Below, piece after piece: positions 1 to 64,000 of a DNA stretch of 64,000 bases. The stretch is taken from positions 1,550,378-1,614,377 of the forward strand of contig NZ_JADYWF010000001.1 in NCBI RefSeq assembly GCF_015864945.1. Reading direction: 5' to 3'. Position 1 is the stretch's first letter. Each line of letters opens with the position of its first letter. The notes beneath the pieces are model-generated. The model was not told the DNA's origin. It was given only the letters and a program-made list of their open reading frames with translations, and made no database searches. Origin of the DNA: Salinibacterium sp. NG253. Its GTDB lineage: Bacteria; Actinomycetota; Actinomycetes; Actinomycetales; Microbacteriaceae. A program made the position numbers and the translations under genes.

Positions 1-69
1 AGCGCCCAAAAGTTGCTCACGCACTTCGGGGTCGACGTTGTCGTTGTGGGCCTGATCTGCTGCTGCCAT
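1..69 (-). CDS. N-terminus of an unidentified protein, cut by the left edge
   Basis: Reading leftward from an ATG at 69 gives 23 open codons to the window edge, beginning MAAADQAHND and rich in Asp, Asn and Gln. The gene would diverge from pgm, with 82 bases between the two starts. No clear Shine-Dalgarno sequence is visible upstream of the ATG. The fragment is too short to assign a family. Its orientation and clean start at a divergent promoter gap make it plausible, but it could be chance. Confidence 0.45.
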   Translation of the reverse strand, partial: MAAADQAHNDNVDPEVREQLLGA

Positions 70-120
70 ACAACGACTTTAGAGCGTACGGATGCTGCGT
101 GTTTGCCAGATGACGCGCCG

Positions 121-136
121 ACCCCCGCTCGGGGGT
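121..136. other. Perfect hairpin in the gap before pgm
   Basis: ACCCCC (121-126) and GGGGGT (131-136) form a perfect six-pair stem around a GCTC loop, 15 bases before the chosen pgm start. There is no T-run, so a classic terminator is unlikely. It could be part of the pgm leader or a protein-binding palindrome; the role is unknown. Confidence 0.4.
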
Positions 137-151
137 GCGAGACTAGATCGC

Positions 152-1786
152 ATGAACGATCGCGCAGGCACGACAGCCCAGGCATCCGACCTCATTGATG
201 TGACCGAGTTGGTGGCAGCGTATTACGCGCTGGTTCCGGATGTCTCGATCGCCGAGCAGCGCGTCGTGTTCGGCACGAGCGGCCATCGTGGCTCCGCGCT
301 CGACACCGCCTTCAACGAAGTGCACATCGCTGCCATCACGCAGGCGATCGTGGAATATCGTGCCAGCCAGGGCATCACGGGGCCGCTGTTTATTGGGCGG
401 GACACCCACGCACTCTCGCAGCCCGCCGAGACCACGGCGCTCGACGTGCTCGCCGCCAACGGTGTGCTCGCGCTAAAGGACGAGTTCGACGACTTCGTGC
501 CCACGCCTGCATTGAGCCACGCGATCATTGCGTACAACGCGGCCGGCCACGACGATGAGGCCGACGGCATCATCATCACTCCGAGCCACAACCCGCCCCG
601 CGATGGCGGCTTCAAGTACAACCCGCCCCACGGTGGCCCCGCCGACAGCGACGCGACCGGCTGGATCGCGGACCGCGCGAACGCAATCATCGCCGACGGC
701 AACACGGCCGTGAAACATGTGGGCGACGCCGGGGCTGAGAACACGGCAGCGGGCAGCTACGACTTCCGCGGGCGCTACGTTGACGATCTCGAGAACATCA
801 TCGACATCGATGCGATTCGCACAGCCGGCATCCGCATCGGGGCAGACCCGCTGGGTGGTGCGAGCGTCAACTATTGGAAGCTCATCGCGGAAAAGTACGA
901 CCTCAATCTCACGGTCGTGAACCCCGACGTTGACCCCACGTGGGCCTTCATGACGCTCGACTGGGACGGCAAGATTCGCATGGATCCGTCGTCGAAGTCG
1001 GCCATGGCCTCGGTCGTTGCTCGCCGTGACGAGTTCGACATCCTCACCGGCAACGACGCCGACGCTGACCGCCACGGGATCGTCACGCCCGACGGCGGCC
1101 TCATGAACCCCAACCACTATTTGGCCGTTGCCATCCAGTATCTCTACACGCACCGAGAGGGCTGGAACCCGGATGCCGCAGTCGGCAAGACCCTCGTCTC
1201 GAGTTCCATGATCGACCGGGTTGCTGCCGCCATGGGCCGCGACCTCATCGAGGTGCCGGTCGGCTTCAAGTGGTTTGTCCCGGGACTCGTCGATGGATCT
1301 GTCGCGTTCGGCGGCGAAGAGAGCGCTGGCGCGAGCTTCCTGCGCAAAGACGGCTCCGTCTGGACCACCGACAAAGACGGGATCTTGCTAGCCCTGCTGG
1401 CCGCCGAGATTCTGGCGGTCACCGGCAAGACGCCATCCGTTCTCTACGCCGAGCTAGTCGAAGAATTCGGCGACCCGGCCTACGAACGCGTGGATGCCGT
1501 GGCGACCAAAGAGCAGAAGGCCAAGCTGGGCAAGTTGAGTGGGGCTGCAATCACGGCCACCGAACTCGCGGGTGACCCGATCACGGCCACACTCTCGGAG
1601 GCTCCGGGTAATGGCGCCGCGATTGGCGGCGTGAAGGTGACGACGGAGTTTGCGTGGTTCGCCGCCCGCCCGAGCGGCACCGAAGACGTCTACAAAATCT
1701 ACGGCGAATCGTTCAAGGGCGCCGAGCACTTGCGTCTCGTGCAGGCGGAGGCAAAGGCGATCGTCGACGCTGCCCTGAACGGGTAG
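152..1786 (+). CDS. pgm: Phosphoglucomutase (alpha-D-glucose phosphate-specific)
   Basis: Interconverts glucose 1-phosphate and glucose 6-phosphate in the cytoplasm, linking glycogen and cell-wall sugar synthesis to glycolysis. With the ATG at 152 the product has 544 residues, close to the roughly 546 of E. coli Pgm. An upstream in-frame ATG at 92 would add 20 residues unlike the family. Visible motifs are the phosphoserine loop TPSHNPP (active Ser145), the metal-binding NDADADR loop, the sugar-binding GEESAG segment and the C-terminal phosphate-binding [10 protein letters not shown]. No strong ribosome-binding site precedes the ATG, so a leaderless mRNA is possible. The gene converges on the next one with a 21-base gap. 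The call is secure; only the exact start is uncertain. Confidence 0.95.
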
Positions 1787-1807
1787 CGCTTCACGATTCG
1801 CCGCTCG

Positions 1808-2710
1808 TTACGGGATGCTCCAGAAGTGTCCGGTAGCGCCGGGGTGATCGACGGTGATGGTTTCGTCGAGGTCGCGGTAGTTGGTGTCGAGGTTGTGTCC
1901 GACCATCTTGATGACGATCTCGCCGTCGACGGTCTCCACTGAGGAGACGACCTGAATGTGGTCGAGGAAGTCGTTGTCGTTCCAGTCGAAGACAACGAGG
2001 TCGCCGACCTTCACTTGGTCGCGCTCGTCGAAGCTCAACTGGGTTGCCCCGAGCTCGGGGTTGGAGATCAACCAGTTCTCCATGGTGGGCACATAACCCC
2101 AGGCTCCGCTCCAGTCGGCAGCGGCGTCGTAGTTGAACCAGTCAGCCGTCATGGTCCACCCGCGCATCAGCAAGGATTGGCTCGCAAAGTTGGCGCAGTC
2201 ACCACCGACCGAGTTGAGGTCGCCGTATTCGTCGACGTTGTAATCTTCCCAGTGCTCCATCAAGTACTGCATCTGGTTGTCGACCGGGGTGGATGCTTCG
2301 TACGTGTAATCGAGAGCGGCTTCGGCCGGCACCGGCTCAGCATCAGCCACGACTTCGATGGCTACCGTTGAGGGCTGAAAGTCGACAGCCGAGGGCACTG
2401 TCGCGGTGAGAGTTCCGCTGTCGGTGACCACGACGTCGGTGGCGGCGACTCCGCCAAAGGTAACGTCGGTGACATCGTCGAGAGCTGCCCCCGTGATGGT
2501 GATCGATTCCCCACCAACGAGAGTGCCGGTAGTGGCACTGACCGCGTGAACCTCGGGGGTTTCTGCGACGGCGGCAGCGACATCCTCAGCGGCCGACGAA
2601 GCTGTTTCGGTTACCGGGGAGGCCATGATGACGAACGCGGTGATGGCGGCGACAACGCCGAGCGCTGCTGCGCCGACGCCGATACGGCGCACGAGATAGG
2701 GGGAAGACAC
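1808..2710 (-). CDS. Secreted or membrane-anchored TIG-domain protein with putative amidase (Amidase_6) domain
   Basis: The 300-residue product has a basic start and a hydrophobic segment (about 8-30) acting as signal or membrane anchor. An IPT/TIG-like beta domain follows (about 53-108, with GGESITITG). The C-terminal domain (about 140-300) resembles the putative amidase family: GGDCANFASQ places a candidate catalytic Cys at 172, followed by GDLVVFDWN, a DHIQVV histidine and a late GHNLDTNYRD stretch. Such proteins are extracellular and probably cleave amide bonds in cell-wall or peptide substrates; the substrate is unknown. The start is GTG at 2710 with a weak ribosome-binding site. It lies downstream of the EamA gene on the same strand with a 104-base gap, so it may have its own promoter. 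Confidence 0.8.
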   Translation of the reverse strand: MSSPYLVRRIGVGAAALGVVAAITAFVIMASPVTETASSAAEDVAAAVAETPEVHAVSATTGTLVGGESITITGAALDDVTDVTFGGVAATDVVVTDSGTLTATVPSAVDFQPSTVAIEVVADAEPVPAEAALDYTYEASTPVDNQMQYLMEHWEDYNVDEYGDLNSVGGDCANFASQSLLMRGWTMTADWFNYDAAADWSGAWGYVPTMENWLISNPELGATQLSFDERDQVKVGDLVVFDWNDNDFLDHIQVVSSVETVDGEIVIKMVGHNLDTNYRDLDETITVDHPGATGHFWSIP

Positions 2711-2814
2711 CGCTCAAGTGTCACAGGCCCCGTAGTCACGCTCCGACCGAAACAGCCCTTGCCTACCGGATTCATAGGAAAGCTTTATGCGCGGCCGCCC
2801 GCCTTCCCCACGCT

Positions 2815-3768
2815 CTATGCCGCGCGACCTCGCGTCCCGGGCAGCGCGATCCGGCCTTGCGCCAGTAGCACTCCCAGAATCACGAGCACGGCGCCGACGG
2901 GCTCATGCCACGACATGGTTTCTTTGAGGATGACGAAGCCGAGGATGACGCCGATCACGGGCGTGATGTAGGTGACGGTCGAGGTGCGGGTTGGCCCCCA
3001 TTCGGCGAGCACCCGGTAGTTCCAGACGTAGGCCATGCCGGTGCCGAGCACCCCGAGCGCGAGGAGGCTGGCCACCACGGGGAGGGTGAGGTTCACCGGG
3101 CCGGTTGCGACGAGCGGTGTCAGCAGTAGGTAGATGAGGGCGGCAATGCCGATATTCATGGTTGCGGAGGTGACGCCGGGCACCTTGTAGGGCGCCACGA
3201 ATTTGCGCTGGTAACTCATCGCGGCGCCGTAGCAGAGTGCTGCGCCGAGACACGCGAGTTGACCCAACAGGCTGCCGCTGATGTCGCCGGCTTGCCACGG
3301 CGCGATGATCACGAGCACCCCAAAGATGCCGAGGGTAACGCCCGCAATCTGCGAGCGCGACAGCTTCTCGACCCGAAACACGAGGGTCGCAAAGATTGCC
3401 GTCATGATGGGCGTAGTCGCGTTGTAAATGCTCGCGAGGCCCGAGCTCACGTACTGCTCAGCCCACGCGAACAGCAGGTACGGAAACACGGCGAAGAGGA
3501 ACGCGAGCACCGCGAAGTGCGCCCACACGATGGGCTTGCGCGGGAGCTTGCGACGGCTGACCGCGAACACCACGACAAGCGCGAGAGCGCCGAGCACTGC
3601 CCGGCTCCAGGCGACCTGCCCGAAGCTCACGCCATCCAAAGCCACTTTCATGAAGAGAAAGCTAGAGCCCCAGACCAGTCCGGCTGCGGCAAACCGCAAC
3701 CAAGTTCCGAGCGGGGATGCTGTGTCATGCTTTTCGACCCGGCCAGCGGCAGCGACGGGGGCGCTCAC
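2815..3768 (-). CDS. EamA/DMT-family transporter
   Basis: A 317-residue integral membrane protein of the drug/metabolite transporter superfamily, with two homologous EamA halves and about ten hydrophobic segments. The first half begins around LVWGSSFLFMKVAL and the second around GAALCYGAAMSYQ. Members export small metabolites such as amino acids; the substrate cannot be read from sequence. The open frame extends to 4044, but that upstream part only shadows the acetyltransferase gene. The GTG at 3768 is chosen because it overlaps the acetyltransferase stop in a GTGA junction, a typical translational coupling. The two genes therefore probably form an operon. Confidence 0.85.
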   Translation of the reverse strand: MSAPVAAAGRVEKHDTASPLGTWLRFAAAGLVWGSSFLFMKVALDGVSFGQVAWSRAVLGALALVVVFAVSRRKLPRKPIVWAHFAVLAFLFAVFPYLLFAWAEQYVSSGLASIYNATTPIMTAIFATLVFRVEKLSRSQIAGVTLGIFGVLVIIAPWQAGDISGSLLGQLACLGAALCYGAAMSYQRKFVAPYKVPGVTSATMNIGIAALIYLLLTPLVATGPVNLTLPVVASLLALGVLGTGMAYVWNYRVLAEWGPTRTSTVTYITPVIGVILGFVILKETMSWHEPVGAVLVILGVLLAQGRIALPGTRGRAA

Positions 3769-4403
3769 GCGCGCGGCTCCTGCTCGAGACGGGCGAGCAG
3801 TCCGGCCTTCACGCCCGGCCAGTCGGAGTCGATCACGGAGTACACGGCGGTGTCGCGCCATGAGCCGTCGGCCCGGAGCAGGTGTTGGCGCTGGATGCCC
3901 TCGAAGGTGGCGCCGAGTTTGAGAATGGCGGCGCGGGAACGCTCGTTGATCGAGTCCGCTTGGAGCCGTACGCGGTTGTAGCCGCTGTCGAAGGAGAAGC
4001 CGAGGAGTAGGAGTTTCGTTTCGGGGTTCACGGCGGTGCCCCACACGCTCGGCGCGTAGGCGGTCCAGCCAAGGTGAGCGTTGGAATTCTTCTCGTCGAG
4101 GTCACCGAGGGTGCTCACGCCGACAAGACGTCCGGCGTCGGGGCCGCCTTCGACACCAGCCGCAGAGTTCAAGCGCACCGCGAACGGCAGCCGGTCGGCG
4201 TAACCAAGGTAGCCAGCGCGCATCCAGTCAATGAAAGATGCTTCGTCGGCGGGCAGCCCGGCAGGGCCGCCACCGTAGCCTCCGGCGAACACTTCTGGAA
4301 CTCCGAGGGCGGGCCAGAGCTCAGCGAGGTGCTCTTCGGTCAGGGGTTCAACGGAGACGAAGGTTCCCTGAAGGATGCGGGGCTGCGGGCGCGTTGCGGT
4401 CAC
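3765..4403 (-). CDS. GNAT-family N-acetyltransferase (RimJ/RimL-like)
   Basis: The 212-residue product has the Acetyltransf_3 layout. There is a strand-rich N-terminus (VSVEPLTEEHLAELWPAL), a central DEKNSNAHLGWTAY segment, then the acetyl-CoA region and an NRVRLQADSINERSRAAI stretch typical of the RimJ/RimL subgroup. It transfers an acetyl group from acetyl-CoA to an amine, possibly a protein N-terminus or a small molecule. The stop overlaps the GTG of the downstream exporter, so acetylation and export of one compound is an attractive but unproven idea. The N-terminal ATG fits the family start. Confidence 0.85.
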   Translation of the reverse strand: MTATRPQPRILQGTFVSVEPLTEEHLAELWPALGVPEVFAGGYGGGPAGLPADEASFIDWMRAGYLGYADRLPFAVRLNSAAGVEGGPDAGRLVGVSTLGDLDEKNSNAHLGWTAYAPSVWGTAVNPETKLLLLGFSFDSGYNRVRLQADSINERSRAAILKLGATFEGIQRQHLLRADGSWRDTAVYSVIDSDWPGVKAGLLARLEQEPRA

Positions 4404-4538
4404 TCACAAATACTCCCACCCTGCGGAGTCCCCACACCCGCGCTTTTCGGACTTTCACCCACCGATTACGGCCGTTCAGTCCAGCAATCCCCGATTGGCT
4501 CCCCATCGGCACGTCATACGCTCCGCCCGCCCACGCAG

Positions 4539-4576
4539 AAGCGGCACGCCCCGGATCTCTCCGGTGCGTGCCGCTT
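4539..4576 (-). terminator. Likely terminator downstream of purA
   Basis: A long inverted repeat: AAGCGGCACG (4539-4548) pairs with CGTGCCGCTT (4567-4576), and the stem continues through an inner CCGG/CCGG around a six-base loop with one mismatch. It begins 24 bases beyond the purA stop. It has no U-tract, as in many actinobacterial stem-loop terminators. It may act on both strands. Confidence 0.6.
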
Positions 4577-4599
4577 GAGTGCGAACTAGGTGTCGAGGC

Positions 4600-5886
4600 T
4601 TAGTCGACGAGGTCGTGACGAACGATGATTTCGTCGCGGCCAGGGCCGACGCCGATCGCTGACATGCGGGCGCCGCTCATTGCTTCAATGGCGAGCACGT
4701 AGTCTTGCGCGTTCTTGGGGAGGTCTTCGAAAGTGCGAGCGCCGGTGATGTCTTCGTCCCAGCCGGGGAACTCTTCGTAGATCGGCACCGAGTGGTGGAA
4801 GTCGGACTGAGAGACCGGCATCTCGTCGAAGCGCACACCGTCAACGTCATACGCGACGCAGACGGGAATCGTTTTGAGGCCGGTGAGCACGTCGAGCTTG
4901 GTGAGCACGAAGTCGGTGACGCCGTTGACGCGCGCCGTGTAGCGGGCGATGGGGGCGTCGTACCAACCACAGCGACGCGGGCGCCCGGTGGTGGTTCCGA
5001 ACTCGAAACCGTTGGCGCGCAAGAACTCGCCAGACTCATCGTGCAGTTCGGTCGGGAACGGGCCAGCGCCCACACGTGTTGTGTAGGCCTTGACGATTCC
5101 GATGATGCGCTCGAGGCGGTTGGGAGCAACGCCCGAACCGGTAGCCGCGCCACCGGAGGTGGAGTTGGAGGACGTGACGAACGGGTACGTGCCGTGGTCA
5201 ACATCCAGCATCGTGGCCTGGCCGCCCTCGAAGAGCACAATCTCGCCATCGTCGAGTGCCTTGTTCAGCAGCAAGCCGGTGTCGGCGACCATGGGGCGCA
5301 GGCGGTCGGCATAGCTGAGCAGTTCGGTGACGATCTCTTCAACCTCGATTGCACGACGGTTGTAGACCTTCACGAGCAGGTGGTTCTTTTGGTCGAGAGC
5401 GCCCTCAACCTTTTGACGAAGAATGTTCTCGTCAAAAAGGTCTTGAATCCGGATGCCGACACGGTTGATCTTGTCGGCATACGCCGGACCAATTCCGCGA
5501 CCGGTCGTACCGATCTGGCGCTTGCCGAGGAAGCGTTCCGTCACCTTGTCGAGGGTGCGGTGGTAGTTGGTGATGACGTGCGCGTTGGCACTCACCAGCA
5601 GCTTGGAGACGTCGACGCCACGGGCGATCAGAGCATCCAGTTCTTCAAAAAGAACTTCGACGTCGATGACGACACCGTTGGAGATGATCGGGGTGACACC
5701 TTCGGTGAGGATGCCAGACGGCAGAAGGTGAAGCGCGTACTTTTCGTCGCCGATAACGACCGTGTGTCCGGCGTTGTTGCCGCCGTTGAATTTGACGACA
5801 TAGTCGATGCGGCTACCGAGGAGGTCGGTTGCTTTTCCCTTGCCCTCGTCGCCCCATTGGGCGCCGATGATGACGATTGCTGGCAT
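4600..5886 (-). CDS. purA: Adenylosuccinate synthetase
   Basis: Catalyses GTP-dependent ligation of IMP and aspartate to adenylosuccinate, the first committed step to AMP. The start ATG at 5886 gives 428 residues (E. coli 432) with a good GAAGGGA ribosome-binding site; the open frame further upstream is not family sequence. Diagnostic motifs are the N-terminal GDEGKGK GTP loop (residues 12-18), [19 protein letters not shown] and the late [12 protein letters not shown] signature. It is transcribed divergently from the M4 protease across a 159-base gap. A candidate -10 element TAGACT (minus strand, 5931-5926) lies about 40 bases upstream of the start. Confidence 0.97.
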
Positions 5887-6045
5887 GGTGGATCCCTTCG
5901 AAGAAGTGGGGGGATTACACCTCAGTCTACCCGAGAGCAGTCTTGTGCTTGTCGTAGCGATTTCTTGCGTGGCGGCGTAGCTGGGGACTCCGTGAGAATC
6001 GTGAGTGTTCATCGCCAGCGTCGGTGGTCCGTGTCAGCATGAAGC

Positions 6046-7158
6046 ATGTTCCGGATGCCACTGAACCACGTTTCCCCCGCTGACTCGCCTCGCGCCCTGT
6101 GCGCGATCGTTCCCCCGTTTTTGCTGTCGCGAATCGCGACGCTCGACGACCCCCGCTTTGAGCGAGCAGCGCAGGCTGCGAAGCGCTCCCTCACCGACAT
6201 CGGTCACGATCACCTCGATCATGGGCGTCACGAGCACAAGCTCCCACCGCGGTCGCTGCGCCCCGACGAGCCAGCAGAGCGCGGCGTTGTGAGCCGAGCC
6301 ATTTCCGACGCCGAGACCGGGGAGACTCTGCCCGGCATCCTCGTGCGCTCAGAAGGAGAGCCCGAGACAGGCGACGCTTCGGTGACGGAGGCTTATGACG
6401 GCCTCGGCCACACCTTCGCGTTGTTCTGGGAGGTGTTTGAGCGTGACTCGATCGACGATCGTTCGTCGCCCCTCGAAGCGACCGTGCACTTCGGCACGCT
6501 CTACGACAATGCCTTTTGGGATGGCAGCCGCATGGTCTTCGGCGATGGTGACGGTGAAATTTTCACCGGCTTCACTCGCTCGCTCAGTGTCATCGGCCAC
6601 GAGCTCGCCCACGGAGTCACCGAGTTCACCGCGGGCCTTGTGTACCGCGGTCAGAGCGGCGCCCTCAACGAGCACGTCTCCGACGTGTTTGGGGCACTCG
6701 TCGAGCAGCACGCCTGGCGCCAGACCGCGGCCGAAGCATCGTGGTTAGTCGGCGAAGGCATCTTCACCGATGAGGTCGAAGGCAACGCGCTGCGCTCGCT
6801 CAAGGCGCCCGGCACCGCCTACGACGACGATGTGCTTGGCAAAGACCCGCAGCCCGCTCACTGGGACGACTTCATCGTCACGCAATCCGATAACGGTGGT
6901 GTGCACCTCAACTCGGGCATTCCCAACCGCGCCTTCTGGAGCACCGCCGACGCCCTCGGCGGCTTCGCGTGGGAGCGTGCCGGTCAGATTTGGTTTGACA
7001 CCCTCACCAACGGCTCGCTCACACCCCGCAGCGAGTTCTCTGAGTTCGCTGCCGCAACCATCGCGGCTGCGGTTGCTCGCTTCGGAGACGGCTCCACCGA
7101 ACAGCGCGCGGTCGAAGCCGGCTGGGCATTGGTCGGAGTTACACCGACCGCCGCCTGA
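6046..7158 (+). CDS. M4-family (protealysin-like) zinc metalloprotease
   Basis: A thermolysin-family protease of 370 residues. The zinc site HELAH is at 185-189 (catalytic Glu186), and the third ligand Glu209 lies in NEHVSD. Later NSGIPNRAFW and the C-terminal helical domain match family M4. There is no signal peptide. The short N-terminal region carries CAIVPPFLL, matching the PPL-type propeptide of protealysin-like precursors, which are made without a classical leader. A second ATG at 6055 is an alternative start. The next gene on the same strand encodes an emfourin-like protein, the known inhibitor of protealysins, which supports this subtype. It may cleave intracellular or released proteins. 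Confidence 0.9.
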   Translation: MFRMPLNHVSPADSPRALCAIVPPFLLSRIATLDDPRFERAAQAAKRSLTDIGHDHLDHGRHEHKLPPRSLRPDEPAERGVVSRAISDAETGETLPGILVRSEGEPETGDASVTEAYDGLGHTFALFWEVFERDSIDDRSSPLEATVHFGTLYDNAFWDGSRMVFGDGDGEIFTGFTRSLSVIGHELAHGVTEFTAGLVYRGQSGALNEHVSDVFGALVEQHAWRQTAAEASWLVGEGIFTDEVEGNALRSLKAPGTAYDDDVLGKDPQPAHWDDFIVTQSDNGGVHLNSGIPNRAFWSTADALGGFAWERAGQIWFDTLTNGSLTPRSEFSEFAAATIAAAVARFGDGSTEQRAVEAGWALVGVTPTAA

Positions 7159-7199
7159 CACCCCAGCGTTGAGCGCTCACGGGTTCGCACTGACACGGG

Positions 7200-7214
7200 C
7201 GGGAAGCATTCCCG
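7200..7214 (+). terminator. Short hairpin between protease and inhibitor genes
   Basis: CGGGAA (7200-7205) and TTCCCG (7209-7214) form a perfect six-pair stem with a three-base loop, followed by TTCTCT. It lies 42 bases after the protease stop and could partly terminate or attenuate transcription before the inhibitor gene. The stem is short, so this is tentative. Confidence 0.35.
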
Positions 7215-7269
7215 TTCTCTGAGCGCCCGCACCCTGTTCGCCTGCACGCTGACCGGATAGCATGCACGT

Positions 7270-7674
7270 GTGAAGGTACAGGTGTTGCGAAGCGGTGGCC
7301 TCCTCGGTCGAAGCGTGGAGTGGGATGTCGTTGTCGACGAGCAACCCGACCCCGAGCGGTGGTACGTGCTCATCTCCGAATGCCCCTGGCACGAGCATCC
7401 GGTCGAAAACACGATGCCCGATCGCTACACCTACGAAATTCACTGCGAACCGCACGAAGCGGTCATCCCCGAGCAGCAGCTCGTTGGCCCCTGGCGTGAA
7501 CTCGTTGATCGCGTGCGCGACGCGTCACAGCCGTCACGTCCTGCGCCCGAGCCGCAGCCCGCGCGACAGTCAGCCCCGACGCCCCGATCACATCCCAAAG
7601 CAGAATGCGAAACCAAAGCCGCACCCACCGGAGAGTCAGAACGACTCCCCGACGAGCTCGACGACGAGCGCTAA
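7270..7674 (+). CDS. Emfourin-like protealysin inhibitor
   Basis: A 134-residue cytoplasmic protein. Its N-terminal about 90 residues (VLRSGGLLGRSVEWDVVVDE, then YTYEIHCEP) resemble emfourin, the small protein that inhibits protealysin-type M4 proteases and is usually encoded beside them. The last 40-odd residues are rich in Pro, Glu, Asp and Lys and look disordered; they exceed the usual inhibitor length. The start is GTG at 7270. A TANNNT-like element TAGCAT (7257-7262) ends seven bases upstream, so the gene may have its own promoter and a leaderless mRNA. The pairing suggests control of the upstream protease; direct inhibition is inferred. Confidence 0.75.
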   Translation: MKVQVLRSGGLLGRSVEWDVVVDEQPDPERWYVLISECPWHEHPVENTMPDRYTYEIHCEPHEAVIPEQQLVGPWRELVDRVRDASQPSRPAPEPQPARQSAPTPRSHPKAECETKAAPTGESERLPDELDDER

Positions 7675-7701
7675 GCCCCACGGCCTCCGGCGCGGTTAGC
7701 G

Positions 7702-8949
7702 CTAGCGCAGCGGGTCGAAGGCAGTGAGCAGCGGGTGCTTCTCTCCACCGGTGATCGAGTCGGCGAGAATCCGCCCCGTCAATGGACCGAGGGTGACGCC
7801 CCACATTCCGTGACCGCCGGCGACGTGAACGCGCGGCGAGCGCGTGCCGCCGACAAGCGGCAGGCCGTCGGGAGTGCAGGGGCGCGAGCCGACCCACTCT
7901 TCTTCACGAGCATCCCAGTCGACGCCATCGAACATGGGGCTGGCCGCGTTGACGATGGTTTGGATGCGGCGAGAATCGGCGGGCGCATCGACCGACCGAA
8001 ATTCCATCATGCCTCCCACGCGCAGCCGGTCGCCCAGGGGCGTGCAGGCTACGCGCTGAGCGGGCAGGTAGATCGGGTGCGTGGGAATCACGGGTGGCTT
8101 CACACTGAAGCTGTAGCCGCGGCCCGACTGCACGACTTGGCGCACACCGAACTGACGGGCGAGGTCCCCGAGCCACGTTCCGGTAGCAATAACGACTTCG
8201 TTGCTGAGCACCGCGTTCTGGCCTTCGACGTCAACGGCGACACCGGCAGCACCGAGGTCGCGGATACCGGTCGCTTTCGCGCCTTCCACGATCGTGGCGC
8301 CGCGAGCGCGCACAGATGCCGCCAGTACTTGCATGAACGAGGGCGGGTTGATGAAGCGCTGGCCATCCACCCGCAGTCCATGAGTCACGAGCTTGGAGAC
8401 GCTCGGCTCGAACTCGCGCAGTTCGTCACCGGTGATCTTCTCAAAGCTCACGTGCCCGCCACCGGCGGCAACCTCATCGAACTCGTGGGTGATGACTTGG
8501 CGGTCGGATTCGTTAGTGAAAGCAGCCAGGAAGGGCTCGGCGTGCTTGAGCGCGGCGGAGACTCCCCCGTCTTCCATGCGGTCGAAGGATTCGAGGCTCC
8601 ACTTGTTAATCTCGGCGAACGTGACCATGTTGCGACGCCACATCTTGGGCGTCGAGTGACGAGCGAAGCCGGCGAGGAAGCGCAACAGCGTGGAGTTGGC
8701 GGCGACCGGAACGTACACGGGCGAGGTGGGGTCGATAACCGCTTTGATGCCGACCTTAAAAATCGAAGGCTCGGGCAGCGGAAGAGTCAGTGCGGGAGCA
8801 ACCCAGCCGGCGTTACCGAGCGACGCACCAGCGGCAACGCCCGTGCGGTCGAGAACGGTGACCTCAACGCCACGCTCCTGCAAGAACCAGGCCGTTGACA
8901 GCCCTACGATTCCGGCGCCAATAATGGTGACTTTCGCGGGCTGTGTCAT
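7702..8949 (-). CDS. FAD-dependent D-amino-acid dehydrogenase-like oxidoreductase
   Basis: A 415-residue flavoprotein of the DAO family. It has an N-terminal dinucleotide fold (GAGIVG, residues 11-16) followed by VTVLDRTGVAAGASLGNAG, the FAD-contact region of DadA-type enzymes. The C-terminal GTRSPRVHVAGGHGMWGVTL matches the family's second FAD contact. It likely deaminates D-amino acids to 2-oxo acids and passes electrons to the respiratory chain. Other DAO-family substrates, such as other secondary amines, cannot be excluded. It sits six bases downstream of the SpoU methyltransferase on the same strand, so the two are probably co-transcribed although functionally unrelated. Confidence 0.85.
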   Translation of the reverse strand: MTQPAKVTIIGAGIVGLSTAWFLQERGVEVTVLDRTGVAAGASLGNAGWVAPALTLPLPEPSIFKVGIKAVIDPTSPVYVPVAANSTLLRFLAGFARHSTPKMWRRNMVTFAEINKWSLESFDRMEDGGVSAALKHAEPFLAAFTNESDRQVITHEFDEVAAGGGHVSFEKITGDELREFEPSVSKLVTHGLRVDGQRFINPPSFMQVLAASVRARGATIVEGAKATGIRDLGAAGVAVDVEGQNAVLSNEVVIATGTWLGDLARQFGVRQVVQSGRGYSFSVKPPVIPTHPIYLPAQRVACTPLGDRLRVGGMMEFRSVDAPADSRRIQTIVNAASPMFDGVDWDAREEEWVGSRPCTPDGLPLVGGTRSPRVHVAGGHGMWGVTLGPLTGRILADSITGGEKHPLLTAFDPLR

Positions 8950-8955
8950 GGTTCC

Positions 8956-9594
8956 CTACTTCGTGAAGCTGACGTGCTGGGTAATCCAGTTATGCATCGC
9001 TACGGCAGCCGCGGCTGACGCATTGATGGATCGGGTTGAACCGAACTGGCTGATCTCTACGACATCCGTGGCGGCGTCAATTGCTTCGGGAGAGAGCCCG
9101 GGGCCCTCTTGGCCGAACAGCAGCACGCAGCGCTTGGGGATGTCGAACGTTTCGATGATGACGCTGCCGGGCACGTTGTCGATCGCAATGATCGGCAGGT
9201 CGTTGGCTTCAGTCCACTCGACGAAGGCCGCGACATCCGGATGATGCAGCACGTGCTGGTAGCGGTCAGTGACCATGGCGCCGCGTTTGTTCCAGCGCCG
9301 CCGCCCAATGATGTGCACCGTGTCGGCACCGAACGCATTGGCGCTGCGCACGATGGACCCGATGTTCATATCGTGCTGCCAGTTCTCAATGGCAACGTGG
9401 AAGGGATGCCGCGTCACGTCGAGATCGGCAACGATCGCTTCCATATTCCAGTAGCGATACCGGTCAATAACGTTGCGGGTATCGCCGCGTTCGAGCAGCA
9501 CAGGGTCGTAGTGGGCATCAGTAGGCAATTCGCCCTGCCAGGGCCCCACGCCGTTGGTCGACAGCTCGACGCTGGGGTTCGGTTCAGTCACCAT
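8956..9594 (-). CDS. TrmH/SpoU-family RNA 2'-O-methyltransferase
   Basis: A 212-residue SPOUT methyltransferase that transfers a methyl group from S-adenosylmethionine to a ribose 2'-OH of tRNA or rRNA. All three SpoU motifs are visible: motif 1 NIGSIVRSANAFGAD, motif 2 LLFGQEGPGLS and motif 3 GSTRSINASAAAAVAMHNW, which forms the trefoil knot and binds the cofactor. An N-terminal extension of about 60 residues has no recognisable domain. The RNA target is not deducible. It is the first gene of a probable two-gene unit with the dadA-like gene. Confidence 0.88.
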   Translation of the reverse strand: MVTEPNPSVELSTNGVGPWQGELPTDAHYDPVLLERGDTRNVIDRYRYWNMEAIVADLDVTRHPFHVAIENWQHDMNIGSIVRSANAFGADTVHIIGRRRWNKRGAMVTDRYQHVLHHPDVAAFVEWTEANDLPIIAIDNVPGSVIIETFDIPKRCVLLFGQEGPGLSPEAIDAATDVVEISQFGSTRSINASAAAAVAMHNWITQHVSFTK

Positions 9595-9627
9595 TCCACG
9601 ATAGTCGTCAGCGGCCTAGCCTGAGTA

Positions 9628-9656
9628 CCGCCTCGTGGCGGCAACCCCGTGCGGGG
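9628..9656 (-). terminator. Tandem hairpins after the surface-protein operon
   Basis: Two consecutive GC stems lie just after the lipoprotein stop on the minus strand: CCGCC-TCGT-GGCGG (9628-9641) and CCCC-GTGC-GGGG (9645-9656). There is no T-run. They are well placed to end the long transcript of the giant gene and its lipoprotein, but this is inference. Confidence 0.4.
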
Positions 9657-9669
9657 CGTCTGCGCGCGG

Positions 9670-10119
9670 CTAGCCTTCGTAGCGCTCGACGCGCAGCACG
9701 CAGGTGAGCTCGTCTTCGGCGACAGGGATGACGGTCTCCCAGTCGGTCGTCGCGCCGGGCTCCGTTGCGTCGACATCCACCTGGGTGAGAGCACGAGTGT
9801 CATTGGCGCCGTTGAGGAGTGAGACATAGATGCGGTAAGTGGCGCTCGCATCAGTCGAGTTCGTTACCGACCCGTTCACGATCCACTCGTCGCCGTCGCG
9901 CTCGCACTGGTCAACCGTGGAATCAGCAAGAGCACCTTCGAGGTTTTCGCCAGTGCCAGGAGCATCCGTGATGTCAGTTACTCCGGGGGTCTGCTCTGCC
10001 GCTGCCGAGCTTTCGGCGGCGTCAGGCTGTTCCTCAGTGCCGTTGGTGCATCCCGCCAGCGTGAGCGCGAGAATCGCAAAAGGAACAGCGGTAGCGGTCA
10101 GTCGTGTGCGGAGCTTCAT
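9670..10119 (-). CDS. Small secreted lipoprotein coupled to the giant surface gene
   Basis: A 149-residue protein with a lipoprotein signal peptide ending in the lipobox LAGC (Cys24). An acidic, Ser/Ala-rich linker follows, then a compact domain (about 75-149) with DEWIVNGSVTNSTDASATYRI, two cysteines and a strand-rich C-terminus. The pattern resembles small immunoglobulin-like FxLYD domains, but I cannot assign a family firmly. The ATG overlaps the stop of the 6076-residue surface protein (ATGA), so translation is probably coupled. It may act with that protein at the cell surface, for example in folding, anchoring or export; this is inferred from position only. Confidence 0.75.
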   Translation of the reverse strand: MKLRTRLTATAVPFAILALTLAGCTNGTEEQPDAAESSAAAEQTPGVTDITDAPGTGENLEGALADSTVDQCERDGDEWIVNGSVTNSTDASATYRIYVSLLNGANDTRALTQVDVDATEPGATTDWETVIPVAEDELTCVLRVERYEG

Positions 10120-13100
10120 GAATTTTCCTGTCGTTGTCTTCTGCGGGCGAGCAGGATCAGTGCGAGGCCCAGGAGCAGGGTGCCCACGCCAGTTGCGAGG
10201 GTTCCTCGGGGGTCTGACCCAGTGTAAGAGAGCGCCTTGGTAGGTAGCTGCAAACTTGTCTGTGCGGTGGCGACGACCGGGTCACCTGAGTTGAGCTCGG
10301 TGCTGGTGACCGTTGCCGTTTCGTACAGCGTCGTTCCGGCATCGCTTTCACGGATGACGTAGGTTGCGGTAGCGGTGATCGATTCGCCCGGTGCGAGCGA
10401 ACCAATCGCTCCCGGCCAGACGCCATAGCGCATGGCCGACAGTCCCGACCGCGGGTCGGCGATCGTAACGTTCGTGAGTGGCAGCGTTCCCGTGTTTGTT
10501 GCAACGTAGGTGAACGTCACAACATCGCCTGGATAGCCCTGTTGGCCCGCACCGAGCACACCCGAAATCGTCAGTGCAATGTTCGGCACGTTCGGGATCG
10601 CGAGAACGTCGGTCGCTTCTTCCGGCGCGATGGCACCCGAGGGAGCGTTCGCGTCGACCGTGGCCACGTTCGTGGTCTGTTCGACATCCACGTCAGCCTG
10701 AGTGATCACGTAGGTTGCCGTTGCAGTAACCGACTCCCCCGGAGCCAACTCACCCGGAGTACCCGGCCAGTTGTAGGTGAGCGCGGAGACGCCCGGCTTG
10801 GGATCACTGATCACCACTGCGGTGAGCGTGACGTTACCCGTGTTGACGACCTCGATGACGTAGTTCACGGTTGCACCCTGCTGGGCGAGAGTCGCGAACG
10901 AACTCGACTTCGTGATGGTCATCGACGGGTCTTCAACAATCGGCGTTGAGCCGGTCGCGGTATCCGTCACCACAGCGCCCACTGCCGGCGTTCCCGCCGT
11001 GGAGGCGTCGGAGCTGATCGAGCCGGCATCCACGTCATCCTGCGTGAGCACATACGTTGCGGTTGCCGTGGCCGACTCGCCCGGAGCGAGAACGCCCGGA
11101 GTGCCCGGCCAGGTGATCGTCAGCGTGCTGAGATCGATCTGGTCGTCGGCGATCGTGACACCGTTCAGCGTGACATCTCCGGTGTTGGTGACCTCGAAGT
11201 TGTACTCCACGATGTCTCCCGCGTTGCCGGTGGCACCTGCGGCCAGCACCTGAGTCTTCGTGATGCCGATGTCTGGCGTGCCAGCAGCGGTCGGCACCAC
11301 AACCGTGTTGGAGGTGTCGATCACGTCGTCACCCGCCGGATTCGTCGAGGTCACATTCGCGGTGTTCGACGCGGAGCCGGCATCGAACTCTGCCTGCGTT
11401 ACCTGGTAACTCGCGGTTGCCGTGACCGACTCACCGGGAGCGAGTACGCCGTCAGCGGCAGGCCAAGTTCCGTACACGACCGCAGTCGTTCCGACCTTCG
11501 GGTCAGCAACAGTGACACCACTCAGGGTGGTTTCGCCCGTGTTCTCGACGGTGAAGGTGTAATCGATCCAGGAACCGACGACGACGGGGTTGCCCGCGTC
11601 GCGCGGTTCGCCAGCCTTGGCAATGTCAATGCTCGACAGCGCCTGAATCAGCGGCACCACGGTGACAGCCGAGTCGGCATCCACTGCTACGGCGGTCGGG
11701 GAGTTGCCCTCACCGGTCGCGACGTTGCGTACTTCACCAGCGTCGACATCCGCCTGGTCAACAAGACGAGTCGCCGTGACGGTGACACTTTCGCCCGGAG
11801 CGAGAACGCCCGGAGCGGCCGCGTCTGGCCACGTGTAGACAAAGCCGGTGAGGCCGGGGATCGTGTTCGAGAGCGTCACACCATCGAGGCTGACGTTTCC
11901 GTCATTCGTGATCGTGAACGTGTAATCCATGCCGTCGCCGAGTACGCCAGTTGCGCCCGCAGCGAGAGCCGCGGTGTGCGAGGTGACGATGGACGGCTCA
12001 GCATCCTCGGTCGGATTGAGCACCGTGTTCGACACCCCGTTGACCTCGGTGCCATCGGGCGCAGTTCCGATTCCCGTCGCCGTGTTTTCCACGGTTCCAC
12101 GGTCAACATCGTCCTGAGTGATGGTGTACACAATCGAACCAATAGCCTGCTCGTTCGGCCCGAGAATACCGGTGGCCGAGGGGAAGGTGAGGTCAGAAGG
12201 CACTACATCGATGAGCGGGTCAATGACGCCCACAAGGTGCAGCGTCACGTTTCCGGTGTTCGTCACAGTGAAGCTATAAGTAATCTCGGAGCCCACTTCG
12301 CCCGAACCAGACGTGATTGCGCCCGACTTCTCGGCCGTAATGCTCGGCTCGGCATCCGCAGTGGGTTCACGATCAACGGGCGACGTCGCCGTGACAGCAG
12401 CGCCGCCGGGCGTCACACCACGAACGGATGCAGTGTTGTCGACATAGCCGCGGTCCACGTCATCCTGTTCGAGAACGTACGTGGCGCTCGCCGTCGCCGA
12501 TTCACCCGGAGCCAGTACGCCACTGTTGGCGGGCCAGACGATCGAGTTGATCGAGACGTTGTCAATGCTGTCCGTGATGGTCACCGTGCGCAGCGTGACG
12601 TTTCCGATGTTGGTAACCACGATCGTGTAATCGATCGTGTCGCCAGGACCGTTCTCGCCAGCGACAGCCAGCTCGCTCGACTTCGTCACCTGCAGCAGGC
12701 CATCGGCCGCGAGAGCGACGGTTGCCGGAGCAGTGGCGGTTGCCGCTGCGCCCACGGGAGGAGTTCCCTCACCGGTGACGACGCTCGAGACCGCACCTGA
12801 GTCGATATCGGCCTGCGTCAATGTCTGCACGCGAACTGCCGTGACCGTGTCGCCGGGAGCGAGAACGCCCACGTCTCCGGGCCAGGTGTAATCGCCGGCG
12901 GGCAGCGAACCGAGGAAGTCGCTCAGCTCAACGCCCGAGAGCGTCACGTTGCTCGTGCTCGTGAAGCTGTAGTTCCAGGTGACAGTGTCGCCTTCGACGG
13001 CCGGGCCCGGGTTCGTCAAAGCGCCAACGTTGGTCACCGAAACGACAACGCTCGGAGCCTCGGTGGGCACCTCGACCGTGTTCGAGGTTGCGGAGATGGG

Positions 13101-16100
13101 ATCGCCGCGCACCGGAACTGCCGTAGCACTTGCCGTGTTCTCGACGTAGCCGCGGTCAACATCCGACTGACGGATGAGGTAGCTGGCCGTTGCGGTCACC
13201 GTCTCGGTGGGCGCGAGTGTCTCTACCGCGGTCGGCCACTGCACTGTCGGCGTGCTCATTCCGGGCAGCGGATCGGTCACAACGATCGAACCGATCGTCA
13301 CGTTACCGGTGTTGCGAACCTCGAACTCGAAGTCGACAGAGTCACCGACGCCGTTCTCGCCCGTCAGAGCGATCTCGCCCGACTTCACGACCGTCATGCT
13401 CGGCTGCGGCTGAACCGTCGTGACGATAACTTCGTTGGTGGTCGCCGAAACGTCATCATCGTTCGGGTCGGTAGCGCCGACGTCCGCAATGTTCGAGATG
13501 TAGCCGCGGTCGATGTCTTCCTGCGTGAGCTGAACCGATGCTTCACCGATGACGGTTTCGCCGGGCAAAATTACGCCGGGCTGGGCCGGGTTCGGCCACG
13601 TGATGGTCGGAATGCTGAGGCCCGGGAGCGGGTCGCGCAGTTCACCATCGATGAGCGTGACGTTACCCGTGTTGGTTGCTTCGAGACGGTAGTCGACCCA
13701 GTCGCCGACCTGCCCGATTCCACCAGCGCGTAGTACGCCCCACTTCGTGGTCTCCAGCTCGCCATTCGCGGCGATAGCGACGGTAGCGGGAGCATCCTCT
13801 TCGAAGGCAACACCGGAGGGCGGTGTTGCACTACCGGTCACGACGTTCGCAACCGAGCCCGAGTCGATATCTGCCTGGGTCAATTCGTGGGTCGCGGTAG
13901 CCGTGACAACAGCACCGGGCACGAGCGTTCCTGCCGTAGCGGTGGGCCACGAGTACACGAGCGCTGAAAGCCCCGGAAGCGGGTCAGCCAGCGATACCGC
14001 CGTCAGAGTCTGGTTTCCGGTGTTCGTCACCGAGAACTCGTACTCCACCAGGTCGCCCTCAAAGCCTGTCGAACCGGGAGCGAGCGCGCCACTCTTGGTG
14101 ACGAGGATGTCGGGAGCAGCAGCATCCGTCGGCGTCGACTCGAGGGCCGTGTTGCTCGCAACCGCAGCGTCGGTCGGCGAGGTTCCATCGGCCACTGCGG
14201 TGTTATCAACCGTGCCGGCATCGACATCAGCCTGGGTGATCGCGTAGGTTGCGGTCGCCGTGGCGATCTCGCCCGGAGCAAGAACACCGTTGGCTCCTGG
14301 CCAGTTCACGACAGGCGTGCTGAGGCCGGGTAGCGGGTCGGTGATCACGATCTCGTCGACCGTGACGTTTCCGGTGTTCTCAACCTCGAACGTGTAGGTG
14401 ATGATGTCGTTCACCCCGGCACTGGCGCCCGTGCTCGACGACTTGGTCAGCAGCAGGGATGCAGCGGCAGGAGCCACGGTCGTTTCGGTGACCGTCGTGC
14501 TCACCGTGATGGTGTCGCCGATGGGCGGCTTACCACTCGCAGTAGCGACGTTGGAGACGCTGCCGCGGTCGACGTCATCCTGAGTGATCGTGTAGTCAGC
14601 AGTAGCCGTAACCGTCTCACCCGGTTGCAGTTCTCCCTCGGTTCCCGGCCAGGTGAAGACCGGGCTGCTCACGCCGACGAGGGCATCAACGAGGTCGACG
14701 AGGGTCAGCGTGACGTTACCGGTATTGGTGATGCCGAAGTCATAGTCGATAGTGTCGCCCGCGTTGCCGGCGCCATCAACAGTTCCATCCTTCGTGACAG
14801 CCATGCCCGCCTGCGGAGCCAAAACCACCGAAGCGGTTGCCGGATCACTGACAGCATCGCCGCGCGGAGGGGTTCCAGAACCGGTCGCGTCGTTAGCAAC
14901 TGTTCCCGCGTCGATCTGCTCTTGAGTAAGAGTGGATGTCGCGGTCGCCGTAACCGATTCCCCCACCTCGAGCGTGCCAGCGGTGTCCGGCCACGTGTAG
15001 GTCAGAGCCGAAAGGCCCGGCAGGGTGTCCACAATCTCGACGCCCGTGAGGGTCACGTTGCCGGAGTTGGTCAACTCGAACGACCAGTTGACGGTATCGC
15101 CCTCGTCGGCGCGAGCCGGGTCAGCGAGAACGCCGCTCTTGGTGAGTTCCACTTCAGCGCGAATGGTTTCCGTCGGAACGGTGTTCGCTTCAGAGTCATC
15201 AGTGACGTCGGTGTCGTTGGGGTCAACGCCATCGGCGGTGGCGATGTTCAGAACAGCCCCAGCATCCACGTCGTCCTGGGTGATCTCGTAGTCAGCCGTC
15301 GCCGTTGCGATCTCACCGGGAGCGAGCACGCCGGGGCTCGTCGGAGTCGGCCACGTAATCGTGATCGCCGAGAGGTTCGGCAGTGGGTCGGTCAGCGTGA
15401 CGGAGTCCAGCGTGACGTTTCCAGAGTTCAGAATCTCGAAGGAGTAGTCGATGATGTCACCGAGATCAGCCGAGCCCTGAGGCGCACCAGACTTGGTGAC
15501 CGTGATGTTCGGAGACGGCAACACCATCGGCACAATAACTTCGTTCGAGGCTTCGACAATGACAACCCCCTGCGGGGTCTGCGCCGACATGTCTGCGGTA
15601 TTGGGGATATAGCCGAGGTCGACGTCTGCTTGCGTAATCACGTACGTCGCTATGCCGATGACGGATTCGCCAACCGGAATCTCACCCGGCTTTTCGCTAT
15701 CTGGCCACGTGATAACCGGAACAGAGAGACCCGGCAACGGGTCGAGCAGCTGGCCGTCGTAGAGCGTGACATTTCCGTCATTGGTCACAGTGAGCGTGTA
15801 TTGCACGGTGTCACCCACAGCACCGACGCCACCATCCAGAATCGTTCCCGACTTGAAGGGCGTGAGCACTGGTGCTGGCGTGATCGTCACTGTCTCATCG
15901 GCAGTGTCGTCGACGGTGCCTGCCGCAGGAGTTGTTCCCTCGGCCGTTACCGTGTTGTCGACCTTGCCCGCATCAACATCAGCCTGAGTGAGCTCGTAGG
16001 TGGCAACTGCGGTTGCACTCTGGCCGGGCGCAAGCACGCCGTCTGTCGCGGTGGGCCACGTGTAGGTCAGCGCGCTAAGCCCCGTGAGCGGGTCGGTCAG

Positions 16101-19100
16101 CGTGACACCGGTGAGCGTCACATTTCCGCTGTTTCGTACCGTAAACGAGTAGTCGATGATGTCGCCGGCGAAGCCCGTTGAGCCCGCCTCGAGCGCACCG
16201 TTCTTGGTGGTCTCGATCGCTGGAGCAGCGGCATCCGTCAGCACATCGATAGGGCCAACCGAGTCCTCGACCGCACCGAGCGGTGACGTGGCATCGACAT
16301 CCGCCGAGTTGCGAACATAGCCGCGGTCAATATCAGCCTGAGTAATCGCGTAGGTCGCGGTTGCCGTTGCGGTCTCGCCGGGAGCGAGCTCACCATCAGC
16401 ACCCGGCCACGAGTACACGATGGTCGAGAGTCCGACAAGCGGGTCATCAATCGCGACGCCGTTAAGGGTGGTGTTACCGGTGTTCTGCAGCGTGAAGTCA
16501 TACTGAACAAGGTCGTCGAGCGACGCGCCATCCGGTGTGCTGCCGACCTTGTCGATCGTGACGGATGCCGTGCGATCAACAGTGGGGTTCACCGCCGGGT
16601 CAGAGAACTCAAGGTATTCGGTGCCCTCGGGCGTTGTGCCGAGCGCTTCGGCCGTATTCGTCACCGAACCGGCATCAACGTCTTCTTGAGTAATCGTGTA
16701 TTCGGCCGTTGCGGTCGCGGTCTCGCCGGGAGCGAGAACTTGCGCGTCACCGGGCCACGTGAGAACCGGCGAACTGACGCCGGGCATCGAGTCAATAAGC
16801 AGCACACCCGAGAGCGTGACGTTTCCGGAGTTGGTAATGGTGAAGGAGTAGTCGACAACATCGCCTACTTCACCCAGCTGAACTCCTAGGTCGCCTGTCT
16901 TCACGATCGTGAAGTTCGGAGCCGCCGTCAGCGGGAGGGTTGCTGAAGCAGGCTGCGTTACAGCAGATCCCGTGGGCGGAACACCCATGGCGTTAACGCT
17001 GTTCGCCACCGAACCAGCATCGATGTCACTCTGCAGAAGTGTGTACGTGGCAGTCGCCGTGACGTCATCGCCAGGGTTGAGCACGCCGTCGGTCGCGGTC
17101 GGCCAGGTGCCGAACGTCACGGCGGTGAGGCCCGGTAGCTGATCGATGAGGTCGACGGATGTCAGCGAGACGTTTCCGTTGTTGGTGACGGTGAAGCTGT
17201 ATTCCACGGTGTCGCCCGCGACTCCGGTTGCTCCCGCAGCAAGGGCCGCGCTCTTGGTCGCGCTGAGCGACGGAGCGGCGGCGACGACCTCGGTAACGAC
17301 CTCGGGCGAGTCACCAGTGACGTCCGTGCCCTGCGCGTCGGTTCCACTCGCGGTTGCCGTGTTGCGAACCTCTCCCGCGTTCACGTCATCCTGAGTGATT
17401 TCGTACGTTGCCGTGGCGGTGACGCTCTCGCCGGGGGCGAGCGTCTGGGTGGTGTTTGCGACATCCCAGTTGACCGTGAGGTCGGTGAGACCGGGCAGCG
17501 GGTCAGCAAGAGTGATGCCGTCGATCGTGATGTTTCCGTCGTTGGTAATCGTGAACGCGTACGCAATCTCGTCACCGAGCTCGCCGTTGTCGGCAACAAC
17601 CGCAGTTTTGTCGACGGTCAGGATCGGAGCGGGCCGTACCGTCGGGATGACGACGGTATTGGTGGTCGCCGGAACAACGGCATTGTTCGGTGTGAGGGCC
17701 TGAACTTCCGCCGTGTTCTCGATGTACCCGAGGTCGATGTCGGCCTGGGTGAGCGTGTACTCCGCGGTTCCGGTGACGGACTCGCCGACGCCAAGAACGC
17801 CGGGCTGAGCCGGGTCCGGCCAGACGATGTTGGGGTCACTAATTCCGGGAAGTGGGTCAACCAGTTGGCCGTCGTGCAGCGTGACGTTACCGGTGTTGGT
17901 GGCGGTCACGGAGTAGTCGATGATGTCGCCGACTTGACCAATTCCGCCCGCACGCAGCTCGCCCGTCTTGATCGCGCTCAGGCTTGCGTCGGGTTCAACA
18001 ACAACCGTCGCGGCGACTTCGGTGCCATCAACGTCAACGGCGTTGGGGTCAACACCGGATGGTGTGGCCAAGTTCACGACAGAACCGGAGTCCACGTCGC
18101 TCTGCTTGAGCTCGTAGGTCGCTACCGCCATTGCGGTCTCGCCCGGAGCCAAGACGCCGTCGGTCGCGGTGGGCCAGGTGTACGTGATGGCCGACAGATC
18201 GGTGAGCGGGTCAGTCAGCGTCACGCCGGTGAGCGTGACGTTTCCGTCGTTTGTGATCGTGAAGGAGAAGTCGATGAAGTCTCCCGCTTCACCCTCAGAG
18301 CCGGATTCCAGTGCACCGGTCTTGGTCGCCGAAATCGCAGCGGCCTGAGTGACGAGAGGCGTGACCGCGGCAGGCGAGTCATCCGTGACGGCAGCGCCGT
18401 CACGAGCGGACTCGGCGTCACCGGTCGCGATGTTGCTGACCGAGCCAGCATCGACATCCGCCTGAGTGATCGTGTAATTCGCGGTGGCCGTGACGGACTC
18501 ACCGGGAGCTAGTTCGCCAGCGACGCCGGAGACCCATTCGCCATACACGAGAGCGCTGAGCCCCGCGAGCGAGTCGGTGATCGCAGCATCCGTCAGCGTG
18601 ACATTTCCGTCATTCAGCAGCGTGATCGTGTAGCTGATCGTGTCACCGACAATGCCGGTGCCGTTGAGCACGGCGGCCTTGGTGGTGACGAGAGAGGGAG
18701 CCGTCGCATCGGTAGTGACGGTGACGGTGTTGGAGTCCTCATCCACGATGACACCAGCAGGGGTCAAGGCGAGCACGCTCGAGTCGTTGTCGACGGAGCC
18801 GAGGTCGATGTCGTCTTGCGTCAGGACGTAAGTAGCGGTTGCCGTCAGCACGTCGTTCGGGCCGAGTGAACCGGCGGGGTTGCCGTCCCAATCGTCGTAG
18901 CTGATCGCCGAGACACCATCGAGTTGATCGATGATGCTGATCGAGCTCAGCGTGACGTTACCGGTGTTGGTGACAGTGAACGTGAAGCTCACGGTGTCGC
19001 CGAGCCCGCGGTCGGCGGGCGTCGCGTCTTCGGACTTGACGATCGTGATTCCCGCATCGGGAGCCAAGGGTACGGTCGCGGCGGTGGTCGCGTTAGCGAC

Positions 19101-22100
19101 GGCACCACGCGACGGAGTACCGGATGCGGTCACGGTGTTCACGACGGAACCCGAGTCGACATCCGCCTGCGTCACGACGTAGTCGTCAGCAGTTGCGAGA
19201 ACACTGTCGCCGGGATCGAGCTGGCCGGAGATACCGCTGGGGAAGGTGCCAAAGACGGGCGTCACACCGGCAAGCGCATCGTTGAGGGTCACGCCACTGA
19301 GAGTGACGTTGCCGGTGTTGGTGACGGTGAAGGTCCAGTCGATGAGGTCACCGGCATCTTGCGCGGCGGTGCCTGACTTCGTGACCGAGATGCCGGGGGC
19401 AGCGGGCTCGGTCGGAGTGGTCACCGAGGAAACCGGGCTTTCAACCGGCACAGCGGGATCTGCTGTGGTGGCACCGGCTGCCTTCGCGGTGTTCGTCACC
19501 GAACCGGCGTCGACATCCGCCTGCGTAATCGTGTACGTCGCGGTTGCCGTGGCCGATTCATCGGGGTCGAGAGACGTCGCCGACAACGTCGGCGTTGCTC
19601 CACCCAGCAGGGGGTCGTTGAGAACGATGTTCTCAATCGTCACGTTTCCGGTGTTCTCCACGAGGAAGGAGTACGTAATGGTGGTGCCTTCAGCGGCAGG
19701 GCTCGGCACGACGCTTGCTGTCTTCGTCGTCGTGAGCTCGGGACGCTGGTCACCGGTCGCAACAACGACGGCGCCGGAACTAGCCGTCACCTCGGGGCCG
19801 CCACCCGGAGTTTGAGCGGTCACGTTGGCGGTGTTGGTTACCTCGCCGGCGTTGAGGTCGTCGAGATCGATCGCGTAGGTCGCGGTCGCGGTGGCCGTTT
19901 GGCCCGGCGCGAGCTCGTTGTCCGCCCCCGGCCACACGAAGGTCGGAGTGCTCAACCCAGGCAAGTTGTCGATGAGCGTCACCACGGTGAGCGTCTGGTT
20001 ACCCGTGTTGCGAATCGTCATCGTGTAGGTGATGACGTCGCCCTCTTCGCCCGTTCCACCGACGGAAGCAACCTTGCTGACCGTGATTCCGGGGGCGGGG
20101 GTAATCGACACCGTCTCCGAGTCAGTCTCGGTGAAGGGCGTACCGGAGGGCGGGGTGGCCGTGAGGGTCGCGGCATTGCTGACGGAGCCAGCATCCACAT
20201 CGGACTGCTTCACCGTGTAGTTGGCGGTTGCCGTGACGGTTTGACCCGGGGTGAGCACGCCAGTAGCGCCCGGCCACGTGTACGTGATCGCACCAAGGTC
20301 AGCCAGCGGATCGCTGACGGCAACGCCCGTGAGAGTCACGTTTCCGGTGTTCTTCGTCGTGAAGGTGTAGGTAATGGTGTCGCCAGCAGCACCAACGGAG
20401 CCGGGAGCGAGCGCACCGGACTTCGCGAAAGTAGCGACAGGATTAGCAGCGACCGTCGGAGTGACTACTTCATCCGAGGGGTCGGTGATCACACCGGCGG
20501 AGGGCGACGTGCCCTGACCTGTTGCCGTGTTCGTGACCGAACCCGTGTTCACATCGGACTGCTTGATCGTGTACTTCGCGGTGGCGACAACCTGCGTATT
20601 GGGCTGCAGCGTTCCCGTCACTCCACCGGGCCACGCACCATAGGTGAGTGTGCTGAGTCCCGAGAGCGGGTCACTCGCCGACACCGAAGTGAGGGTCGTG
20701 TTTCCCGTGTTGCGCACGGTGATCGTGTACGTGATGACATCGCCGACGGCGCCGGTTCCGGCCACGCTCGAGGTCTTGGTGGTGAGGATGCCGGGAACGC
20801 GAGTTGCGGTCGGAGTAGCTACCGCAGCAGACGACGCCGTGGCGTTCGCGCCTGCGGGAGGCTTGCCCGAAACGGACGCCGTGTTGTTGACAACGCCGGC
20901 GTTCTGGTCAGCCTGGCGGATCACATAGTCGGCCGTTGCCGTGATGGTCTGCCCCGGAGCGAGGCGGCCAACAGTACCGCTGGCCCAGGTGCCGTAGGTG
21001 AGTGCGCTGAGACCGGGAAGCGGGTCCGCAATAATCACGTTGGTCAGCGTGACGTTACCGGTGTTCTCGGCGGTGAAGGTGTAGCGGATGGTGTCGCCCA
21101 CCACGCCCGTGCCGGGAGACACAACGGCCGCGGTCTTATCGAGCGTGATGCTGGAGTTCGATGCGAGCGGGAGGGTTGAGGGAGCAGTGGCCGTTGCCGG
21201 CGAACCACGCGGCGGAGTACCCGAACCATTGGCGGTGTTCGAGACAGCACCAGCGTCAATATCGGCCTGCGTCAGAACGTACGTTGCCGTCGCTGACACG
21301 CTCTGGCCCGGAGCCAAAGTTCCTGCCGTCGAAGGCCACGTGCCGTAGGTCACGGCGGAGACGCCGGGAAGCGAGTCAGTAACCGCTACCGAGGTGAGGG
21401 TCACATTGCCCGAGTTCGTGAGTGAGAGGCTCCACGTGACAACGTCACCAGCAACACCCTGCGCGCCCGGCGCGAGAGCGCCAGACTTGGTCACACCGAT
21501 CGTCGGAGCAGACGCGATCGTCGGCGTGACGAGCTGCGGCGACGGAGCAGTGACGGCAGCACCGGTGGGAGGCGTACCCGTTGCGGTCGCAATGTTCTTG
21601 ACTGAACCGGCGTCGACATCCGCCTGAGTGATTGTGTACGTGGCGGTTCCGGTGACGGTGCCGTTGGGGTTGAGCTGGCCGCTGACGCCACCCGACCACA
21701 CATAGGTGGGGGTCGAAAGCCCAGACAGCGGGTCGGTCAGCGTGACGCCCGTGAGCGTGACGTTACCCGTGTTGCGTGCCGTGAAGGTGTACGTGATCGT
21801 GTCGCCGATCGCACCGGTTCCCGTGCCGCCGACAACAGCGCTCTTGGTCGTGACGAGCGCGGGAGACGCCGCAACAGTGGGAACAACAGCCTGCGTCGAG
21901 GTTGCTGTAGCAACAGGTCCAGATGGCGGGGTTCCGGATGCCGTCGCCGTGTTCTTCACGGAGCCAGCGTTCACGTCAGACTGCTTGATGGTGTACGTCG
22001 CCGTAGCGGTGACTTGAGCGTTGGGAGCGAGAACTCCTGTCGTGCCGCCCGGCCAGGTGCCGAAGGTGACAGCAGAGAGGTCCGCGAGAGAGTCAGTGAT

Positions 22101-25100
22101 GCCGACGCTCGAGAGCGTGACGTTACCGGTGTTCTTGACGACGAACGAGAAGGTGACGGTGTCGCCGAGCTTGTTGGCTCCCGCCGCAACCGCACCGGTC
22201 TTGGAGACGGTGAGCTTGGCAGTCGAGACGAGCGGAACCGTGGCGCTGCTGGTCTTCGGAGTTGCGGCGCCGCCGCTGACACCCGTTCCCGTTGCGGTCG
22301 CGGTGTTCGCGATCGAACCCGCGTCGACATCCGTCTGCTTCACCGTGTAGGTAGCGGTGGCTGTCACTTGAGTGTTCGGTGCCAAGGTTCCGGTGGTGCC
22401 CGACGGCCACGTGCCGTAGGTGATCGAAGAGAGACCCGAGAGCGGGTCAGTGACCGCGGCACCGGTGATCGTGACATTGCCAGTGTTGCGGATGACGAAG
22501 CTGTAGGTAACGACCTCGCCAGCAACCGACGTGGAACCAGCCGGCAGTGTGCCCGACTTCACGAGCGACAGAGTCGGCGCCGGAGTAACGGTAGTGGTGA
22601 CCACGGGGTTGGAGTCATCGTTGACGGGAGTCGCGCCCGGAGCTGTTCCCGCAGCCGACGCGGTGTTGGCGATCGAGCCAGCATCCACATCCGACTGCTT
22701 CACGGTGTAGCTCGCGAGAGCTGTTGCGGTCTGGCCAGGAGCGAGGGTTCCCGCGACGCCGGGCCATGTGACAACGGGAGTGGAGAGACCCACGAGCGAG
22801 TCGGTCAGGGTGACGCCGGTGATGGTCTGGTTTCCCGTGTTCGCGATTGCGATCGAGTACGTGATCGAGTCGCCAACCTTGGCACCGGACGTCACGTTCG
22901 CCGACTTGGTGGTGGTCAGCTGCGGCGCCCCTGTGATCGTCGGAACATTCGCGGTCGACGAGGGCGACGTGATCGTTGCGTTTGTGGGGGTTTTGCCCGA
23001 GACGGTTGCCGTATTCGAAACCGAACCAGCGTCAACATCGGCCTGCTTCACCGTGTACGTCGCCGTTGCGGTCGCGGTTTGGCCGGGGGCGAGTCGTGCA
23101 GCAGTGGCAGTCGGCCAGGTATAAACCGGAGCCGACAGGCCCACGAGCGAGTCAGCAATCGCGACACCGGTCATCGTGACGTTACCGGGGTTCGTGATGC
23201 TGAACGTGAACGTCATCGTGCTGCCAACGCCACCCGTACCCGAAGTGACCGAACCGGTCTTTGTGACGGCGAGCGCACCATTCGGCGCGACCACCAGAGT
23301 GGCGGGCGCTGTGGCGGTAACGGCGGCACCGGTGGGAGGCGTGCCGCGGGTCGTCGCAGTATTCGCGACTGAGCCGGCGTCAACATCCGACTGCTTCAAA
23401 ATATAGGTAGCAGTGGCCGTGACCTGCGTTTGCGGCAGGAGGCGACCGGTTGTTCCGCTCGGCCACGTTCCGAAAGTGACGCCCGAAAGGTCAGGCAGCG
23501 GATCGGTGATGCCGACGCCCGTGAGCGTGACGTTACCGGTGTTGCGCACGACGAAGCTGTAGGTGACGGCATCGCCAGCTGCGCCGGTTGCGCCCGCCGC
23601 CAACACGGCATTCTTAGTAATCGAGATGGTGCGAACCGAGGCGACGGTCGGTGTGGTGATCTGGGGCGAAGGCCCGGTCACGGTGGTGCCGCCGAAGGAG
23701 CCCGTCGAGGTTGCGGTGTTCTTGACCGAGCCGGCATCGACATCGGACTGCACGATTGTGTAGGTCGCCGTGGCAGTTACCTGCGCGTTCGGCGCCAACG
23801 TTCCGGCAACGCCGCCGGGCCATGTGCCGTAGGTCAGCGCCGAAAGTCCCGAGAGCGGATCAGCAATCGAGACGCCCGTGAGCGTGACGTTACCGGTGTT
23901 CTTCGCGATGAACGTGTACGTGATGACGTCGCCAACCGCACCGGTGCCAGCAACACTCGCCGACTTTTGAGTTGTGATGGCGGGCGACGATGCGACGGTC
24001 GGCACAACAGCCTGCGGCGACGTCGCTGTGACCGTTCCGCCCGACGGAGTTGAACCGGATGCCGTTGCCGTGTTCTTCACCGAGCCAGCGTTTACGTCAG
24101 CCTGCTTGATCAGGTAGGTAGCCGTAGCGGTCACCTGAGTGTTGGGAGCGAGCGTGCCGGCCGTGCCGCTCGGCCACGTACCGAAGGTCACAGCGGAGAG
24201 CCCGACGAGGGAGTCGGTGATACCAACACCGGTGGCGGTGACGTTACCGGTGTTGCGCACGACAAACGAGAACGTGACAGTGTCGCCGACGGAACCGTTA
24301 CCGGTCGTGACAGCTCCCGACTTGGAGACTGTGAGCGCGGGGCCTGCCGTGATCGGAACGGTGGCGGGGCTCGTGCTGGTGACTGCAGCGCTGAGCGGTG
24401 GTTTTCCGGTACCGGTGGCGGTGTTCGCGACGGAGCCAGCATCTACGTCGGTCTGCTTGAGAACGTAAGTCGCCGTGGCCGTAACCGACTCACCCGGTTT
24501 CAAGGTTCCGGCGGTTCCCGAAGGCCATGTGCCATAGGTAAGGGCCGAAAGATCGGGCAGAGTGTCGGCGGCCGACACCGAGGTGAGGGTGACGTTGCCC
24601 GAGTTGGTGAGCTTGATCGAGAAGTTCACGGTGTCGCCAGCGCGGCCTGTTGAGCCTGCCGCGAGAGCGCCCGATTTGAGCGTCGTGATGACAGGATTCG
24701 CCGCGACGGTCGGAACCGTGATCTCAGACGAGGGGTTGCTCACGGTGGTGCCGCCGTGCGTACCGCTACCGGTGGCGATGTTCTTCACCGAGCCGGCATC
24801 CACATCGGACTGCTTGATTGTGTAGGTCGCTACGGCGGTGACGGTCTGCCCCGGAGCCAAGACGCCGGTCGCGCCCGGCCACGTGTAGGTCAGCGCCGAA
24901 AGACCCGCGTGCGGGTCAGCGATAGTGACGCCGGAGAGCGTGACGTTTCCGTCATTCTTCGCACTGAACGAGTAGCTGATGACGTCGCCGACCTTGCCGG
25001 TTCCGGCGCCAGCAATCGTTGCTGACTTCGTCGTCGTGATGAGTCGCGTGGGGGTGACCGTAGGCAGCACAGACTGCGCAGAAGGTTGCGTCACCGTGCC

Positions 25101-28100
25101 GCCGGTCGGTGTCTTCGCAGTAGCGGTCGCCGTGTTCGTGACCGAACCGGCATCCACATCGGACTGCTTCACCGTGTAGGTCGCGGTTGCCGTCGCGGTC
25201 TGTCCGGGGGTGAGCACACCGGATGCTCCGGGCCACGTCACCGAAATCGTGCTGAGACCCGAGAGCGGGTCGGCCAGCACAACCTGACTGAGAGTGACGT
25301 TTCCATCGTTCTTGACGCTAAACGTATAGGTGATAACCGAGCCCACCGCGCCGGAACCGGTTGTGTACGCACCCGACTTCGTGACGATCATCTTCGCATC
25401 GGCCGTGATCGGAACCGTCGCGGGCGTCGTGCGCGACACGTCAGCACCGGTCGGAGGGGTGCCCTTTGCGGTCGCACTGTTCACGATGGCGCCAGCATCG
25501 ACATCCGACTGCTTCACCGTGTAGGTGGCCGTTGCCGTGACGGACTGACCGGGAGCGAGAGTGCCGACGGTGCCGGGCCACGTGCCATACGTGATAGCCG
25601 AGAGGCCGGAGAGAGGGTCAGTGATGCCGGCGTTCGTGAGGGTCACGTTGCCCGAGTTCGTGAGAACGAAGGAGTAGTTCACGGTGCTGCCAGCGGTCGA
25701 GCCGCCCGCGAGCGCACCCGACTTGGTCAGAGAGACGGCAGGGGTGCGGGTTTGCAGCGGAACATCTACGCGAGGGGACGCTGCAGTGACGGCAGTTCCA
25801 CTGGGTGATGTTCCCGAGCTGGTGGCCGTGTTGCGCACCAGACCGGCATCAACATTCGCCTGCGTCACGGTGTATGTCGCGGTGGCGGTTACGGTCTGGC
25901 CCGGAGCCAGGGTTCCGGCGGTTCCCGGCCACGAGTAGGTCAGAGCGGAAAGCCCGACGAGCGGGTCAGCGATGGTCACCCCGGTGAGGGTGACATTTCC
26001 GGTGTTCTTGGCACTGAAGTTGTAGGTGACAACGCTGCCGACGCCCTTGGGCTCAGCAACGGTTCCCGACTTCGTGGTGGTGAGCCCGGGGGCTGCAGGC
26101 GCGGTTGCCAAGGTCACTTCATTGCTGACACCCGTGACGGCAACGTTCTTGGGGGTTCGTGCGGTGGAGCTCGCCTGGTTGACGATCTTGCCCGCGTTCA
26201 CATCGGACTGCTTGACTGTGTACGTCGCCGTACCGGTCGCGGTTTGCCCGGGGGTGAGCGTGCCGGAGGTTCCTGGCCACGTCACGGCAATGGCCGAGAG
26301 CCCCGTCAGCGGGTCGGTCAGCGTCACCGAGGTGAGCGTGACGTTACCGGTGTTTTTTACGGAGAACGAATAGTTCACGACGTCGCCGACATTGCCGACT
26401 CCGGCGCCGGCATAGGCGGCCGTCTTCTTCGTTTCGAGAACAGCATTCACCGGGATGGGGGTGGTGCGGTTTGCTGTCGCAACCGGCTTGACGCCGCCAT
26501 CAGCATCCGTTCCGGTGGCGCTCGCGGTATTCGCGATCGAACCGGCATCCACATCAGCCTGCGTGAGGGTGTAGGTCGCCGTTGCTGTTGCCGACGCCCC
26601 CGCGGCGAGCGCGCCAGCGGTTGCTGTTGGCCACGTGTAGGTAAGGGCCGAAAGTCCGGTCATCGGATCGGTAACCGCGACTCCTGTGAGGGGCGAGTCA
26701 CCGTTGTTCTTGATGGTGAACGTGTAATTCAGGGTGTCGCCGGCACGACCGGTTGCTCCACCGGCGAGGGCGCTTGTCTTGGCGAGTGTGAGAGAGGACA
26801 ACAGCACCCGCGTGGAGTCGCTGCCCGTGGCAGGGCTCGCGCCAACAACGGTGCTCGCTGTCGCTGTAGCGGTCGAGTCATAACTGGCCGTCGTCGGCCC
26901 GTTAGCAACACACGTATAGGTATAGGACTCAAGGGGGGCGAGCGTGACGCCCGTCAGCGTTCGCGCACAGTCTGTTTGGTCATCCGCAATCACAATGTTC
27001 TGCAGGATGCCGACACCGGAGTTGGTGACGGTGATAGTGAAGGTCGCTGGTTCTGTTGCCGTGCGCGACTGCTGGTCGAGCGTTCCGTCATAGGTTTTTG
27101 AGACGTTGATTCCCGCGCTGGGCACCGAGAGGATCGCATTCTGCAGCAGGTACGAGTCACCACTGGTGCTCATGCGGAGGTTGACGGAGGTGTCGCCCGA
27201 CTGCACGTTGGGCAGATCGACGGTCGCGACATCCACACTCTGGTTAGTGAACGGGCCAGTGTCGGTGAGCGCCGTGTAGCGAACAGAGCCCTCTCCTCGA
27301 CCGATACCAATGTTATTCGTGTTACCCGCACTGTTGGCTAGTTGGGTGTAACCGCCATTGCCGCGCGAATACTCCGCAATGTCCCCCTGGATGATGCGGT
27401 CACCCTCATAGAGCGAGAAACCAGCGCGGGTTCCCGTGGCGATCGCGCTGAAGCCATTAAACGCGACGGTGAGGGGAGCCTCGGCGGCGGTCATGCGAAC
27501 GTGACCTTCGTAGAAGATGATGCGGTGCGGGGCCGAATTGAGGTTGCTGGGGATGTAGACGCCGTAGTCATAGACGACCGTGAGGGTCCAGCCGGCGTAG
27601 CATCCGGCACCCTGCGGCGCCCACAAGTCACCAGCGGACACCGTGAGCGGGGTTCCCGTGAGCGCTCCGGCAAAAGCTGTGGTGACATCAGCGCTCGCGC
27701 TGTAGTAAATCGCCGAAGTCGTGCCGACCGGGTCTTCGAGCACTGTCGTCGGCGCCACGGTAGTGATGGCGCCGGTGCCGACCTTGAGCGTGGCGGGCGC
27801 AGTGCGGTAACCGGTTGCCGAACCGGCAGGCATCAGCGCGGTCCCCCGTGTGGCGTTGACAGTGGTGCACGCATTGGCGGTCGTACCGGTGAAGACACCA
27901 GTGTTAGCGCTCCAGCTCAGAAAAGCTTTCTTGACGGCTGCGCCAGCAGGAATCGTGATGTTCGCCGAGCTCGAGTTCGTAGTGAATCCCGCGACCGTGT
28001 TCGAATTCTCAAGGTAAAAGTTGTCGTTGGCGGTGTTGTTGTTTCCACCAGATGCGGAGTGCAAATCGGTACAAGAACCGATTTGGGCTGCCGTGTAGAG

Positions 28101-28346
28101 AGGCCGATTACACGCGAGCACGCCGTTGCCGGCCATGAGGAAGTCACCGTTAACGGTGGTTTGGTAGCTCGGCGACGTACCGGCGTTGGTTCCCCACTGC
28201 ACGACGGCAGCTTCGGCGGGCGATGATGGCATGACAGTCAATCCGGCCACGAGAAGACCGAAGGCTACGACGGATGCGACGCCACGCATGAACGCGCTTC
28301 GAGCGCTGCGTTGCGTGCGCTCCACGTTGATGCTGTTGTGCCGCAC
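10116..28346 (-). CDS. Giant repetitive cell-wall-anchored surface protein (6076 residues)
   Basis: The frame is unbroken for 18.2 kb. The start is GTG at 28346 with a strong GGGGGAG ribosome-binding site five to six bases away. Residues 1-47 are a signal peptide (hydrophobic run, then SPAEAA). Residues about 48-412 form a unique domain holding nearly all the cysteines. From residue 413 to about 6036 I count about 48 repeats of roughly 117 residues of the DUF11/DUF7507 type. A typical unit runs from a TKSGAL-like start through NTGNVTL, DPLSGLS, TWPG, LAPGQ/E and QSDVDAGSV. The C-terminus has LSYTG (6039-6043), a membrane helix and the tail RRRQRQENS, a sortase-type anchor with a non-canonical motif. 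It is probably an adhesin or long surface stalk. No sortase gene is in the window. Confidence 0.92.
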   Translation of the reverse strand: MRHNSINVERTQRSARSAFMRGVASVVAFGLLVAGLTVMPSSPAEAAVVQWGTNAGTSPSYQTTVNGDFLMAGNGVLACNRPLYTAAQIGSCTDLHSASGGNNNTANDNFYLENSNTVAGFTTNSSSANITIPAGAAVKKAFLSWSANTGVFTGTTANACTTVNATRGTALMPAGSATGYRTAPATLKVGTGAITTVAPTTVLEDPVGTTSAIYYSASADVTTAFAGALTGTPLTVSAGDLWAPQGAGCYAGWTLTVVYDYGVYIPSNLNSAPHRIIFYEGHVRMTAAEAPLTVAFNGFSAIATGTRAGFSLYEGDRIIQGDIAEYSRGNGGYTQLANSAGNTNNIGIGRGEGSVRYTALTDTGPFTNQSVDVATVDLPNVQSGDTSVNLRMSTSGDSYLLQNAILSVPSAGINVSKTYDGTLDQQSRTATEPATFTITVTNSGVGILQNIVIADDQTDCARTLTGVTLAPLESYTYTCVANGPTTASYDSTATATASTVVGASPATGSDSTRVLLSSLTLAKTSALAGGATGRAGDTLNYTFTIKNNGDSPLTGVAVTDPMTGLSALTYTWPTATAGALAAGASATATATYTLTQADVDAGSIANTASATGTDADGGVKPVATANRTTPIPVNAVLETKKTAAYAGAGVGNVGDVVNYSFSVKNTGNVTLTSVTLTDPLTGLSAIAVTWPGTSGTLTPGQTATGTATYTVKQSDVNAGKIVNQASSTARTPKNVAVTGVSNEVTLATAPAAPGLTTTKSGTVAEPKGVGSVVTYNFSAKNTGNVTLTGVTIADPLVGLSALTYSWPGTAGTLAPGQTVTATATYTVTQANVDAGLVRNTATSSGTSPSGTAVTAASPRVDVPLQTRTPAVSLTKSGALAGGSTAGSTVNYSFVLTNSGNVTLTNAGITDPLSGLSAITYGTWPGTVGTLAPGQSVTATATYTVKQSDVDAGAIVNSATAKGTPPTGADVSRTTPATVPITADAKMIVTKSGAYTTGSGAVGSVITYTFSVKNDGNVTLSQVVLADPLSGLSTISVTWPGASGVLTPGQTATATATYTVKQSDVDAGSVTNTATATAKTPTGGTVTQPSAQSVLPTVTPTRLITTTKSATIAGAGTGKVGDVISYSFSAKNDGNVTLSGVTIADPHAGLSALTYTWPGATGVLAPGQTVTAVATYTIKQSDVDAGSVKNIATGSGTHGGTTVSNPSSEITVPTVAANPVITTLKSGALAAGSTGRAGDTVNFSIKLTNSGNVTLTSVSAADTLPDLSALTYGTWPSGTAGTLKPGESVTATATYVLKQTDVDAGSVANTATGTGKPPLSAAVTSTSPATVPITAGPALTVSKSGAVTTGNGSVGDTVTFSFVVRNTGNVTATGVGITDSLVGLSAVTFGTWPSGTAGTLAPNTQVTATATYLIKQADVNAGSVKNTATASGSTPSGGTVTATSPQAVVPTVASSPAITTQKSASVAGTGAVGDVITYTFIAKNTGNVTLTGVSIADPLSGLSALTYGTWPGGVAGTLAPNAQVTATATYTIVQSDVDAGSVKNTATSTGSFGGTTVTGPSPQITTPTVASVRTISITKNAVLAAGATGAAGDAVTYSFVVRNTGNVTLTGVGITDPLPDLSGVTFGTWPSGTTGRLLPQTQVTATATYILKQSDVDAGSVANTATTRGTPPTGAAVTATAPATLVVAPNGALAVTKTGSVTSGTGGVGSTMTFTFSITNPGNVTMTGVAIADSLVGLSAPVYTWPTATAARLAPGQTATATATYTVKQADVDAGSVSNTATVSGKTPTNATITSPSSTANVPTITGAPQLTTTKSANVTSGAKVGDSITYSIAIANTGNQTITGVTLTDSLVGLSTPVVTWPGVAGTLAPGQTATALASYTVKQSDVDAGSIANTASAAGTAPGATPVNDDSNPVVTTTVTPAPTLSLVKSGTLPAGSTSVAGEVVTYSFVIRNTGNVTITGAAVTDPLSGLSSITYGTWPSGTTGTLAPNTQVTATATYTVKQTDVDAGSIANTATATGTGVSGGAATPKTSSATVPLVSTAKLTVSKTGAVAAGANKLGDTVTFSFVVKNTGNVTLSSVGITDSLADLSAVTFGTWPGGTTGVLAPNAQVTATATYTIKQSDVNAGSVKNTATASGTPPSGPVATATSTQAVVPTVAASPALVTTKSAVVGGTGTGAIGDTITYTFTARNTGNVTLTGVTLTDPLSGLSTPTYVWSGGVSGQLNPNGTVTGTATYTITQADVDAGSVKNIATATGTPPTGAAVTAPSPQLVTPTIASAPTIGVTKSGALAPGAQGVAGDVVTWSLSLTNSGNVTLTSVAVTDSLPGVSAVTYGTWPSTAGTLAPGQSVSATATYVLTQADIDAGAVSNTANGSGTPPRGSPATATAPSTLPLASNSSITLDKTAAVVSPGTGVVGDTIRYTFTAENTGNVTLTNVIIADPLPGLSALTYGTWASGTVGRLAPGQTITATADYVIRQADQNAGVVNNTASVSGKPPAGANATASSAAVATPTATRVPGILTTKTSSVAGTGAVGDVITYTITVRNTGNTTLTSVSASDPLSGLSTLTYGAWPGGVTGTLQPNTQVVATAKYTIKQSDVNTGSVTNTATGQGTSPSAGVITDPSDEVVTPTVAANPVATFAKSGALAPGSVGAAGDTITYTFTTKNTGNVTLTGVAVSDPLADLGAITYTWPGATGVLTPGQTVTATANYTVKQSDVDAGSVSNAATLTATPPSGTPFTETDSETVSITPAPGITVSKVASVGGTGEEGDVITYTMTIRNTGNQTLTVVTLIDNLPGLSTPTFVWPGADNELAPGQTATATATYAIDLDDLNAGEVTNTANVTAQTPGGGPEVTASSGAVVVATGDQRPELTTTKTASVVPSPAAEGTTITYSFLVENTGNVTIENIVLNDPLLGGATPTLSATSLDPDESATATATYTITQADVDAGSVTNTAKAAGATTADPAVPVESPVSSVTTPTEPAAPGISVTKSGTAAQDAGDLIDWTFTVTNTGNVTLSGVTLNDALAGVTPVFGTFPSGISGQLDPGDSVLATADDYVVTQADVDSGSVVNTVTASGTPSRGAVANATTAATVPLAPDAGITIVKSEDATPADRGLGDTVSFTFTVTNTGNVTLSSISIIDQLDGVSAISYDDWDGNPAGSLGPNDVLTATATYVLTQDDIDLGSVDNDSSVLALTPAGVIVDEDSNTVTVTTDATAPSLVTTKAAVLNGTGIVGDTISYTITLLNDGNVTLTDAAITDSLAGLSALVYGEWVSGVAGELAPGESVTATANYTITQADVDAGSVSNIATGDAESARDGAAVTDDSPAAVTPLVTQAAAISATKTGALESGSEGEAGDFIDFSFTITNDGNVTLTGVTLTDPLTDLSAITYTWPTATDGVLAPGETAMAVATYELKQSDVDSGSVVNLATPSGVDPNAVDVDGTEVAATVVVEPDASLSAIKTGELRAGGIGQVGDIIDYSVTATNTGNVTLHDGQLVDPLPGISDPNIVWPDPAQPGVLGVGESVTGTAEYTLTQADIDLGYIENTAEVQALTPNNAVVPATTNTVVIPTVRPAPILTVDKTAVVADNGELGDEIAYAFTITNDGNITIDGITLADPLPGLTDLTVNWDVANTTQTLAPGESVTATATYEITQDDVNAGEVRNTATASGTDAQGTDVTGDSPEVVTEVVAAAPSLSATKSAALAAGATGVAGDTVEYSFTVTNNGNVSLTSVDLIDQLPGLTAVTFGTWPTATDGVLNPGDDVTATATYTLLQSDIDAGSVANSVNAMGVPPTGSAVTQPASATLPLTAAPNFTIVKTGDLGVQLGEVGDVVDYSFTITNSGNVTLSGVLLIDSMPGVSSPVLTWPGDAQVLAPGETATATAEYTITQEDVDAGSVTNTAEALGTTPEGTEYLEFSDPAVNPTVDRTASVTIDKVGSTPDGASLDDLVQYDFTLQNTGNTTLNGVAIDDPLVGLSTIVYSWPGADGELAPGETATATATYAITQADIDRGYVRNSADVDATSPLGAVEDSVGPIDVLTDAAAPAIETTKNGALEAGSTGFAGDIIDYSFTVRNSGNVTLTGVTLTDPLTGLSALTYTWPTATDGVLAPGQSATAVATYELTQADVDAGKVDNTVTAEGTTPAAGTVDDTADETVTITPAPVLTPFKSGTILDGGVGAVGDTVQYTLTVTNDGNVTLYDGQLLDPLPGLSVPVITWPDSEKPGEIPVGESVIGIATYVITQADVDLGYIPNTADMSAQTPQGVVIVEASNEVIVPMVLPSPNITVTKSGAPQGSADLGDIIDYSFEILNSGNVTLDSVTLTDPLPNLSAITITWPTPTSPGVLAPGEIATATADYEITQDDVDAGAVLNIATADGVDPNDTDVTDDSEANTVPTETIRAEVELTKSGVLADPARADEGDTVNWSFELTNSGNVTLTGVEIVDTLPGLSALTYTWPDTAGTLEVGESVTATATSTLTQEQIDAGTVANDATGSGTPPRGDAVSDPATASVVLAPQAGMAVTKDGTVDGAGNAGDTIDYDFGITNTGNVTLTLVDLVDALVGVSSPVFTWPGTEGELQPGETVTATADYTITQDDVDRGSVSNVATASGKPPIGDTITVSTTVTETTVAPAAASLLLTKSSSTGASAGVNDIITYTFEVENTGNVTVDEIVITDPLPGLSTPVVNWPGANGVLAPGEIATATATYAITQADVDAGTVDNTAVADGTSPTDAAVASNTALESTPTDAAAPDILVTKSGALAPGSTGFEGDLVEYEFSVTNTGNQTLTAVSLADPLPGLSALVYSWPTATAGTLVPGAVVTATATHELTQADIDSGSVANVVTGSATPPSGVAFEEDAPATVAIAANGELETTKWGVLRAGGIGQVGDWVDYRLEATNTGNVTLIDGELRDPLPGLSIPTITWPNPAQPGVILPGETVIGEASVQLTQEDIDRGYISNIADVGATDPNDDDVSATTNEVIVTTVQPQPSMTVVKSGEIALTGENGVGDSVDFEFEVRNTGNVTIGSIVVTDPLPGMSTPTVQWPTAVETLAPTETVTATASYLIRQSDVDRGYVENTASATAVPVRGDPISATSNTVEVPTEAPSVVVSVTNVGALTNPGPAVEGDTVTWNYSFTSTSNVTLSGVELSDFLGSLPAGDYTWPGDVGVLAPGDTVTAVRVQTLTQADIDSGAVSSVVTGEGTPPVGAAATATAPATVALAADGLLQVTKSSELAVAGENGPGDTIDYTIVVTNIGNVTLRTVTITDSIDNVSINSIVWPANSGVLAPGESATASATYVLEQDDVDRGYVDNTASVRGVTPGGAAVTATSPVDREPTADAEPSITAEKSGAITSGSGEVGSEITYSFTVTNTGNVTLHLVGVIDPLIDVVPSDLTFPSATGILGPNEQAIGSIVYTITQDDVDRGTVENTATGIGTAPDGTEVNGVSNTVLNPTEDAEPSIVTSHTAALAAGATGVLGDGMDYTFTITNDGNVSLDGVTLSNTIPGLTGFVYTWPDAAAPGVLAPGESVTVTATRLVDQADVDAGEVRNVATGEGNSPTAVAVDADSAVTVVPLIQALSSIDIAKAGEPRDAGNPVVVGSWIDYTFTVENTGETTLSGVTVADPKVGTTAVVYGTWPAADGVLAPGESVTATASYQVTQAEFDAGSASNTANVTSTNPAGDDVIDTSNTVVVPTAAGTPDIGITKTQVLAAGATGNAGDIVEYNFEVTNTGDVTLNGVTIADDQIDLSTLTITWPGTPGVLAPGESATATATYVLTQDDVDAGSISSDASTAGTPAVGAVVTDTATGSTPIVEDPSMTITKSSSFATLAQQGATVNYVIEVVNTGNVTLTAVVISDPKPGVSALTYNWPGTPGELAPGESVTATATYVITQADVDVEQTTNVATVDANAPSGAIAPEEATDVLAIPNVPNIALTISGVLGAGQQGYPGDVVTFTYVATNTGTLPLTNVTIADPRSGLSAMRYGVWPGAIGSLAPGESITATATYVIRESDAGTTLYETATVTSTELNSGDPVVATAQTSLQLPTKALSYTGSDPRGTLATGVGTLLLGLALILLARRRQRQENS
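10239..27110 (-). repeat. Array of about 48 tandem repeats inside the giant gene
   Basis: Units of about 350 bases encode similar beta-domain repeats. Read on the plus strand, near-identical strings such as gtgacgttaccggtgtt recur through the array and encode the NTGNVTL core. The first unit (413 to about 520) is divergent and contains two cysteines; the rest appear cysteine-free. Units 2 to 44 follow a period of three: every third unit begins like SGALAAGSTGxAGD and ends in a TVPL/TVPI-like tail. A GTPPxG-like motif recurs at units 5, 11, 17, 29, 35 and 41 (GTPSRG at 23), a period of six. The order breaks down in the last units. Unit boundaries were assigned by eye. Confidence 0.9.
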
Positions 28347-28564
28347 TATCTCTCCCCCGGGTTCAAATCCCTGACTTTGCGGGTCGTCGCATCGTCAACG
28401 AATAGCCCTTCGGGTGAGCGCATCTCTCTCAACCATAAACCGCAGGTCGAAGTTTTGGACACCCTAACTACCCGAATCTGCCCTTCACTGGGGCTAGAAC
28501 GTCGGTTCTTCAGGGGTTATGGGGTGTGTTTCTTTGCTGGGCGACCCTGCGCGTGTCCGCGACT

Positions 28565-28570
28565 GTTAAT
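28565..28570 (+). promoter_or_regulatory. Candidate -10 element for the DNA methyltransferase
   Basis: GTTAAT ends eight bases before the methyltransferase ATG, matching four of six bases of TATAAT. With this spacing transcription would begin at or near the start codon, giving a leaderless mRNA. No convincing -35 element is seen. The rest of the 232-base divergent gap (28347-28578) shows only a small CCC-TTC-GGG hairpin and no clear promoter for the giant gene. Confidence 0.25.
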
Positions 28571-28578
28571 CTCAAGGG

Positions 28579-29439
28579 ATGCAGCCGCCTTGGACCTCCG
28601 ATGGACCCGACCTCGTTGTTCACGGCGATAACTTGCCTGTGATCAGCACTTTGCCCGACGAAAGCTTTCGGTTGATCTATATCGACCCCCCGTTCAATAC
28701 GGGCCGAACGCAGCGTCGCCAAGCGCTGACCACGCAACGATCGACCGAAGGAACGCGCGTCGGCTTCGGGGGCAACAATTACGACACGATCAAGGGAGTG
28801 CTCTACTCCTACGACGACACCTTCGCCGATTATTGGGAATTCCTCGAGCCGCGGCTGCAGGAAGCGTGGCGCTTGCTCGACGACCGCGGCACCCTGTACC
28901 TCCATCTCGACTACCGCGAAGTGCACTACGCCAAAGTCGCTCTCGACGCCCTCTTTGGGCGCGAAAGCTTCCTCAACGAGATCATCTGGGCCTACGACTA
29001 CGGCGCCCGTGCGACCAAGAAATGGCCATCGAAGCACGACACGATTCTTGTCTATGTGAAGAACCCCAAGAACTACTACTTCAATAACGAAGAAGTCGAC
29101 CGCGAGCCCTACATGGCGCCCGGTCTGGTCACCGCTGAGAAGGCCGCCCGCGGAAAATTGCCGACGGATGTCTGGTGGCACACCATCGTGTCCCCCACCG
29201 GCAAAGAGAAAACGGGCTATGCCACGCAGAAGCCAGAAGGCATTCTGCGACGCATTGTTCAGGCATCCAGCCAGCCCGGCGATTGGGTACTCGACTTCTT
29301 TGCCGGCAGCGGCACCACCGGCGCTGTCGCTCAAGCGCTCAAACGTCGCGTCGTGCTCGTCGAGCAGAATCCCGACGCGATCGCCATCATCACCAAACGG
29401 CTATCGGACGAGACCGCATTCGCTAACATGAGCGCATGA
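28579..29439 (+). CDS. Solitary site-specific DNA methyltransferase, beta class
   Basis: A 286-residue amino-methyltransferase acting on adenine N6 or cytosine N4. The catalytic motif IV DPPF (36-39) precedes the cofactor-binding motif FFAGSGTTG (240-248). This order defines the beta class, with the target-recognition region between them (about 45-220, with basic Tyr/Lys-rich stretches). No restriction-endonuclease gene lies beside it. It may therefore be an orphan enzyme for epigenetic control or a remnant of a restriction system. The recognition sequence cannot be predicted. The stop overlaps the ATG of the next gene (ATGA), giving a coupled pair. Confidence 0.88.
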   Translation: MQPPWTSDGPDLVVHGDNLPVISTLPDESFRLIYIDPPFNTGRTQRRQALTTQRSTEGTRVGFGGNNYDTIKGVLYSYDDTFADYWEFLEPRLQEAWRLLDDRGTLYLHLDYREVHYAKVALDALFGRESFLNEIIWAYDYGARATKKWPSKHDTILVYVKNPKNYYFNNEEVDREPYMAPGLVTAEKAARGKLPTDVWWHTIVSPTGKEKTGYATQKPEGILRRIVQASSQPGDWVLDFFAGSGTTGAVAQALKRRVVLVEQNPDAIAIITKRLSDETAFANMSA

Positions 29440-30209
29440 GGAATCGTGACGAAATCGAATGCTGGCTCACCGACATGGATGGTGTTCTCGTTCATGAGAA
29501 CCACCCCGTTCCCGGTGCCGCAGAGTTGTTGCAGCAGTGGCGTGACGAAAAGAAGCCGTACCTGGTACTCACCAATAACTCGATCTTCACCCCGCGCGAC
29601 CTCAGCGCCCGCCTCAAAGCTTCCGGGCTCGACGTGCCCGAGTCAGCCATCTGGACCTCGGCGCTCGCCACGGCAGACTTCCTGAGGCAGCAGATTCCGG
29701 GCGGCAGCGCCTTCGTCATCGGTGAGGCTGGCATCACGACTGCGCTTCACGAGGCCGGTTTCATCATGACTGAGACCAACCCCGACTACGTCGTAATTGG
29801 TGAGACGCGCAACTACTCATTCGAAGCCATCACGAAGGCCATTCGCCTCATTGGCAACGGTAGCCGCTTCATTGTGACCAACCCGGATGCCACGGGCCCG
29901 AGCGCAGACGGCCCTCTGCCCGCCACGGGCGCAGTCGCCGCTCTCATCACCAAAGCCACTGGTCGGGAGCCGTACATCGTCGGCAAGCCCAACCCCATGA
30001 TGTTCCGCTCGGCACTCAACAGAATTGGCGCCCACAGTGAGACCACCGGAATGATCGGTGACCGCATGGACACCGACATCGTTGCCGGCATCGAAGCGGG
30101 GCTTCACACCGTGTTGGTGCTCACGGGAATTAGCGATCAAAAAGAGATCGACCGCTATCCCTTCCGCCCGACCGAGGTTCTCGACAGCGTCGCCGACCTG
30201 CTGAACTAG
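29436..30209 (+). CDS. HAD-IIA family hydrolase (NagD-like phosphatase)
   Basis: A 257-residue cytoplasmic phosphatase of the haloacid dehalogenase superfamily, class IIA. Visible are motif I WLTDMDGVL (nucleophile Asp and acid/base Asp), motif II VLTNNS, the GKPNP motif carrying the conserved Lys, and motif IV GDRMDTDI for magnesium. The capping domain lies between motifs II and III. Members dephosphorylate nucleotides or small sugar phosphates; the substrate is not clear. It is translationally coupled to the DNA methyltransferase, an unusual pairing without an obvious functional link. It ends just before a convergent gene. Confidence 0.9.
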   Translation: MRNRDEIECWLTDMDGVLVHENHPVPGAAELLQQWRDEKKPYLVLTNNSIFTPRDLSARLKASGLDVPESAIWTSALATADFLRQQIPGGSAFVIGEAGITTALHEAGFIMTETNPDYVVIGETRNYSFEAITKAIRLIGNGSRFIVTNPDATGPSADGPLPATGAVAALITKATGREPYIVGKPNPMMFRSALNRIGAHSETTGMIGDRMDTDIVAGIEAGLHTVLVLTGISDQKEIDRYPFRPTEVLDSVADLLN

Positions 30210-30217
30210 GCGCCGCG

Positions 30218-31714
30218 CTACTCGGCTGGTGTTTGCGGTTGGGCGACGGATGCCGTGAGGGCATCGTCGCCGGTCCGCGTCGCGAAGCAGTAGTAGTCGC
30301 GGTTTCCGGCATCCCAGTCGCTCGCGTTTGCAGCGAAGCTCGCCACGATTTCGAGGTCGGCGAATGATTGTGCCGCGGCGAAGTCAATGACCGCATCCGT
30401 CGAGCAGGCTGCCGCTGTGCGCGATGCGAGCGCGTCGGCTTCGGGATACGGATCGGATGCTGCGTCATCGAACTGGCCGATAGTAAGAAGTTGGGCGGCA
30501 TGTGGCTGCTCGCACTCCACCACGGTGTATTCCTGCTCCCACGCGGAGGCGAACGGATCGAGGCACTCACCACCGGCGAGCTCATTCCATTGATACGTGC
30601 CCACGGCAACCGGCCCCACGACGGGAACCGCAGCGGTCGCTGTTGCCGACGGCGTCGGGGAGGCAACGGCAGCGGGCATCACCGACGGACCGAGGCGAGT
30701 ACCCGCCAAGAACAACGCCACCAAGGCGAGTGCAGCGACAAGGCCTCCGGCTATGGCCAACCCGATGAGTTGACCGCGCGGAATCGGCGGCCGAGGCGGC
30801 TGAGGCACCCGGGGCCGCGAAATGACCGCTGGCACCTGTGCGACGAGCGCCTGATCTTCGTACTCCACGAATTTGTCTTCACCGAAGAGGTCGCTGACGG
30901 CATCGTGCTCGACGGATTCCGACTCTGCCGAGATGCCCCCGAGCGACTGTGCGCCCAACAATTCGGTCGCGCCCTCAAGAGAGTCGTCAACCGAAGCCGG
31001 AAGTTGAGCCTGCCGCCGAGTCGCGACATCCATCGCAGCTGTTGGCAGGTCAGCGGAATTGATCGCGGCCGTCGGCAGGTCGGCGATATCCATCGCGCCA
31101 GTGGGGAGGTCAGAAATGTCCATTGCCCCGGTCGGGAGATCGGAGATGTCGAGAGCTCCCGTGGGCAGGTCAGAAATATCGAAAACACCAGTGGGCAGAT
31201 CGGCGACATTGATCGCTTCTGTCGGTGGTGGCTCAACGAGCGGCTCGCGCGGCGGCACCGCCGGTTGGGCTGGCTGAGCCGGTTGGGCTGGCTGGGCTGC
31301 GGCAGGCGGCGCGGCAGGTGATGCCGGCGGCTGGGCCGCAGCGGTTTCGCCGGGTAGTGGCGGAAGCGTCAGGAGCCCCGGAATCTCTGGAGTTGCCGGA
31401 GGCGCTGGCGGAGTGCCGGGTGGCGGCGTCAGCGGGGGAAGCGGAACCTCGAGCGCGGTTGGCTGAGGAACCGTGGGGACAACGAAGGGTTGGGGGCGTT
31501 CTGGAGCGGGAGCGTTCGCAGAAACCCCGGGAGTTTCAGGCTGTTCGGGCTCGGTCGGCGTTGCGGCGTCGGCAGGCACGGCGGGCTCCGCCGGTGTTGC
31601 GCGGGCTGGTTTGTGCGGCGCTTCGGGCTCGGTCGGAGTGAGTCCCCAGTTGAAGGAGGACTCGCGAGGTTCCTGGTTGTCACCAGCGCCCGAGCCGTTG
31701 TCGCCAGAGGTCAC
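30218..31714 (-). CDS. Proline-rich membrane protein with septum-formation-like extracellular domain
   Basis: A 498-residue bitopic protein. Residues 1-165 are a Pro/Ala/Glu-rich, probably disordered cytoplasmic region with a run of PAQ triplets (about 142-151). Six decapeptide repeats around DISDLPTGAM follow (167-230), then an acidic linker. One transmembrane helix spans about 315-338. The outer domain (about 372-480) has cysteines in GGECLDPF, VVECEQPH, AAACST and YYCFA, matching the actinobacterial septum-formation domain. The family name suggests a role in cell division, though biochemical function is unclear. The GTG start overlaps the pyrE stop (GTGA), so it is co-translated with pyrE. 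Confidence 0.75.
   Translation of the reverse strand: MTSGDNGSGAGDNQEPRESSFNWGLTPTEPEAPHKPARATPAEPAVPADAATPTEPEQPETPGVSANAPAPERPQPFVVPTVPQPTALEVPLPPLTPPPGTPPAPPATPEIPGLLTLPPLPGETAAAQPPASPAAPPAAAQPAQPAQPAQPAVPPREPLVEPPPTEAINVADLPTGVFDISDLPTGALDISDLPTGAMDISDLPTGAMDIADLPTAAINSADLPTAAMDVATRRQAQLPASVDDSLEGATELLGAQSLGGISAESESVEHDAVSDLFGEDKFVEYEDQALVAQVPAVISRPRVPQPPRPPIPRGQLIGLAIAGGLVAALALVALFLAGTRLGPSVMPAAVASPTPSATATAAVPVVGPVAVGTYQWNELAGGECLDPFASAWEQEYTVVECEQPHAAQLLTIGQFDDAASDPYPEADALASRTAAACSTDAVIDFAAAQSFADLEIVASFAANASDWDAGNRDYYCFATRTGDDALTASVAQPQTPAE
31025..31216 (-). repeat. Six tandem 30-base repeats encoding decapeptides
   Basis: The DNA has a 30-base period encoding six copies of a ten-residue unit close to DISDLPTGAM; the two end copies diverge to VADLPTG and SADLPTA forms. 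The central copies are the most alike, suggesting recent slippage or recombination. Copy number could vary between strains without changing the reading frame. Confidence 0.8.
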
Positions 31715-32262
31715 GGAGTAAGCCCCAAATCACCAAGCCCGATCGCTGAAAAGTAGGGGTAGCCGGCGGCCTCGATGCGCTCCTTGGCGCCAGTGTCACG
31801 ATCGACAACGACAGCAACGCCGGCAATGATCGCGCCGACCTTCTCGAGCGCCTCGATAGCGGCAAGCGGTGAACCGCCGGTCGTTGAGGTGTCTTCGAGA
31901 ACAATGACGCGCTTGCCCTCGAGCTCAGGCCCTTCGACCTGACGACCACGGCCGTGATCCTTGGGCTCCTTGCGCACGACGAAAGCGTCGTAGGTGAGGC
32001 CGCGCGCCGCACCCTGGTGAAGAATCGCGGCGGCGATCGGGTCGGCCCCCATCGTCATCCCTCCGACAGCAACGATGTCTGGCACATCGGCGATGAGGTC
32101 AATCATGACCTGACCGATGAGCGGAGCGACGCGGTGGTCGAGGCTTACGCGACGCATGTCGACGTAGTAGGTGGCCTTCTTTCCGCTCGTCAGAGTGAAA
32201 TCACCGTGGAACACGGCATCGGCGGAAATGTGCTCAATGAGCTGTTGCTTGGCGTCGGTCAC
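31711..32262 (-). CDS. pyrE: Orotate phosphoribosyltransferase
   Basis: Converts orotate and PRPP to orotidine 5'-phosphate in de novo pyrimidine synthesis. The 183-residue product has the substrate stretch FTLTSGKKATYYVDMRR, the flexible loop RKEPKDHGRGRQ and the PRPP-binding motif VIVLEDTSTTGGS. The only usable start in frame is GTG at 32262, because the same frame is closed by a TAG at 32295-32293. That GTG has no ribosome-binding site at normal distance; a strong AGGAGGT lies 25 bases upstream and instead fits a six-codon leader whose TGA overlaps the pyrE GTG. Translation by reinitiation is therefore likely. The gene is followed, with a four-base overlap, by the septum-formation-like gene. 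Confidence 0.95.
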   Translation of the reverse strand: MTDAKQQLIEHISADAVFHGDFTLTSGKKATYYVDMRRVSLDHRVAPLIGQVMIDLIADVPDIVAVGGMTMGADPIAAAILHQGAARGLTYDAFVVRKEPKDHGRGRQVEGPELEGKRVIVLEDTSTTGGSPLAAIEALEKVGAIIAGVAVVVDRDTGAKERIEAAGYPYFSAIGLGDLGLTP

Positions 32263-32279
32263 GAGTACAGAATACCCAT
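32259..32279 (-). CDS. Six-codon leader peptide overlapping pyrE
   Basis: An ATG at 32279 opens the mini-frame MGILYS and ends at TGA (32261-32259), which overlaps the pyrE GTG in a CGTGA junction. A perfect Shine-Dalgarno AGGAGGT (minus strand, 32294-32288) sits eight bases before this ATG. It also overlaps the TAG stop of the preceding 47-residue gene. The arrangement suggests ribosomes translate the mini-frame and reinitiate at pyrE, a possible control point. It could instead be a chance ATG. Confidence 0.45.
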   Translation of the reverse strand: MGILYS

Positions 32280-32292
32280 TGTCGCGGACCTC

Positions 32293-32436
32293 CTAGAGGA
32301 TGGTCTCGCCGAAAACCAGCAAAGCACCCGAGATGGTGACGCCCACGAAGCCCAAGATGGCGACGATTGTCGCGTTGCGGCGGTCGAGACGGTCAGCCTT
32401 TGCCGCAGCTTCGTCGAGAAGGATATCTTGCTGCAT
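32293..32436 (-). CDS. Small single-span membrane protein (47 residues)
   Basis: An ATG at 32436 opens a 47-residue frame. A charged N-terminal helix (QQDILLDEAAAKADRLDRRN) is followed by one hydrophobic segment (ATIVAILGFVGVTISGALLV) and a short tail ending ETIL. The composition looks like a genuine small membrane protein with its N-terminus in the cytoplasm. The ribosome-binding site is weak. It lies directly upstream of pyrE on the same strand, and its TAG is embedded in the strong Shine-Dalgarno used by the pyrE leader, suggesting one operon. I do not recognise a family. Confidence 0.5.
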   Translation of the reverse strand: MQQDILLDEAAAKADRLDRRNATIVAILGFVGVTISGALLVFGETIL

Positions 32437-32449
32437 ACGATGACTTTAC

Positions 32450-32465
32450 GGGGCGGGGCCGCCCC
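32450..32465. other. GC-rich palindrome in the gap before xthA
   Basis: The stretch ggggcggggccgcccc is a near-perfect inverted repeat in the divergent gap between the small membrane gene and xthA. Further on, TATTAC (32493-32498) could be a -10 element nine bases before the xthA ATG, which would again give an almost leaderless mRNA. Both readings are tentative. Confidence 0.3.
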
Positions 32466-32507
32466 TGTCGTCGCCCAATGCGGGGGTAGACCTATTACCG
32501 TTGAAGC

Positions 32508-33344
32508 ATGCTCATTGCCACCTGGAACGTGAACTCCATCAGAACCCGAGTCAGCCGCGTCGTTGACTGGCTGCTCCGCGAAGATATTGACGTGCTGGCG
32601 ATGCAAGAAATCAAGTGCAAGCCCGAGCAATTTCCTCTCGAAGCGTTCACCGAGGCGGGCTACGAGGTCGAACTTCACGGCCTCAACCAGTGGAATGGCG
32701 TGGCCTTCGCGAGCCGCCTTCCCATGGAGGATGTCTCGGTCGGCTTCGAGACCCAGCCAGGGTTCGGCAAAGCGCTCGATGACGGCACAGTGCCGATCGA
32801 AGCGCGCGCTCTTGGTGTCACCGTTGAGGGCGCCCGGCTGTGGAGCCTCTACGTGCCCAATGGCCGCGAGCTCGACAACCCGCACTACCCGTACAAGCTC
32901 GAGTGGCTCGCCAACCTCAAGACGCAAGCTGCTCAATGGATGCGCGACAATCCGGAACAGCCCCTCGCCCTGATGGGTGATTTCAACATTGCCCCCTTCG
33001 ATCACGACGTCTGGGACATCGCAGCCTTCGAGGGCAAGACTCACGTGAGCGACGCCGAACGCGCAGCCTTCCGGGCCTTTGAAGAGGCAGGGATGATCGA
33101 TACTCTCCGCAGCCGCAACATCGAGGGTTATACCTACTGGGACTACCAGCGCCTGCGGTTCCCTCGCGATGAGGGAATGCGCATCGACTTCGTGCTCGGT
33201 TCGCCCGCATTCGACGAACTCGTGACGGGCGCATCGATTGACCGCGAAGAGCGCAAGGGCGATGGCCCAAGCGACCACGTTCCCGTCGTCGTCGAACTCG
33301 CGATCGACACCGAGAACGACGACGATCGGCCCATGTTCCTCTAA
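32508..33344 (+). CDS. xthA: Exodeoxyribonuclease III (AP endonuclease family)
   Basis: A 278-residue DNA-repair nuclease that cleaves 5' of abasic sites and degrades DNA from 3' ends. The family landmarks are present: ATWNVNS with Asn7, the metal-binding Glu34 in MQEIK, GDFNIAP with the Asp/Asn pair, YTYWDYQ, RIDFVLG and the C-terminal GPSDHVP histidine. Length and start fit the family. There is no obvious ribosome-binding site, and a possible -10 just upstream suggests a leaderless transcript. It converges with clpB, leaving 46 bases with a short repeated agcggttgcct motif between the stops. Confidence 0.95.
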   Translation: MLIATWNVNSIRTRVSRVVDWLLREDIDVLAMQEIKCKPEQFPLEAFTEAGYEVELHGLNQWNGVAFASRLPMEDVSVGFETQPGFGKALDDGTVPIEARALGVTVEGARLWSLYVPNGRELDNPHYPYKLEWLANLKTQAAQWMRDNPEQPLALMGDFNIAPFDHDVWDIAAFEGKTHVSDAERAAFRAFEEAGMIDTLRSRNIEGYTYWDYQRLRFPRDEGMRIDFVLGSPAFDELVTGASIDREERKGDGPSDHVPVVVELAIDTENDDDRPMFL

Positions 33345-33390
33345 GCAGTTCGTCTCAGCGGTTGCCTTAGCGGTTGCCTAAGCGCGCGGG

Positions 33391-35553
33391 TTAGCCGGCG
33401 TCAGGCTCCGACCGAGACACCTCGAGGCCTTCGCCGTTCTCGGCGAGCCCCACGAGCACGGTGTCACCATCGCGAATCTCGCCAGCGAGCAACGCCTTGG
33501 CGAGCTTGTCGTCGATCTCGCGCTGCATGAGTCGGCGGAGCGGTCGTGCGCCGTAGATGGGGTCGTAGCCACGCTCCGAAAGCCAGGTGCGAGCATCCGG
33601 GGTCACAGCCAGCTGCAGGCGACGATCGGTGAGGCGCTTGCCCAAACGGTCGATGTCGAGCTCAACGATCTGGCTGAGGTCGTCGGTCGAGAGCGGCTGG
33701 AACACCACGATGTCGTCGAGACGGTTGATGAACTCCGGCTTGAACGACTTGCGCACAAGGTCGTCAACGGCGGCCTTGCGGGCATCCCACGGCAGCTCTT
33801 GGTCAGTGATGAACTGGCTGCCCAAGTTGCTGGTGAGAATCAGGATGACGTTGCGGAAGTCGACAGTGCGGCCCTGGCCATCGGTGAGACGACCATCATC
33901 GAGCACCTGCAGGAGAATGTCGAAGACCTCAGGGTGCGCCTTTTCGACCTCGTCGAGCAGGATCACCGAGTAGGGGCGACGGCGAACAGCCTCGGTCAGC
34001 TGACCGCCCTGTTCGAATCCGATGTAGCCGGGAGGGGCACCGACGAGGCGCGAGACGGAGAACTTCTCTCCGTACTCGCTCATGTCGATGCGCACGAGAG
34101 CTTTCTCGTCGTTGAAGAGGTATTGCGCGAGCGCCTTCGCGAGTTCGGTCTTTCCGACGCCGGTGGGGCCGAGGAAGAGGAACGAGCCGGTGGGGCGGTC
34201 GGGGTCGGAGATTCCGGCCCGCGTGCGGCGAACCGCTTCGGAGACCGCTTGCACGGCTTCCTTTTGACCGATGAGACGCTTGCCGAGTTCCGCTTCGAGG
34301 TGCAAGAGCTTCTCAGTCTCGCCCTCGGTGAGGCGATCGACAGGGATGCCCGTCCACGCGGCCACAACGGCAGCAATGTCTTCTTCGGTCACCTGGTCAT
34401 TGACCATACGGGGGCCGGTTGGCTCGTTGCTTTCGGCGGTGACGAGGGCGCGTTGGATTGATGGGATCGTCTCGTACTCGAGCTTCGACACCTTTTGGTA
34501 ATCGCCGTCACGCATCGCGCGCTCGGAGGCAATACGAGCATCGTTGAGGCGAGTCTTCAGCTCACCGACGTCGGTCAGGCTCGCCTTCTCGAGCTTCCAG
34601 CGCCCTTCCAACTCGTTCAGCAACTTGCTCTGGCTGGCGAGATCTTCGCGGAGTTTCGCGAGTCGCGCCTTCGAGGCCTCGTCTTTCTCCTTCTTGAGTG
34701 CATGCTCTTCGATGCGCAGGCGGTCAACAGCACGCTTGAGCTTGTCGATTTCAACGGGCGAGGAATCGATCTCCATCTTGAGGTGGCTTGCCGCCTCGTC
34801 GATGAGGTCGATCGCCTTATCGGGCAGTTTGCGGCCCGAGATGTAGCGATTGCTGAGTGCTGCGGCGGCCACCAGCGCGGAGTCCGCGATGGTCACCTTG
34901 TGGTGAGCTTCGTAACGCTCCTTGAGGCCACGCAAAATCGCGACGGTGTCTTCGACAGAAGGTTCGCCGACGAATACTTGCTGGAAGCGGCGCTCAAGCG
35001 CGGCATCCTTCTCGATGTATTGGCGATACTCGTCGAGCGTTGTGGCACCGATCAGTCGCAGTTCACCACGGGCCAACATGGGCTTGAGCATGTTGGATGC
35101 CGCGACCGAACCGTCGCCACCGCCAGCGCCCATCAGGGTGTGAAGTTCGTCAATGAACGTGATGACTTGGCCGTCGGAGTCTTTGATCTCTTTCAGCACG
35201 GCCTTGAGGCGCTCTTCGAACTCGCCGCGGTACTTGGCACCGGCGACGAGGGCAGCGAGGTCGAGGGAGATGAGCTGCTTGTCTTTGAGGGAGTCGGCAA
35301 CGTCGCCGGCGATGATGCGCTGAGCGAGGCCTTCAACAACAGCCGTCTTTCCGACACCGGGCTCACCAATGAGTACAGGGTTGTTCTTCGTGCGTCGCGT
35401 CAGCACTTGACTGACACGACGAATTTCGGCGTCACGTCCGATCACGGGGTCGAGCTTGCCACTGCGTGCAATCTCGGTGAGATTTACCCCGTACTTTTCG
35501 AGAGCACTTTTTTGCTCTTCATCGGTACTTGGGGCACCCTGCATGTTCGCCAT
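33391..35553 (-). CDS. clpB: ClpB-type AAA+ disaggregase lacking the N-terminal domain
   Basis: A 720-residue ATP-driven chaperone that threads aggregated proteins through a hexamer, normally with DnaK. It has the first AAA+ module (Walker A GEPGVGKT, 63-70; Walker B with FIDELH), a coiled-coil middle domain (about 265-385) and the second module (GPTGVGKT, 462-469; [10 protein letters not shown]). The C-terminal D2 small domain is intact. The Clp_N repeat domain of about 140 residues found in full-length ClpB is absent: the protein begins only about 30 residues before [10 protein letters not shown]. The ATG at 35553 has a good GGAGGG site, so this looks like a natural short form. A HAIR operator lies just upstream. 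Confidence 0.95.
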
Positions 35554-35571
35554 TTACAAACCCTCCACAAA

Positions 35572-35592
35572 CTTGAGTTGAGATGACTCAAC
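35572..35592. promoter_or_regulatory. HAIR (HspR-binding) operator
   Basis: CTTGAGT, seven bases, then ACTCAAC: this matches the HspR inverted repeat CTTGAGT-N7-ACTCAAG in 13 of 14 positions. It lies 18 bases upstream of the clpB ATG. It overlaps the probable clpB transcription start, since a TATAAA -10 element is at 35598-35593 on the minus strand. HspR repression relieved by heat is the expected control. The site is also 80 bases upstream of the divergent Hsp90-like gene and might affect it. Confidence 0.85.
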
Positions 35593-35672
35593 TTTATACC
35601 CGCGCGGTCACTCGTGGCTAGGTGAATGCTGTGTACTTCGAGAGATTGGCCATCAGATGAGAGACTTTTCTA

Positions 35673-37535
35673 GTGAACGCCGATTCCCGAGACGATCTCC
35701 ACTCCTTTCAAGTGAACCTCACGGGAGTCGTTGACCTCCTGAGCAAGCACATCTACTCCAGCCCGCGGGTCTATCTGCGCGAGCTTCTGCAGAACGGGCG
35801 CGACGCCCTGGCGGCGCGGGTTGAGCTCGAAGGACAAGACCCGAGCCGCGGCATCCGCATCACTCCCCTCAGCGAGCACAACGACACATTCCAGTTTCAG
35901 GATGACGGCATCGGGCTCACCGCCGACGAAATGACCGAGCTGCTCTCGACCGTCGGGCGCTCCTCGAAACGCGACATCTTCGATCTGCCCCGCAGCGACT
36001 ACCTTGGGCAGTTCGGCATCGGATTATTGAGCTGCTTCATGGTGGCCGACCAGATTGTGATCCAGTCACGCTCCGCTCGCGGCTCAGCCCCAGTGGAGTG
36101 GATTGGCAATAGCGACGGCACGTTCAGCGTGCGCGAGCTGGAGGGCGACCTGCCCATCGGCACCACCGTCTCGCTCAAGCCGCGCTTTGATCAGCACGAC
36201 TTGCTCAGCACTTCGACGGTGCTCGCCCTGGCTAAGACCTTCGCCGAGTTTCTGCCGGTGGGGGTTCGCGTTGATCTCCCCGGCGGCGGCGGCAGCGAGA
36301 CCGTCACGCACGATGCCCCGTTCCTCGATGCACACACGGCTACGGCATCCGAGCTGCTGACCTACGGTCGCGAGTTGCTCGGCGTAGATCCCTTTGCCGC
36401 TATTCCGTTGAGTGTGCCCGGCACCAACACCACAGGCGTCGCCTATGTGCTGCCCAGTTCGCCGCCGCCCGGAGCCCGCCAAGCGAACCGCGTTTACCTC
36501 GGCCGCATGCTGCTGAGCGAAAACGTGGATGCACTGCTGCCCGATTGGGCGTTCTTTGTGCGCGTCGTGCTGAACAGCACCTCGCTCACCCCGACGGCAA
36601 GCCGCGAATCGCTCGTGGACGACGACATCCTCGAGCACACGAGGGCGGCAATCGGCACGACGCTGCGGCAGTGGGTGCTCGAAATGGCGGCGCGGCATCC
36701 GGCCCAGCTCAACGACTTTGTGCAGATTCATTCACTCGCCCTCAAGTCGCTCGTGATCCACGACGAAGAACTCGCGAAGTTCATCACTCCGTGGCTGAGC
36801 GTCGAAACCACACTCGGGCGCATGACGATCGAGAGCCTTACGCGGGATCACACGCAGTTGCGCTACGCCGAAACGGTGGATGAATTTCGGCAGATCGCAA
36901 GCATCGCGAGCCCCGACCGGCCGGTGATCAACGGTGGCTATATTTACGACACCGAGATCGCCCGCCTGCTCCCCACGCTCGTCGACGGTCTCACCGTCGA
37001 CCGCGTGAGCGTGCTCGACGAACTCGACTTTCTCGAGGTGCCACCGCTTGACGCACGCAGCCTTGTCGCGAAGCTCGAAGACCGCGCCAGCGCTGTGCTC
37101 GCGGATGCCGGCTGCGCTGTGATTGTGCGCGGCGTTCCCGCCACCGACGTCACGGGCCTCTACCTCGCCGACCCCGAAGTCTTGCGCTCCATCGACCGTC
37201 GGGCGGCCCGCGAAATCAGTCGCCCCGGGCTGTGGAAAGACGTGCTCGGCAAAATGGATGCGTTTGCCGAGGAGCGACTTGCCAGCGACGGCACCAGCAA
37301 ATCCCTCGCTCGCCTGTGCCTCAACTGGAACAACCCCGTCGTCGTCACCCTCTCCACCCTGAGTGATGACGCCGTCTTCTCCCGCACCATCGAACTGCTC
37401 TACGTTCAAGCCCTGCTCACCAGCCAACGCCCCCTCAGCGTGCGCGACCGCGCCATGATGACCAATTCCATGTCAGATCTGATCGCCATGAGTGTCGCAC
37501 TCGGTGATTCCCTCCCAGAAAGTTCTTCCCTATGA
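35673..37535 (+). CDS. Divergent Hsp90-family (HtpG-like) protein
   Basis: A 620-residue protein with a clear N-terminal GHKL ATPase fold: the Glu37/Asn41 helix in ELLQNGRDAL, Asp77 in DDGIGL, and the glycine loop GQFGIGLLSCF (112-122). The middle region (about 215-400) follows Hsp90 order, including NSTSLTPTASRESLVDDD. The C-terminal part diverges strongly from HtpG and lacks the eukaryotic MEEVD tail. It probably acts as an ATP-dependent chaperone in the cytoplasm. The start is GTG at 35673 with a modest GATGAGAG site. The stop overlaps the ATG of the TPR-like gene (ATGA), and the HAIR-containing promoter gap of clpB is immediately upstream, suggesting heat-shock linkage. Confidence 0.85.
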   Translation: MNADSRDDLHSFQVNLTGVVDLLSKHIYSSPRVYLRELLQNGRDALAARVELEGQDPSRGIRITPLSEHNDTFQFQDDGIGLTADEMTELLSTVGRSSKRDIFDLPRSDYLGQFGIGLLSCFMVADQIVIQSRSARGSAPVEWIGNSDGTFSVRELEGDLPIGTTVSLKPRFDQHDLLSTSTVLALAKTFAEFLPVGVRVDLPGGGGSETVTHDAPFLDAHTATASELLTYGRELLGVDPFAAIPLSVPGTNTTGVAYVLPSSPPPGARQANRVYLGRMLLSENVDALLPDWAFFVRVVLNSTSLTPTASRESLVDDDILEHTRAAIGTTLRQWVLEMAARHPAQLNDFVQIHSLALKSLVIHDEELAKFITPWLSVETTLGRMTIESLTRDHTQLRYAETVDEFRQIASIASPDRPVINGGYIYDTEIARLLPTLVDGLTVDRVSVLDELDFLEVPPLDARSLVAKLEDRASAVLADAGCAVIVRGVPATDVTGLYLADPEVLRSIDRRAAREISRPGLWKDVLGKMDAFAEERLASDGTSKSLARLCLNWNNPVVVTLSTLSDDAVFSRTIELLYVQALLTSQRPLSVRDRAMMTNSMSDLIAMSVALGDSLPESSSL

Positions 37536-40333
37536 GCGTCGCCCGCATCACCGAACTGTTCAGCGAGATCGACACGATGGCCTTCGGCCCCGAGGAACGA
37601 GCTCGCGTCGATGAGGCGATTGCGCTCGCGGTCGAACTCGGCGACGAAGAGTTGGAGTACCGAGCGCGCATTCGGCTGACGGCATCCGCCAATCAGCTTG
37701 GCGACACCGAAGCTCTGCTCTCCTCATTCGCGTGGTGCCTCGCCAAGCACGACGCTGACCCCGTGCGCTTTCCCGACGACGTGGTCGAAGGCGGTGCCGG
37801 GCTCATGTGGCAGTTCAAGTGGATCGCCACGACCCTCGCGAGCTCACCCATCTTCGGCACCGACGACATCTCCGGCGCTCTCGCCGACATGGAGAGCCAC
37901 TACCGCGACGCCGGAATCGGCCAGAGCGGCGTGCTGACCTCCCAGTTCGCCACGGCCTGGCGTCTCGGCCAGCTCGACCGCGCCGAAGAATTGCGCGCCC
38001 AACTCGCCGTGACGCCCCGCGACGATTACAGCCACTGTGACGCCTGTGTGCGCAGCGATGCCAGCGGCTTCCTCACAGAAACCGGGCGCGACGCCGAAGC
38101 CATCGTGCTCTTCGACGAACTCATCGAAGGCGGCTACAGCTGCGGCGATGAGCCAGAAGCCGCCCTCTCGCGCGCCCTGCTCCCCTACCTGCGCGCCGGC
38201 CGCCTCGATGACGCTCGCGCCGCCCACTTTCGCAGCTACAACCTCGCGCGCGACAACGCCGACAACCTCAGCATCATCGCCAATCACTTCATCTTCTGCG
38301 CCGTCACCGGCAATGAGGCCCGCGGCCTGGCCATGCTCGAACGCCACCTCTCGTGGTTTGTGCATGACCAGCTCAACGCCGACGGCCAGTTTTCCGGTCT
38401 CGTTGCGGCCGGCGTGCTGCTCGACGCAGTGACCGCCGCCGGCTTCGGCGAGCAAGTTGTTCGCGGCGCCGAAAACAACGAACTCACGGCGCTCTTCGGA
38501 GAGCACGACGGCACCTGGACCGCCGAAGAACTTGCCACCGCCACGTGGGCTGCCGCGCGCCGGATTGGCGACCAGTTCGACGAACGCGCCGACAATAACT
38601 ACCGCGCCACGCGCATCCAGAAGGCCAAGAATCTCGCTAACGAGAACTACCCCCTCAGCCTCACGAGTGAAACTCTTGCCGCCCCCACTCCCGCCGACGC
38701 CGAACCGACGGATGCCGCCGGCTGGCTGCTGCGAGCAGAAGAGCTGACCGCAATGGGTTGGCTTCCCACCGCGTTGCCCGCCGCGCGTAAGGCTGCGGAA
38801 TTGGCAACGGGCACGGAGCGCACGGCTGCCCTCAGCACGTTGGTTGCTGGACTGGTGGCTACCGGCGATCTTGCTGCAGCCGAGGCTGCTCTCGCCGAAC
38901 GCATCCCGGCTCTCCGCGAGCACGGCAACGAGGCGCAAGCGTCGCTCGAAGAGTTGCTCGGCCTTTCTCTGTTTGGTCGCGCCGAGCAAGACGATTTCGA
39001 CAAGCTCAGCGTCGCTGTTGGCGTCTCGGAGGAGTTAGCTCCCGCCCAGATCGCCGACATCGAGCTCTCACTGCTAAGCGTGCTGCTGCGCGGCGAGGAG
39101 CCCGATCTCGAGGCTGTGACGAAGCTTGCGGCGAGTGCGCTCGTGCACGCCGAGGCTGGCGAGATGCCCCTGCTGCGCGCCCACGCGCTGCGGTATCTTT
39201 CCGACCTGGCGGCCACCGCTGGCGACACTGATCGCGCACTCGCGCACCTTGATGATCTGCTGGGGGCGACATCCAACCGCGGTGTTTTGGCCCACGCTCA
39301 CGCGCTTCGTGCCCGCATTTTGGGCAGTGGCGGCCAGTTCGCTGCGGGTGCCGCCAGCGCGGACGCGGCCGCTGAATGCGCCAATGCAATCGATGCTGCT
39401 GGCCCGCTGCACGACACCACCATTCTGGCTGGACGCCTCTATGACGAAGCCGAACAGTTTACGGATGCCGCTGGTCGCTTCCGTCTCGGAATCCGCTACG
39501 CCGAACGCCTCGAGATCGAGACCGTAGGGGCACGCTACGCCCTCGGCCGAGCGCTCGTGCGCGGCGGAGAGTCAGCGGAAGCCATCGAGCTTTTGCTCTC
39601 GCTGTTCGAAGAAGAGACTGCCGCGGAAGCCGCTCCTGGCAGCCGCGGCGAAACTCTGTTTTGGCTCGGGCACGGTTTCGCTGACTCTGGTGAACCGGGT
39701 TCTGCTGTTGGCACCTGGGAGACCGCGACGGAGCTGTACCTCGAGTCCGGAGACACCCAGAGCGCAGCACGCACTCTTGCTGACAGCGCGAGTCTGCACG
39801 CGCAACACGACGACCACGAGACGGCCGCAACATTGCTCGAGAATGCTGTGACGCATGCTCGCGCCACACCCGACGACCTCAACCTGCTCGTGCGCGTGCT
39901 GCACCAGTCGGGGCGCGCTCAAGCCGAAGCGGGCAACGCCGCCGGCCTTGAGGCACTGGATGAGGTGCTGGCGTTGGCCGCCGAACACAACGCCGACTGG
40001 TTGCATGCCGACGTGACCGACTCGAAGGCGCGCGCTCTCGCGAGCCTCGGAAAGCCGAAGGAGTCGGTGGCACTGGCACTCACGGCAGCGGATGAATACC
40101 GCGCGGCGGGAGATCCTGTTGCGGGCGCGAACTGCGAACGCTTCGTTGCCAACGTCTTAGCCGGCGAGGGCCGCCATGACGAAGCTGTGGCGGTGCTGCA
40201 ATCAGTGATGGAGCAGGCCGCCGACCACGAACGACTGCGTCAGATCACCGCGTTCGACCTGGCCGAAAGCCTCGACAAGCTCGGACGGACTTCGGATGCT
40301 GCTGCCGCTCGGGCGATTGCGGAGAGCGCATAG
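37532..40333 (+). CDS. Large TPR-like helical-repeat protein coupled to the Hsp90-like gene
   Basis: A 933-residue soluble protein made almost entirely of alpha-helical repeats rich in Ala, Glu, Leu and Asp. TPR-like units are clearest after about 390 (WLLRAEELTAMGWLPTALPA) and near the end (ALASLGKPKESVALALTAADEYRAAGD). The N-terminal 380 residues are a more divergent helical region with one HCDAC cysteine pair (169-172). There is no signal peptide or membrane segment. Its ATG overlaps the Hsp90-like stop, so the two are made together. In eukaryotes TPR proteins are Hsp90 partners, which suggests a co-chaperone or client adaptor here, but the bacterial protein lacks the MEEVD ligand, so the mode would differ. 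Confidence 0.8.
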   Translation: MSVARITELFSEIDTMAFGPEERARVDEAIALAVELGDEELEYRARIRLTASANQLGDTEALLSSFAWCLAKHDADPVRFPDDVVEGGAGLMWQFKWIATTLASSPIFGTDDISGALADMESHYRDAGIGQSGVLTSQFATAWRLGQLDRAEELRAQLAVTPRDDYSHCDACVRSDASGFLTETGRDAEAIVLFDELIEGGYSCGDEPEAALSRALLPYLRAGRLDDARAAHFRSYNLARDNADNLSIIANHFIFCAVTGNEARGLAMLERHLSWFVHDQLNADGQFSGLVAAGVLLDAVTAAGFGEQVVRGAENNELTALFGEHDGTWTAEELATATWAAARRIGDQFDERADNNYRATRIQKAKNLANENYPLSLTSETLAAPTPADAEPTDAAGWLLRAEELTAMGWLPTALPAARKAAELATGTERTAALSTLVAGLVATGDLAAAEAALAERIPALREHGNEAQASLEELLGLSLFGRAEQDDFDKLSVAVGVSEELAPAQIADIELSLLSVLLRGEEPDLEAVTKLAASALVHAEAGEMPLLRAHALRYLSDLAATAGDTDRALAHLDDLLGATSNRGVLAHAHALRARILGSGGQFAAGAASADAAAECANAIDAAGPLHDTTILAGRLYDEAEQFTDAAGRFRLGIRYAERLEIETVGARYALGRALVRGGESAEAIELLLSLFEEETAAEAAPGSRGETLFWLGHGFADSGEPGSAVGTWETATELYLESGDTQSAARTLADSASLHAQHDDHETAATLLENAVTHARATPDDLNLLVRVLHQSGRAQAEAGNAAGLEALDEVLALAAEHNADWLHADVTDSKARALASLGKPKESVALALTAADEYRAAGDPVAGANCERFVANVLAGEGRHDEAVAVLQSVMEQAADHERLRQITAFDLAESLDKLGRTSDAAAARAIAESA

Positions 40334-40370
40334 CGCATTCAGCCGGGACGCCCTGACTAAGGTCGCACGC

Positions 40371-40418
40371 AAAGGCCCCGGTCGCGACTGCTCAGTGCAG
40401 TGCGGCCGGGGCCTTTTT
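40371..40418 (+). terminator. Strong rho-independent terminator
   Basis: AAAGGCCCCGG (40371-40381) pairs perfectly with CCGGGGCCTTT (40406-40416), followed by a short T-run. It lies between the TPR-like gene and the convergent aldehyde dehydrogenase gene. The T-run favours plus-strand termination; the opposite strand has three Ts, so it may work both ways. Confidence 0.85.
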
Positions 40419-40427
40419 ACGCGGTAA

Positions 40428-41792
40428 TTACGGGCGCTTGACCAACTTGCGGTTCATGAACTCGTCGATGCCGTGCGAACCAAGTTCGCGACCGGTGCCG
40501 GAGTTCTTGACTCCACCGAAAGGCAGCTCGGGAGCATCCGCGCCGACCTCGTTGATGTAAACCATGCCCGCGTCGATGCCGTCAGCGATGCGGTCGGCCT
40601 GCTCGGCATCCGTCGTGAAGACGTAGGAACCGAGGCCGAACGGCGTCGCGTTGGCGAGCACGATGGCTTCTTCTTCGCTGGCGACACGGTGCAGTTGAGC
40701 AACCGGTCCGAAGAACTCGACCGTGTAGGCGGGGTTCTCGGGGCTGATGTTTTCGAGCACGGCTGGCGCAAACTTGGTGCCGTCGCGCTTGCCGGTTCCG
40801 ACGCGCAAGGTGGCGCCGGCAGCCACTGCTTCTGCGACCTGCTCTTCGAGGTTTTCGGCGGCGGCTACGGAACACAGTGGTCCGAGCTCGGTGCCCTCAT
40901 CCATGGGGTCACCGACCGTGATGGCGCCCATCGCCGCGCTGAACTTCTCGGCGAATTCTTCGTAGAGCGAGTCGATGATGACGAAGCGCTTGGCGCCATT
41001 GCAGGCCTGGCCGTTGTTGTCGACGCGAGCCGCCACTGCGGCCTCGACTGTGGCATCCATGTTGTCAGTCGACATGAGGATGAACGGGTCGGAGCCACCC
41101 AGTTCGAGCACGCTCTTCTTGAGGTTGGTTCCGGCCGCAGCACCGACGATCGCGCCGGCACGCTCGGAGCCCGTGAGCGAGACTCCCTGGATGCGGGGGT
41201 CGTCGATCATCGCAGCGATTTGGTCATTATCGGCGAGCACATTTTGGTAGCCTCCGATCGGCAAACCGGCCTCGTGAATGAGGGCTTCAAGTGCCGCCGA
41301 TGACTCGGGGCACTGCTGCGCTGGCTTGACCAAAACGGGGTTGCCGAGAACGATGCTCGGGCCGGCGAAACGAGCGATCTGGTAGATCGGAAAGTTCCAC
41401 GGCATGATGCCCAGAACTGGACCGATGGGGCTCTTGCGAATCCACGCAGTGCCCGATCCGGCGGGAATTTGTTCGTCGGCGAGGAACGCTTCAGCGTTGT
41501 CGGCGAAGTAGCGGAAAATGTCGGCGGAGAACTCAACTTCACCCACCGCTTGGGCCAACGGCTTGCCCATTTCGCGCACGATAATTTCGCCGAATTCGGC
41601 CGAGCGTTCGGTGAGAAGATCGGCGATACGCGTGACGATCGCTGCGCGCTCTTTTACCTGATCACGGTTCATTCCGCCGTTGTATTCAGAGTGGGCTGCG
41701 GCGACGATCTGCTCGATCACTTCGTCGCTGACAGCGGGGTGGGCCGTGCCCTCTTCGCCGGTGTAGGGATTGATCACTTGAAAGGTCTTCAT
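40428..41792 (-). CDS. NAD(P)-dependent aldehyde dehydrogenase, succinate-semialdehyde type
   Basis: A 454-residue aldehyde dehydrogenase. The catalytic Cys264 is in NNGQACNGAKRF, the general base Glu is in LELGGSDPF, and the cofactor region contains MPWNFPIYQ and TGSERAG. The C-terminal GMVYINEVGADAPELPFGG is typical of the shorter GabD1/SSADH-like group, which oxidises succinic semialdehyde or similar aldehydes. It is downstream of the PucR regulator on the same strand with a 117-base gap, and has a good GAGGAG ribosome-binding site. Together with gabT and a second dehydrogenase nearby it suggests oxidation of semialdehydes from GABA or polyamines; the exact substrate is not certain. Confidence 0.88.
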   Translation of the reverse strand: MKTFQVINPYTGEEGTAHPAVSDEVIEQIVAAAHSEYNGGMNRDQVKERAAIVTRIADLLTERSAEFGEIIVREMGKPLAQAVGEVEFSADIFRYFADNAEAFLADEQIPAGSGTAWIRKSPIGPVLGIMPWNFPIYQIARFAGPSIVLGNPVLVKPAQQCPESSAALEALIHEAGLPIGGYQNVLADNDQIAAMIDDPRIQGVSLTGSERAGAIVGAAAGTNLKKSVLELGGSDPFILMSTDNMDATVEAAVAARVDNNGQACNGAKRFVIIDSLYEEFAEKFSAAMGAITVGDPMDEGTELGPLCSVAAAENLEEQVAEAVAAGATLRVGTGKRDGTKFAPAVLENISPENPAYTVEFFGPVAQLHRVASEEEAIVLANATPFGLGSYVFTTDAEQADRIADGIDAGMVYINEVGADAPELPFGGVKNSGTGRELGSHGIDEFMNRKLVKRP

Positions 41793-41909
41793 GAGAGGCT
41801 CCTCGCTGCTCGAAAATGACCGGCGACGCCGCCGAGATTTGTTCGTAGGCTACAGGCGAAATCCTGAAAATTGGAAGTCAGAGTTTTTGCGAGCCGATTC
41901 TCAATGCGG

Positions 41910-43511
41910 CTACGAGCCGGTTTCACCGAGGTCGATCGCAGCCAACATCGCCCACAACTCGGCACGGCCCTGGAAGGTGTCGAGACTCAAATTGGTGAGG
42001 TCGGCGAGCCGCTGCATCCGCGACTTCAGACCGTGCCGATGGATGCCCAACTCGCGTGCCGCGGGATCCCACTGACCGTTGTGCCGCAGCCACACTTGCG
42101 CGGCCCGCAGCAGCGCGAGACCGTCGGCCGATTCGATGACGCTGGCGAGGCGGGCGTGAGCGATATCGGCCACCGAACTCGACGCCAGCAACCCGAAAAA
42201 GCTCTCGCCCACGAGGCTGTCGAATTCGGTGATTGTTCCGGCCGGTGCCGCCTCAAGCGATCGCACCGCCTGAGTGATCGCGACGTTCAGCTCGCTCCAC
42301 CCGAGCACCGCCGAGAGCCCGACCGTGAGTTCGTTGGCGGCAAAGAATCGTTTCTCGGCACGCAGCTGGCTCGCGTCGATCAGCACCAGCAGGTGCCGGC
42401 CATCGGCCACCGCGAAAAACGTGCTCTCGGCACGAGCGGCCCGACGCTCGAGCACATCGCGAACGCTCGCCGTGGTCTGGCTCAACTCCAACGCTGCGAC
42501 CGCAAAACGTTCCGCCGGCAAATCGATGCCCGCCACCCGCACCGCACGCCGCACACTGTCGACCCGGCCATCCTTCAACAGCTGAAACAGCTGCTCCAGA
42601 ATCGCCCGATGGCCCACCCGCAAATTCTCAGTCTGCTCGAGCGACACCTCGGCGAGCGCCGCCAACACCGTCATCACTGAATTGTCGAGTGCCCCAAATT
42701 CGGTGTCGCGCGACCACGCGATGGCGCCGCACAAGCGTCCGCTCGGGCCCAGCGTTTGCACCACGCGGTACTCACCCGGCAACTGCTCAACGACGCGCGC
42801 GCGACGAGCCCGACCCAGCAAGGTCGAGACCGAACTGCGGATGGCGGGGGCGGCATCCGCGGGTCGGCTGGCGGATGCACGGCCGGTGGTCGCGCGATCG
42901 GGAGTCGCGCGCGCGGCCGTGCCGCTGCTTTTCCCGCCGCGCGGAGATTCGGAGCTGTCGCTGACGAGCTCGCCGTCGGCATCAAAGATCCAGACGCCAC
43001 AGTCGAGGTGCTCGGCGGCGCGGGCGGCCGCAGCAGGCAGGCGGCCTTTGCCGACGGCGGCGCTGGCGATGTCGTTTTGGGCGGCGAGGGCGCGGTCGAA
43101 GCCGGCGCGGGTTTGTTCGGCTTCGTTGTCGGCGACGAGGCGGCTGATGGCGATGAACGGGATGCGGTACGGCACTTCGAAGAGCGGGAGCCCGGCGGCA
43201 GAGCACGCGGCGACGAGGCCGGCTGGCACTCCGTGGGTAATCACTTCGGTGCCGAAACCGATCGCCGCGACGCCAGCGCTCGTGAGCCTCGCGACGTAGG
43301 AATCGAAGTCGGGCACGGCATCCGGGGCGGCGTTGTCGACGAATTGGCGCCCGGTCGTGAGCAGCAATTGGCCCTCGGTGACGAAGGGCGTTGGATCATC
43401 GAGGTCGGAGTTGTGCACCCACGTGACCGTGCGCTCGAAGGTGTCAGCGGCGGTGAGCGGACGCAGGGCGAGACGCTCAGTCGCGATCACGTCGGCGAGG
43501 GGTGTGGGCAT
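41910..43511 (-). CDS. PucR-family transcriptional regulator
   Basis: A 533-residue regulator. The N-terminal PucR domain (about 5-120; VTWVHNSDLDDPTPFVTEGQLLLTTG) is the usual effector module. A variable central region has a Pro/Ala/Arg-rich insert (about 195-235), then a GGDEF-like fold. The C-terminal helix-turn-helix (about 475-525) contains ARELGIHRHGLKSRMQRL. Members regulate purine, GABA or other nitrogen catabolism. It is transcribed divergently from gabT over a 160-base gap with two palindromes, so control of gabT-gabD is likely, as in GabR-like PucR proteins of other actinobacteria. The dehydrogenase gene behind it is a second probable target. Confidence 0.88.
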   Translation of the reverse strand: MPTPLADVIATERLALRPLTAADTFERTVTWVHNSDLDDPTPFVTEGQLLLTTGRQFVDNAAPDAVPDFDSYVARLTSAGVAAIGFGTEVITHGVPAGLVAACSAAGLPLFEVPYRIPFIAISRLVADNEAEQTRAGFDRALAAQNDIASAAVGKGRLPAAAARAAEHLDCGVWIFDADGELVSDSSESPRGGKSSGTAARATPDRATTGRASASRPADAAPAIRSSVSTLLGRARRARVVEQLPGEYRVVQTLGPSGRLCGAIAWSRDTEFGALDNSVMTVLAALAEVSLEQTENLRVGHRAILEQLFQLLKDGRVDSVRRAVRVAGIDLPAERFAVAALELSQTTASVRDVLERRAARAESTFFAVADGRHLLVLIDASQLRAEKRFFAANELTVGLSAVLGWSELNVAITQAVRSLEAAPAGTITEFDSLVGESFFGLLASSSVADIAHARLASVIESADGLALLRAAQVWLRHNGQWDPAARELGIHRHGLKSRMQRLADLTNLSLDTFQGRAELWAMLAAIDLGETGS

Positions 43512-43551
43512 GGCAATCCTCCTGCTGCCATTCTGTCAGTTTTTGATGCAA

Positions 43552-43564
43552 AGAGTGCCACTCT
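43552..43564. promoter_or_regulatory. Palindrome AGAGTGCCACTCT, candidate PucR operator
   Basis: A 13-base palindrome with only its central base unpaired, placed 41 bases upstream of the pucR start and about 107 bases before gabT. The position in the divergent gap suits an operator that controls both directions. No transcription start is mapped, so this is a candidate only. Confidence 0.4.
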
Positions 43565-43602
43565 GTGCCTGTTGTGCCGGGCATCCGCGAACTAAATTGA
43601 AC

Positions 43603-43612
43603 CAAACGTTTG
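43603..43612. promoter_or_regulatory. Perfect palindrome CAAACGTTTG upstream of gabT
   Basis: A perfect ten-base palindrome 60 bases before the gabT start. A weak -10-like TAAATT (43593-43598) lies just upstream, so a bound repressor could block gabT transcription. It differs in sequence from the palindrome at 43552 and may bind another regulator. Confidence 0.35.
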
Positions 43613-43671
43613 CACGCCGCAGCTCGCCTGCACGAACGAACATCGTCTACACAGATTGGATACCGGTGGCC

Positions 43672-45048
43672 ATGTCTACTTCGTCTTCCACCTCCACGGC
43701 TCCCGCGGCCACGGCCCCGGTTGGCGGCCCCTCGCTTCCGCAGAAGCGCAACCTCGTCACCGCGATTCCCGGGCCCCGCTCGCAGGCACTGCTCGAGCGC
43801 AAGAAGCAGGCGGTTCCTTCCGCTATCGGCATCACTCTGCCCGTCTTCGTTGAAGCTGCCGGTGGTGGCGTGCTTCTCGACGTTGATGGCAACACCCTCA
43901 TCGACTTTGGATCCGGCATCGCCGTGACCGGTGTGGGCAACGCGGCACCCGCCGTTGTCGAAGCTGTCACCGCTCAGGTCGCCCAGTTCACCCACACGTG
44001 CTTCATGATCAACGGCTATGAGAGCTACGTCGAGGTCGCCGAGAAGCTCAACGAGATCACCCCCGGAACCCACCAGAAGCGCACCGCGCTTTTCAACTCA
44101 GGCTCCGAAGCTGTCGAGAACGCGATCAAGATCGCCCGCTACTTCACCGGCAAGCAGGCCGTGGTGGCCTTCGACCACGCGTACCACGGTCGCACCAACC
44201 TCACCATGGGTCTCACCGCCAAGTCGATGCCCTACAAGAGTGGCTTCGGACCCTTCGCGCCAGAGATTTACCGCGCACCGATGTCGTACCCGTTCCGCGA
44301 TGGCGGAATCAGTGGTGAGGATGCCGCAGCCCGCGCCATCCTGCAGATCGAGAAGCAGATCGGCGCCAGCAACCTCGCCGCGATCATCATCGAGCCCATC
44401 CAGGGCGAGGGTGGCTTCATTGAGCCGGCCCCCGGATTCCTGCCAGCCCTCAGCGAGTGGGCCACCGCCAACAACGTCATCTTCATCGCTGACGAAGTGC
44501 AGACCGGCTTCGCTCGCACCGGAGACCTCTTCGCTTCCAACCACGAGAACCTCGTTCCCGACATCATGGTGACCGCCAAGGGCATCGCCGGCGGCCTCCC
44601 GCTCTCGGCTGTCACCGGTCGCGCGGATGTCATGGATGCCGCCCACGTCGGCGGACTCGGCGGAACCTACGGTGGAAACCCCATCGCCTGTGCCGCAGCG
44701 CTCGCGACGATCCGCACCTTCGAAGAATCGGGCGCCATTGAGCGTGCCCGTGAAATCGGAACCACCTTCCGTGGCCGCCTCAACGGACTCCGCGCCGGCG
44801 ACCCCCGCATCGGAGATGTTCGTGGCCGTGGCGCCATGATCGCGATGGAACTCGTCGACCCCACCACGAAAGAGCCCGACGCCGCCCTCACGTCGAAGGT
44901 TGCGGCTGCAGCGCACGCCGCCGGTGTTGTCGTGCTGACCTGTGGAACCTATGGCAACGTCATCCGCTTCCTCCCGCCGCTCTCGATCTCTGACGAGCTC
45001 ATCGCTGACGGCCTCGACGTCGTTCGCGACGCCCTCGCCAAGGCCTAG
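43672..45048 (+). CDS. gabT: 4-aminobutyrate aminotransferase
   Basis: A 458-residue PLP-dependent class III aminotransferase. It moves the amino group of GABA to 2-oxoglutarate, giving succinic semialdehyde. The cofactor Lys303 is in MVTAKGIAGGLPL; other landmarks are NSGSEAVENAIKIAR, the IIEPIQGEGG strand and DEVQTGFARTG. The ATG at 43672 is chosen because the upstream frame overlaps the pucR gene and lacks family character; a GTG six bases earlier is also possible. It is divergent from pucR and followed by the dehydrogenase gabD, the next enzyme of the pathway, after a 120-base gap with a hairpin. Confidence 0.93.
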   Translation: MSTSSSTSTAPAATAPVGGPSLPQKRNLVTAIPGPRSQALLERKKQAVPSAIGITLPVFVEAAGGGVLLDVDGNTLIDFGSGIAVTGVGNAAPAVVEAVTAQVAQFTHTCFMINGYESYVEVAEKLNEITPGTHQKRTALFNSGSEAVENAIKIARYFTGKQAVVAFDHAYHGRTNLTMGLTAKSMPYKSGFGPFAPEIYRAPMSYPFRDGGISGEDAAARAILQIEKQIGASNLAAIIIEPIQGEGGFIEPAPGFLPALSEWATANNVIFIADEVQTGFARTGDLFASNHENLVPDIMVTAKGIAGGLPLSAVTGRADVMDAAHVGGLGGTYGGNPIACAAALATIRTFEESGAIERAREIGTTFRGRLNGLRAGDPRIGDVRGRGAMIAMELVDPTTKEPDAALTSKVAAAAHAAGVVVLTCGTYGNVIRFLPPLSISDELIADGLDVVRDALAKA

Positions 45049-45058
45049 CTCGCGGCCA

Positions 45059-45088
45059 GCGGGCACTGGGCGCGCGCTCAGTGCCCGC
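45059..45088 (+). terminator. Hairpin between gabT and gabD
   Basis: GCGGGCACTG (45059-45068) and CAGTGCCCGC (45079-45088) form a perfect ten-pair stem ten bases after the gabT stop, with no T-run. A shorter stem (CAAGC/GCTTG) follows near 45100-45120. They could partly terminate or stabilise the gabT message and so give unequal expression of the two genes. Confidence 0.55.
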
Positions 45089-45168
45089 CCACGCGGCGCC
45101 AAGCCGAAGTTCAGCTTGCGCTGTTTGACTGACTTGCAGATTTCCCCACCACGAAAGGTGCACACCGT

Positions 45169-46635
45169 ATGACGAACTCCACCGAAACCCAGCTTCTGGA
45201 AGCCGTGCCGAACCAACTCTTCATCGGCGGTGAGTGGGTTGCCGCAACAGGCAGCAAGACACTCGACGTGACTGACCCGGCTACCGGCAAGGTCATCCGC
45301 ACCATTTCGGATGCCTCGGCAGAAGACGGCATGCGCGCCCTCGACGCCGCTGTGGCCGCTCAGGATTCCTGGGCCGCGACACCTGCTCGCGAACGTGGCG
45401 AGATTCTGCGTCGCACCTTCGACCTCGTGCAGGAGCACCGCGACGAGATCGCCCTGCTCATGACGCTCGAGATGGGCAAGCCGCTTGCCGAGGCCAACGG
45501 TGAAGTCACCTACGGTGGCGAGTTCTTGCGCTGGTTCAGTGAAGAGGCCGTGCGCATCTCGGGTCGCTTCGGCAACACCCCTGAGGGCACCGGTCGCATG
45601 ATCGTCTCGCAGCGTCCGGTTGGTCCGTGCTTCCTTATTACGCCGTGGAACTTCCCGCTCGCGATGGCGACCCGCAAGATTGCACCCGCGCTGGCGGCCG
45701 GCTGCACGGTCGTAGTGAAGCCCGCAGCGCTCACTCCTCTCAGCACCCTGTTCTTGGCGAAGCTCTTCGAAGAGGCTGGCCTGCCCGCTGGCGTTCTCAA
45801 CATCGTCACGACCTCGAGCTCCTCCGAAGTGTCGGAGCCGATCATCGCGGACTCTCGCCTGCGCAAGCTCTCGTTCACCGGCTCCACCCCGGTCGGCAAG
45901 GCCCTCATCAAGCAGGCCTCCGAAAACGTTTTGCGCACCTCTATGGAACTCGGCGGCAACGCCCCGTTCGTTGTCTTCGACGACGCGGACCTCGACAAGG
46001 CTGTAGACGGCGCGATTGCGGCCAAGTTCCGCAACATCGGCCAGGCCTGCACCGCCGCCAACCGCTTCATCGTGCACAGCTCAGTTGCTGTCGAGTTCGC
46101 CGACAAGATTGCCGCTCGCGTCGCCGACATGAAGATCGGTCGCGGCACCGAAGACGGCGTCAACATTGGCCCGCTCATCAACGACAAGGCTGTCGACAAG
46201 GCCGACGAACTGGTGCAGGATGCCGTGAAGCGCGGCGCGACCCTCGTCGCCGGCGGCAAGCGCGTTGACGGCGATGGAAGCTTCTATGAGCCCACGATCG
46301 TGTCGAGCGTTCCCGCCGACAGCGACATCCTGCGTGAAGAAATCTTCGGACCGGTTGTCTCGATCGTGGAGTTCACCGACGAAGCCGAAGGCGTACGCCT
46401 CGCGAACGACACCGAGTATGGTCTCGTCTCGTATGTGTTCACCGAAAGCCTTGCCCGTGGAAACCGGATGATCGATGCCCTCGACACCGGAATGATGGGC
46501 CTCAACGTTGGCGTGCTTTCCAACGCAGCCGCCCCCTTCGGCGGAGTCAAGCAGTCCGGCATCGGTCGCGAAGGCGGCTCGGAAGGCATCCACGAGTACC
46601 TCTCTACTAAGTACACGCTCGTACCCAATAGCTAA
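45169..46635 (+). CDS. gabD: Succinate-semialdehyde dehydrogenase
   Basis: A 488-residue aldehyde dehydrogenase of the GabD type that oxidises succinic semialdehyde to succinate, completing GABA breakdown. Catalytic Cys294 lies in NIGQACTAANRF, Glu in MELGGNAPFV, the cofactor loop in FTGSTPVGKAL, and TPWNFPLAMATRKIAPALAAG is characteristic of GabD. The C-terminal PFGGVKQSGIGREGG motif is present. The ATG has an AAAGG site. The gene follows gabT and is closed by a terminator hairpin at 46728. The pairing with gabT makes this substrate call stronger than for the other dehydrogenase. Confidence 0.93.
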   Translation: MTNSTETQLLEAVPNQLFIGGEWVAATGSKTLDVTDPATGKVIRTISDASAEDGMRALDAAVAAQDSWAATPARERGEILRRTFDLVQEHRDEIALLMTLEMGKPLAEANGEVTYGGEFLRWFSEEAVRISGRFGNTPEGTGRMIVSQRPVGPCFLITPWNFPLAMATRKIAPALAAGCTVVVKPAALTPLSTLFLAKLFEEAGLPAGVLNIVTTSSSSEVSEPIIADSRLRKLSFTGSTPVGKALIKQASENVLRTSMELGGNAPFVVFDDADLDKAVDGAIAAKFRNIGQACTAANRFIVHSSVAVEFADKIAARVADMKIGRGTEDGVNIGPLINDKAVDKADELVQDAVKRGATLVAGGKRVDGDGSFYEPTIVSSVPADSDILREEIFGPVVSIVEFTDEAEGVRLANDTEYGLVSYVFTESLARGNRMIDALDTGMMGLNVGVLSNAAAPFGGVKQSGIGREGGSEGIHEYLSTKYTLVPNS

Positions 46636-46727
46636 TGTGCAACTGCATCCCGTCGGCGCATATAGAGGAATGCCCTCTGTGTATTGACGAGCCCCACATC
46701 ACGCGCGGCTACAACTAGATTCCCGTG

Positions 46728-46766
46728 AGCGAGTGGCCCCACTAGTGCCGGGGCTGCTCGCTTTCT
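46728..46766 (+). terminator. Terminator after gabD
   Basis: AGCGAG-TG-GCCCC pairs with GGGGC-TG-CTCGCT around a nine-base loop (46728-46762), followed by TTCT. The two TG pairs form an internal loop. It lies about 90 bases after gabD. The remainder of the 277-base gap to the next gene shows no other clear feature. Confidence 0.65.
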
Positions 46767-46912
46767 GGGTTAAGGGGCTGGGTTAGCGCGCTCGGCCTGC
46801 GGTGCGCTGGGGTCGCTCGGTTCTGCGAGCCGGGCTGGTGCAGGGCGCTCGGTTACGCTTGAGGCTCTGCCGCACGCGCTGTGTGCGGCGCCGCGCCACC
46901 GAAAGAGTCCCC

Positions 46913-48049
46913 ATGTCTGAGCACCTGTTCGCCACTCTGCGACGTTGGCCCGACGTGGAAGCCCCCAATCTTTTTGCGGTGGATGCCAGCGATCGCCTCA
47001 TCCTCGATGAGGCTGCTTCGCAGTTGGCCGACACCCAGCCGGGCGAGCTGGTGGTGATGGGCGACAACTATGGGGCGCTCACCCTCGGGGCGGCCACCTT
47101 GCACAACTGCCGCGGCATCCGCGTGTTTCAGGATTCTCTCGTGTCGGAGCTTGCTCTGGCCGAGAATGCCGGCGACCTTGCCCCGCACTACAGCTCACAC
47201 GCTTTGGGCGCCGAGTTGCTCGAGGGCGCACGGCTGGTGCTGATGCAGTTGCCGCGCAGTCTCGCCGAGTTGGATGAATGGGCCCAGGCCATTGCCCGCT
47301 TTGCGTCGCCTGACGTGACCGTGATTTCGGGTGGCCGCATTAAGCACATGACGTTGGCGATGAATGAGGTGCTTGGCCGCTCGTTTGATGATGTGAATGC
47401 GGGCCGTGGGCGTCAGAAGTCCCGCACGCTCACCTCGTTGGGCGCAAAGCGCGACGCTGGAGAGGCTCGCTACCCGGTCACGTCGGTGTTGCGCGAACCG
47501 GAACTTCCCGTTGACAAGTTGACGGTAAGCGCCCACGGTGGAGCTTTCGCCGGTGCCGCCCTCGACATGGGCACGCGATTCTTGTTAACGTTCTTGCCCG
47601 ACATGAAACCGGATGCCGCCACCGCCGTAGACCTCGGCAGCGGCACCGGAGTGCTCGCCGTGTCGCTCGCCCTCGCCCGCCCCGACCTGCAGGTGGTCGC
47701 CATTGACCAGTCCAGTGCCGCCGTGGCATCGACCCGCGAAACGGCCGACGCCAACGGTGTCGGAGCCCGAGTTGAGGCCGCGCGCGAAGACGCCCTCACC
47801 GAGCGACCGACGGCCAGTGCTGATCTGATTGTGTGCAATCCGCCCTTCCACACCGGTGCGACCGTGCATGCCGGCGTTGCTTTGCGGATGCTGGCTGACG
47901 CCCGCCGCGTGCTCAAACCCGGCGGAGAACTGTGGGTCGTCTTCAACACCCACCTTGGGTATCGCGACTATCTGAATCGCACCGTCGGCCCCACCCGCCA
48001 GGCCGGCCGCAACAGCAAGTTCACGGTGACGGTGTCGGTGCGGGAGTAG
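46913..48049 (+). CDS. RlmG/RsmC-like rRNA (guanine-N2)-methyltransferase
   Basis: A 378-residue class I methyltransferase, the same length as E. coli RlmG. It has a degenerate N-terminal methyltransferase-like half and a C-terminal catalytic half. The catalytic half holds the SAM-binding VDLGSGTGVLAVSLALARP and the base-binding NPPFHTGATV. The NPPF motif and two-domain plan are typical of RsmC/RlmG enzymes that methylate guanine N2 in 16S or 23S rRNA. The ATG at 46913 has a GAAAGAG site; the open frame upstream of it is arginine-rich and not family-like. Which rRNA position is modified cannot be decided here. Confidence 0.85.
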   Translation: MSEHLFATLRRWPDVEAPNLFAVDASDRLILDEAASQLADTQPGELVVMGDNYGALTLGAATLHNCRGIRVFQDSLVSELALAENAGDLAPHYSSHALGAELLEGARLVLMQLPRSLAELDEWAQAIARFASPDVTVISGGRIKHMTLAMNEVLGRSFDDVNAGRGRQKSRTLTSLGAKRDAGEARYPVTSVLREPELPVDKLTVSAHGGAFAGAALDMGTRFLLTFLPDMKPDAATAVDLGSGTGVLAVSLALARPDLQVVAIDQSSAAVASTRETADANGVGARVEAAREDALTERPTASADLIVCNPPFHTGATVHAGVALRMLADARRVLKPGGELWVVFNTHLGYRDYLNRTVGPTRQAGRNSKFTVTVSVRE

Positions 48050-48140
48050 CTGCTCAACTCTCAACAGTGGTCGTTGCCTTCACAATCTCGCGGGTGCGGT
48101 GTGAACGGGGAGCCTGACGGCTCAGTGTCATCAGATTCCG

Positions 48141-48386
48141 TCACGCGGGACCTATCTCGTCGTGCGATCCCGCCAGTCTCTCTCGGCGCCGCGCGCTGCG
48201 AACGACGACGTAGATCGTGTGTGACCAGATCGGGACTATCGAGATGAATCCCAACAAGTTGTTAGCGGCGCCGCCCTCAATATAGAGAATATTAAGTCCA
48301 ACCAGCCACACGATGGCCGCAACAAACCACGCCACCGCCCACCATGGCGACAAGAAGCGTCTGAGTTTTTCCCTTGCACTTGTCAT
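48141..48386 (-). CDS. Small membrane protein of unknown function
   Basis: With the ATG at 48386, preceded by an AGGAAAG site, this gives 81 residues. A basic N-terminus (SAREKLRRF) leads into a Trp-rich membrane span (PWWAVAWFVAAIVWLVGLNIL), then a second hydrophobic segment (LLGFISIVPIWSHTIYVVV) and a basic tail. The layout resembles a two-span 2TM-type protein, but no family is recognised. Base composition is lower in GC than the neighbours. It converges with the rlmG-like gene. Longer starts at 48398 or 48485 are possible. Confidence 0.5.
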   Translation of the reverse strand: MTSAREKLRRFLSPWWAVAWFVAAIVWLVGLNILYIEGGAANNLLGFISIVPIWSHTIYVVVRSARRRERLAGSHDEIGPA

Positions 48387-48524
48387 GGCTTTCCTCATTG
48401 ATCGCTCATTGAAACCGCGGCGCGTTCGACGACGATGGCCGAATATGAGAAATTTACCACTCCGGGTGATTGTTGTCTGCTGCAAGACATCCCACTTGCC
48501 AGCGAGAAGCTAGCGCTCGGCAGC

Positions 48525-49337
48525 CTACTCCCGCGAGAACGCCGAAGCACGTGCGATCTGCTCGGGCGTCGGGGTGACTCCGGTGTAGCGAACGAACTGC
48601 GCCGCGGCTTGGAGCGCGATGACTTCGGCGCCCGTGATGACGAGCTTTCCGGCATCCCGAGCGGCCTGAATGAGCGGTGTCTCGGCCGGGAAAGCCACCA
48701 CGTCGAACACCGTTTGCGCAGCGCGGATGAGATCGGTCGAGAACGCGAGTTCGTCGGCTGAGTCTCCCGCCATCCCGAGCGGAGTGACGTTGACGATCAC
48801 CGCGTGGCCCGGCTGCGGGTCGACACTTACGGCGCGGTAGCCATACTTCGTGGCGAGCGCTTCGCCAGCCTCGACGTTGCGAGCGAGCACGGTCACGTCA
48901 GCAAAGCCGGCACCGTGGAAGGCGGCGACGACCGCTTTGGCCATGCCACCCGAGCCGCGAACCAGCACCGACAAAGTTGGGTCGAGCTGGTGGCGTGCGA
49001 TCAGATCGGCGACAGCCTCATAGTCAGTGTTGGATGCCGTGAGCACGCCATCATTGTTCACGATCGTGTTCACCGACTCGATCGCCGCCGCCGAATGCTC
49101 GACAACATCCACAAGCTCAAGCACTGCCTCTTTGAACGGCATCGAAACGGAACAACCCCGGATGCCCAAGCCACGGACTCCGGCGATGGCATCCTCGATA
49201 TTGCTCGTCGTGAAGGCTTTGTAGATGAAGTTGAGGCCGAGTTCGTCGTACAGATAGTTGTGAAAGCGCGTGCCGAGATTAGAGGGGCGTGCGGCCAGCG
49301 AAATGCACAGCGTCATGTCTTTATTGAGGATCGGCAT
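48525..49337 (-). CDS. Shikimate 5-dehydrogenase-like protein
   Basis: A 270-residue NAD(P)-binding enzyme of the AroE fold. The N-terminal substrate domain keeps the catalytic Lys in SVSMPFKEAV and the Asp in SNTDYEAV. A Rossmann domain with VRGSGGMAKAVVAAF follows, then NVTPLGM, typical of the family. The GSGGM loop replaces the common GAGGA form, so the cofactor or substrate may differ; it may be a quinate/shikimate-type paralogue rather than the main aromatic-pathway enzyme. The ATG at 49337 is chosen, since the 22 preceding codons look non-coding. It is the last gene of the cstA/CC-star/ArsA-like run, 52 bases after the ATPase stop. Confidence 0.8.
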   Translation of the reverse strand: MPILNKDMTLCISLAARPSNLGTRFHNYLYDELGLNFIYKAFTTSNIEDAIAGVRGLGIRGCSVSMPFKEAVLELVDVVEHSAAAIESVNTIVNNDGVLTASNTDYEAVADLIARHQLDPTLSVLVRGSGGMAKAVVAAFHGAGFADVTVLARNVEAGEALATKYGYRAVSVDPQPGHAVIVNVTPLGMAGDSADELAFSTDLIRAAQTVFDVVAFPAETPLIQAARDAGKLVITGAEVIALQAAAQFVRYTGVTPTPEQIARASAFSRE

Positions 49338-49389
49338 TGACCCATTATGGCCGCGCAGCAGGCCGTGAGCCGGAACCGAGGCCGCCGCG

Positions 49390-50361
49390 CTAAGGCACGG
49401 CAATCAGCGCCGCGAGTTCCTCCAGCGCATCCTCTCCCGTCATATCGCGGCCCAAGAGGGGTAGTTCCGTTGTCGGAATAGCGCCGAGACGCTCCCGGAG
49501 TGGCAGAAGGGACGCCTCTTCGCGCTTGCTGCGTTCCTCCAGAAAAGCGCCAGCATCCGTGGGCGAGCGACGATTGATCACCACGGCCGCGATATCGACA
49601 CCCAGCGCGTGGAGCTGATCGACGATGTCGAGAGACTCCGCGATCGGCATTGTTTCGGCTACGGTCACGACCACAAAACCGGTGGTCGAGGGATCGGTGA
49701 TCGTCTTCGTCATGCGCGCGAAACGGTCGCGCCGGGCGAGCAGGGTGCGTCTGAGTTCTGAGTCAGCTGCAGATTCCGGATCTTGCTCACCGCCAACAAG
49801 TCCTCGAGCCGCCGCAGCGAAGCGGTCTGATCGGGAGCGGCTGGCCAGAAGTGATTCCGTCCATCCGCTCAACTTCTCCGGAAGGCTGAGCAAGTGCAGT
49901 GTGTGGCCCGACGGTGCGGTGTCGAACAGCACTAGATCGTACTCATCAAGACCCTGCTCCATGAGTTCCGCGATCCGTTCAAGCGTGGCCGACTCGTGGC
50001 TGCCCGGAGCTGTTTTCGCGAGCGCGAGATGCGCCTTCGCTGACGGGTGCAATCGTTCGGGGAGGAGCTTCATCATGGTGGCAGTGACGGCCGCAAAATG
50101 TCGCTCGATCGTGGCATGCGGATCAACCTCCACAGCATCCACATAGCCACTGGGTGCGGTAAACACCCGCGCAGGTGTGTCTGACAGCGACATCTCCCAG
50201 ATGTGCCCGAGGTTGTGTGCGGGATCAGTGGAGACAAGCAGCACTCGTCCACCGCTGCGGGCACGCGCCAAAGCTAAAGCGGATGCCACCGAGGTTTTGC
50301 CGACCCCGCCCTTGCCTCCGACAAAGAGAACTTTGCGTGCGGTCGCGAGTGTCAACAACAT
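49390..50361 (-). CDS. ArsA/Get3-like P-loop ATPase
   Basis: A 323-residue soluble ATPase of the ArsA/Get3 branch of deviant-Walker P-loop proteins. It has GGKGGVGKT (15-23), STDPAHNLG (switch I type) and FDTAPSGHTLHLL (switch II), plus a long helical region like the membrane-protein-binding groove region of Get3. The arsenite-binding cysteines of ArsA are not evident and no arsenic genes are nearby, so an arsenic pump role is unlikely. The ATG at 50361 overlaps the end of the CC-star gene by ten bases. With CstA and the CC-star protein in the same run, it may help insert or regulate a membrane protein; this is inference. Confidence 0.85.
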   Translation of the reverse strand: MLLTLATARKVLFVGGKGGVGKTSVASALALARARSGGRVLLVSTDPAHNLGHIWEMSLSDTPARVFTAPSGYVDAVEVDPHATIERHFAAVTATMMKLLPERLHPSAKAHLALAKTAPGSHESATLERIAELMEQGLDEYDLVLFDTAPSGHTLHLLSLPEKLSGWTESLLASRSRSDRFAAAARGLVGGEQDPESAADSELRRTLLARRDRFARMTKTITDPSTTGFVVVTVAETMPIAESLDIVDQLHALGVDIAAVVINRRSPTDAGAFLEERSKREEASLLPLRERLGAIPTTELPLLGRDMTGEDALEELAALIAVP

Positions 50362-50645
50362 CCGATTTGATCCAATGGTGAGCGGGGGATTCCCATCCGG
50401 CGATGCCAAGAGTGAAAGTCTTCCCAGAGGGCCGGCATCAGCTCGGCGGTGTAATAAGCGGCCGGATCGGGCACACCAAGGGCTTCACCGAGAACGGCAA
50501 TCATGAACAGGTCGTCTTCATCTTGCTGTTCCCGCCTGAACATTTGGCGGTACGGCCCGACGTAGTAATCCCGAAGGCCATCGCGGAACGCCGACCAGCG
50601 CCGGGAGAATCTCTCCCAGCGCTGGCCCGCAGTCGACGGTTCCAT
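50352..50645 (-). CDS. cory-CC-star-like small protein ending in Cys-Cys
   Basis: A 97-residue acidic and aromatic-rich protein that ends exactly in two cysteines (96-97). Its core carries the family-like stretches YYVGPYRQMFRREQQDEDDL and YYTAELMPALWEDFHSWHRR, then the end SPLDQIGCC. I recognise this pattern as the actinobacterial CC-star family, analogous to YbdD/YjiX proteins encoded beside CstA in other bacteria. There is no membrane segment. It starts four bases after the cstA stop and overlaps the ArsA-like ATPase start, so the three are translated as a unit. The conserved terminal cysteines suggest metal binding, lipidation or disulfide chemistry; none is shown. Confidence 0.75.
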   Translation of the reverse strand: MEPSTAGQRWERFSRRWSAFRDGLRDYYVGPYRQMFRREQQDEDDLFMIAVLGEALGVPDPAAYYTAELMPALWEDFHSWHRRMGIPRSPLDQIGCC

Positions 50646-50649
50646 TCAG

Positions 50650-52377
50650 CTAGACATGTTTCTGAGAGCTGGTCAGCGCAGCATCGGCACCGTCAGCTTC
50701 CGGCTCCGAGTCTCTGGCTTTGCGCATCGCGATGATCGCTTCGATCGCGACCCACACGCTGGCCCCGATGATGATCACATCAAGCGCGAAGAGCATCCAG
50801 TCGGGGTCGCTGGGATTCGCGAAACTGCCCAACTGCACGAGAGCAGCCCAGAATGCCATCCCGAAAATGATCACGAGAGGGACAAGGGCGGTGATGGGGT
50901 TACGGCCCTTGCGAATCAAGATAACCGCGATGATTGACAAGCTCAGCGAGGCCATCAGCTGGTTGGTTGTTCCGAACAGCGGCCAGATGCGTAAGCCGCC
51001 CTCGCCGCCGAGGCCCTGCGAGAAGGTCAACCCGAGGCCAAGCGCCACAACGATAAGAGTCGCCGAGATCTTGCCTATCTTCAGCTTGAATACCTCGCCC
51101 GCTTCTTGAACGACAAAGCGCAGCAACCGCATGCCGGTATCCATCGTCGTTGCGGCAAACAGCACAGCCATCGTCGCCAACAGTGTGGCGCTCAGCGACT
51201 CAGGCAACCCGATACCGTTCTGCATCAGCGTGGCGCCGCCCTGGACAAAGGCGTTGACTCCGGCTGAACCGAATGAACTGTAGATCTCGTTCCACTCGGC
51301 AACCGACTTGAATCCACCGATGACGGCGAGGATCGTTCCGAGCGAGAGCAGACCCTCGCCCACGGCACCGAAGTAGCCGACGAAACGAGCATCCGTCTCC
51401 TTGTCGAGTTGCTTTGAGGTGGTGCCGGAAGCCACCATGCCGTGGAATCCAGAAATGGCACCACACGCAATGGTCACGAACAGCAAGGGAATCATGTTCG
51501 GCGTGCCCTCGGGCAGATTCATGTTGATCATCGGCGCGACGATATTCGGCGGCGTTGCGGAGAACAGCGTGGCCAGGAGAACGGATCCGAAGAGCAGGAT
51601 CAGACCGACGAAAAGCTGCACACCATTGATGTAGTCCCGCGGCTGAAGAAGAACCCACACCGGCAGCAGCGACGCGATTGCCCCATAGATAAACAGCGCA
51701 AGAATCCAGAATGTCGCCGGCGTCATCCCCAGAATTGACTCGGGGAGAACCACCGGAAACTTGTCGCCAATCAAGATGAGCGCATAGAGGGCGACGACAC
51801 CGACGACGGTAACGGGCACCAAATGCCAGCGGAGTCGATACACCGCGACACCCACCAGAAGGGCAACGATAATCGCACCCCACACCGGGATGACCGCGCC
51901 CGGCGTACTGATCAACAGGTTCTTGATCACAACGGCGAATGCCGCAACCACCATGAGCAGAACAAGGAAAATAACGACCAAGAAGAGGTTGGCCCCACGC
52001 TTACCAATGTACCGAGCGGATAGGGCGCCGATGGAGCGTCCCTTGTTTCGGGTCGAAGCCCAGAGTGTGCCGAGATCGTGCATTCCGGCAAAGAACACGG
52101 TGCCGAGAGTGACCCAGAGCAGTGCCGGAAGCCAGCCCCAGATCACGGCGATTGCCGGACCGACAATGGGGGCGGCACCGGCAACGGAGGTGAAATGGTG
52201 GCCCCACAAAATGTACTTGTTCGTGGGAACGTAGTCCACGCCATCGCTGAGCTCGTGCGCTGGAGTCACAAAGTCATCGTTGAGTTGATAAACCTTTCGC
52301 GCCAAGTACTTCGAGTAAACGAAATAGCCCGCGGCCATCACGCCCAAACCAATGATCATGAGAATAAGGGAACCCAT
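50650..52377 (-). CDS. cstA: CstA-family carbon-starvation transporter
   Basis: A 575-residue polytopic membrane protein with about 15 hydrophobic segments. Family landmarks are SKYLARKVYQLND near the start, ILWGHHFTSVAGAAPIVGPAIAVIWGW, and FFAGMHDLGTLWASTRNKGRSIG. Proteins of this family import pyruvate or peptides when carbon is scarce; this shorter form, relative to the roughly 700-residue E. coli CstA, is common in Gram-positive bacteria. The ATG at 52377 has a CGGAG site. It is the first gene of a four-gene run with the CC-star protein, ArsA-like ATPase and shikimate-dehydrogenase-like protein. A perfect palindrome in the upstream gap may be an operator. Confidence 0.92.
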   Translation of the reverse strand: MGSLILMIIGLGVMAAGYFVYSKYLARKVYQLNDDFVTPAHELSDGVDYVPTNKYILWGHHFTSVAGAAPIVGPAIAVIWGWLPALLWVTLGTVFFAGMHDLGTLWASTRNKGRSIGALSARYIGKRGANLFLVVIFLVLLMVVAAFAVVIKNLLISTPGAVIPVWGAIIVALLVGVAVYRLRWHLVPVTVVGVVALYALILIGDKFPVVLPESILGMTPATFWILALFIYGAIASLLPVWVLLQPRDYINGVQLFVGLILLFGSVLLATLFSATPPNIVAPMINMNLPEGTPNMIPLLFVTIACGAISGFHGMVASGTTSKQLDKETDARFVGYFGAVGEGLLSLGTILAVIGGFKSVAEWNEIYSSFGSAGVNAFVQGGATLMQNGIGLPESLSATLLATMAVLFAATTMDTGMRLLRFVVQEAGEVFKLKIGKISATLIVVALGLGLTFSQGLGGEGGLRIWPLFGTTNQLMASLSLSIIAVILIRKGRNPITALVPLVIIFGMAFWAALVQLGSFANPSDPDWMLFALDVIIIGASVWVAIEAIIAMRKARDSEPEADGADAALTSSQKHV

Positions 52378-52416
52378 TAAATTCTCCGCTCCTTGTAGGG
52401 TCGCGCTCGCAAACTG

Positions 52417-52430
52417 GCACGACATCGTGC
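52417..52430. promoter_or_regulatory. Inverted repeat in the cstA upstream region
   Basis: GCACG-ACAT-CGTGC is a perfect inverted repeat 40 bases upstream of the cstA start, suitable as a leader hairpin or regulator site. A nearby weaker CCGGTG/CCAGTG pair (about 52447-52462) is also present. I could not identify a match to a known CRP-type consensus. Confidence 0.35.
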
Positions 52431-52637
52431 AGATAACCGAGTGACACCGGTGAAACCAGTGGCATTGGAGACGACACTAATACTCACTTTGGGGTTTGCA
52501 TAGGGAAACTCGGCAACCCGCTTCCACCGCGTCTCACAGTGGGGCTCATAGCGCGCCGCAATCATCCGACGCCTAGTGACAACGAACTCCTTTACCGAGT
52601 ACTTGTCATTAATCTCACACTGACCGACGATGAGAAC

Positions 52638-53336
52638 ATGGATTTCACCGGAGTTCTCCCCGAGGACGCACCCGACCCACGGGTGCATCTTGCCAAGCTG
52701 CTGGAGCGAATGCCCATCCCGGTGATGGGGTTCGCCGGGCAGAGCGCGCTCGACGAGACGGATGTCGGCGCCAACTTCGCCACCGACAGTGACGGCTATT
52801 CTTCGATGACCGCCAGCATCTCGGCCACCCTGTGGCGAAATCCTGACGACAAATCTGACCCCGCAAACCTTGCAGAGATGGATGACAGCGCACGCCGCGC
52901 GATCGACGAAGTGCCGCCCTGGCCACGACCGGCATGGTTGGTCGAGCGGGTCGAAATGATGCGATACCCGTCGCTGTGGGAGGTGGTCCAGACGCACTGG
53001 TACCGCGAGGAATCGGAGCTCAGCGAGCTCGGCTTCCTCCTCAACCAGCATGCCAACTACATCCTCATGAATCAATTCCGCGAAGAACTCGGACTCAACG
53101 CGCACGATGGGGAGGCGCCGACACTCTTGCCAGAGCGCAGGGCTACGCGGCCCGTTGACGTCGCGATAGACGGGGAAATGGTGCCTGGCGTCGAGATCGA
53201 CACTGACCCATTTGTGTACGCGGTGGGGGCGAAACTTGCGCGCGGCGGAACGGTCACCGCCGTAGTTGACCGCGAAAATCTCCCGTTCATCACGCTCGAG
53301 TTCGCCACTCGCAACCAGCAGAAACGAGAAGCATGA
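52638..53336 (+). CDS. Uncharacterised acidic protein
   Basis: With the ATG at 52638 the product has 232 residues, soluble, acidic in the first half and rich in Trp and Pro in the middle (PPWPRPAWLVERVEMMRYPSLWEVV). The end has a strand-rich segment (VVDRENLPFITLEFATR). No motif, signal peptide or membrane span is recognised. The open frame continues upstream to 52539, but codons there are unlike the strongly biased codons that follow, so the shorter start is preferred. It is divergent from cstA and followed after 34 bases by an acetyltransferase gene on the same strand. Confidence 0.7.
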   Translation: MDFTGVLPEDAPDPRVHLAKLLERMPIPVMGFAGQSALDETDVGANFATDSDGYSSMTASISATLWRNPDDKSDPANLAEMDDSARRAIDEVPPWPRPAWLVERVEMMRYPSLWEVVQTHWYREESELSELGFLLNQHANYILMNQFREELGLNAHDGEAPTLLPERRATRPVDVAIDGEMVPGVEIDTDPFVYAVGAKLARGGTVTAVVDRENLPFITLEFATRNQQKREA

Positions 53337-53370
53337 AGTTCCGCAGCAGACTCGCGCCTAAGCTGCTGCC

Positions 53371-53934
53371 ATGACGACCCTGACCTTCCGCGCCGCCACG
53401 ACCGACGACATCCCCGCCCTGGTCGCACTGGTTACGTCGGCGTACCGCGGCGAAGCTAGCCGCACTGGATGGACGAGCGAAGCCGACTTGATCGATGGCG
53501 AGCGCATCGACGCCGCGGCGCTCGAAGCGGATCTCACTCGCGCGCGTTCAATAATCTTGATCGCCGAGCGTGGCGATCAACTCGTGGCGTGCGCGCATGT
53601 GGCGGAGGTCAACGGCGAGGGCGACTTCGGGATGTTCGCGGTCGATCCCACTCAGCAGGGCAGCGGACTCGGATCCGTCGTGCTCGCCGAGGCTGAGAAC
53701 TACGCGGCTCGGGAGTGGGGAATCACTGTGATGCAGATGACCGTGATCGATGTGCGGGAAGAACTCATCGCGTTTTACGAACGCCGCGGCTACGTGCGCA
53801 CCGGCATCACTAAACCGTTTCCCTACGGGGATGAGCGCGTCGGCACCCCGCGGCGCGACGACCTGCAGTTCGAAGTTCTTACGAAGACGCTCGTGAGCTC
53901 CTTTCGCAGCCCGGAATCGGAAAACCTCTCATGA
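53371..53934 (+). CDS. GNAT-family N-acetyltransferase
   Basis: A 187-residue acetyltransferase with the classic fold: LTFRAATTDDIPALVALV at the N-terminus, the acetyl-CoA signature QQGSGLGSVVLAEAENYA, and the late motif EELIAFYERRGYVRTG. It uses acetyl-CoA to acetylate an amine, possibly a small molecule. Its stop overlaps the ATG of the next small membrane protein (ATGA), so the two are translated together. Upstream is an uncharacterised gene on the same strand. The substrate is unknown. Confidence 0.88.
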   Translation: MTTLTFRAATTDDIPALVALVTSAYRGEASRTGWTSEADLIDGERIDAAALEADLTRARSIILIAERGDQLVACAHVAEVNGEGDFGMFAVDPTQQGSGLGSVVLAEAENYAAREWGITVMQMTVIDVREELIAFYERRGYVRTGITKPFPYGDERVGTPRRDDLQFEVLTKTLVSSFRSPESENLS

Positions 53935-54182
53935 AACGCATCGTTGTGTGGTTCTCTGTCGTCGGCGGCCTCGGCCTGATCACCGCCATCACCCTCACCG
54001 TAATCGAGGGCATGAACTACCGCCTTCGCGAAGAACAGGGCCTCGACCCGGTCTGGGCTTCGCCCTGGGTAAGCACCACCACGATCGTCGGCATCGGGCT
54101 CTTCGCCATCTCCGCGATTGTTCTGCTCGCGATCGCCCTGAGCCCCGCCGAGAAAACTGGCGACCCGACTACTCCGCGATGA
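53931..54182 (+). CDS. Small two-span membrane protein
   Basis: An 83-residue protein with two predicted membrane helices (about 5-25 and 51-70) joined by a charged loop (NYRLREEQGLDPVWASPW) and a polar tail. Its ATG overlaps the acetyltransferase stop. Its own end overlaps the end of the convergent cache-domain gene by 14 bases. No family is recognised; the coupling suggests a membrane partner for the acetyltransferase. Confidence 0.7.
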   Translation: MKRIVVWFSVVGGLGLITAITLTVIEGMNYRLREEQGLDPVWASPWVSTTTIVGIGLFAISAIVLLAIALSPAEKTGDPTTPR

Positions 54183-54879
54183 TCTCCAGCGCCACGCCCT
54201 CGCAGGCAGTGCGCTCGAGTTCGGCAAGTGCGCCACCGCGCACGGCATCGCCGGTCGCGTGACGCGGATCCGTCGAGATAACAACGCGGCCGACACTGTT
54301 GACGAGGGTTACGTTGTCGCCGAGTTCGGCGAGCTTCGGCAGCAACTGTCGCTCGACCGAATCGATCAGCAAATCGAGGCCGGCTACGCCGACGAACGTG
54401 CCGTCGATGTGCACGGGAGCGGCGATCGTGATCGTGTATTCGTCACTGCAGAGGTAGTCAACATAGGGCCCAGCAACGTGACCGCGACCGGTCTCCATCG
54501 GCACGCGGAACCACTCAAGTTCGCTGTAATCGATGTGCTCCTTGTTCACCGATTGCGCGGCCAAAAGCAGGCGTTTGGGGTCATCGCCCTGCCACCACGA
54601 GAGGTGATTACGCTCATCCGTCAGCAGTCCAACAGCTGCAATAAACCCGGCGCCGTAGATGTGAACATCGGGCAGCGCAACCGTCGCGAGAGCGTGCGGT
54701 TCCACTAGCGCGTCAATCTGCTGAGACGAGAGCGGGCCGAGGTTTCCCGATGCCGCGAGCTCGGTGCCGAGCAGAAGTGCGGTGGCTTCGAGGCTGGCAA
54801 TCGGGGCGCTGAAATACTGGGAGACGATGGCCGCCGCGCGAGCTGCTGTGCTCATGCCGGTGCTCGTTGCTGTCGTCAT
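54169..54879 (-). CDS. Cache-domain sensor-like protein
   Basis: A 236-residue protein with a single Cache-type ligand-binding fold. A helical start (ARAAAIVSQYFSAPIASLEATALLL) is followed by the sensor core with VHIYGAGFIA, YSELEWFRVPMETGRGHVAGPYVDY, and APVHIDGTFVGVAGLDLLI. There is no membrane segment, so it is probably cytoplasmic rather than a receptor. Cache folds bind amino acids and polyamines. It lies just downstream of the GntR regulator beside the pot transporter, so it may sense or bind the same ligand. The start at 54879 lacks a clear ribosome-binding site; a second ATG at 54855 is possible. Confidence 0.75.
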   Translation of the reverse strand: MTTATSTGMSTAARAAAIVSQYFSAPIASLEATALLLGTELAASGNLGPLSSQQIDALVEPHALATVALPDVHIYGAGFIAAVGLLTDERNHLSWWQGDDPKRLLLAAQSVNKEHIDYSELEWFRVPMETGRGHVAGPYVDYLCSDEYTITIAAPVHIDGTFVGVAGLDLLIDSVERQLLPKLAELGDNVTLVNSVGRVVISTDPRHATGDAVRGGALAELERTACEGVALEIIAE

Positions 54880-54976
54880 CGTTGCGTTGCGCTATCGCTC
54901 GTGGTCATCGGGTGCCGCCTACTCTGACTGATCCTGTTCGTGGCATCCTATGCACCAGATGCCCTGCACCGCTAGT

Positions 54977-55780
54977 TCAGCGTGATGGAGACTGCAGATC
55001 GATGAGCGCATTGATCACGGCATCCACCATGCGTTCGGTGGCCGCAACAGCTTCGTGGTCATCGCCGGCTTCCACCGCATCCACCACACTGGCCAGCAGC
55101 ACCGGTTGGGCTCGGCGGGATGTCTCATCCACGTCGATCAGGCGAAGCATCGGCGACATTTCGGCCTGCAATCGCATCTGTTCACGAGTGAGTCGAGCCG
55201 ACTGGCTCAGCGCGACGAGTTCGATCTGCGCATCGTCGAGGGTGCTGCGCCACTGTTCGAGATCTGATTCGTCGAGGCGGGCCAGGCGCGAGCGCACTTG
55301 CTGCACCTCCGAAGGCACCGCTCGGCGCGCAGCCAAGCGAACGCACGCAGCCGTAATGGCCGCATAGTGGGCGCCCAAATCGCGAAGAGCGACGCGGGAT
55401 GTTGCCGCCAACGCGGTGCGCGCGTGGGCAACCGGGTCGGCTGAGTCCGCCACGAAACTGCCGCCATTGCGACCGCGACGAGTCACCACGAGGCCCTGAC
55501 TGCGGAGAGCCAGCAGGGATTCGCGCACGGTGGTCGGCGCTACGCCGAAGCTTCGAGCGAGGTCGTTTTCGGAGGGAAGACGCTCCCCTGCCCGCAGGTG
55601 TCCGCCCGTAATTGCACTGGCGAGACGGCGTTCCACGAGCTCGGCACGACCGGCATCACCGATCGACTGAAAGAGCGCACCCTGCAACCGGCCGGGCCTC
55701 AAGGCATCGCGAGAGCGTGCGGTGTCGTCGGCGACCACCGCACTTTTTCGCGGCGCGTCTGCCGAGTCGGTCGAGTGCAT
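54977..55780 (-). CDS. GntR-family (FCD) transcriptional regulator
   Basis: A 267-residue regulator. After a variable N-terminal tail, the winged helix (about 40-110) carries ERRLASAITGGHLRAGERLP and SFGVAPTTVRESLLALRSQG, the classic GntR recognition pattern. An all-helical FCD effector domain follows. It is divergent from potA with a palindromic site in between, so it probably controls the polyamine-type transporter and itself, responding to an amine or its breakdown product. The ATG at 55780 is preferred; a GTG at 55837 would add 19 residues and overlap the promoter region. Confidence 0.85.
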   Translation of the reverse strand: MHSTDSADAPRKSAVVADDTARSRDALRPGRLQGALFQSIGDAGRAELVERRLASAITGGHLRAGERLPSENDLARSFGVAPTTVRESLLALRSQGLVVTRRGRNGGSFVADSADPVAHARTALAATSRVALRDLGAHYAAITAACVRLAARRAVPSEVQQVRSRLARLDESDLEQWRSTLDDAQIELVALSQSARLTREQMRLQAEMSPMLRLIDVDETSRRAQPVLLASVVDAVEAGDDHEAVAATERMVDAVINALIDLQSPSR

Positions 55781-55847
55781 TGGCCAATTCTCGCACTGAT
55801 CACCTGAGCCGTTGCCCTTTTGTGACGATTCGGACACACGCTTGAAA

Positions 55848-55866
55848 TATGAACTCTGGTTCTATA
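55848..55866. promoter_or_regulatory. Palindromic site TATGAACTCTGGTTCTATA, candidate GntR operator
   Basis: TA-GAAC on the left mirrors GTTC-TA on the right around a TCTG centre. It sits between the divergent gntR and potA genes, 46 bases before the potA start. The right arm includes a TATAGG-like -10 stretch, so binding could repress potA. It is a strong candidate by position and symmetry, without experimental support. Confidence 0.55.
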
Positions 55867-55911
55867 GGTTTACTCTCACTCAGAGATCACCGTCGTTCCA
55901 AGGAGTCACTC

Positions 55912-56970
55912 GTGCATGCGTCCGCCCAGCAAGCCCCGTCCACCACGGATGTCACTCCTGCGCCCGGCGCCGTCAGTCTCGCCGGTGTTTCCAAGACATT
56001 CGGTGACTTCACCGCCGTCGAAGCACTCGACCTCGACGTAAAGCCCGGCGAGTTTCTCTCGATGCTCGGCCCCTCCGGCTCGGGCAAGACCACCGTGCTG
56101 CGAATGATCGCTGGCTTCGAGAACGTCACGAGCGGCAGCATCCACCTCAGCGGTGTTGACGTCACTCAGGTTCCGCCGCACGCGCGTCAGGTCAACACGG
56201 TGTTTCAGGATTACGCGCTGTTCCCGCACTTCACCATCGCCGAGAACGTCGGCTACGGCCTGCGCGTTGCCGGCGTCAGTCGTGCCGAACGAGCAACCCA
56301 GGTAGGCGTCGCGCTCGAACAGGTTCGCCTCTCGGCCGTGGCCGATCGCCTGCCCCACCAGCTTTCGGGCGGCCAACGCCAACGCATCGCGCTGGCTCGC
56401 GCGCTCATCCTGCGCCCCCAAGTGTTGCTGCTCGACGAACCGCTCGGCGCCCTCGACAAGCAGTTGCGCGAAGAAATGCAGATCGAGCTCAAGCAGATTC
56501 AGCGCGAAGTCGGCATCACGTTCATCTTCGTCACCCACGACCAAGAAGAAGCCCTCACGCTGAGCGACCGCGTCGCCGTCTTCAACAACGGCCGCGTCGA
56601 ACAGGTCGGCACCGCCCGCGAAGTCTACGAATTCCCGGCGACCGAATTCGTCGCCCGCTTCTTGGGACTCTCCAACCTCATCCCCGCCGAACTATCTGCG
56701 GATGGCGTGCAATCGAGCGTGCGCCCCGAACGTGTGCGCCTGCTCACCGCCGACACCGCGGCGAGCGCCGGCACCGTATCGCTTCTCGGCACGGTGTCAG
56801 AAACCGTCTACACCGGACCAACCACGCGCTTTCTCGTCGACACCGAATCGGGTGTTCGCGTGATTGCCGAACGAGCTAACGACCATCACCCCTCCGCCGA
56901 ATCCGCCTTCGCGCGCGGCGACCGGGTGCGCGTCGAATGGACCACCGATCACGCCTCGCGCATCGGCTAA
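55912..56970 (+). CDS. potA: Polyamine-type ABC transporter ATP-binding protein
   Basis: A 352-residue ATPase for spermidine/putrescine-type uptake. It has Walker A GPSGSGKTT, the Q-loop (VFQDYALFPH), the signature LSGGQRQRIALARAL, Walker B LLLDEPLGALD and the H-loop histidine in FVTHDQEEA. A C-terminal TOBE-like domain (about 260-352) follows, as in PotA. The start is GTG at 55912 with AAGGAG six bases upstream; earlier in-frame starts overlap the operator. It leads the pot gene cluster. A 121-base gap with a pentanucleotide repeat separates it from potD. Confidence 0.92.
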   Translation: MHASAQQAPSTTDVTPAPGAVSLAGVSKTFGDFTAVEALDLDVKPGEFLSMLGPSGSGKTTVLRMIAGFENVTSGSIHLSGVDVTQVPPHARQVNTVFQDYALFPHFTIAENVGYGLRVAGVSRAERATQVGVALEQVRLSAVADRLPHQLSGGQRQRIALARALILRPQVLLLDEPLGALDKQLREEMQIELKQIQREVGITFIFVTHDQEEALTLSDRVAVFNNGRVEQVGTAREVYEFPATEFVARFLGLSNLIPAELSADGVQSSVRPERVRLLTADTAASAGTVSLLGTVSETVYTGPTTRFLVDTESGVRVIAERANDHHPSAESAFARGDRVRVEWTTDHASRIG

Positions 56971-57030
56971 CAGATCACCCCTGCAATACCGGCGATTCCG
57001 GCACAACCGGGCCAGCCACATCCACACCAG

Positions 57031-57065
57031 CAGCACAGCACAGCACAGCACAGCACAGCACAGCA
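57031..57065. repeat. Seven tandem CAGCA repeats upstream of potD
   Basis: Seven perfect copies of the five-base unit CAGCA lie between potA and potD, ending 15 bases before the potD ribosome-binding site (AAGGAG at 57081-57086). Non-coding repeats of this kind can change length by slippage and so alter spacing or mRNA structure. The effect on potD is unknown. Confidence 0.9.
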
Positions 57066-57091
57066 CCCATTCATCACATCAAGGAGTAATC

Positions 57092-58270
57092 ATGAGATCT
57101 AAAATCATGACCGGCGCAGCGTTCATCGCTGTTGCCGCTCTCGCCCTCACGGGCTGTTCGGCTGCAACCGACAGCACCGCAACCGGTGGGCTTTCTATCG
57201 ACGTTCCTGACATCCCCATGCTCGAAGAGTTGGGCGAGATGGAAAGTGAAGTCAACATCGTCGCGTGGAGCGGCTTTGTTGAGCCAGCATGGTCCGACGC
57301 ATTCACTGAAGAAACCGGATGCACGGTGAACCGTCGCGTTGCTGGCACCAGCGACGAGATGGTTCAGCTCATGCGCACGGGCGACTACGACCTCGTCTCC
57401 GCCTCGGGTGACGCGAGCCTGCGCCTGATCGCCGGTGGCGATGTTCAGCCGATCAACCTTGACCTCGTTCCTAACTTCGGAGACGACATCGTTGAGGGCA
57501 TGAAAGGTCAGATTTATGACACCATCAACGGCCAGTCGTACGGTGTTCCGATTGGCCGCGGCGCCAACATCCTGCAGTACAACAGCGATGTTGTGACCGA
57601 AGAGCCCACGAGCTGGGATGTTGCGTGGGAGCTCGACAGCCCCTACGCCGGCGAGATCATCGCGTACGACGCACCGATTTACATCGCTGACGCTGCCGTG
57701 TACCTGATGGCTCACGAGCCTGACCTCGGCATCACCAACCCGTACGCGCTCGACCAGGAGCAGCTTGACGCTGCGATCGACCTGCTCAAGCAGCAGAACA
57801 CGATCGTCTCCGAGTACTGGGCCGACCCTGCCGCTCAGATCACCTCGTTCGCCGGTGGAACCACCTCACTCGGTACCTCGTGGGAGATCCTGCGCAAGCT
57901 CACCGACGACGACAAGTTCAAGAGTGTTCTTCCTGAAGAGGGTTCGACCGGGTGGTCGGATGCGTGGATGATCGCCACCGAATCAGAATCGCCCAACTGT
58001 GCTTACGCCTGGGTTGACTACACCAGCTCCGCCGAAGTGAACGGCGCTATCGCCACCAACTTCGGTATGGCTCCCGCCAACGCTGCTTTCTGCGACACGA
58101 GCGACGAAGCCGCAGCACACTGCGAGTACTTCAACGCGACCGACGAAGAGTACTTCAGCAACGTCTGGTTCTGGACCACCCCCATCGAGCAGTGCATCGA
58201 TGGTCGCACTGACGTCACCTGCACGAACTTCCAGCAGTGGACGGATGCCTGGCTCTCCGTCAAGAGCTAG
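57092..58270 (+). CDS. potD: Polyamine-type substrate-binding lipoprotein
   Basis: A 392-residue extracellular binding lipoprotein. The signal peptide ends in the lipobox LTGC (Cys22) for lipid anchoring to the outer face of the membrane. The mature part has the two-lobe PotD-like pattern: VNIVAWSGFVEPAWSDAF, a conserved acidic stretch, GQSYGVPIGRGANILQYN and the late VDYTSSAEVNGAIATNFG. It binds spermidine, putrescine or a related amine and delivers it to the PotB/PotC permease. The ATG at 57092 has a perfect AAGGAG site. A long hairpin follows the stop, suggesting it is made in excess over the permeases. Confidence 0.92.
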   Translation: MRSKIMTGAAFIAVAALALTGCSAATDSTATGGLSIDVPDIPMLEELGEMESEVNIVAWSGFVEPAWSDAFTEETGCTVNRRVAGTSDEMVQLMRTGDYDLVSASGDASLRLIAGGDVQPINLDLVPNFGDDIVEGMKGQIYDTINGQSYGVPIGRGANILQYNSDVVTEEPTSWDVAWELDSPYAGEIIAYDAPIYIADAAVYLMAHEPDLGITNPYALDQEQLDAAIDLLKQQNTIVSEYWADPAAQITSFAGGTTSLGTSWEILRKLTDDDKFKSVLPEEGSTGWSDAWMIATESESPNCAYAWVDYTSSAEVNGAIATNFGMAPANAAFCDTSDEAAAHCEYFNATDEEYFSNVWFWTTPIEQCIDGRTDVTCTNFQQWTDAWLSVKS

Positions 58271-58277
58271 CTAGCCC

Positions 58278-58309
58278 GAGGGGTGGGCGGCCTCGCTCGC
58301 TCACCCCTC
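58278..58309 (+). other. Intercistronic hairpin between potD and potB
   Basis: GAGGGGTG (58278-58285) pairs with CACCCCTC (58302-58309), and the stem extends inward through a G-U and two G-C pairs. It begins eight bases after the potD stop and has no T-run. Such hairpins after binding-protein genes often protect the upstream message and reduce downstream expression. Confidence 0.6.
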
Positions 58310-58348
58310 ATCCCTCATCCCTCGCTCGACCAGCAGCTCACGAGCTCG

Positions 58349-58376
58349 ACTTCTCAACACGCACTTCTCGACACGC
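58349..58376. repeat. Tandem 14-base duplication before potB
   Basis: ACTTCTCAACACGC is followed directly by ACTTCTCGACACGC, one base different, in the 125-base potD-potB gap. CATCCCT-like repeats occur just before it (about 58309-58320). These are probably slippage products; no regulatory role is evident. Confidence 0.75.
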
Positions 58377-58395
58377 ACCAACCGATCGGACTCCC

Positions 58396-59223
58396 ATGAA
58401 TCGCCGCGCGCAACTCTCGGCCTTGCTGGCGCTGCCCATGCTGTGGCTCATCGGCATCTACATTTTCTCGCTCGTCATGCTTCTCGTGACGGCGTTCTGG
58501 GTGACCGACCCGTTCACCTCGAAGGTGAAGCCGGGCTTCACCCTCCGCAACTTTGAGCAGATCATCGCGAACCCCGCGTATGCCACCACCTCTCTGCGCA
58601 CTCTCGGCATCGCCCTCGCGGTCACGGTGTTGAGCATCCTGATCTCGGTTCCGCTCGGAATCTTCATGGCGAAGGTCGCCTCACCCAAACTGCGCGCCAT
58701 TCTGGCCGTCGCGATCACTCTCCCGCTCTGGGCCGGCTACCTCGTGAAGATTCTGGCCATGCGCATCACCTTCACCGAAGAAGGCTTCTTCAACTCGATG
58801 CTCGGCCCGCTCGGCATCAGCGGCCCCGGTTTCAGCATTGTCACGGTCGTGCTGACGCTCACCTACCTGTGGCTGCCGTACATGGCCGTGCCGGTGTACA
58901 CCGCGATCCGCCAGCTGCCACCAAACCTGTTCGACGCGTCGTCTGACCTGGGCGCTGGGGCCGGGTTCACGATCCGCACCGTGGTTCTTCCTCTTATCAA
59001 GCCCGCGATCATTGCCGGCTCCATTTTCACCTTTTCACTCAGCCTCGGCGACTACATCGCCGCCAAGTTCGTCGGTGGGTCAACGCAGATGATCGGCAGC
59101 ATCATCGCCTCGAACATCAACCTGAATCCCCCGATCGCCGCCGCGTTCTCGCTCGTGCCGATCGCCTTCGTGGTCATTTATCTGCTCAGTGTTCAACGCA
59201 CTGGCGCACTGGAACGGATGTGA
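58396..59223 (+). CDS. potB: Polyamine-type ABC transporter permease (PotB-like)
   Basis: A 275-residue permease with about six membrane helices. The EAA-type coupling loop FDASSDLGAGAGFTIRTVVLP, which contacts the ATPase PotA, precedes the last helices. The ATG at 58396 gives a short basic start (NRRAQLSALL) and fits family length; the longer open frame lacks a signal of its own. It is followed by potC, whose start lies seven bases after this stop, so the two form a heterodimer expressed together. Confidence 0.9.
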   Translation: MNRRAQLSALLALPMLWLIGIYIFSLVMLLVTAFWVTDPFTSKVKPGFTLRNFEQIIANPAYATTSLRTLGIALAVTVLSILISVPLGIFMAKVASPKLRAILAVAITLPLWAGYLVKILAMRITFTEEGFFNSMLGPLGISGPGFSIVTVVLTLTYLWLPYMAVPVYTAIRQLPPNLFDASSDLGAGAGFTIRTVVLPLIKPAIIAGSIFTFSLSLGDYIAAKFVGGSTQMIGSIIASNINLNPPIAAAFSLVPIAFVVIYLLSVQRTGALERM

Positions 59224-59230
59224 TGCCGCC

Positions 59231-60043
59231 ATGTTGAGACTCTCCCTCGGCGCCAAGTTCACCCTCGGCACTATCGTCGCGATGGCCCTCGCGTTCATGT
59301 ACATTCCGCTGTTCTTGGTCGTGATCAACTCGTTCAGCGCCGCGCGCCTGTCGAGCTGGCCAATCGCGGAGTTCTCTACCATCTGGTGGGAGAAGGCGTT
59401 CGTGAGCGAACCCATCCGGGCGGCTCTGCTCAACTCCGTAATCGTGGGCCTCGGCGCCACGGTGATTGCGCTCATCCTCGGCACGCTCGTGGCCTTCGCT
59501 CTGCAGCGCTACACCTTCTTCGGCAAGCAGACCGTCAACCTGCTCGTCGTACTGCCAATCGCCCTACCCGGCATCGTGACCGGTGTCGCCCTCAACAACA
59601 CCTACAACCAGGTGCTCGAGCCGATCGGAATCGAAGTCGGATACTTCGGCATGATCATCGCCCACGGAACTTTCTGCATCGTCATGGTCTTCAACAATGT
59701 GCTCGCCCGCTTGCGCCGCATCAACCCGAGCATCGAAGAAGCCTCGCGCGACCTCGGGGCGACGCCGTTGCAGACCTTCAGGCTCGTGACGTTCCCACAG
59801 TTCCGCAGCGCGTTTGTTGCTGGCGCGATTCTCGCTTTCGCGCTGAGCTTCGACGAAGTGGTCGTCACGATCTTCACGGCCCCGCCCGGCGTCGACACTC
59901 TGCCGCTCTGGATCATGAACCAGATGGCACGACCCAACGAGGCATCCCTCGTCAACGTCGTCGCGACCGTCGTGATTCTCGCGTCGTTCATTCCCGTCTG
60001 GGTCTCGCAACGCCTCGCCCGCGGAGCCGACGAGCGCGAATAG
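59231..60043 (+). CDS. potC: Polyamine-type ABC transporter permease (PotC-like)
   Basis: A 270-residue permease that pairs with PotB. It has six hydrophobic segments and the EAA loop EEASRDLGATPLQTFRLVTFP, followed by FALSFDEVVVTIFTAPP, typical of PotC. The ATG at 59231 lies just after the potB stop. It is the last gene of the pot cluster and converges with the APC permease gene. The transported amine cannot be read directly, but nearby GABA and aldehyde genes make putrescine or a related amine likely. Confidence 0.9.
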   Translation: MLRLSLGAKFTLGTIVAMALAFMYIPLFLVVINSFSAARLSSWPIAEFSTIWWEKAFVSEPIRAALLNSVIVGLGATVIALILGTLVAFALQRYTFFGKQTVNLLVVLPIALPGIVTGVALNNTYNQVLEPIGIEVGYFGMIIAHGTFCIVMVFNNVLARLRRINPSIEEASRDLGATPLQTFRLVTFPQFRSAFVAGAILAFALSFDEVVVTIFTAPPGVDTLPLWIMNQMARPNEASLVNVVATVVILASFIPVWVSQRLARGADERE

Positions 60044-60083
60044 CGGAGGTCGGGCGCGGGCGGGCGCGGCGCGAGCCTGCCGG

Positions 60084-61385
60084 TCAGCTCTGCGAGCGCG
60101 TGCGCGTGCGCGTGCGCGTGCGAACCGTCACGACCTGAGCCGCGACAATGGCGGCCGCCACCACAGCGGCCACGATCACTGTAAAGAGATCGCTCTGAAC
60201 CTTGAGAACCGCGAACGGGATCAGGATGGCGAGATCCAGCACGATGGTCAGCACCGGAAGCCAGATTCGCGCCTCAATCTTGGCCCGCAGTCGGCGGATA
60301 ACACCCCACTGCACCGCCATATCCATCGTCAGATAGAGAAAGACTCCCATCGACGCGATCTGGCTGAGATCGAGAAAAACGGTGACGAGAATAGCGAGCC
60401 CCGCCGTGATGACCATGGGCTGATGCGGAACCGACTTCGGCAACGACGGAGCCTGCTTCATCTCCTGCAGCATCCCGTACAGCCGTGACACTGAATACAG
60501 ACTCGCGAGCAGCCCCGAGAGCGTCGCGACCACGGCGATCACAACGGTGATGCCGACACCCCACGCGCCGAAGAAGGGCTCCGCCGCTTGCGCCAATGCG
60601 TAGTTGCGAGCATCCACCGCTCCACTCGCACCGATACTCGAACCAACGGACACCGTGATCAGCAGATACAGCACGGTGCAGATCGCAAGCGAGATAAGGA
60701 TCGAGCGAGCAATGTTTCGCTTCGGATCGCGAAGATCATCGCCCTGATTAGTGATTGTGGTGAAGCCCTTATAGGCGAGAACGCACAGCGTTGTTCCTGC
60801 GAGCACTCCGACCATGCTGATGGGGTCTCCGGATGACTTCGCTAAGAAACCGTCGCCGCCGACGGCGACACCGAGCAGCCCCGCAATCGCGAGCACCGCG
60901 ATGCCGAGTATCTTGGCGACCGCGGTGATGGTTGCCGAGCGCTCGACGAGAGTATTGCCGACGAAGTTCACAATCGCCGCGGCAGCGATTGCGGCAACAC
61001 CCAAGATGGGAACCAGAATCACAGAATCTTGCAGCCCAAACGGTCGCAGCAGGTAGGTGCCGAAGGTTCGCGCCAACAGGCTCTCAGCCACCACCATTGA
61101 GACGTACATGAAAAGCGAGAACGAGCCGGCGGCGACACCGGGGCCGTAGGCGTCCTTCAGCAACATCGCGATTCCGCCCGAGGACGGGTTCACGCTCGAA
61201 TAGCGCACGTAGGAGTAGGAGCTGATAGCGGCGACTATCGCGCCGAGCAAGAACGCGAGCGGGAAGAAGTCTCCAGCGAACTCCGCGACCTGGCCGACGA
61301 GAGCGAAAATTCCCGCGCCGATCATCACCCCCGTGCCTAAGGACACTGAGCCCATGAGCGAAATTTTGTCTGTGCGAGTAGCCAT
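60084..61385 (-). CDS. APC-superfamily amino acid permease
   Basis: A 433-residue permease with about 12 membrane helices. The start ISLMGSVSLGTGVMIGAGIFALVG holds the GxG turn of helix 1 that binds the substrate amine and carboxylate in this superfamily. YSSVNPSSGG and the later FTTITNQGDDLRDPKRNI loop also fit. The ATG at 61385 has an AAAGG site. The extreme C-terminus is a run of Arg-Thr pairs encoded by a hexanucleotide repeat, unusual for the family. The gene sits next to the pot transporter and may import amino acids or amines; the substrate is not deducible. Confidence 0.88.
   Translation of the reverse strand: MATRTDKISLMGSVSLGTGVMIGAGIFALVGQVAEFAGDFFPLAFLLGAIVAAISSYSYVRYSSVNPSSGGIAMLLKDAYGPGVAAGSFSLFMYVSMVVAESLLARTFGTYLLRPFGLQDSVILVPILGVAAIAAAAIVNFVGNTLVERSATITAVAKILGIAVLAIAGLLGVAVGGDGFLAKSSGDPISMVGVLAGTTLCVLAYKGFTTITNQGDDLRDPKRNIARSILISLAICTVLYLLITVSVGSSIGASGAVDARNYALAQAAEPFFGAWGVGITVVIAVVATLSGLLASLYSVSRLYGMLQEMKQAPSLPKSVPHQPMVITAGLAILVTVFLDLSQIASMGVFLYLTMDMAVQWGVIRRLRAKIEARIWLPVLTIVLDLAILIPFAVLKVQSDLFTVIVAAVVAAAIVAAQVVTVRTRTRTRTRSQS
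60097..60122 (-). repeat. Hexanucleotide repeat in the permease C-terminal codons
   Basis: A unit of six bases (cgtgcg on the plus strand) occurs about four times and encodes alternating Arg-Thr residues at the protein end. Changes in copy number would keep the reading frame and lengthen or shorten the basic tail. Confidence 0.85.
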
Positions 61386-61468
61386 ACAAATACCTTTCCG
61401 TTCCCAAGCCAATTGAGCAATGCACGATGGCAAGGGCCCGCCGCCCGAGAACGGCGGACCCCACGTCG

Positions 61469-62059
61469 CTATAGCGAACTAATGATGCTCCGCATGAGCG
61501 AAATTTCGGTGGTCTGCGCATCCATGATCTTCTGGGCAAGAGCAAGGACATCCGCATTTTGTCCCGAATCGATTTCCAGCTCAGCCATGTCGATAGCGCC
61601 CTCGTGATGCACAATCATCTGCTCGAGGAACAAGCGAGACGCATCGTCTCCGTCTGCTGCTTCGAGGTCGGCCATGTCGGAGTCGCTCATCATCCCGTCG
61701 CCGTGACCCATGCCGTCCATACCGTCTGTCATCCCAACACCCCAGCCCTCTATCCACGAGGTCATGAGCTCGATCTCGGGGCCTTGAGCTGCCTTGATCT
61801 CTTGGGCGAGCGTCACCACGCGCTCGTCGATGCCGTCTTTCTCCAACACCATGTCAGCCATCTCAACTGCCTGTTCGTGGTGCGGAATCATCATGGCCGT
61901 GAACATGACATCCGCGCTGTTCGCATCAGCGATCGTGACCGAATCCGTGGGCGATGCGTCCGGACTTTGACCAGATTGGGTCATAGCGTTTGCGCAGCCC
62001 GAGAGCGCGAGCAGTGCAGTCAGGGCAATTGCGGCCGTAGCCGAGGAACGAATTTTCAT
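61469..62059 (-). CDS. DUF305 lipoprotein
   Basis: A 196-residue lipoprotein (lipobox LSGC, Cys22). It is a DUF305 protein with two related helical halves: MIPHHEQAVEMA in the first and MIVHHEGAIDMA in the second, each with a His-His pair. Between them is a Met/Gly/His-rich stretch (GMTDGMDGMGHGDGMM) suggestive of copper or silver binding. It is thought to be an extracytoplasmic four-helix protein, often found with metal resistance genes. Upstream on the same strand is a DUF6153 gene, a common partner. Function is inferred. Confidence 0.88.
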   Translation of the reverse strand: MKIRSSATAAIALTALLALSGCANAMTQSGQSPDASPTDSVTIADANSADVMFTAMMIPHHEQAVEMADMVLEKDGIDERVVTLAQEIKAAQGPEIELMTSWIEGWGVGMTDGMDGMGHGDGMMSDSDMADLEAADGDDASRLFLEQMIVHHEGAIDMAELEIDSGQNADVLALAQKIMDAQTTEISLMRSIISSL

Positions 62060-62148
62060 CTCTCAAGTTCTCCAAATTAGTCATTAAAGGCGCGCGACCA
62101 GAACGGTCCCGCGTATGGCGCGTCGAAACGAAATCGACAGTGCGCCTC

Positions 62149-62637
62149 CTAGGTGCGACTAATGCAGAGAGCTAGGAGATCAGGATGCGGCGGCGGCACC
62201 ACACGCGCCCATCGCGGAGACTGCGCCGGAGCGATCAACCGCTGCTCAAGGTATTGACCCCATCCCCGCACCAGTCTGGGCGAGGCAAGGAGGAGCGAAA
62301 CGGTGAGGAGGGCGAGCACGCACCACATGAGAGCCATGGATGCGTCGCCACCACACCCCGAGCAGTCGACTGCGCTGAGCGCTGGGGTAATCAACGTAGC
62401 TTCCTCGACGGTGGCGCTCCCCATCGACATGGTGGCCGCCATCGCCGACTCAGAATGCGAGGTGGACGACACGAGTGAGTGCATCGCCACAATGCCCGTG
62501 ATGAGTGCCAGCGCGAGGCAGGCCATCGCAACAAACTGCCACGACGCTCGCAGTATGCGCGAAAAGGAGTTGCTCACGCGCTGTGCGGGCGCAGCGTCAA
62601 CGCGACGCTGAACCCTATCCGCGCTGAGTGGTGTCAT
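62149..62637 (-). CDS. DUF6153-like membrane protein
   Basis: A 162-residue protein with two hydrophobic segments (about 32-52 and 101-121). Between them is a polar, Met/Ser-rich loop that contains VDCSGCGGD, a possible metal site. The pattern fits the actinobacterial DUF6153 family, commonly encoded next to DUF305 lipoproteins. The ATG at 62637 is preceded by an AAGAG-like site. It lies 89 bases upstream of the DUF305 gene on the same strand, so the two probably form a unit for metal stress at the cell envelope. Confidence 0.65.
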   Translation of the reverse strand: MTPLSADRVQRRVDAAPAQRVSNSFSRILRASWQFVAMACLALALITGIVAMHSLVSSTSHSESAMAATMSMGSATVEEATLITPALSAVDCSGCGGDASMALMWCVLALLTVSLLLASPRLVRGWGQYLEQRLIAPAQSPRWARVVPPPHPDLLALCISRT

Positions 62638-62735
62638 TGCTCTTACTCTTCTGAAGGTGTGAGTTTCCGGCTGCCCTCCGCCGATTCTTGTCCATCTGCC
62701 TGTGCGACTCCCGAGACACTATCGGCGCGCGGCAG

Positions 62736-63284
62736 TCACTCTCGCACCCAGACTCCATCGACCAGGCGATAGATAATCCGATGGTGTTTTCGGTCAGTGG
62801 ATCCCTGCCAGAACTCGACGTGCTCAGCCTTCAGCCGCCACAGAACCCAGCCGTCTGGGTCAGCATTCTCCCGCGCTGCAGCATCTCGCAATGCAAAGTC
62901 AGCTTCGCTATCGGCTCGGCTTGCTTCAAGCACCGGGCCTCTTACCCGAACGGCGCGCACAAGCGGTTGCCACCAGAAGTTGAGCGCTGCGGCCGGATGC
63001 GCGGCAAGCTGCACCCCTTTGGCGCTGGCTCGGGGGCCAGCGAACGCCCACCCCCGATCATCCACATCTTTGACGATGAGGGTTCTTGCATCGGGAGTGC
63101 CCTCAGCATCGACGGTGGCGAGAGTCATCGCCAGTGGTTCCGCAACAGACGCTTCAAGCGCAGCCTCAAGCCATTCATAGAAGAGCGTCACCGGGTCTGC
63201 GGGAAGCGCAGCGTTGTTGAGGGCGGGGCTTGTGCCCACAAGTGTTGGAATCGCCCTCAGCTTCGCGGCGGTGTCGCTCGTCAT
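62736..63284 (-). CDS. Pyridoxamine 5'-phosphate oxidase-family protein
   Basis: A 182-residue FMN-binding split-barrel protein. AMTLATVDAEGTPDARTLIVKDVDDRGWAF matches the FMN-binding region of PdxH, and the end VLWRLKAEHVEFWQGSTDRKHHR matches its C-terminal domain. Canonical PdxH is about 215 residues and has an SxQS motif, which is missing here, so it may be a divergent PNPOx or related oxidoreductase. If active it would make PLP, the cofactor of the class III aminotransferase next door. That gene lies just left of the right edge on the same strand, 19 bases away. Confidence 0.8.
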   Translation of the reverse strand: MTSDTAAKLRAIPTLVGTSPALNNAALPADPVTLFYEWLEAALEASVAEPLAMTLATVDAEGTPDARTLIVKDVDDRGWAFAGPRASAKGVQLAAHPAAALNFWWQPLVRAVRVRGPVLEASRADSEADFALRDAAARENADPDGWVLWRLKAEHVEFWQGSTDRKHHRIIYRLVDGVWVRE

Positions 63285-63303
63285 GACACCAGAGTGCCAC
63301 GTT

Positions 63304-64000
63304 TCACGCCAGTTCGGCCGTCAGCACCGCATCGTAGATCTCCATCGCCTCAGCGATTTCGGCGGGCGTGACAACGCACGGGGGCAGAACGTGGATGCGG
63401 TTCTCCGACACGAAGGGCAGCAGCCCGCGCTCCACAAGGCCAGCCCGAATGCGTCCCATCGTTGCGGCCGGCACGGGTTCACGGGTCGCCCGGTCGGTGA
63501 CGAGTTCGAGGGCCCAGAACACTCCGCGGCCACGCACTTCGCCAATGGCCTCATGCCGTTCGGCAAGAGCCTCAAGCGCCGGGCCAATGTGGTTCTCCCC
63601 GATGTCGCGCACGTGCTCGAGCACGCCCTCCGACGCAATGGTGTCGAGCGAGGCCACAATCGTGGCAGCAGCAAGCGGATGCCCCGAATACGTCAACCCG
63701 CCGGGGAACACCCGGTCGTTGAAGTGCGCCGCAATCGGGTCGTCGATGATCACACCGCCGATGGGAACGTAGCCCGAGTTCACTCCTTTCGCGAAGGTGA
63801 TGAGGTCGGGTCGCGCATCGAAGGCGTCGAACGCGAACCACTCACCGGTGCGCCCGAAACCACACATTACTTCGTCGAAGATCAGCAGGATGCCGTGCTG
63901 GTCACACAGTTCGCGCACGCCGGCAAGGTAGCCGGGCGGCGGCAGCATGATGCCCGGAGTTCCCGGCACGGGTTCGAGCAGCACTGCGGCAATAGTCTCT
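63304..64000 (-). CDS. Class III aminotransferase, C-terminal part, cut by the right edge
   Basis: The C-terminal about 232 residues of a PLP-dependent class III aminotransferase. The cofactor Lys is in ITFAKGVNSGYVPIGG, and FDEVMCGFGRTG and FPGGLTYSGHPLAAATI are family landmarks. The frame is open to the window end, where residues ETIAAVLLEP continue without a start, so the true start is beyond the right edge. It probably converts an amino acid or omega-amine to an aldehyde or oxo acid; the substrate, possibly an omega-amino acid, is not certain. It lies next to the PNPOx-like gene. Confidence 0.9.
   Translation of the reverse strand, partial: ETIAAVLLEPVPGTPGIMLPPPGYLAGVRELCDQHGILLIFDEVMCGFGRTGEWFAFDAFDARPDLITFAKGVNSGYVPIGGVIIDDPIAAHFNDRVFPGGLTYSGHPLAAATIVASLDTIASEGVLEHVRDIGENHIGPALEALAERHEAIGEVRGRGVFWALELVTDRATREPVPAATMGRIRAGLVERGLLPFVSENRIHVLPPCVVTPAEIAEAMEIYDAVLTAELA

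Follow-up and report, generated by a model that had tools for sequence, protein, structure and literature searches.

A divergent bacterial Hsp90 family is usually encoded beside a helical-repeat protein with a conserved, unnamed N-terminal domain

In eukaryotes, Hsp90 is served by a set of TPR co-chaperones that includes Hop/Sti1, FKBP51/52, PP5 and CHIP. For bacteria, the available parts of two papers state that no obligate Hsp90 co-chaperones have been identified (PMC3708813) and that "cochaperones are absent" (PMC6520445). A second, divergent branch of bacterial Hsp90 is already on record in the sections at hand (PMC1525184, PMC3708813). One of these studies divided HtpG into Groups A, B and C, assigned Firmicutes and Actinobacteria to A and C, and listed two copies of different groups in S. 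coelicolor, with 638 and 615 residues (PMC1525184); the other left hsp90B and hsp90C out of its co-evolution analysis throughout (PMC3708813). The portions of these two papers available to us describe no conserved partner for the Group C/hsp90C branch. Judging from the copy number, length and phyla given in those portions, this branch probably corresponds to the NCBIfam family NF010683. Here we report that Hsp90 proteins of the little-studied NF010683 branch are usually encoded next to one particular unnamed helical-repeat gene, which suggests a built-in helper, contrary to the statement that bacterial Hsp90s have none.

The pair was found in a stretch of 64,000 nucleotides of Salinibacterium sp. 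NG253 (the window). The first gene (35673..37535, forward strand) begins with GTG, ends with a TGA at 37533-37535, and encodes an Hsp90-like ATPase of 620 residues; the second (37532..40333, forward strand) encodes a partner protein of 933 residues, and its ATG start codon (37532-37534) shares the four bases ATGA (37532..37535) with the end of the Hsp90 gene, an overlap that is a candidate for translational coupling. An earlier note on this DNA had reported that the stop of the Hsp90-like gene overlaps the start of the 933-residue gene, and both open reading frames were found where it had placed them; its wording "fused in one operon" suits the genes, which overlap, but not the proteins, which are separate, and no fusion of the two genes was detected in 110 loci. 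Among the paired loci, a candidate start codon of the partner overlaps with or directly adjoins the Hsp90 stop in 76 of 106, and a candidate in-frame start is placed at offset -1, -4 or -8 relative to where this stop ends in 72 of 106, both being raw counts with no chance control.

The window Hsp90 is a member of NF010683 (PRK14083, "HSP90 family protein"), with a score of 674.7 bits versus a cut-off of 455, whereas its score with the canonical HtpG family NF003555, to which E. coli HtpG belongs, is 158.8 bits, well under the cut-off of 371; the Pfam HSP90 profile gave 29.6 bits (cut-off 24.4). This protein is the sole PF00183 match in the 2.97-Mb genome (E<=0.001), and the same search found no canonical HtpG there. 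Nevertheless, the three-domain fold and the ATP-site residues are the same as in canonical HtpG. In an alignment of 18 sequences (A1), the ATP-site residues E37, N41, D77, G79, G81, G112, G115, G117 and R311 are invariant, and a phmmer alignment places E37 and N41 at the same motif position as in solved Hsp90s. These residues (Glu, Asn, Asp, the glycine motif and the middle-domain Arg) presumably have the catalytic roles that we assign to them from Hsp90 in general. The AlphaFold2 monomer model (59 sequences, pLDDT 89.8) shows a complete Hsp90 fold with N, M and C domains, and the matches listed by Foldseek include near full-length ones to eukaryotic Hsp90, TRAP1, GRP94 and a model of E. coli HtpG, with a TM of about 0.6 and a best E of 1.7e-34. 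With its ATP-site signature intact, the protein is predicted to belong to the ATP-driven chaperone family.

The C-terminal tails of these Hsp90s are variable in the 18 aligned sequences. That of the window ends in LPESSSL and, as had been remarked before, lacks the MEEVD tail; an EEVD ending was found in 0 of 110 C-termini. Given that this tail is missing, the eukaryotic docking mode cannot apply. The bacterial pair resembles the eukaryotic systems in that a TPR protein is paired with an Hsp90, but differs from them in this tail, in that the partner has no family-level match beyond TPR repeats, and in that what stays constant is an N-terminal domain without a name, encoded by a gene adjacent to that of the Hsp90.

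The 933-residue protein had been described as a helical-repeat protein, and the AlphaFold2 model (66 sequences, pLDDT 95.1) bears this out: it consists almost entirely of helices, whose long succession forms a superhelix, and its PDB matches include, among those listed, the TPR proteins Ski3, Ctr9, OGT and LGN, at 10-16% identity. The likeness to these scaffolds lies in the TPR superhelix, with a target-normalised TM of up to 0.80 for LGN; however, the query-normalised TM of about 0.16-0.33 and the low identity speak for a general repeat fold with no functional link. Pfam TPR matches in the 933-residue protein are all sub-threshold, and none of them falls inside residues 1-370; some relatives have matches just above the cut-off. 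From its modelled superhelix, the partner is predicted to be a TPR repeat protein.

Alignments revealed that the partner is made of two parts, a conserved N-terminal core of approximately 370 residues (37532..38641), delimited with alignments A2 and A3 and an HMM search, and a remaining, faster-diverging TPR arm of approximately 540 residues (about residues 390-933; 38699..40330). The core has no name in Pfam or NCBIfam. In A3, which comprises the window protein and 65 rows from species-genome loci (66 in total), K96, G146, C169, C172, C204, P208, A228, F255, D350 and R352 are invariant; in A2 (27 rows, including Bacillota), invariance is limited to P208, A228 and R352, with conservation of at least 90% for K96, the three cysteines (C169, C172 and C204) and D350. 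The three conserved cysteines are possibly a metal or redox site. The mean pairwise identity is 0.403 for the core versus 0.259 for the arm in the 62 full-length rows (four core-only rows were dropped), and the core was the more conserved part in 1889 of 1891 protein pairs; the most distant cores have about 19-30% identity with that of the window. The earlier note missed that the conserved portion is this unnamed N-terminal domain and not the TPR array; it also missed the membership of the Hsp90 in a separate family that is already known.

The TPR arm is present in most actinobacterial partners and absent from those of Listeria, Paenibacillus (353 residues), Corallococcus (363-364 residues) and a Phycisphaerales genome (356 residues), which consist of the core only. 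In Listeria the partner occurs as two tandem core-only copies of 324 and 322 residues; these copies, as well as the partner of Streptomyces globosus, are annotated as "hypothetical protein". NCBIfam gives no match at 1e-5 for the core-only proteins from Listeria and Corallococcus; in Pfam, the Listeria protein shows a single TPR_8 repeat just above the cut-off (26.1 versus 25.7), and the Corallococcus protein has no match. The Listeria Hsp90 of the pair matches lmo0942 by its place beside fri, which lmo0942 adjoins according to the section of PMC3534079 at hand. From the gene numbering, the first Listeria partner would be lmo0941, which the available text of PMC6901971 calls hypothetical and of unknown function, and for which it notes signatures of selection.

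To follow the core, an HMM was built from 15 seeds of 14 loci and run on a panel of 117 loci, 113 of which contain an Hsp90-like gene. A core gene is located directly downstream of the Hsp90 gene, on the same strand and within 600 bases, in 110 of these 113 loci, and in 96 of 99 when the 14 seed loci are left out. The panel contains at least three duplicates among the 113 (L094, L073 and L106, the last from the same species as L102), which were excluded for the counts of neighbours and of C-termini and overlaps. The scan of species genomes gave the core downstream in 80 of 80 loci, chosen by their Hsp90 and not by the partner, these being the best 80 of 560 confirmed and hence biased to close relatives. 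In two loci from a single genome that has two copies (L083 and L084), a weakly related partner is directly upstream (E 7e-12 and 1e-8); together with the planctomycete locus L252, the reversed gene order with adjacency kept is seen in three loci of two genomes. In the actinobacterial locus L081, the gene downstream encodes instead a small TPR protein that hhalign does not relate to the core (0.2%). The core match of L085 is weak but was counted as a pair (E 3e-10; hhalign 94.7%). One Hsp90 accompanied by two partner copies was found in five loci (L091, L102, L141, L158 and L247). Core proteins with no Hsp90 in the fetched stretch were also found in eight loci (L086, L087, L101, L105, L201, L202, L233 and L234), of which the first four had entered the panel through a partner match; by eye, no common new neighbour was noticed around these eight genes.

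The earlier note had left room for the pair being confined to its own lineage; it is in fact present in many actinobacterial genera, in Bacillota, in Myxococcota and in some Planctomycetota, and since it recurs in four phyla, the arrangement is not due to chance. The counts that follow are not phylogenetically independent, as many loci are related. In a sample of 150 genomes of the Microbacteriaceae, the family of the window, NF010683 was detected in 17 and relatives of the 933-residue partner in 17, with 15 genomes in common, where the genes are adjacent. The NF010683 genomes with no direct partner match, G418 (two copies) and G444, contain divergent adjacent partners (L083, L084 and L085), so that all 17 have an adjacent partner when divergent versions are included; G352 and G371 have the partner and no NF010683 protein. 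Among 346 genomes of Actinomycetota, in which up to five best core candidates were scored per genome, NF010683 was above the cut-off in 11 and the core was present in 12 (E<=1e-10), with 10 in common; the exceptions were G325 (L081), with the Hsp90 and no core, and G171 and G204, with the core only.

On the other hand, the core domain does not follow canonical HtpG. A set of 34 actinobacterial genomes with a sub-cut-off match (E<=1e-30) and no NF010683 was treated as HtpG-only, and the 19 loci taken from it (L013-L031) all match NF003555. The core was absent (E<=1e-10) from 33 of the 34 genomes, and in the lone exception, G204, the core gene is 1.6 Mb away from HtpG.

In Myxococcota, the phylum of Corallococcus, NF010683 and the core were each found in 65 of 193 genomes, 64 of them in common; in all 64 pairs the core is downstream on the same strand, with a gap of 32-92 bases between the matches. 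The locus of the 65th Hsp90 is truncated at a contig end, and G543 contains a core gene and no NF010683 protein. Fisher tests gave p-values of 3.9e-49, 1.2e-16 and 1.1e-16, in which relatedness is ignored. In Planctomycetota, the phylum of the Phycisphaerales genome, NF010683 was above the cut-off in seven of 199 genomes, and the core is adjacent in four of these: G493 (L161), G734 (two copies), G731 and G766, where it is upstream. The other three (G851, G705 and G794) have no adjacent core, and neither has a fragment below the cut-off (G878, 440 bits); it follows that this Hsp90 can exist without the core. In Bacillota, the pair occurs in three records, two from Listeria and one from Paenibacillus.

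A FastTree phylogeny of 164 Hsp90s separated 145 proteins, i.e., NF010683 members and their sub-threshold kin, from 19 HtpG-type proteins with a support of 0.998; the window Hsp90 is outside the latter. The planctomycete protein of L252, whose partner is upstream, was placed at the base of the NF010683 group with a weak support of 0.523, and the members that lack the core form scattered small groups. This topology suggests an early origin of the partner within the NF010683 clade, followed by a few losses or replacements, the deep order not being firm.

Six distant Hsp90s (272-301 bits) were fetched from the scans of Myxococcota and Planctomycetota. In two myxococcal loci, the gene after a second, distant Hsp90 (L257:7828-10128, and L258) encodes a related long protein that is TPR-like and contains a C-x2-C motif; that of L257 has 766 residues, TPR matches just below the cut-offs, and an hhalign probability of 22.6% against the core. 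The Planctomycetota locus L254 encodes, on the reverse strand (5212-7833), an Hsp90 that carries a TIR domain at its C-terminus (PF13676, 71.6 bits). Three genes of 383 residues follow, and the single one scanned proved to encode a canonical TPR protein; this arrangement looks like an immune-type module. The partners of L081 and L254 are not supported as relatives of the core (hhalign 0.2% and 3.2%), and no recognisable TPR partner was seen at L255, where the neighbours were judged by eye only, or at L256. Taken together, these sequences indicate that the Hsp90-TPR neighbourhood may have arisen repeatedly. Plasmid proteins from Pseudanabaena, Pseudomonas and Xanthomonas (H7, H9, H10 and H11) show similarity to roughly the first 400 Hsp90 residues and no further, at 27-30% identity, and are named "ATP-binding protein" where annotated.

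We think it somewhat more probable than not that both genes encode one chaperone machine, formed by an NF010683 Hsp90 clamp and a dedicated partner acting as an adaptor or co-chaperone. In such a machine, the ATP-driven clamp would work with its own protein partner, the conserved N-terminal core with its near-invariant three-cysteine motif would be the portion that works with Hsp90, and the variable C-terminal TPR superhelix would recruit clients or other factors. A conserved core beside Hsp90, a changeable arm, two gene orders and two partners per Hsp90 all fit an adaptor or co-chaperone; the partner would then bind directly in a non-EEVD mode, with a putative adaptor or co-chaperone function and possibly a stress or client role. 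Against one machine, three Planctomycetota Hsp90s lack an adjacent core, core genes occur with no nearby Hsp90, and L081 carries an unrelated TPR protein instead; joint inheritance and transfer would also keep a gene pair together. If the genes were linked just by such hitch-hiking, as an operon relic with no joint work, the relatedness of many loci, the lack of phylogenetic independence of the counts and the exact p-values that ignore it would be easily accommodated. Nevertheless, adjacency is kept in four phyla, with cores down to about 19-30% identity and in two gene orders, and it survives where other neighbours have changed, so that we regard this explanation as very improbable.

The partner could also be a dedicated client, that is, a helical-repeat protein that does the cellular job itself and depends on a dedicated Hsp90 for its folding or continued activity. 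The genes of a chaperone and of an obligate client would be expected side by side just as much, the eight loci where the partner has no nearby Hsp90 are what an independent effector might show, and two partner copies per Hsp90 do occur. However, a conserved core with a varying arm fits a docking part better than a fold in need of help, and three Planctomycetota Hsp90s above the cut-off have no adjacent core; a dedicated client fits less well than an adaptor or co-chaperone, and we consider it unlikely. A mobile conflict or defence system, with the Hsp90-like ATPase and the TPR protein as its sensors or effectors, would agree with the patchy presence in the family of the window (17 of 150 genomes) and with the distant L254 Hsp90, with its TIR domain and TPR genes. 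Yet the PADLOC matches of the Hsp90 are weak and limited to the N-terminal ATPase part (27.3 bits at most; TmtA, REase_II), the partner has none at E<=0.1, there is no conserved effector or nuclease neighbour, and the presence of the pair in 64 of 65 Myxococcota genomes with an NF010683 Hsp90 fits a resident function; a defence role therefore seems quite improbable to us.

The earlier suggestion of an independent bacterial Hsp90-TPR partnership stands as regards the conserved pairing and the absence of the core next to canonical HtpG, while a physical partnership and the term co-chaperone are what we infer from it. A broader version of the one-machine reading, which we put forward tentatively and at somewhat less than even chances, is that an ancient Hsp90 branch has a dedicated co-chaperone family of its own, separate from the eukaryotic EEVD-TPR system, in which a constant three-cysteine core would dock and exchangeable TPR arms (from none to about 600 residues) would set client specificity; other TPR partners (L081, L254, L257/L258) would have been recruited separately, so that the pairing arose more than once. 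With a two-gene module conserved in four phyla, bacterial Hsp90 would have a strong partner candidate. If this is true, the origin of Hsp90-TPR cooperation could be tested in ordinary laboratory bacteria, and a domain that lacks a name yet occurs in many actinobacteria and myxobacteria could be assigned a function. The available parts of PMC11687934 and PMC13418734 do not mention such a partner of a bacterial Hsp90, and in a search of open-licence papers, as far as their accessible text goes, no report on the Hsp90-core pair was found; a Shewanella co-chaperone was looked for and not found in this search either.

As for the surroundings, the largest cluster of neighbours around the pair covers 19 of 110 loci, and none of the 14 largest clusters is a family common beyond a lineage (both from crude gene calls); the pair is the only constant seen in the neighbourhood. 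In the window, a HAIR-like inverted repeat (35572-35592) is located in the spacer that separates the clpB-like gene from the divergently oriented Hsp90-like gene, with one mismatch to what we take to be the consensus of the HspR operator (HAIR). For this element, 0.09 matches are expected in the window, and nine of 100 shuffles had one. With up to three mismatches, a match upstream of the Hsp90 gene is present in two of 112 loci where 0.45 are expected, namely in the window and in its sister L088, and HspR or heat-shock control of the whole Hsp90 family was accordingly rejected; given this restriction, the element probably serves the clpB-like gene. The latter (33391-35553, reverse strand) encodes a ClpB-like disaggregase without the ClpB N domain, with a profile match that starts at position 148 of 853 and reaches 1157.2 bits, just below the cut-off of 1232.1; L088 has a gene of the same length and with a similar start at this position. 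Elsewhere in the window, a single open reading frame of 6076 residues (10116-28346, reverse strand) contains dozens of DUF7507/DUF11 repeats and is perhaps a giant surface protein, and a DNA methylase is encoded at 28579-29439 on the forward strand (Pfam N6_N4_Mtase, 164.4 bits; PADLOC MTase_II, 509.7 bits).
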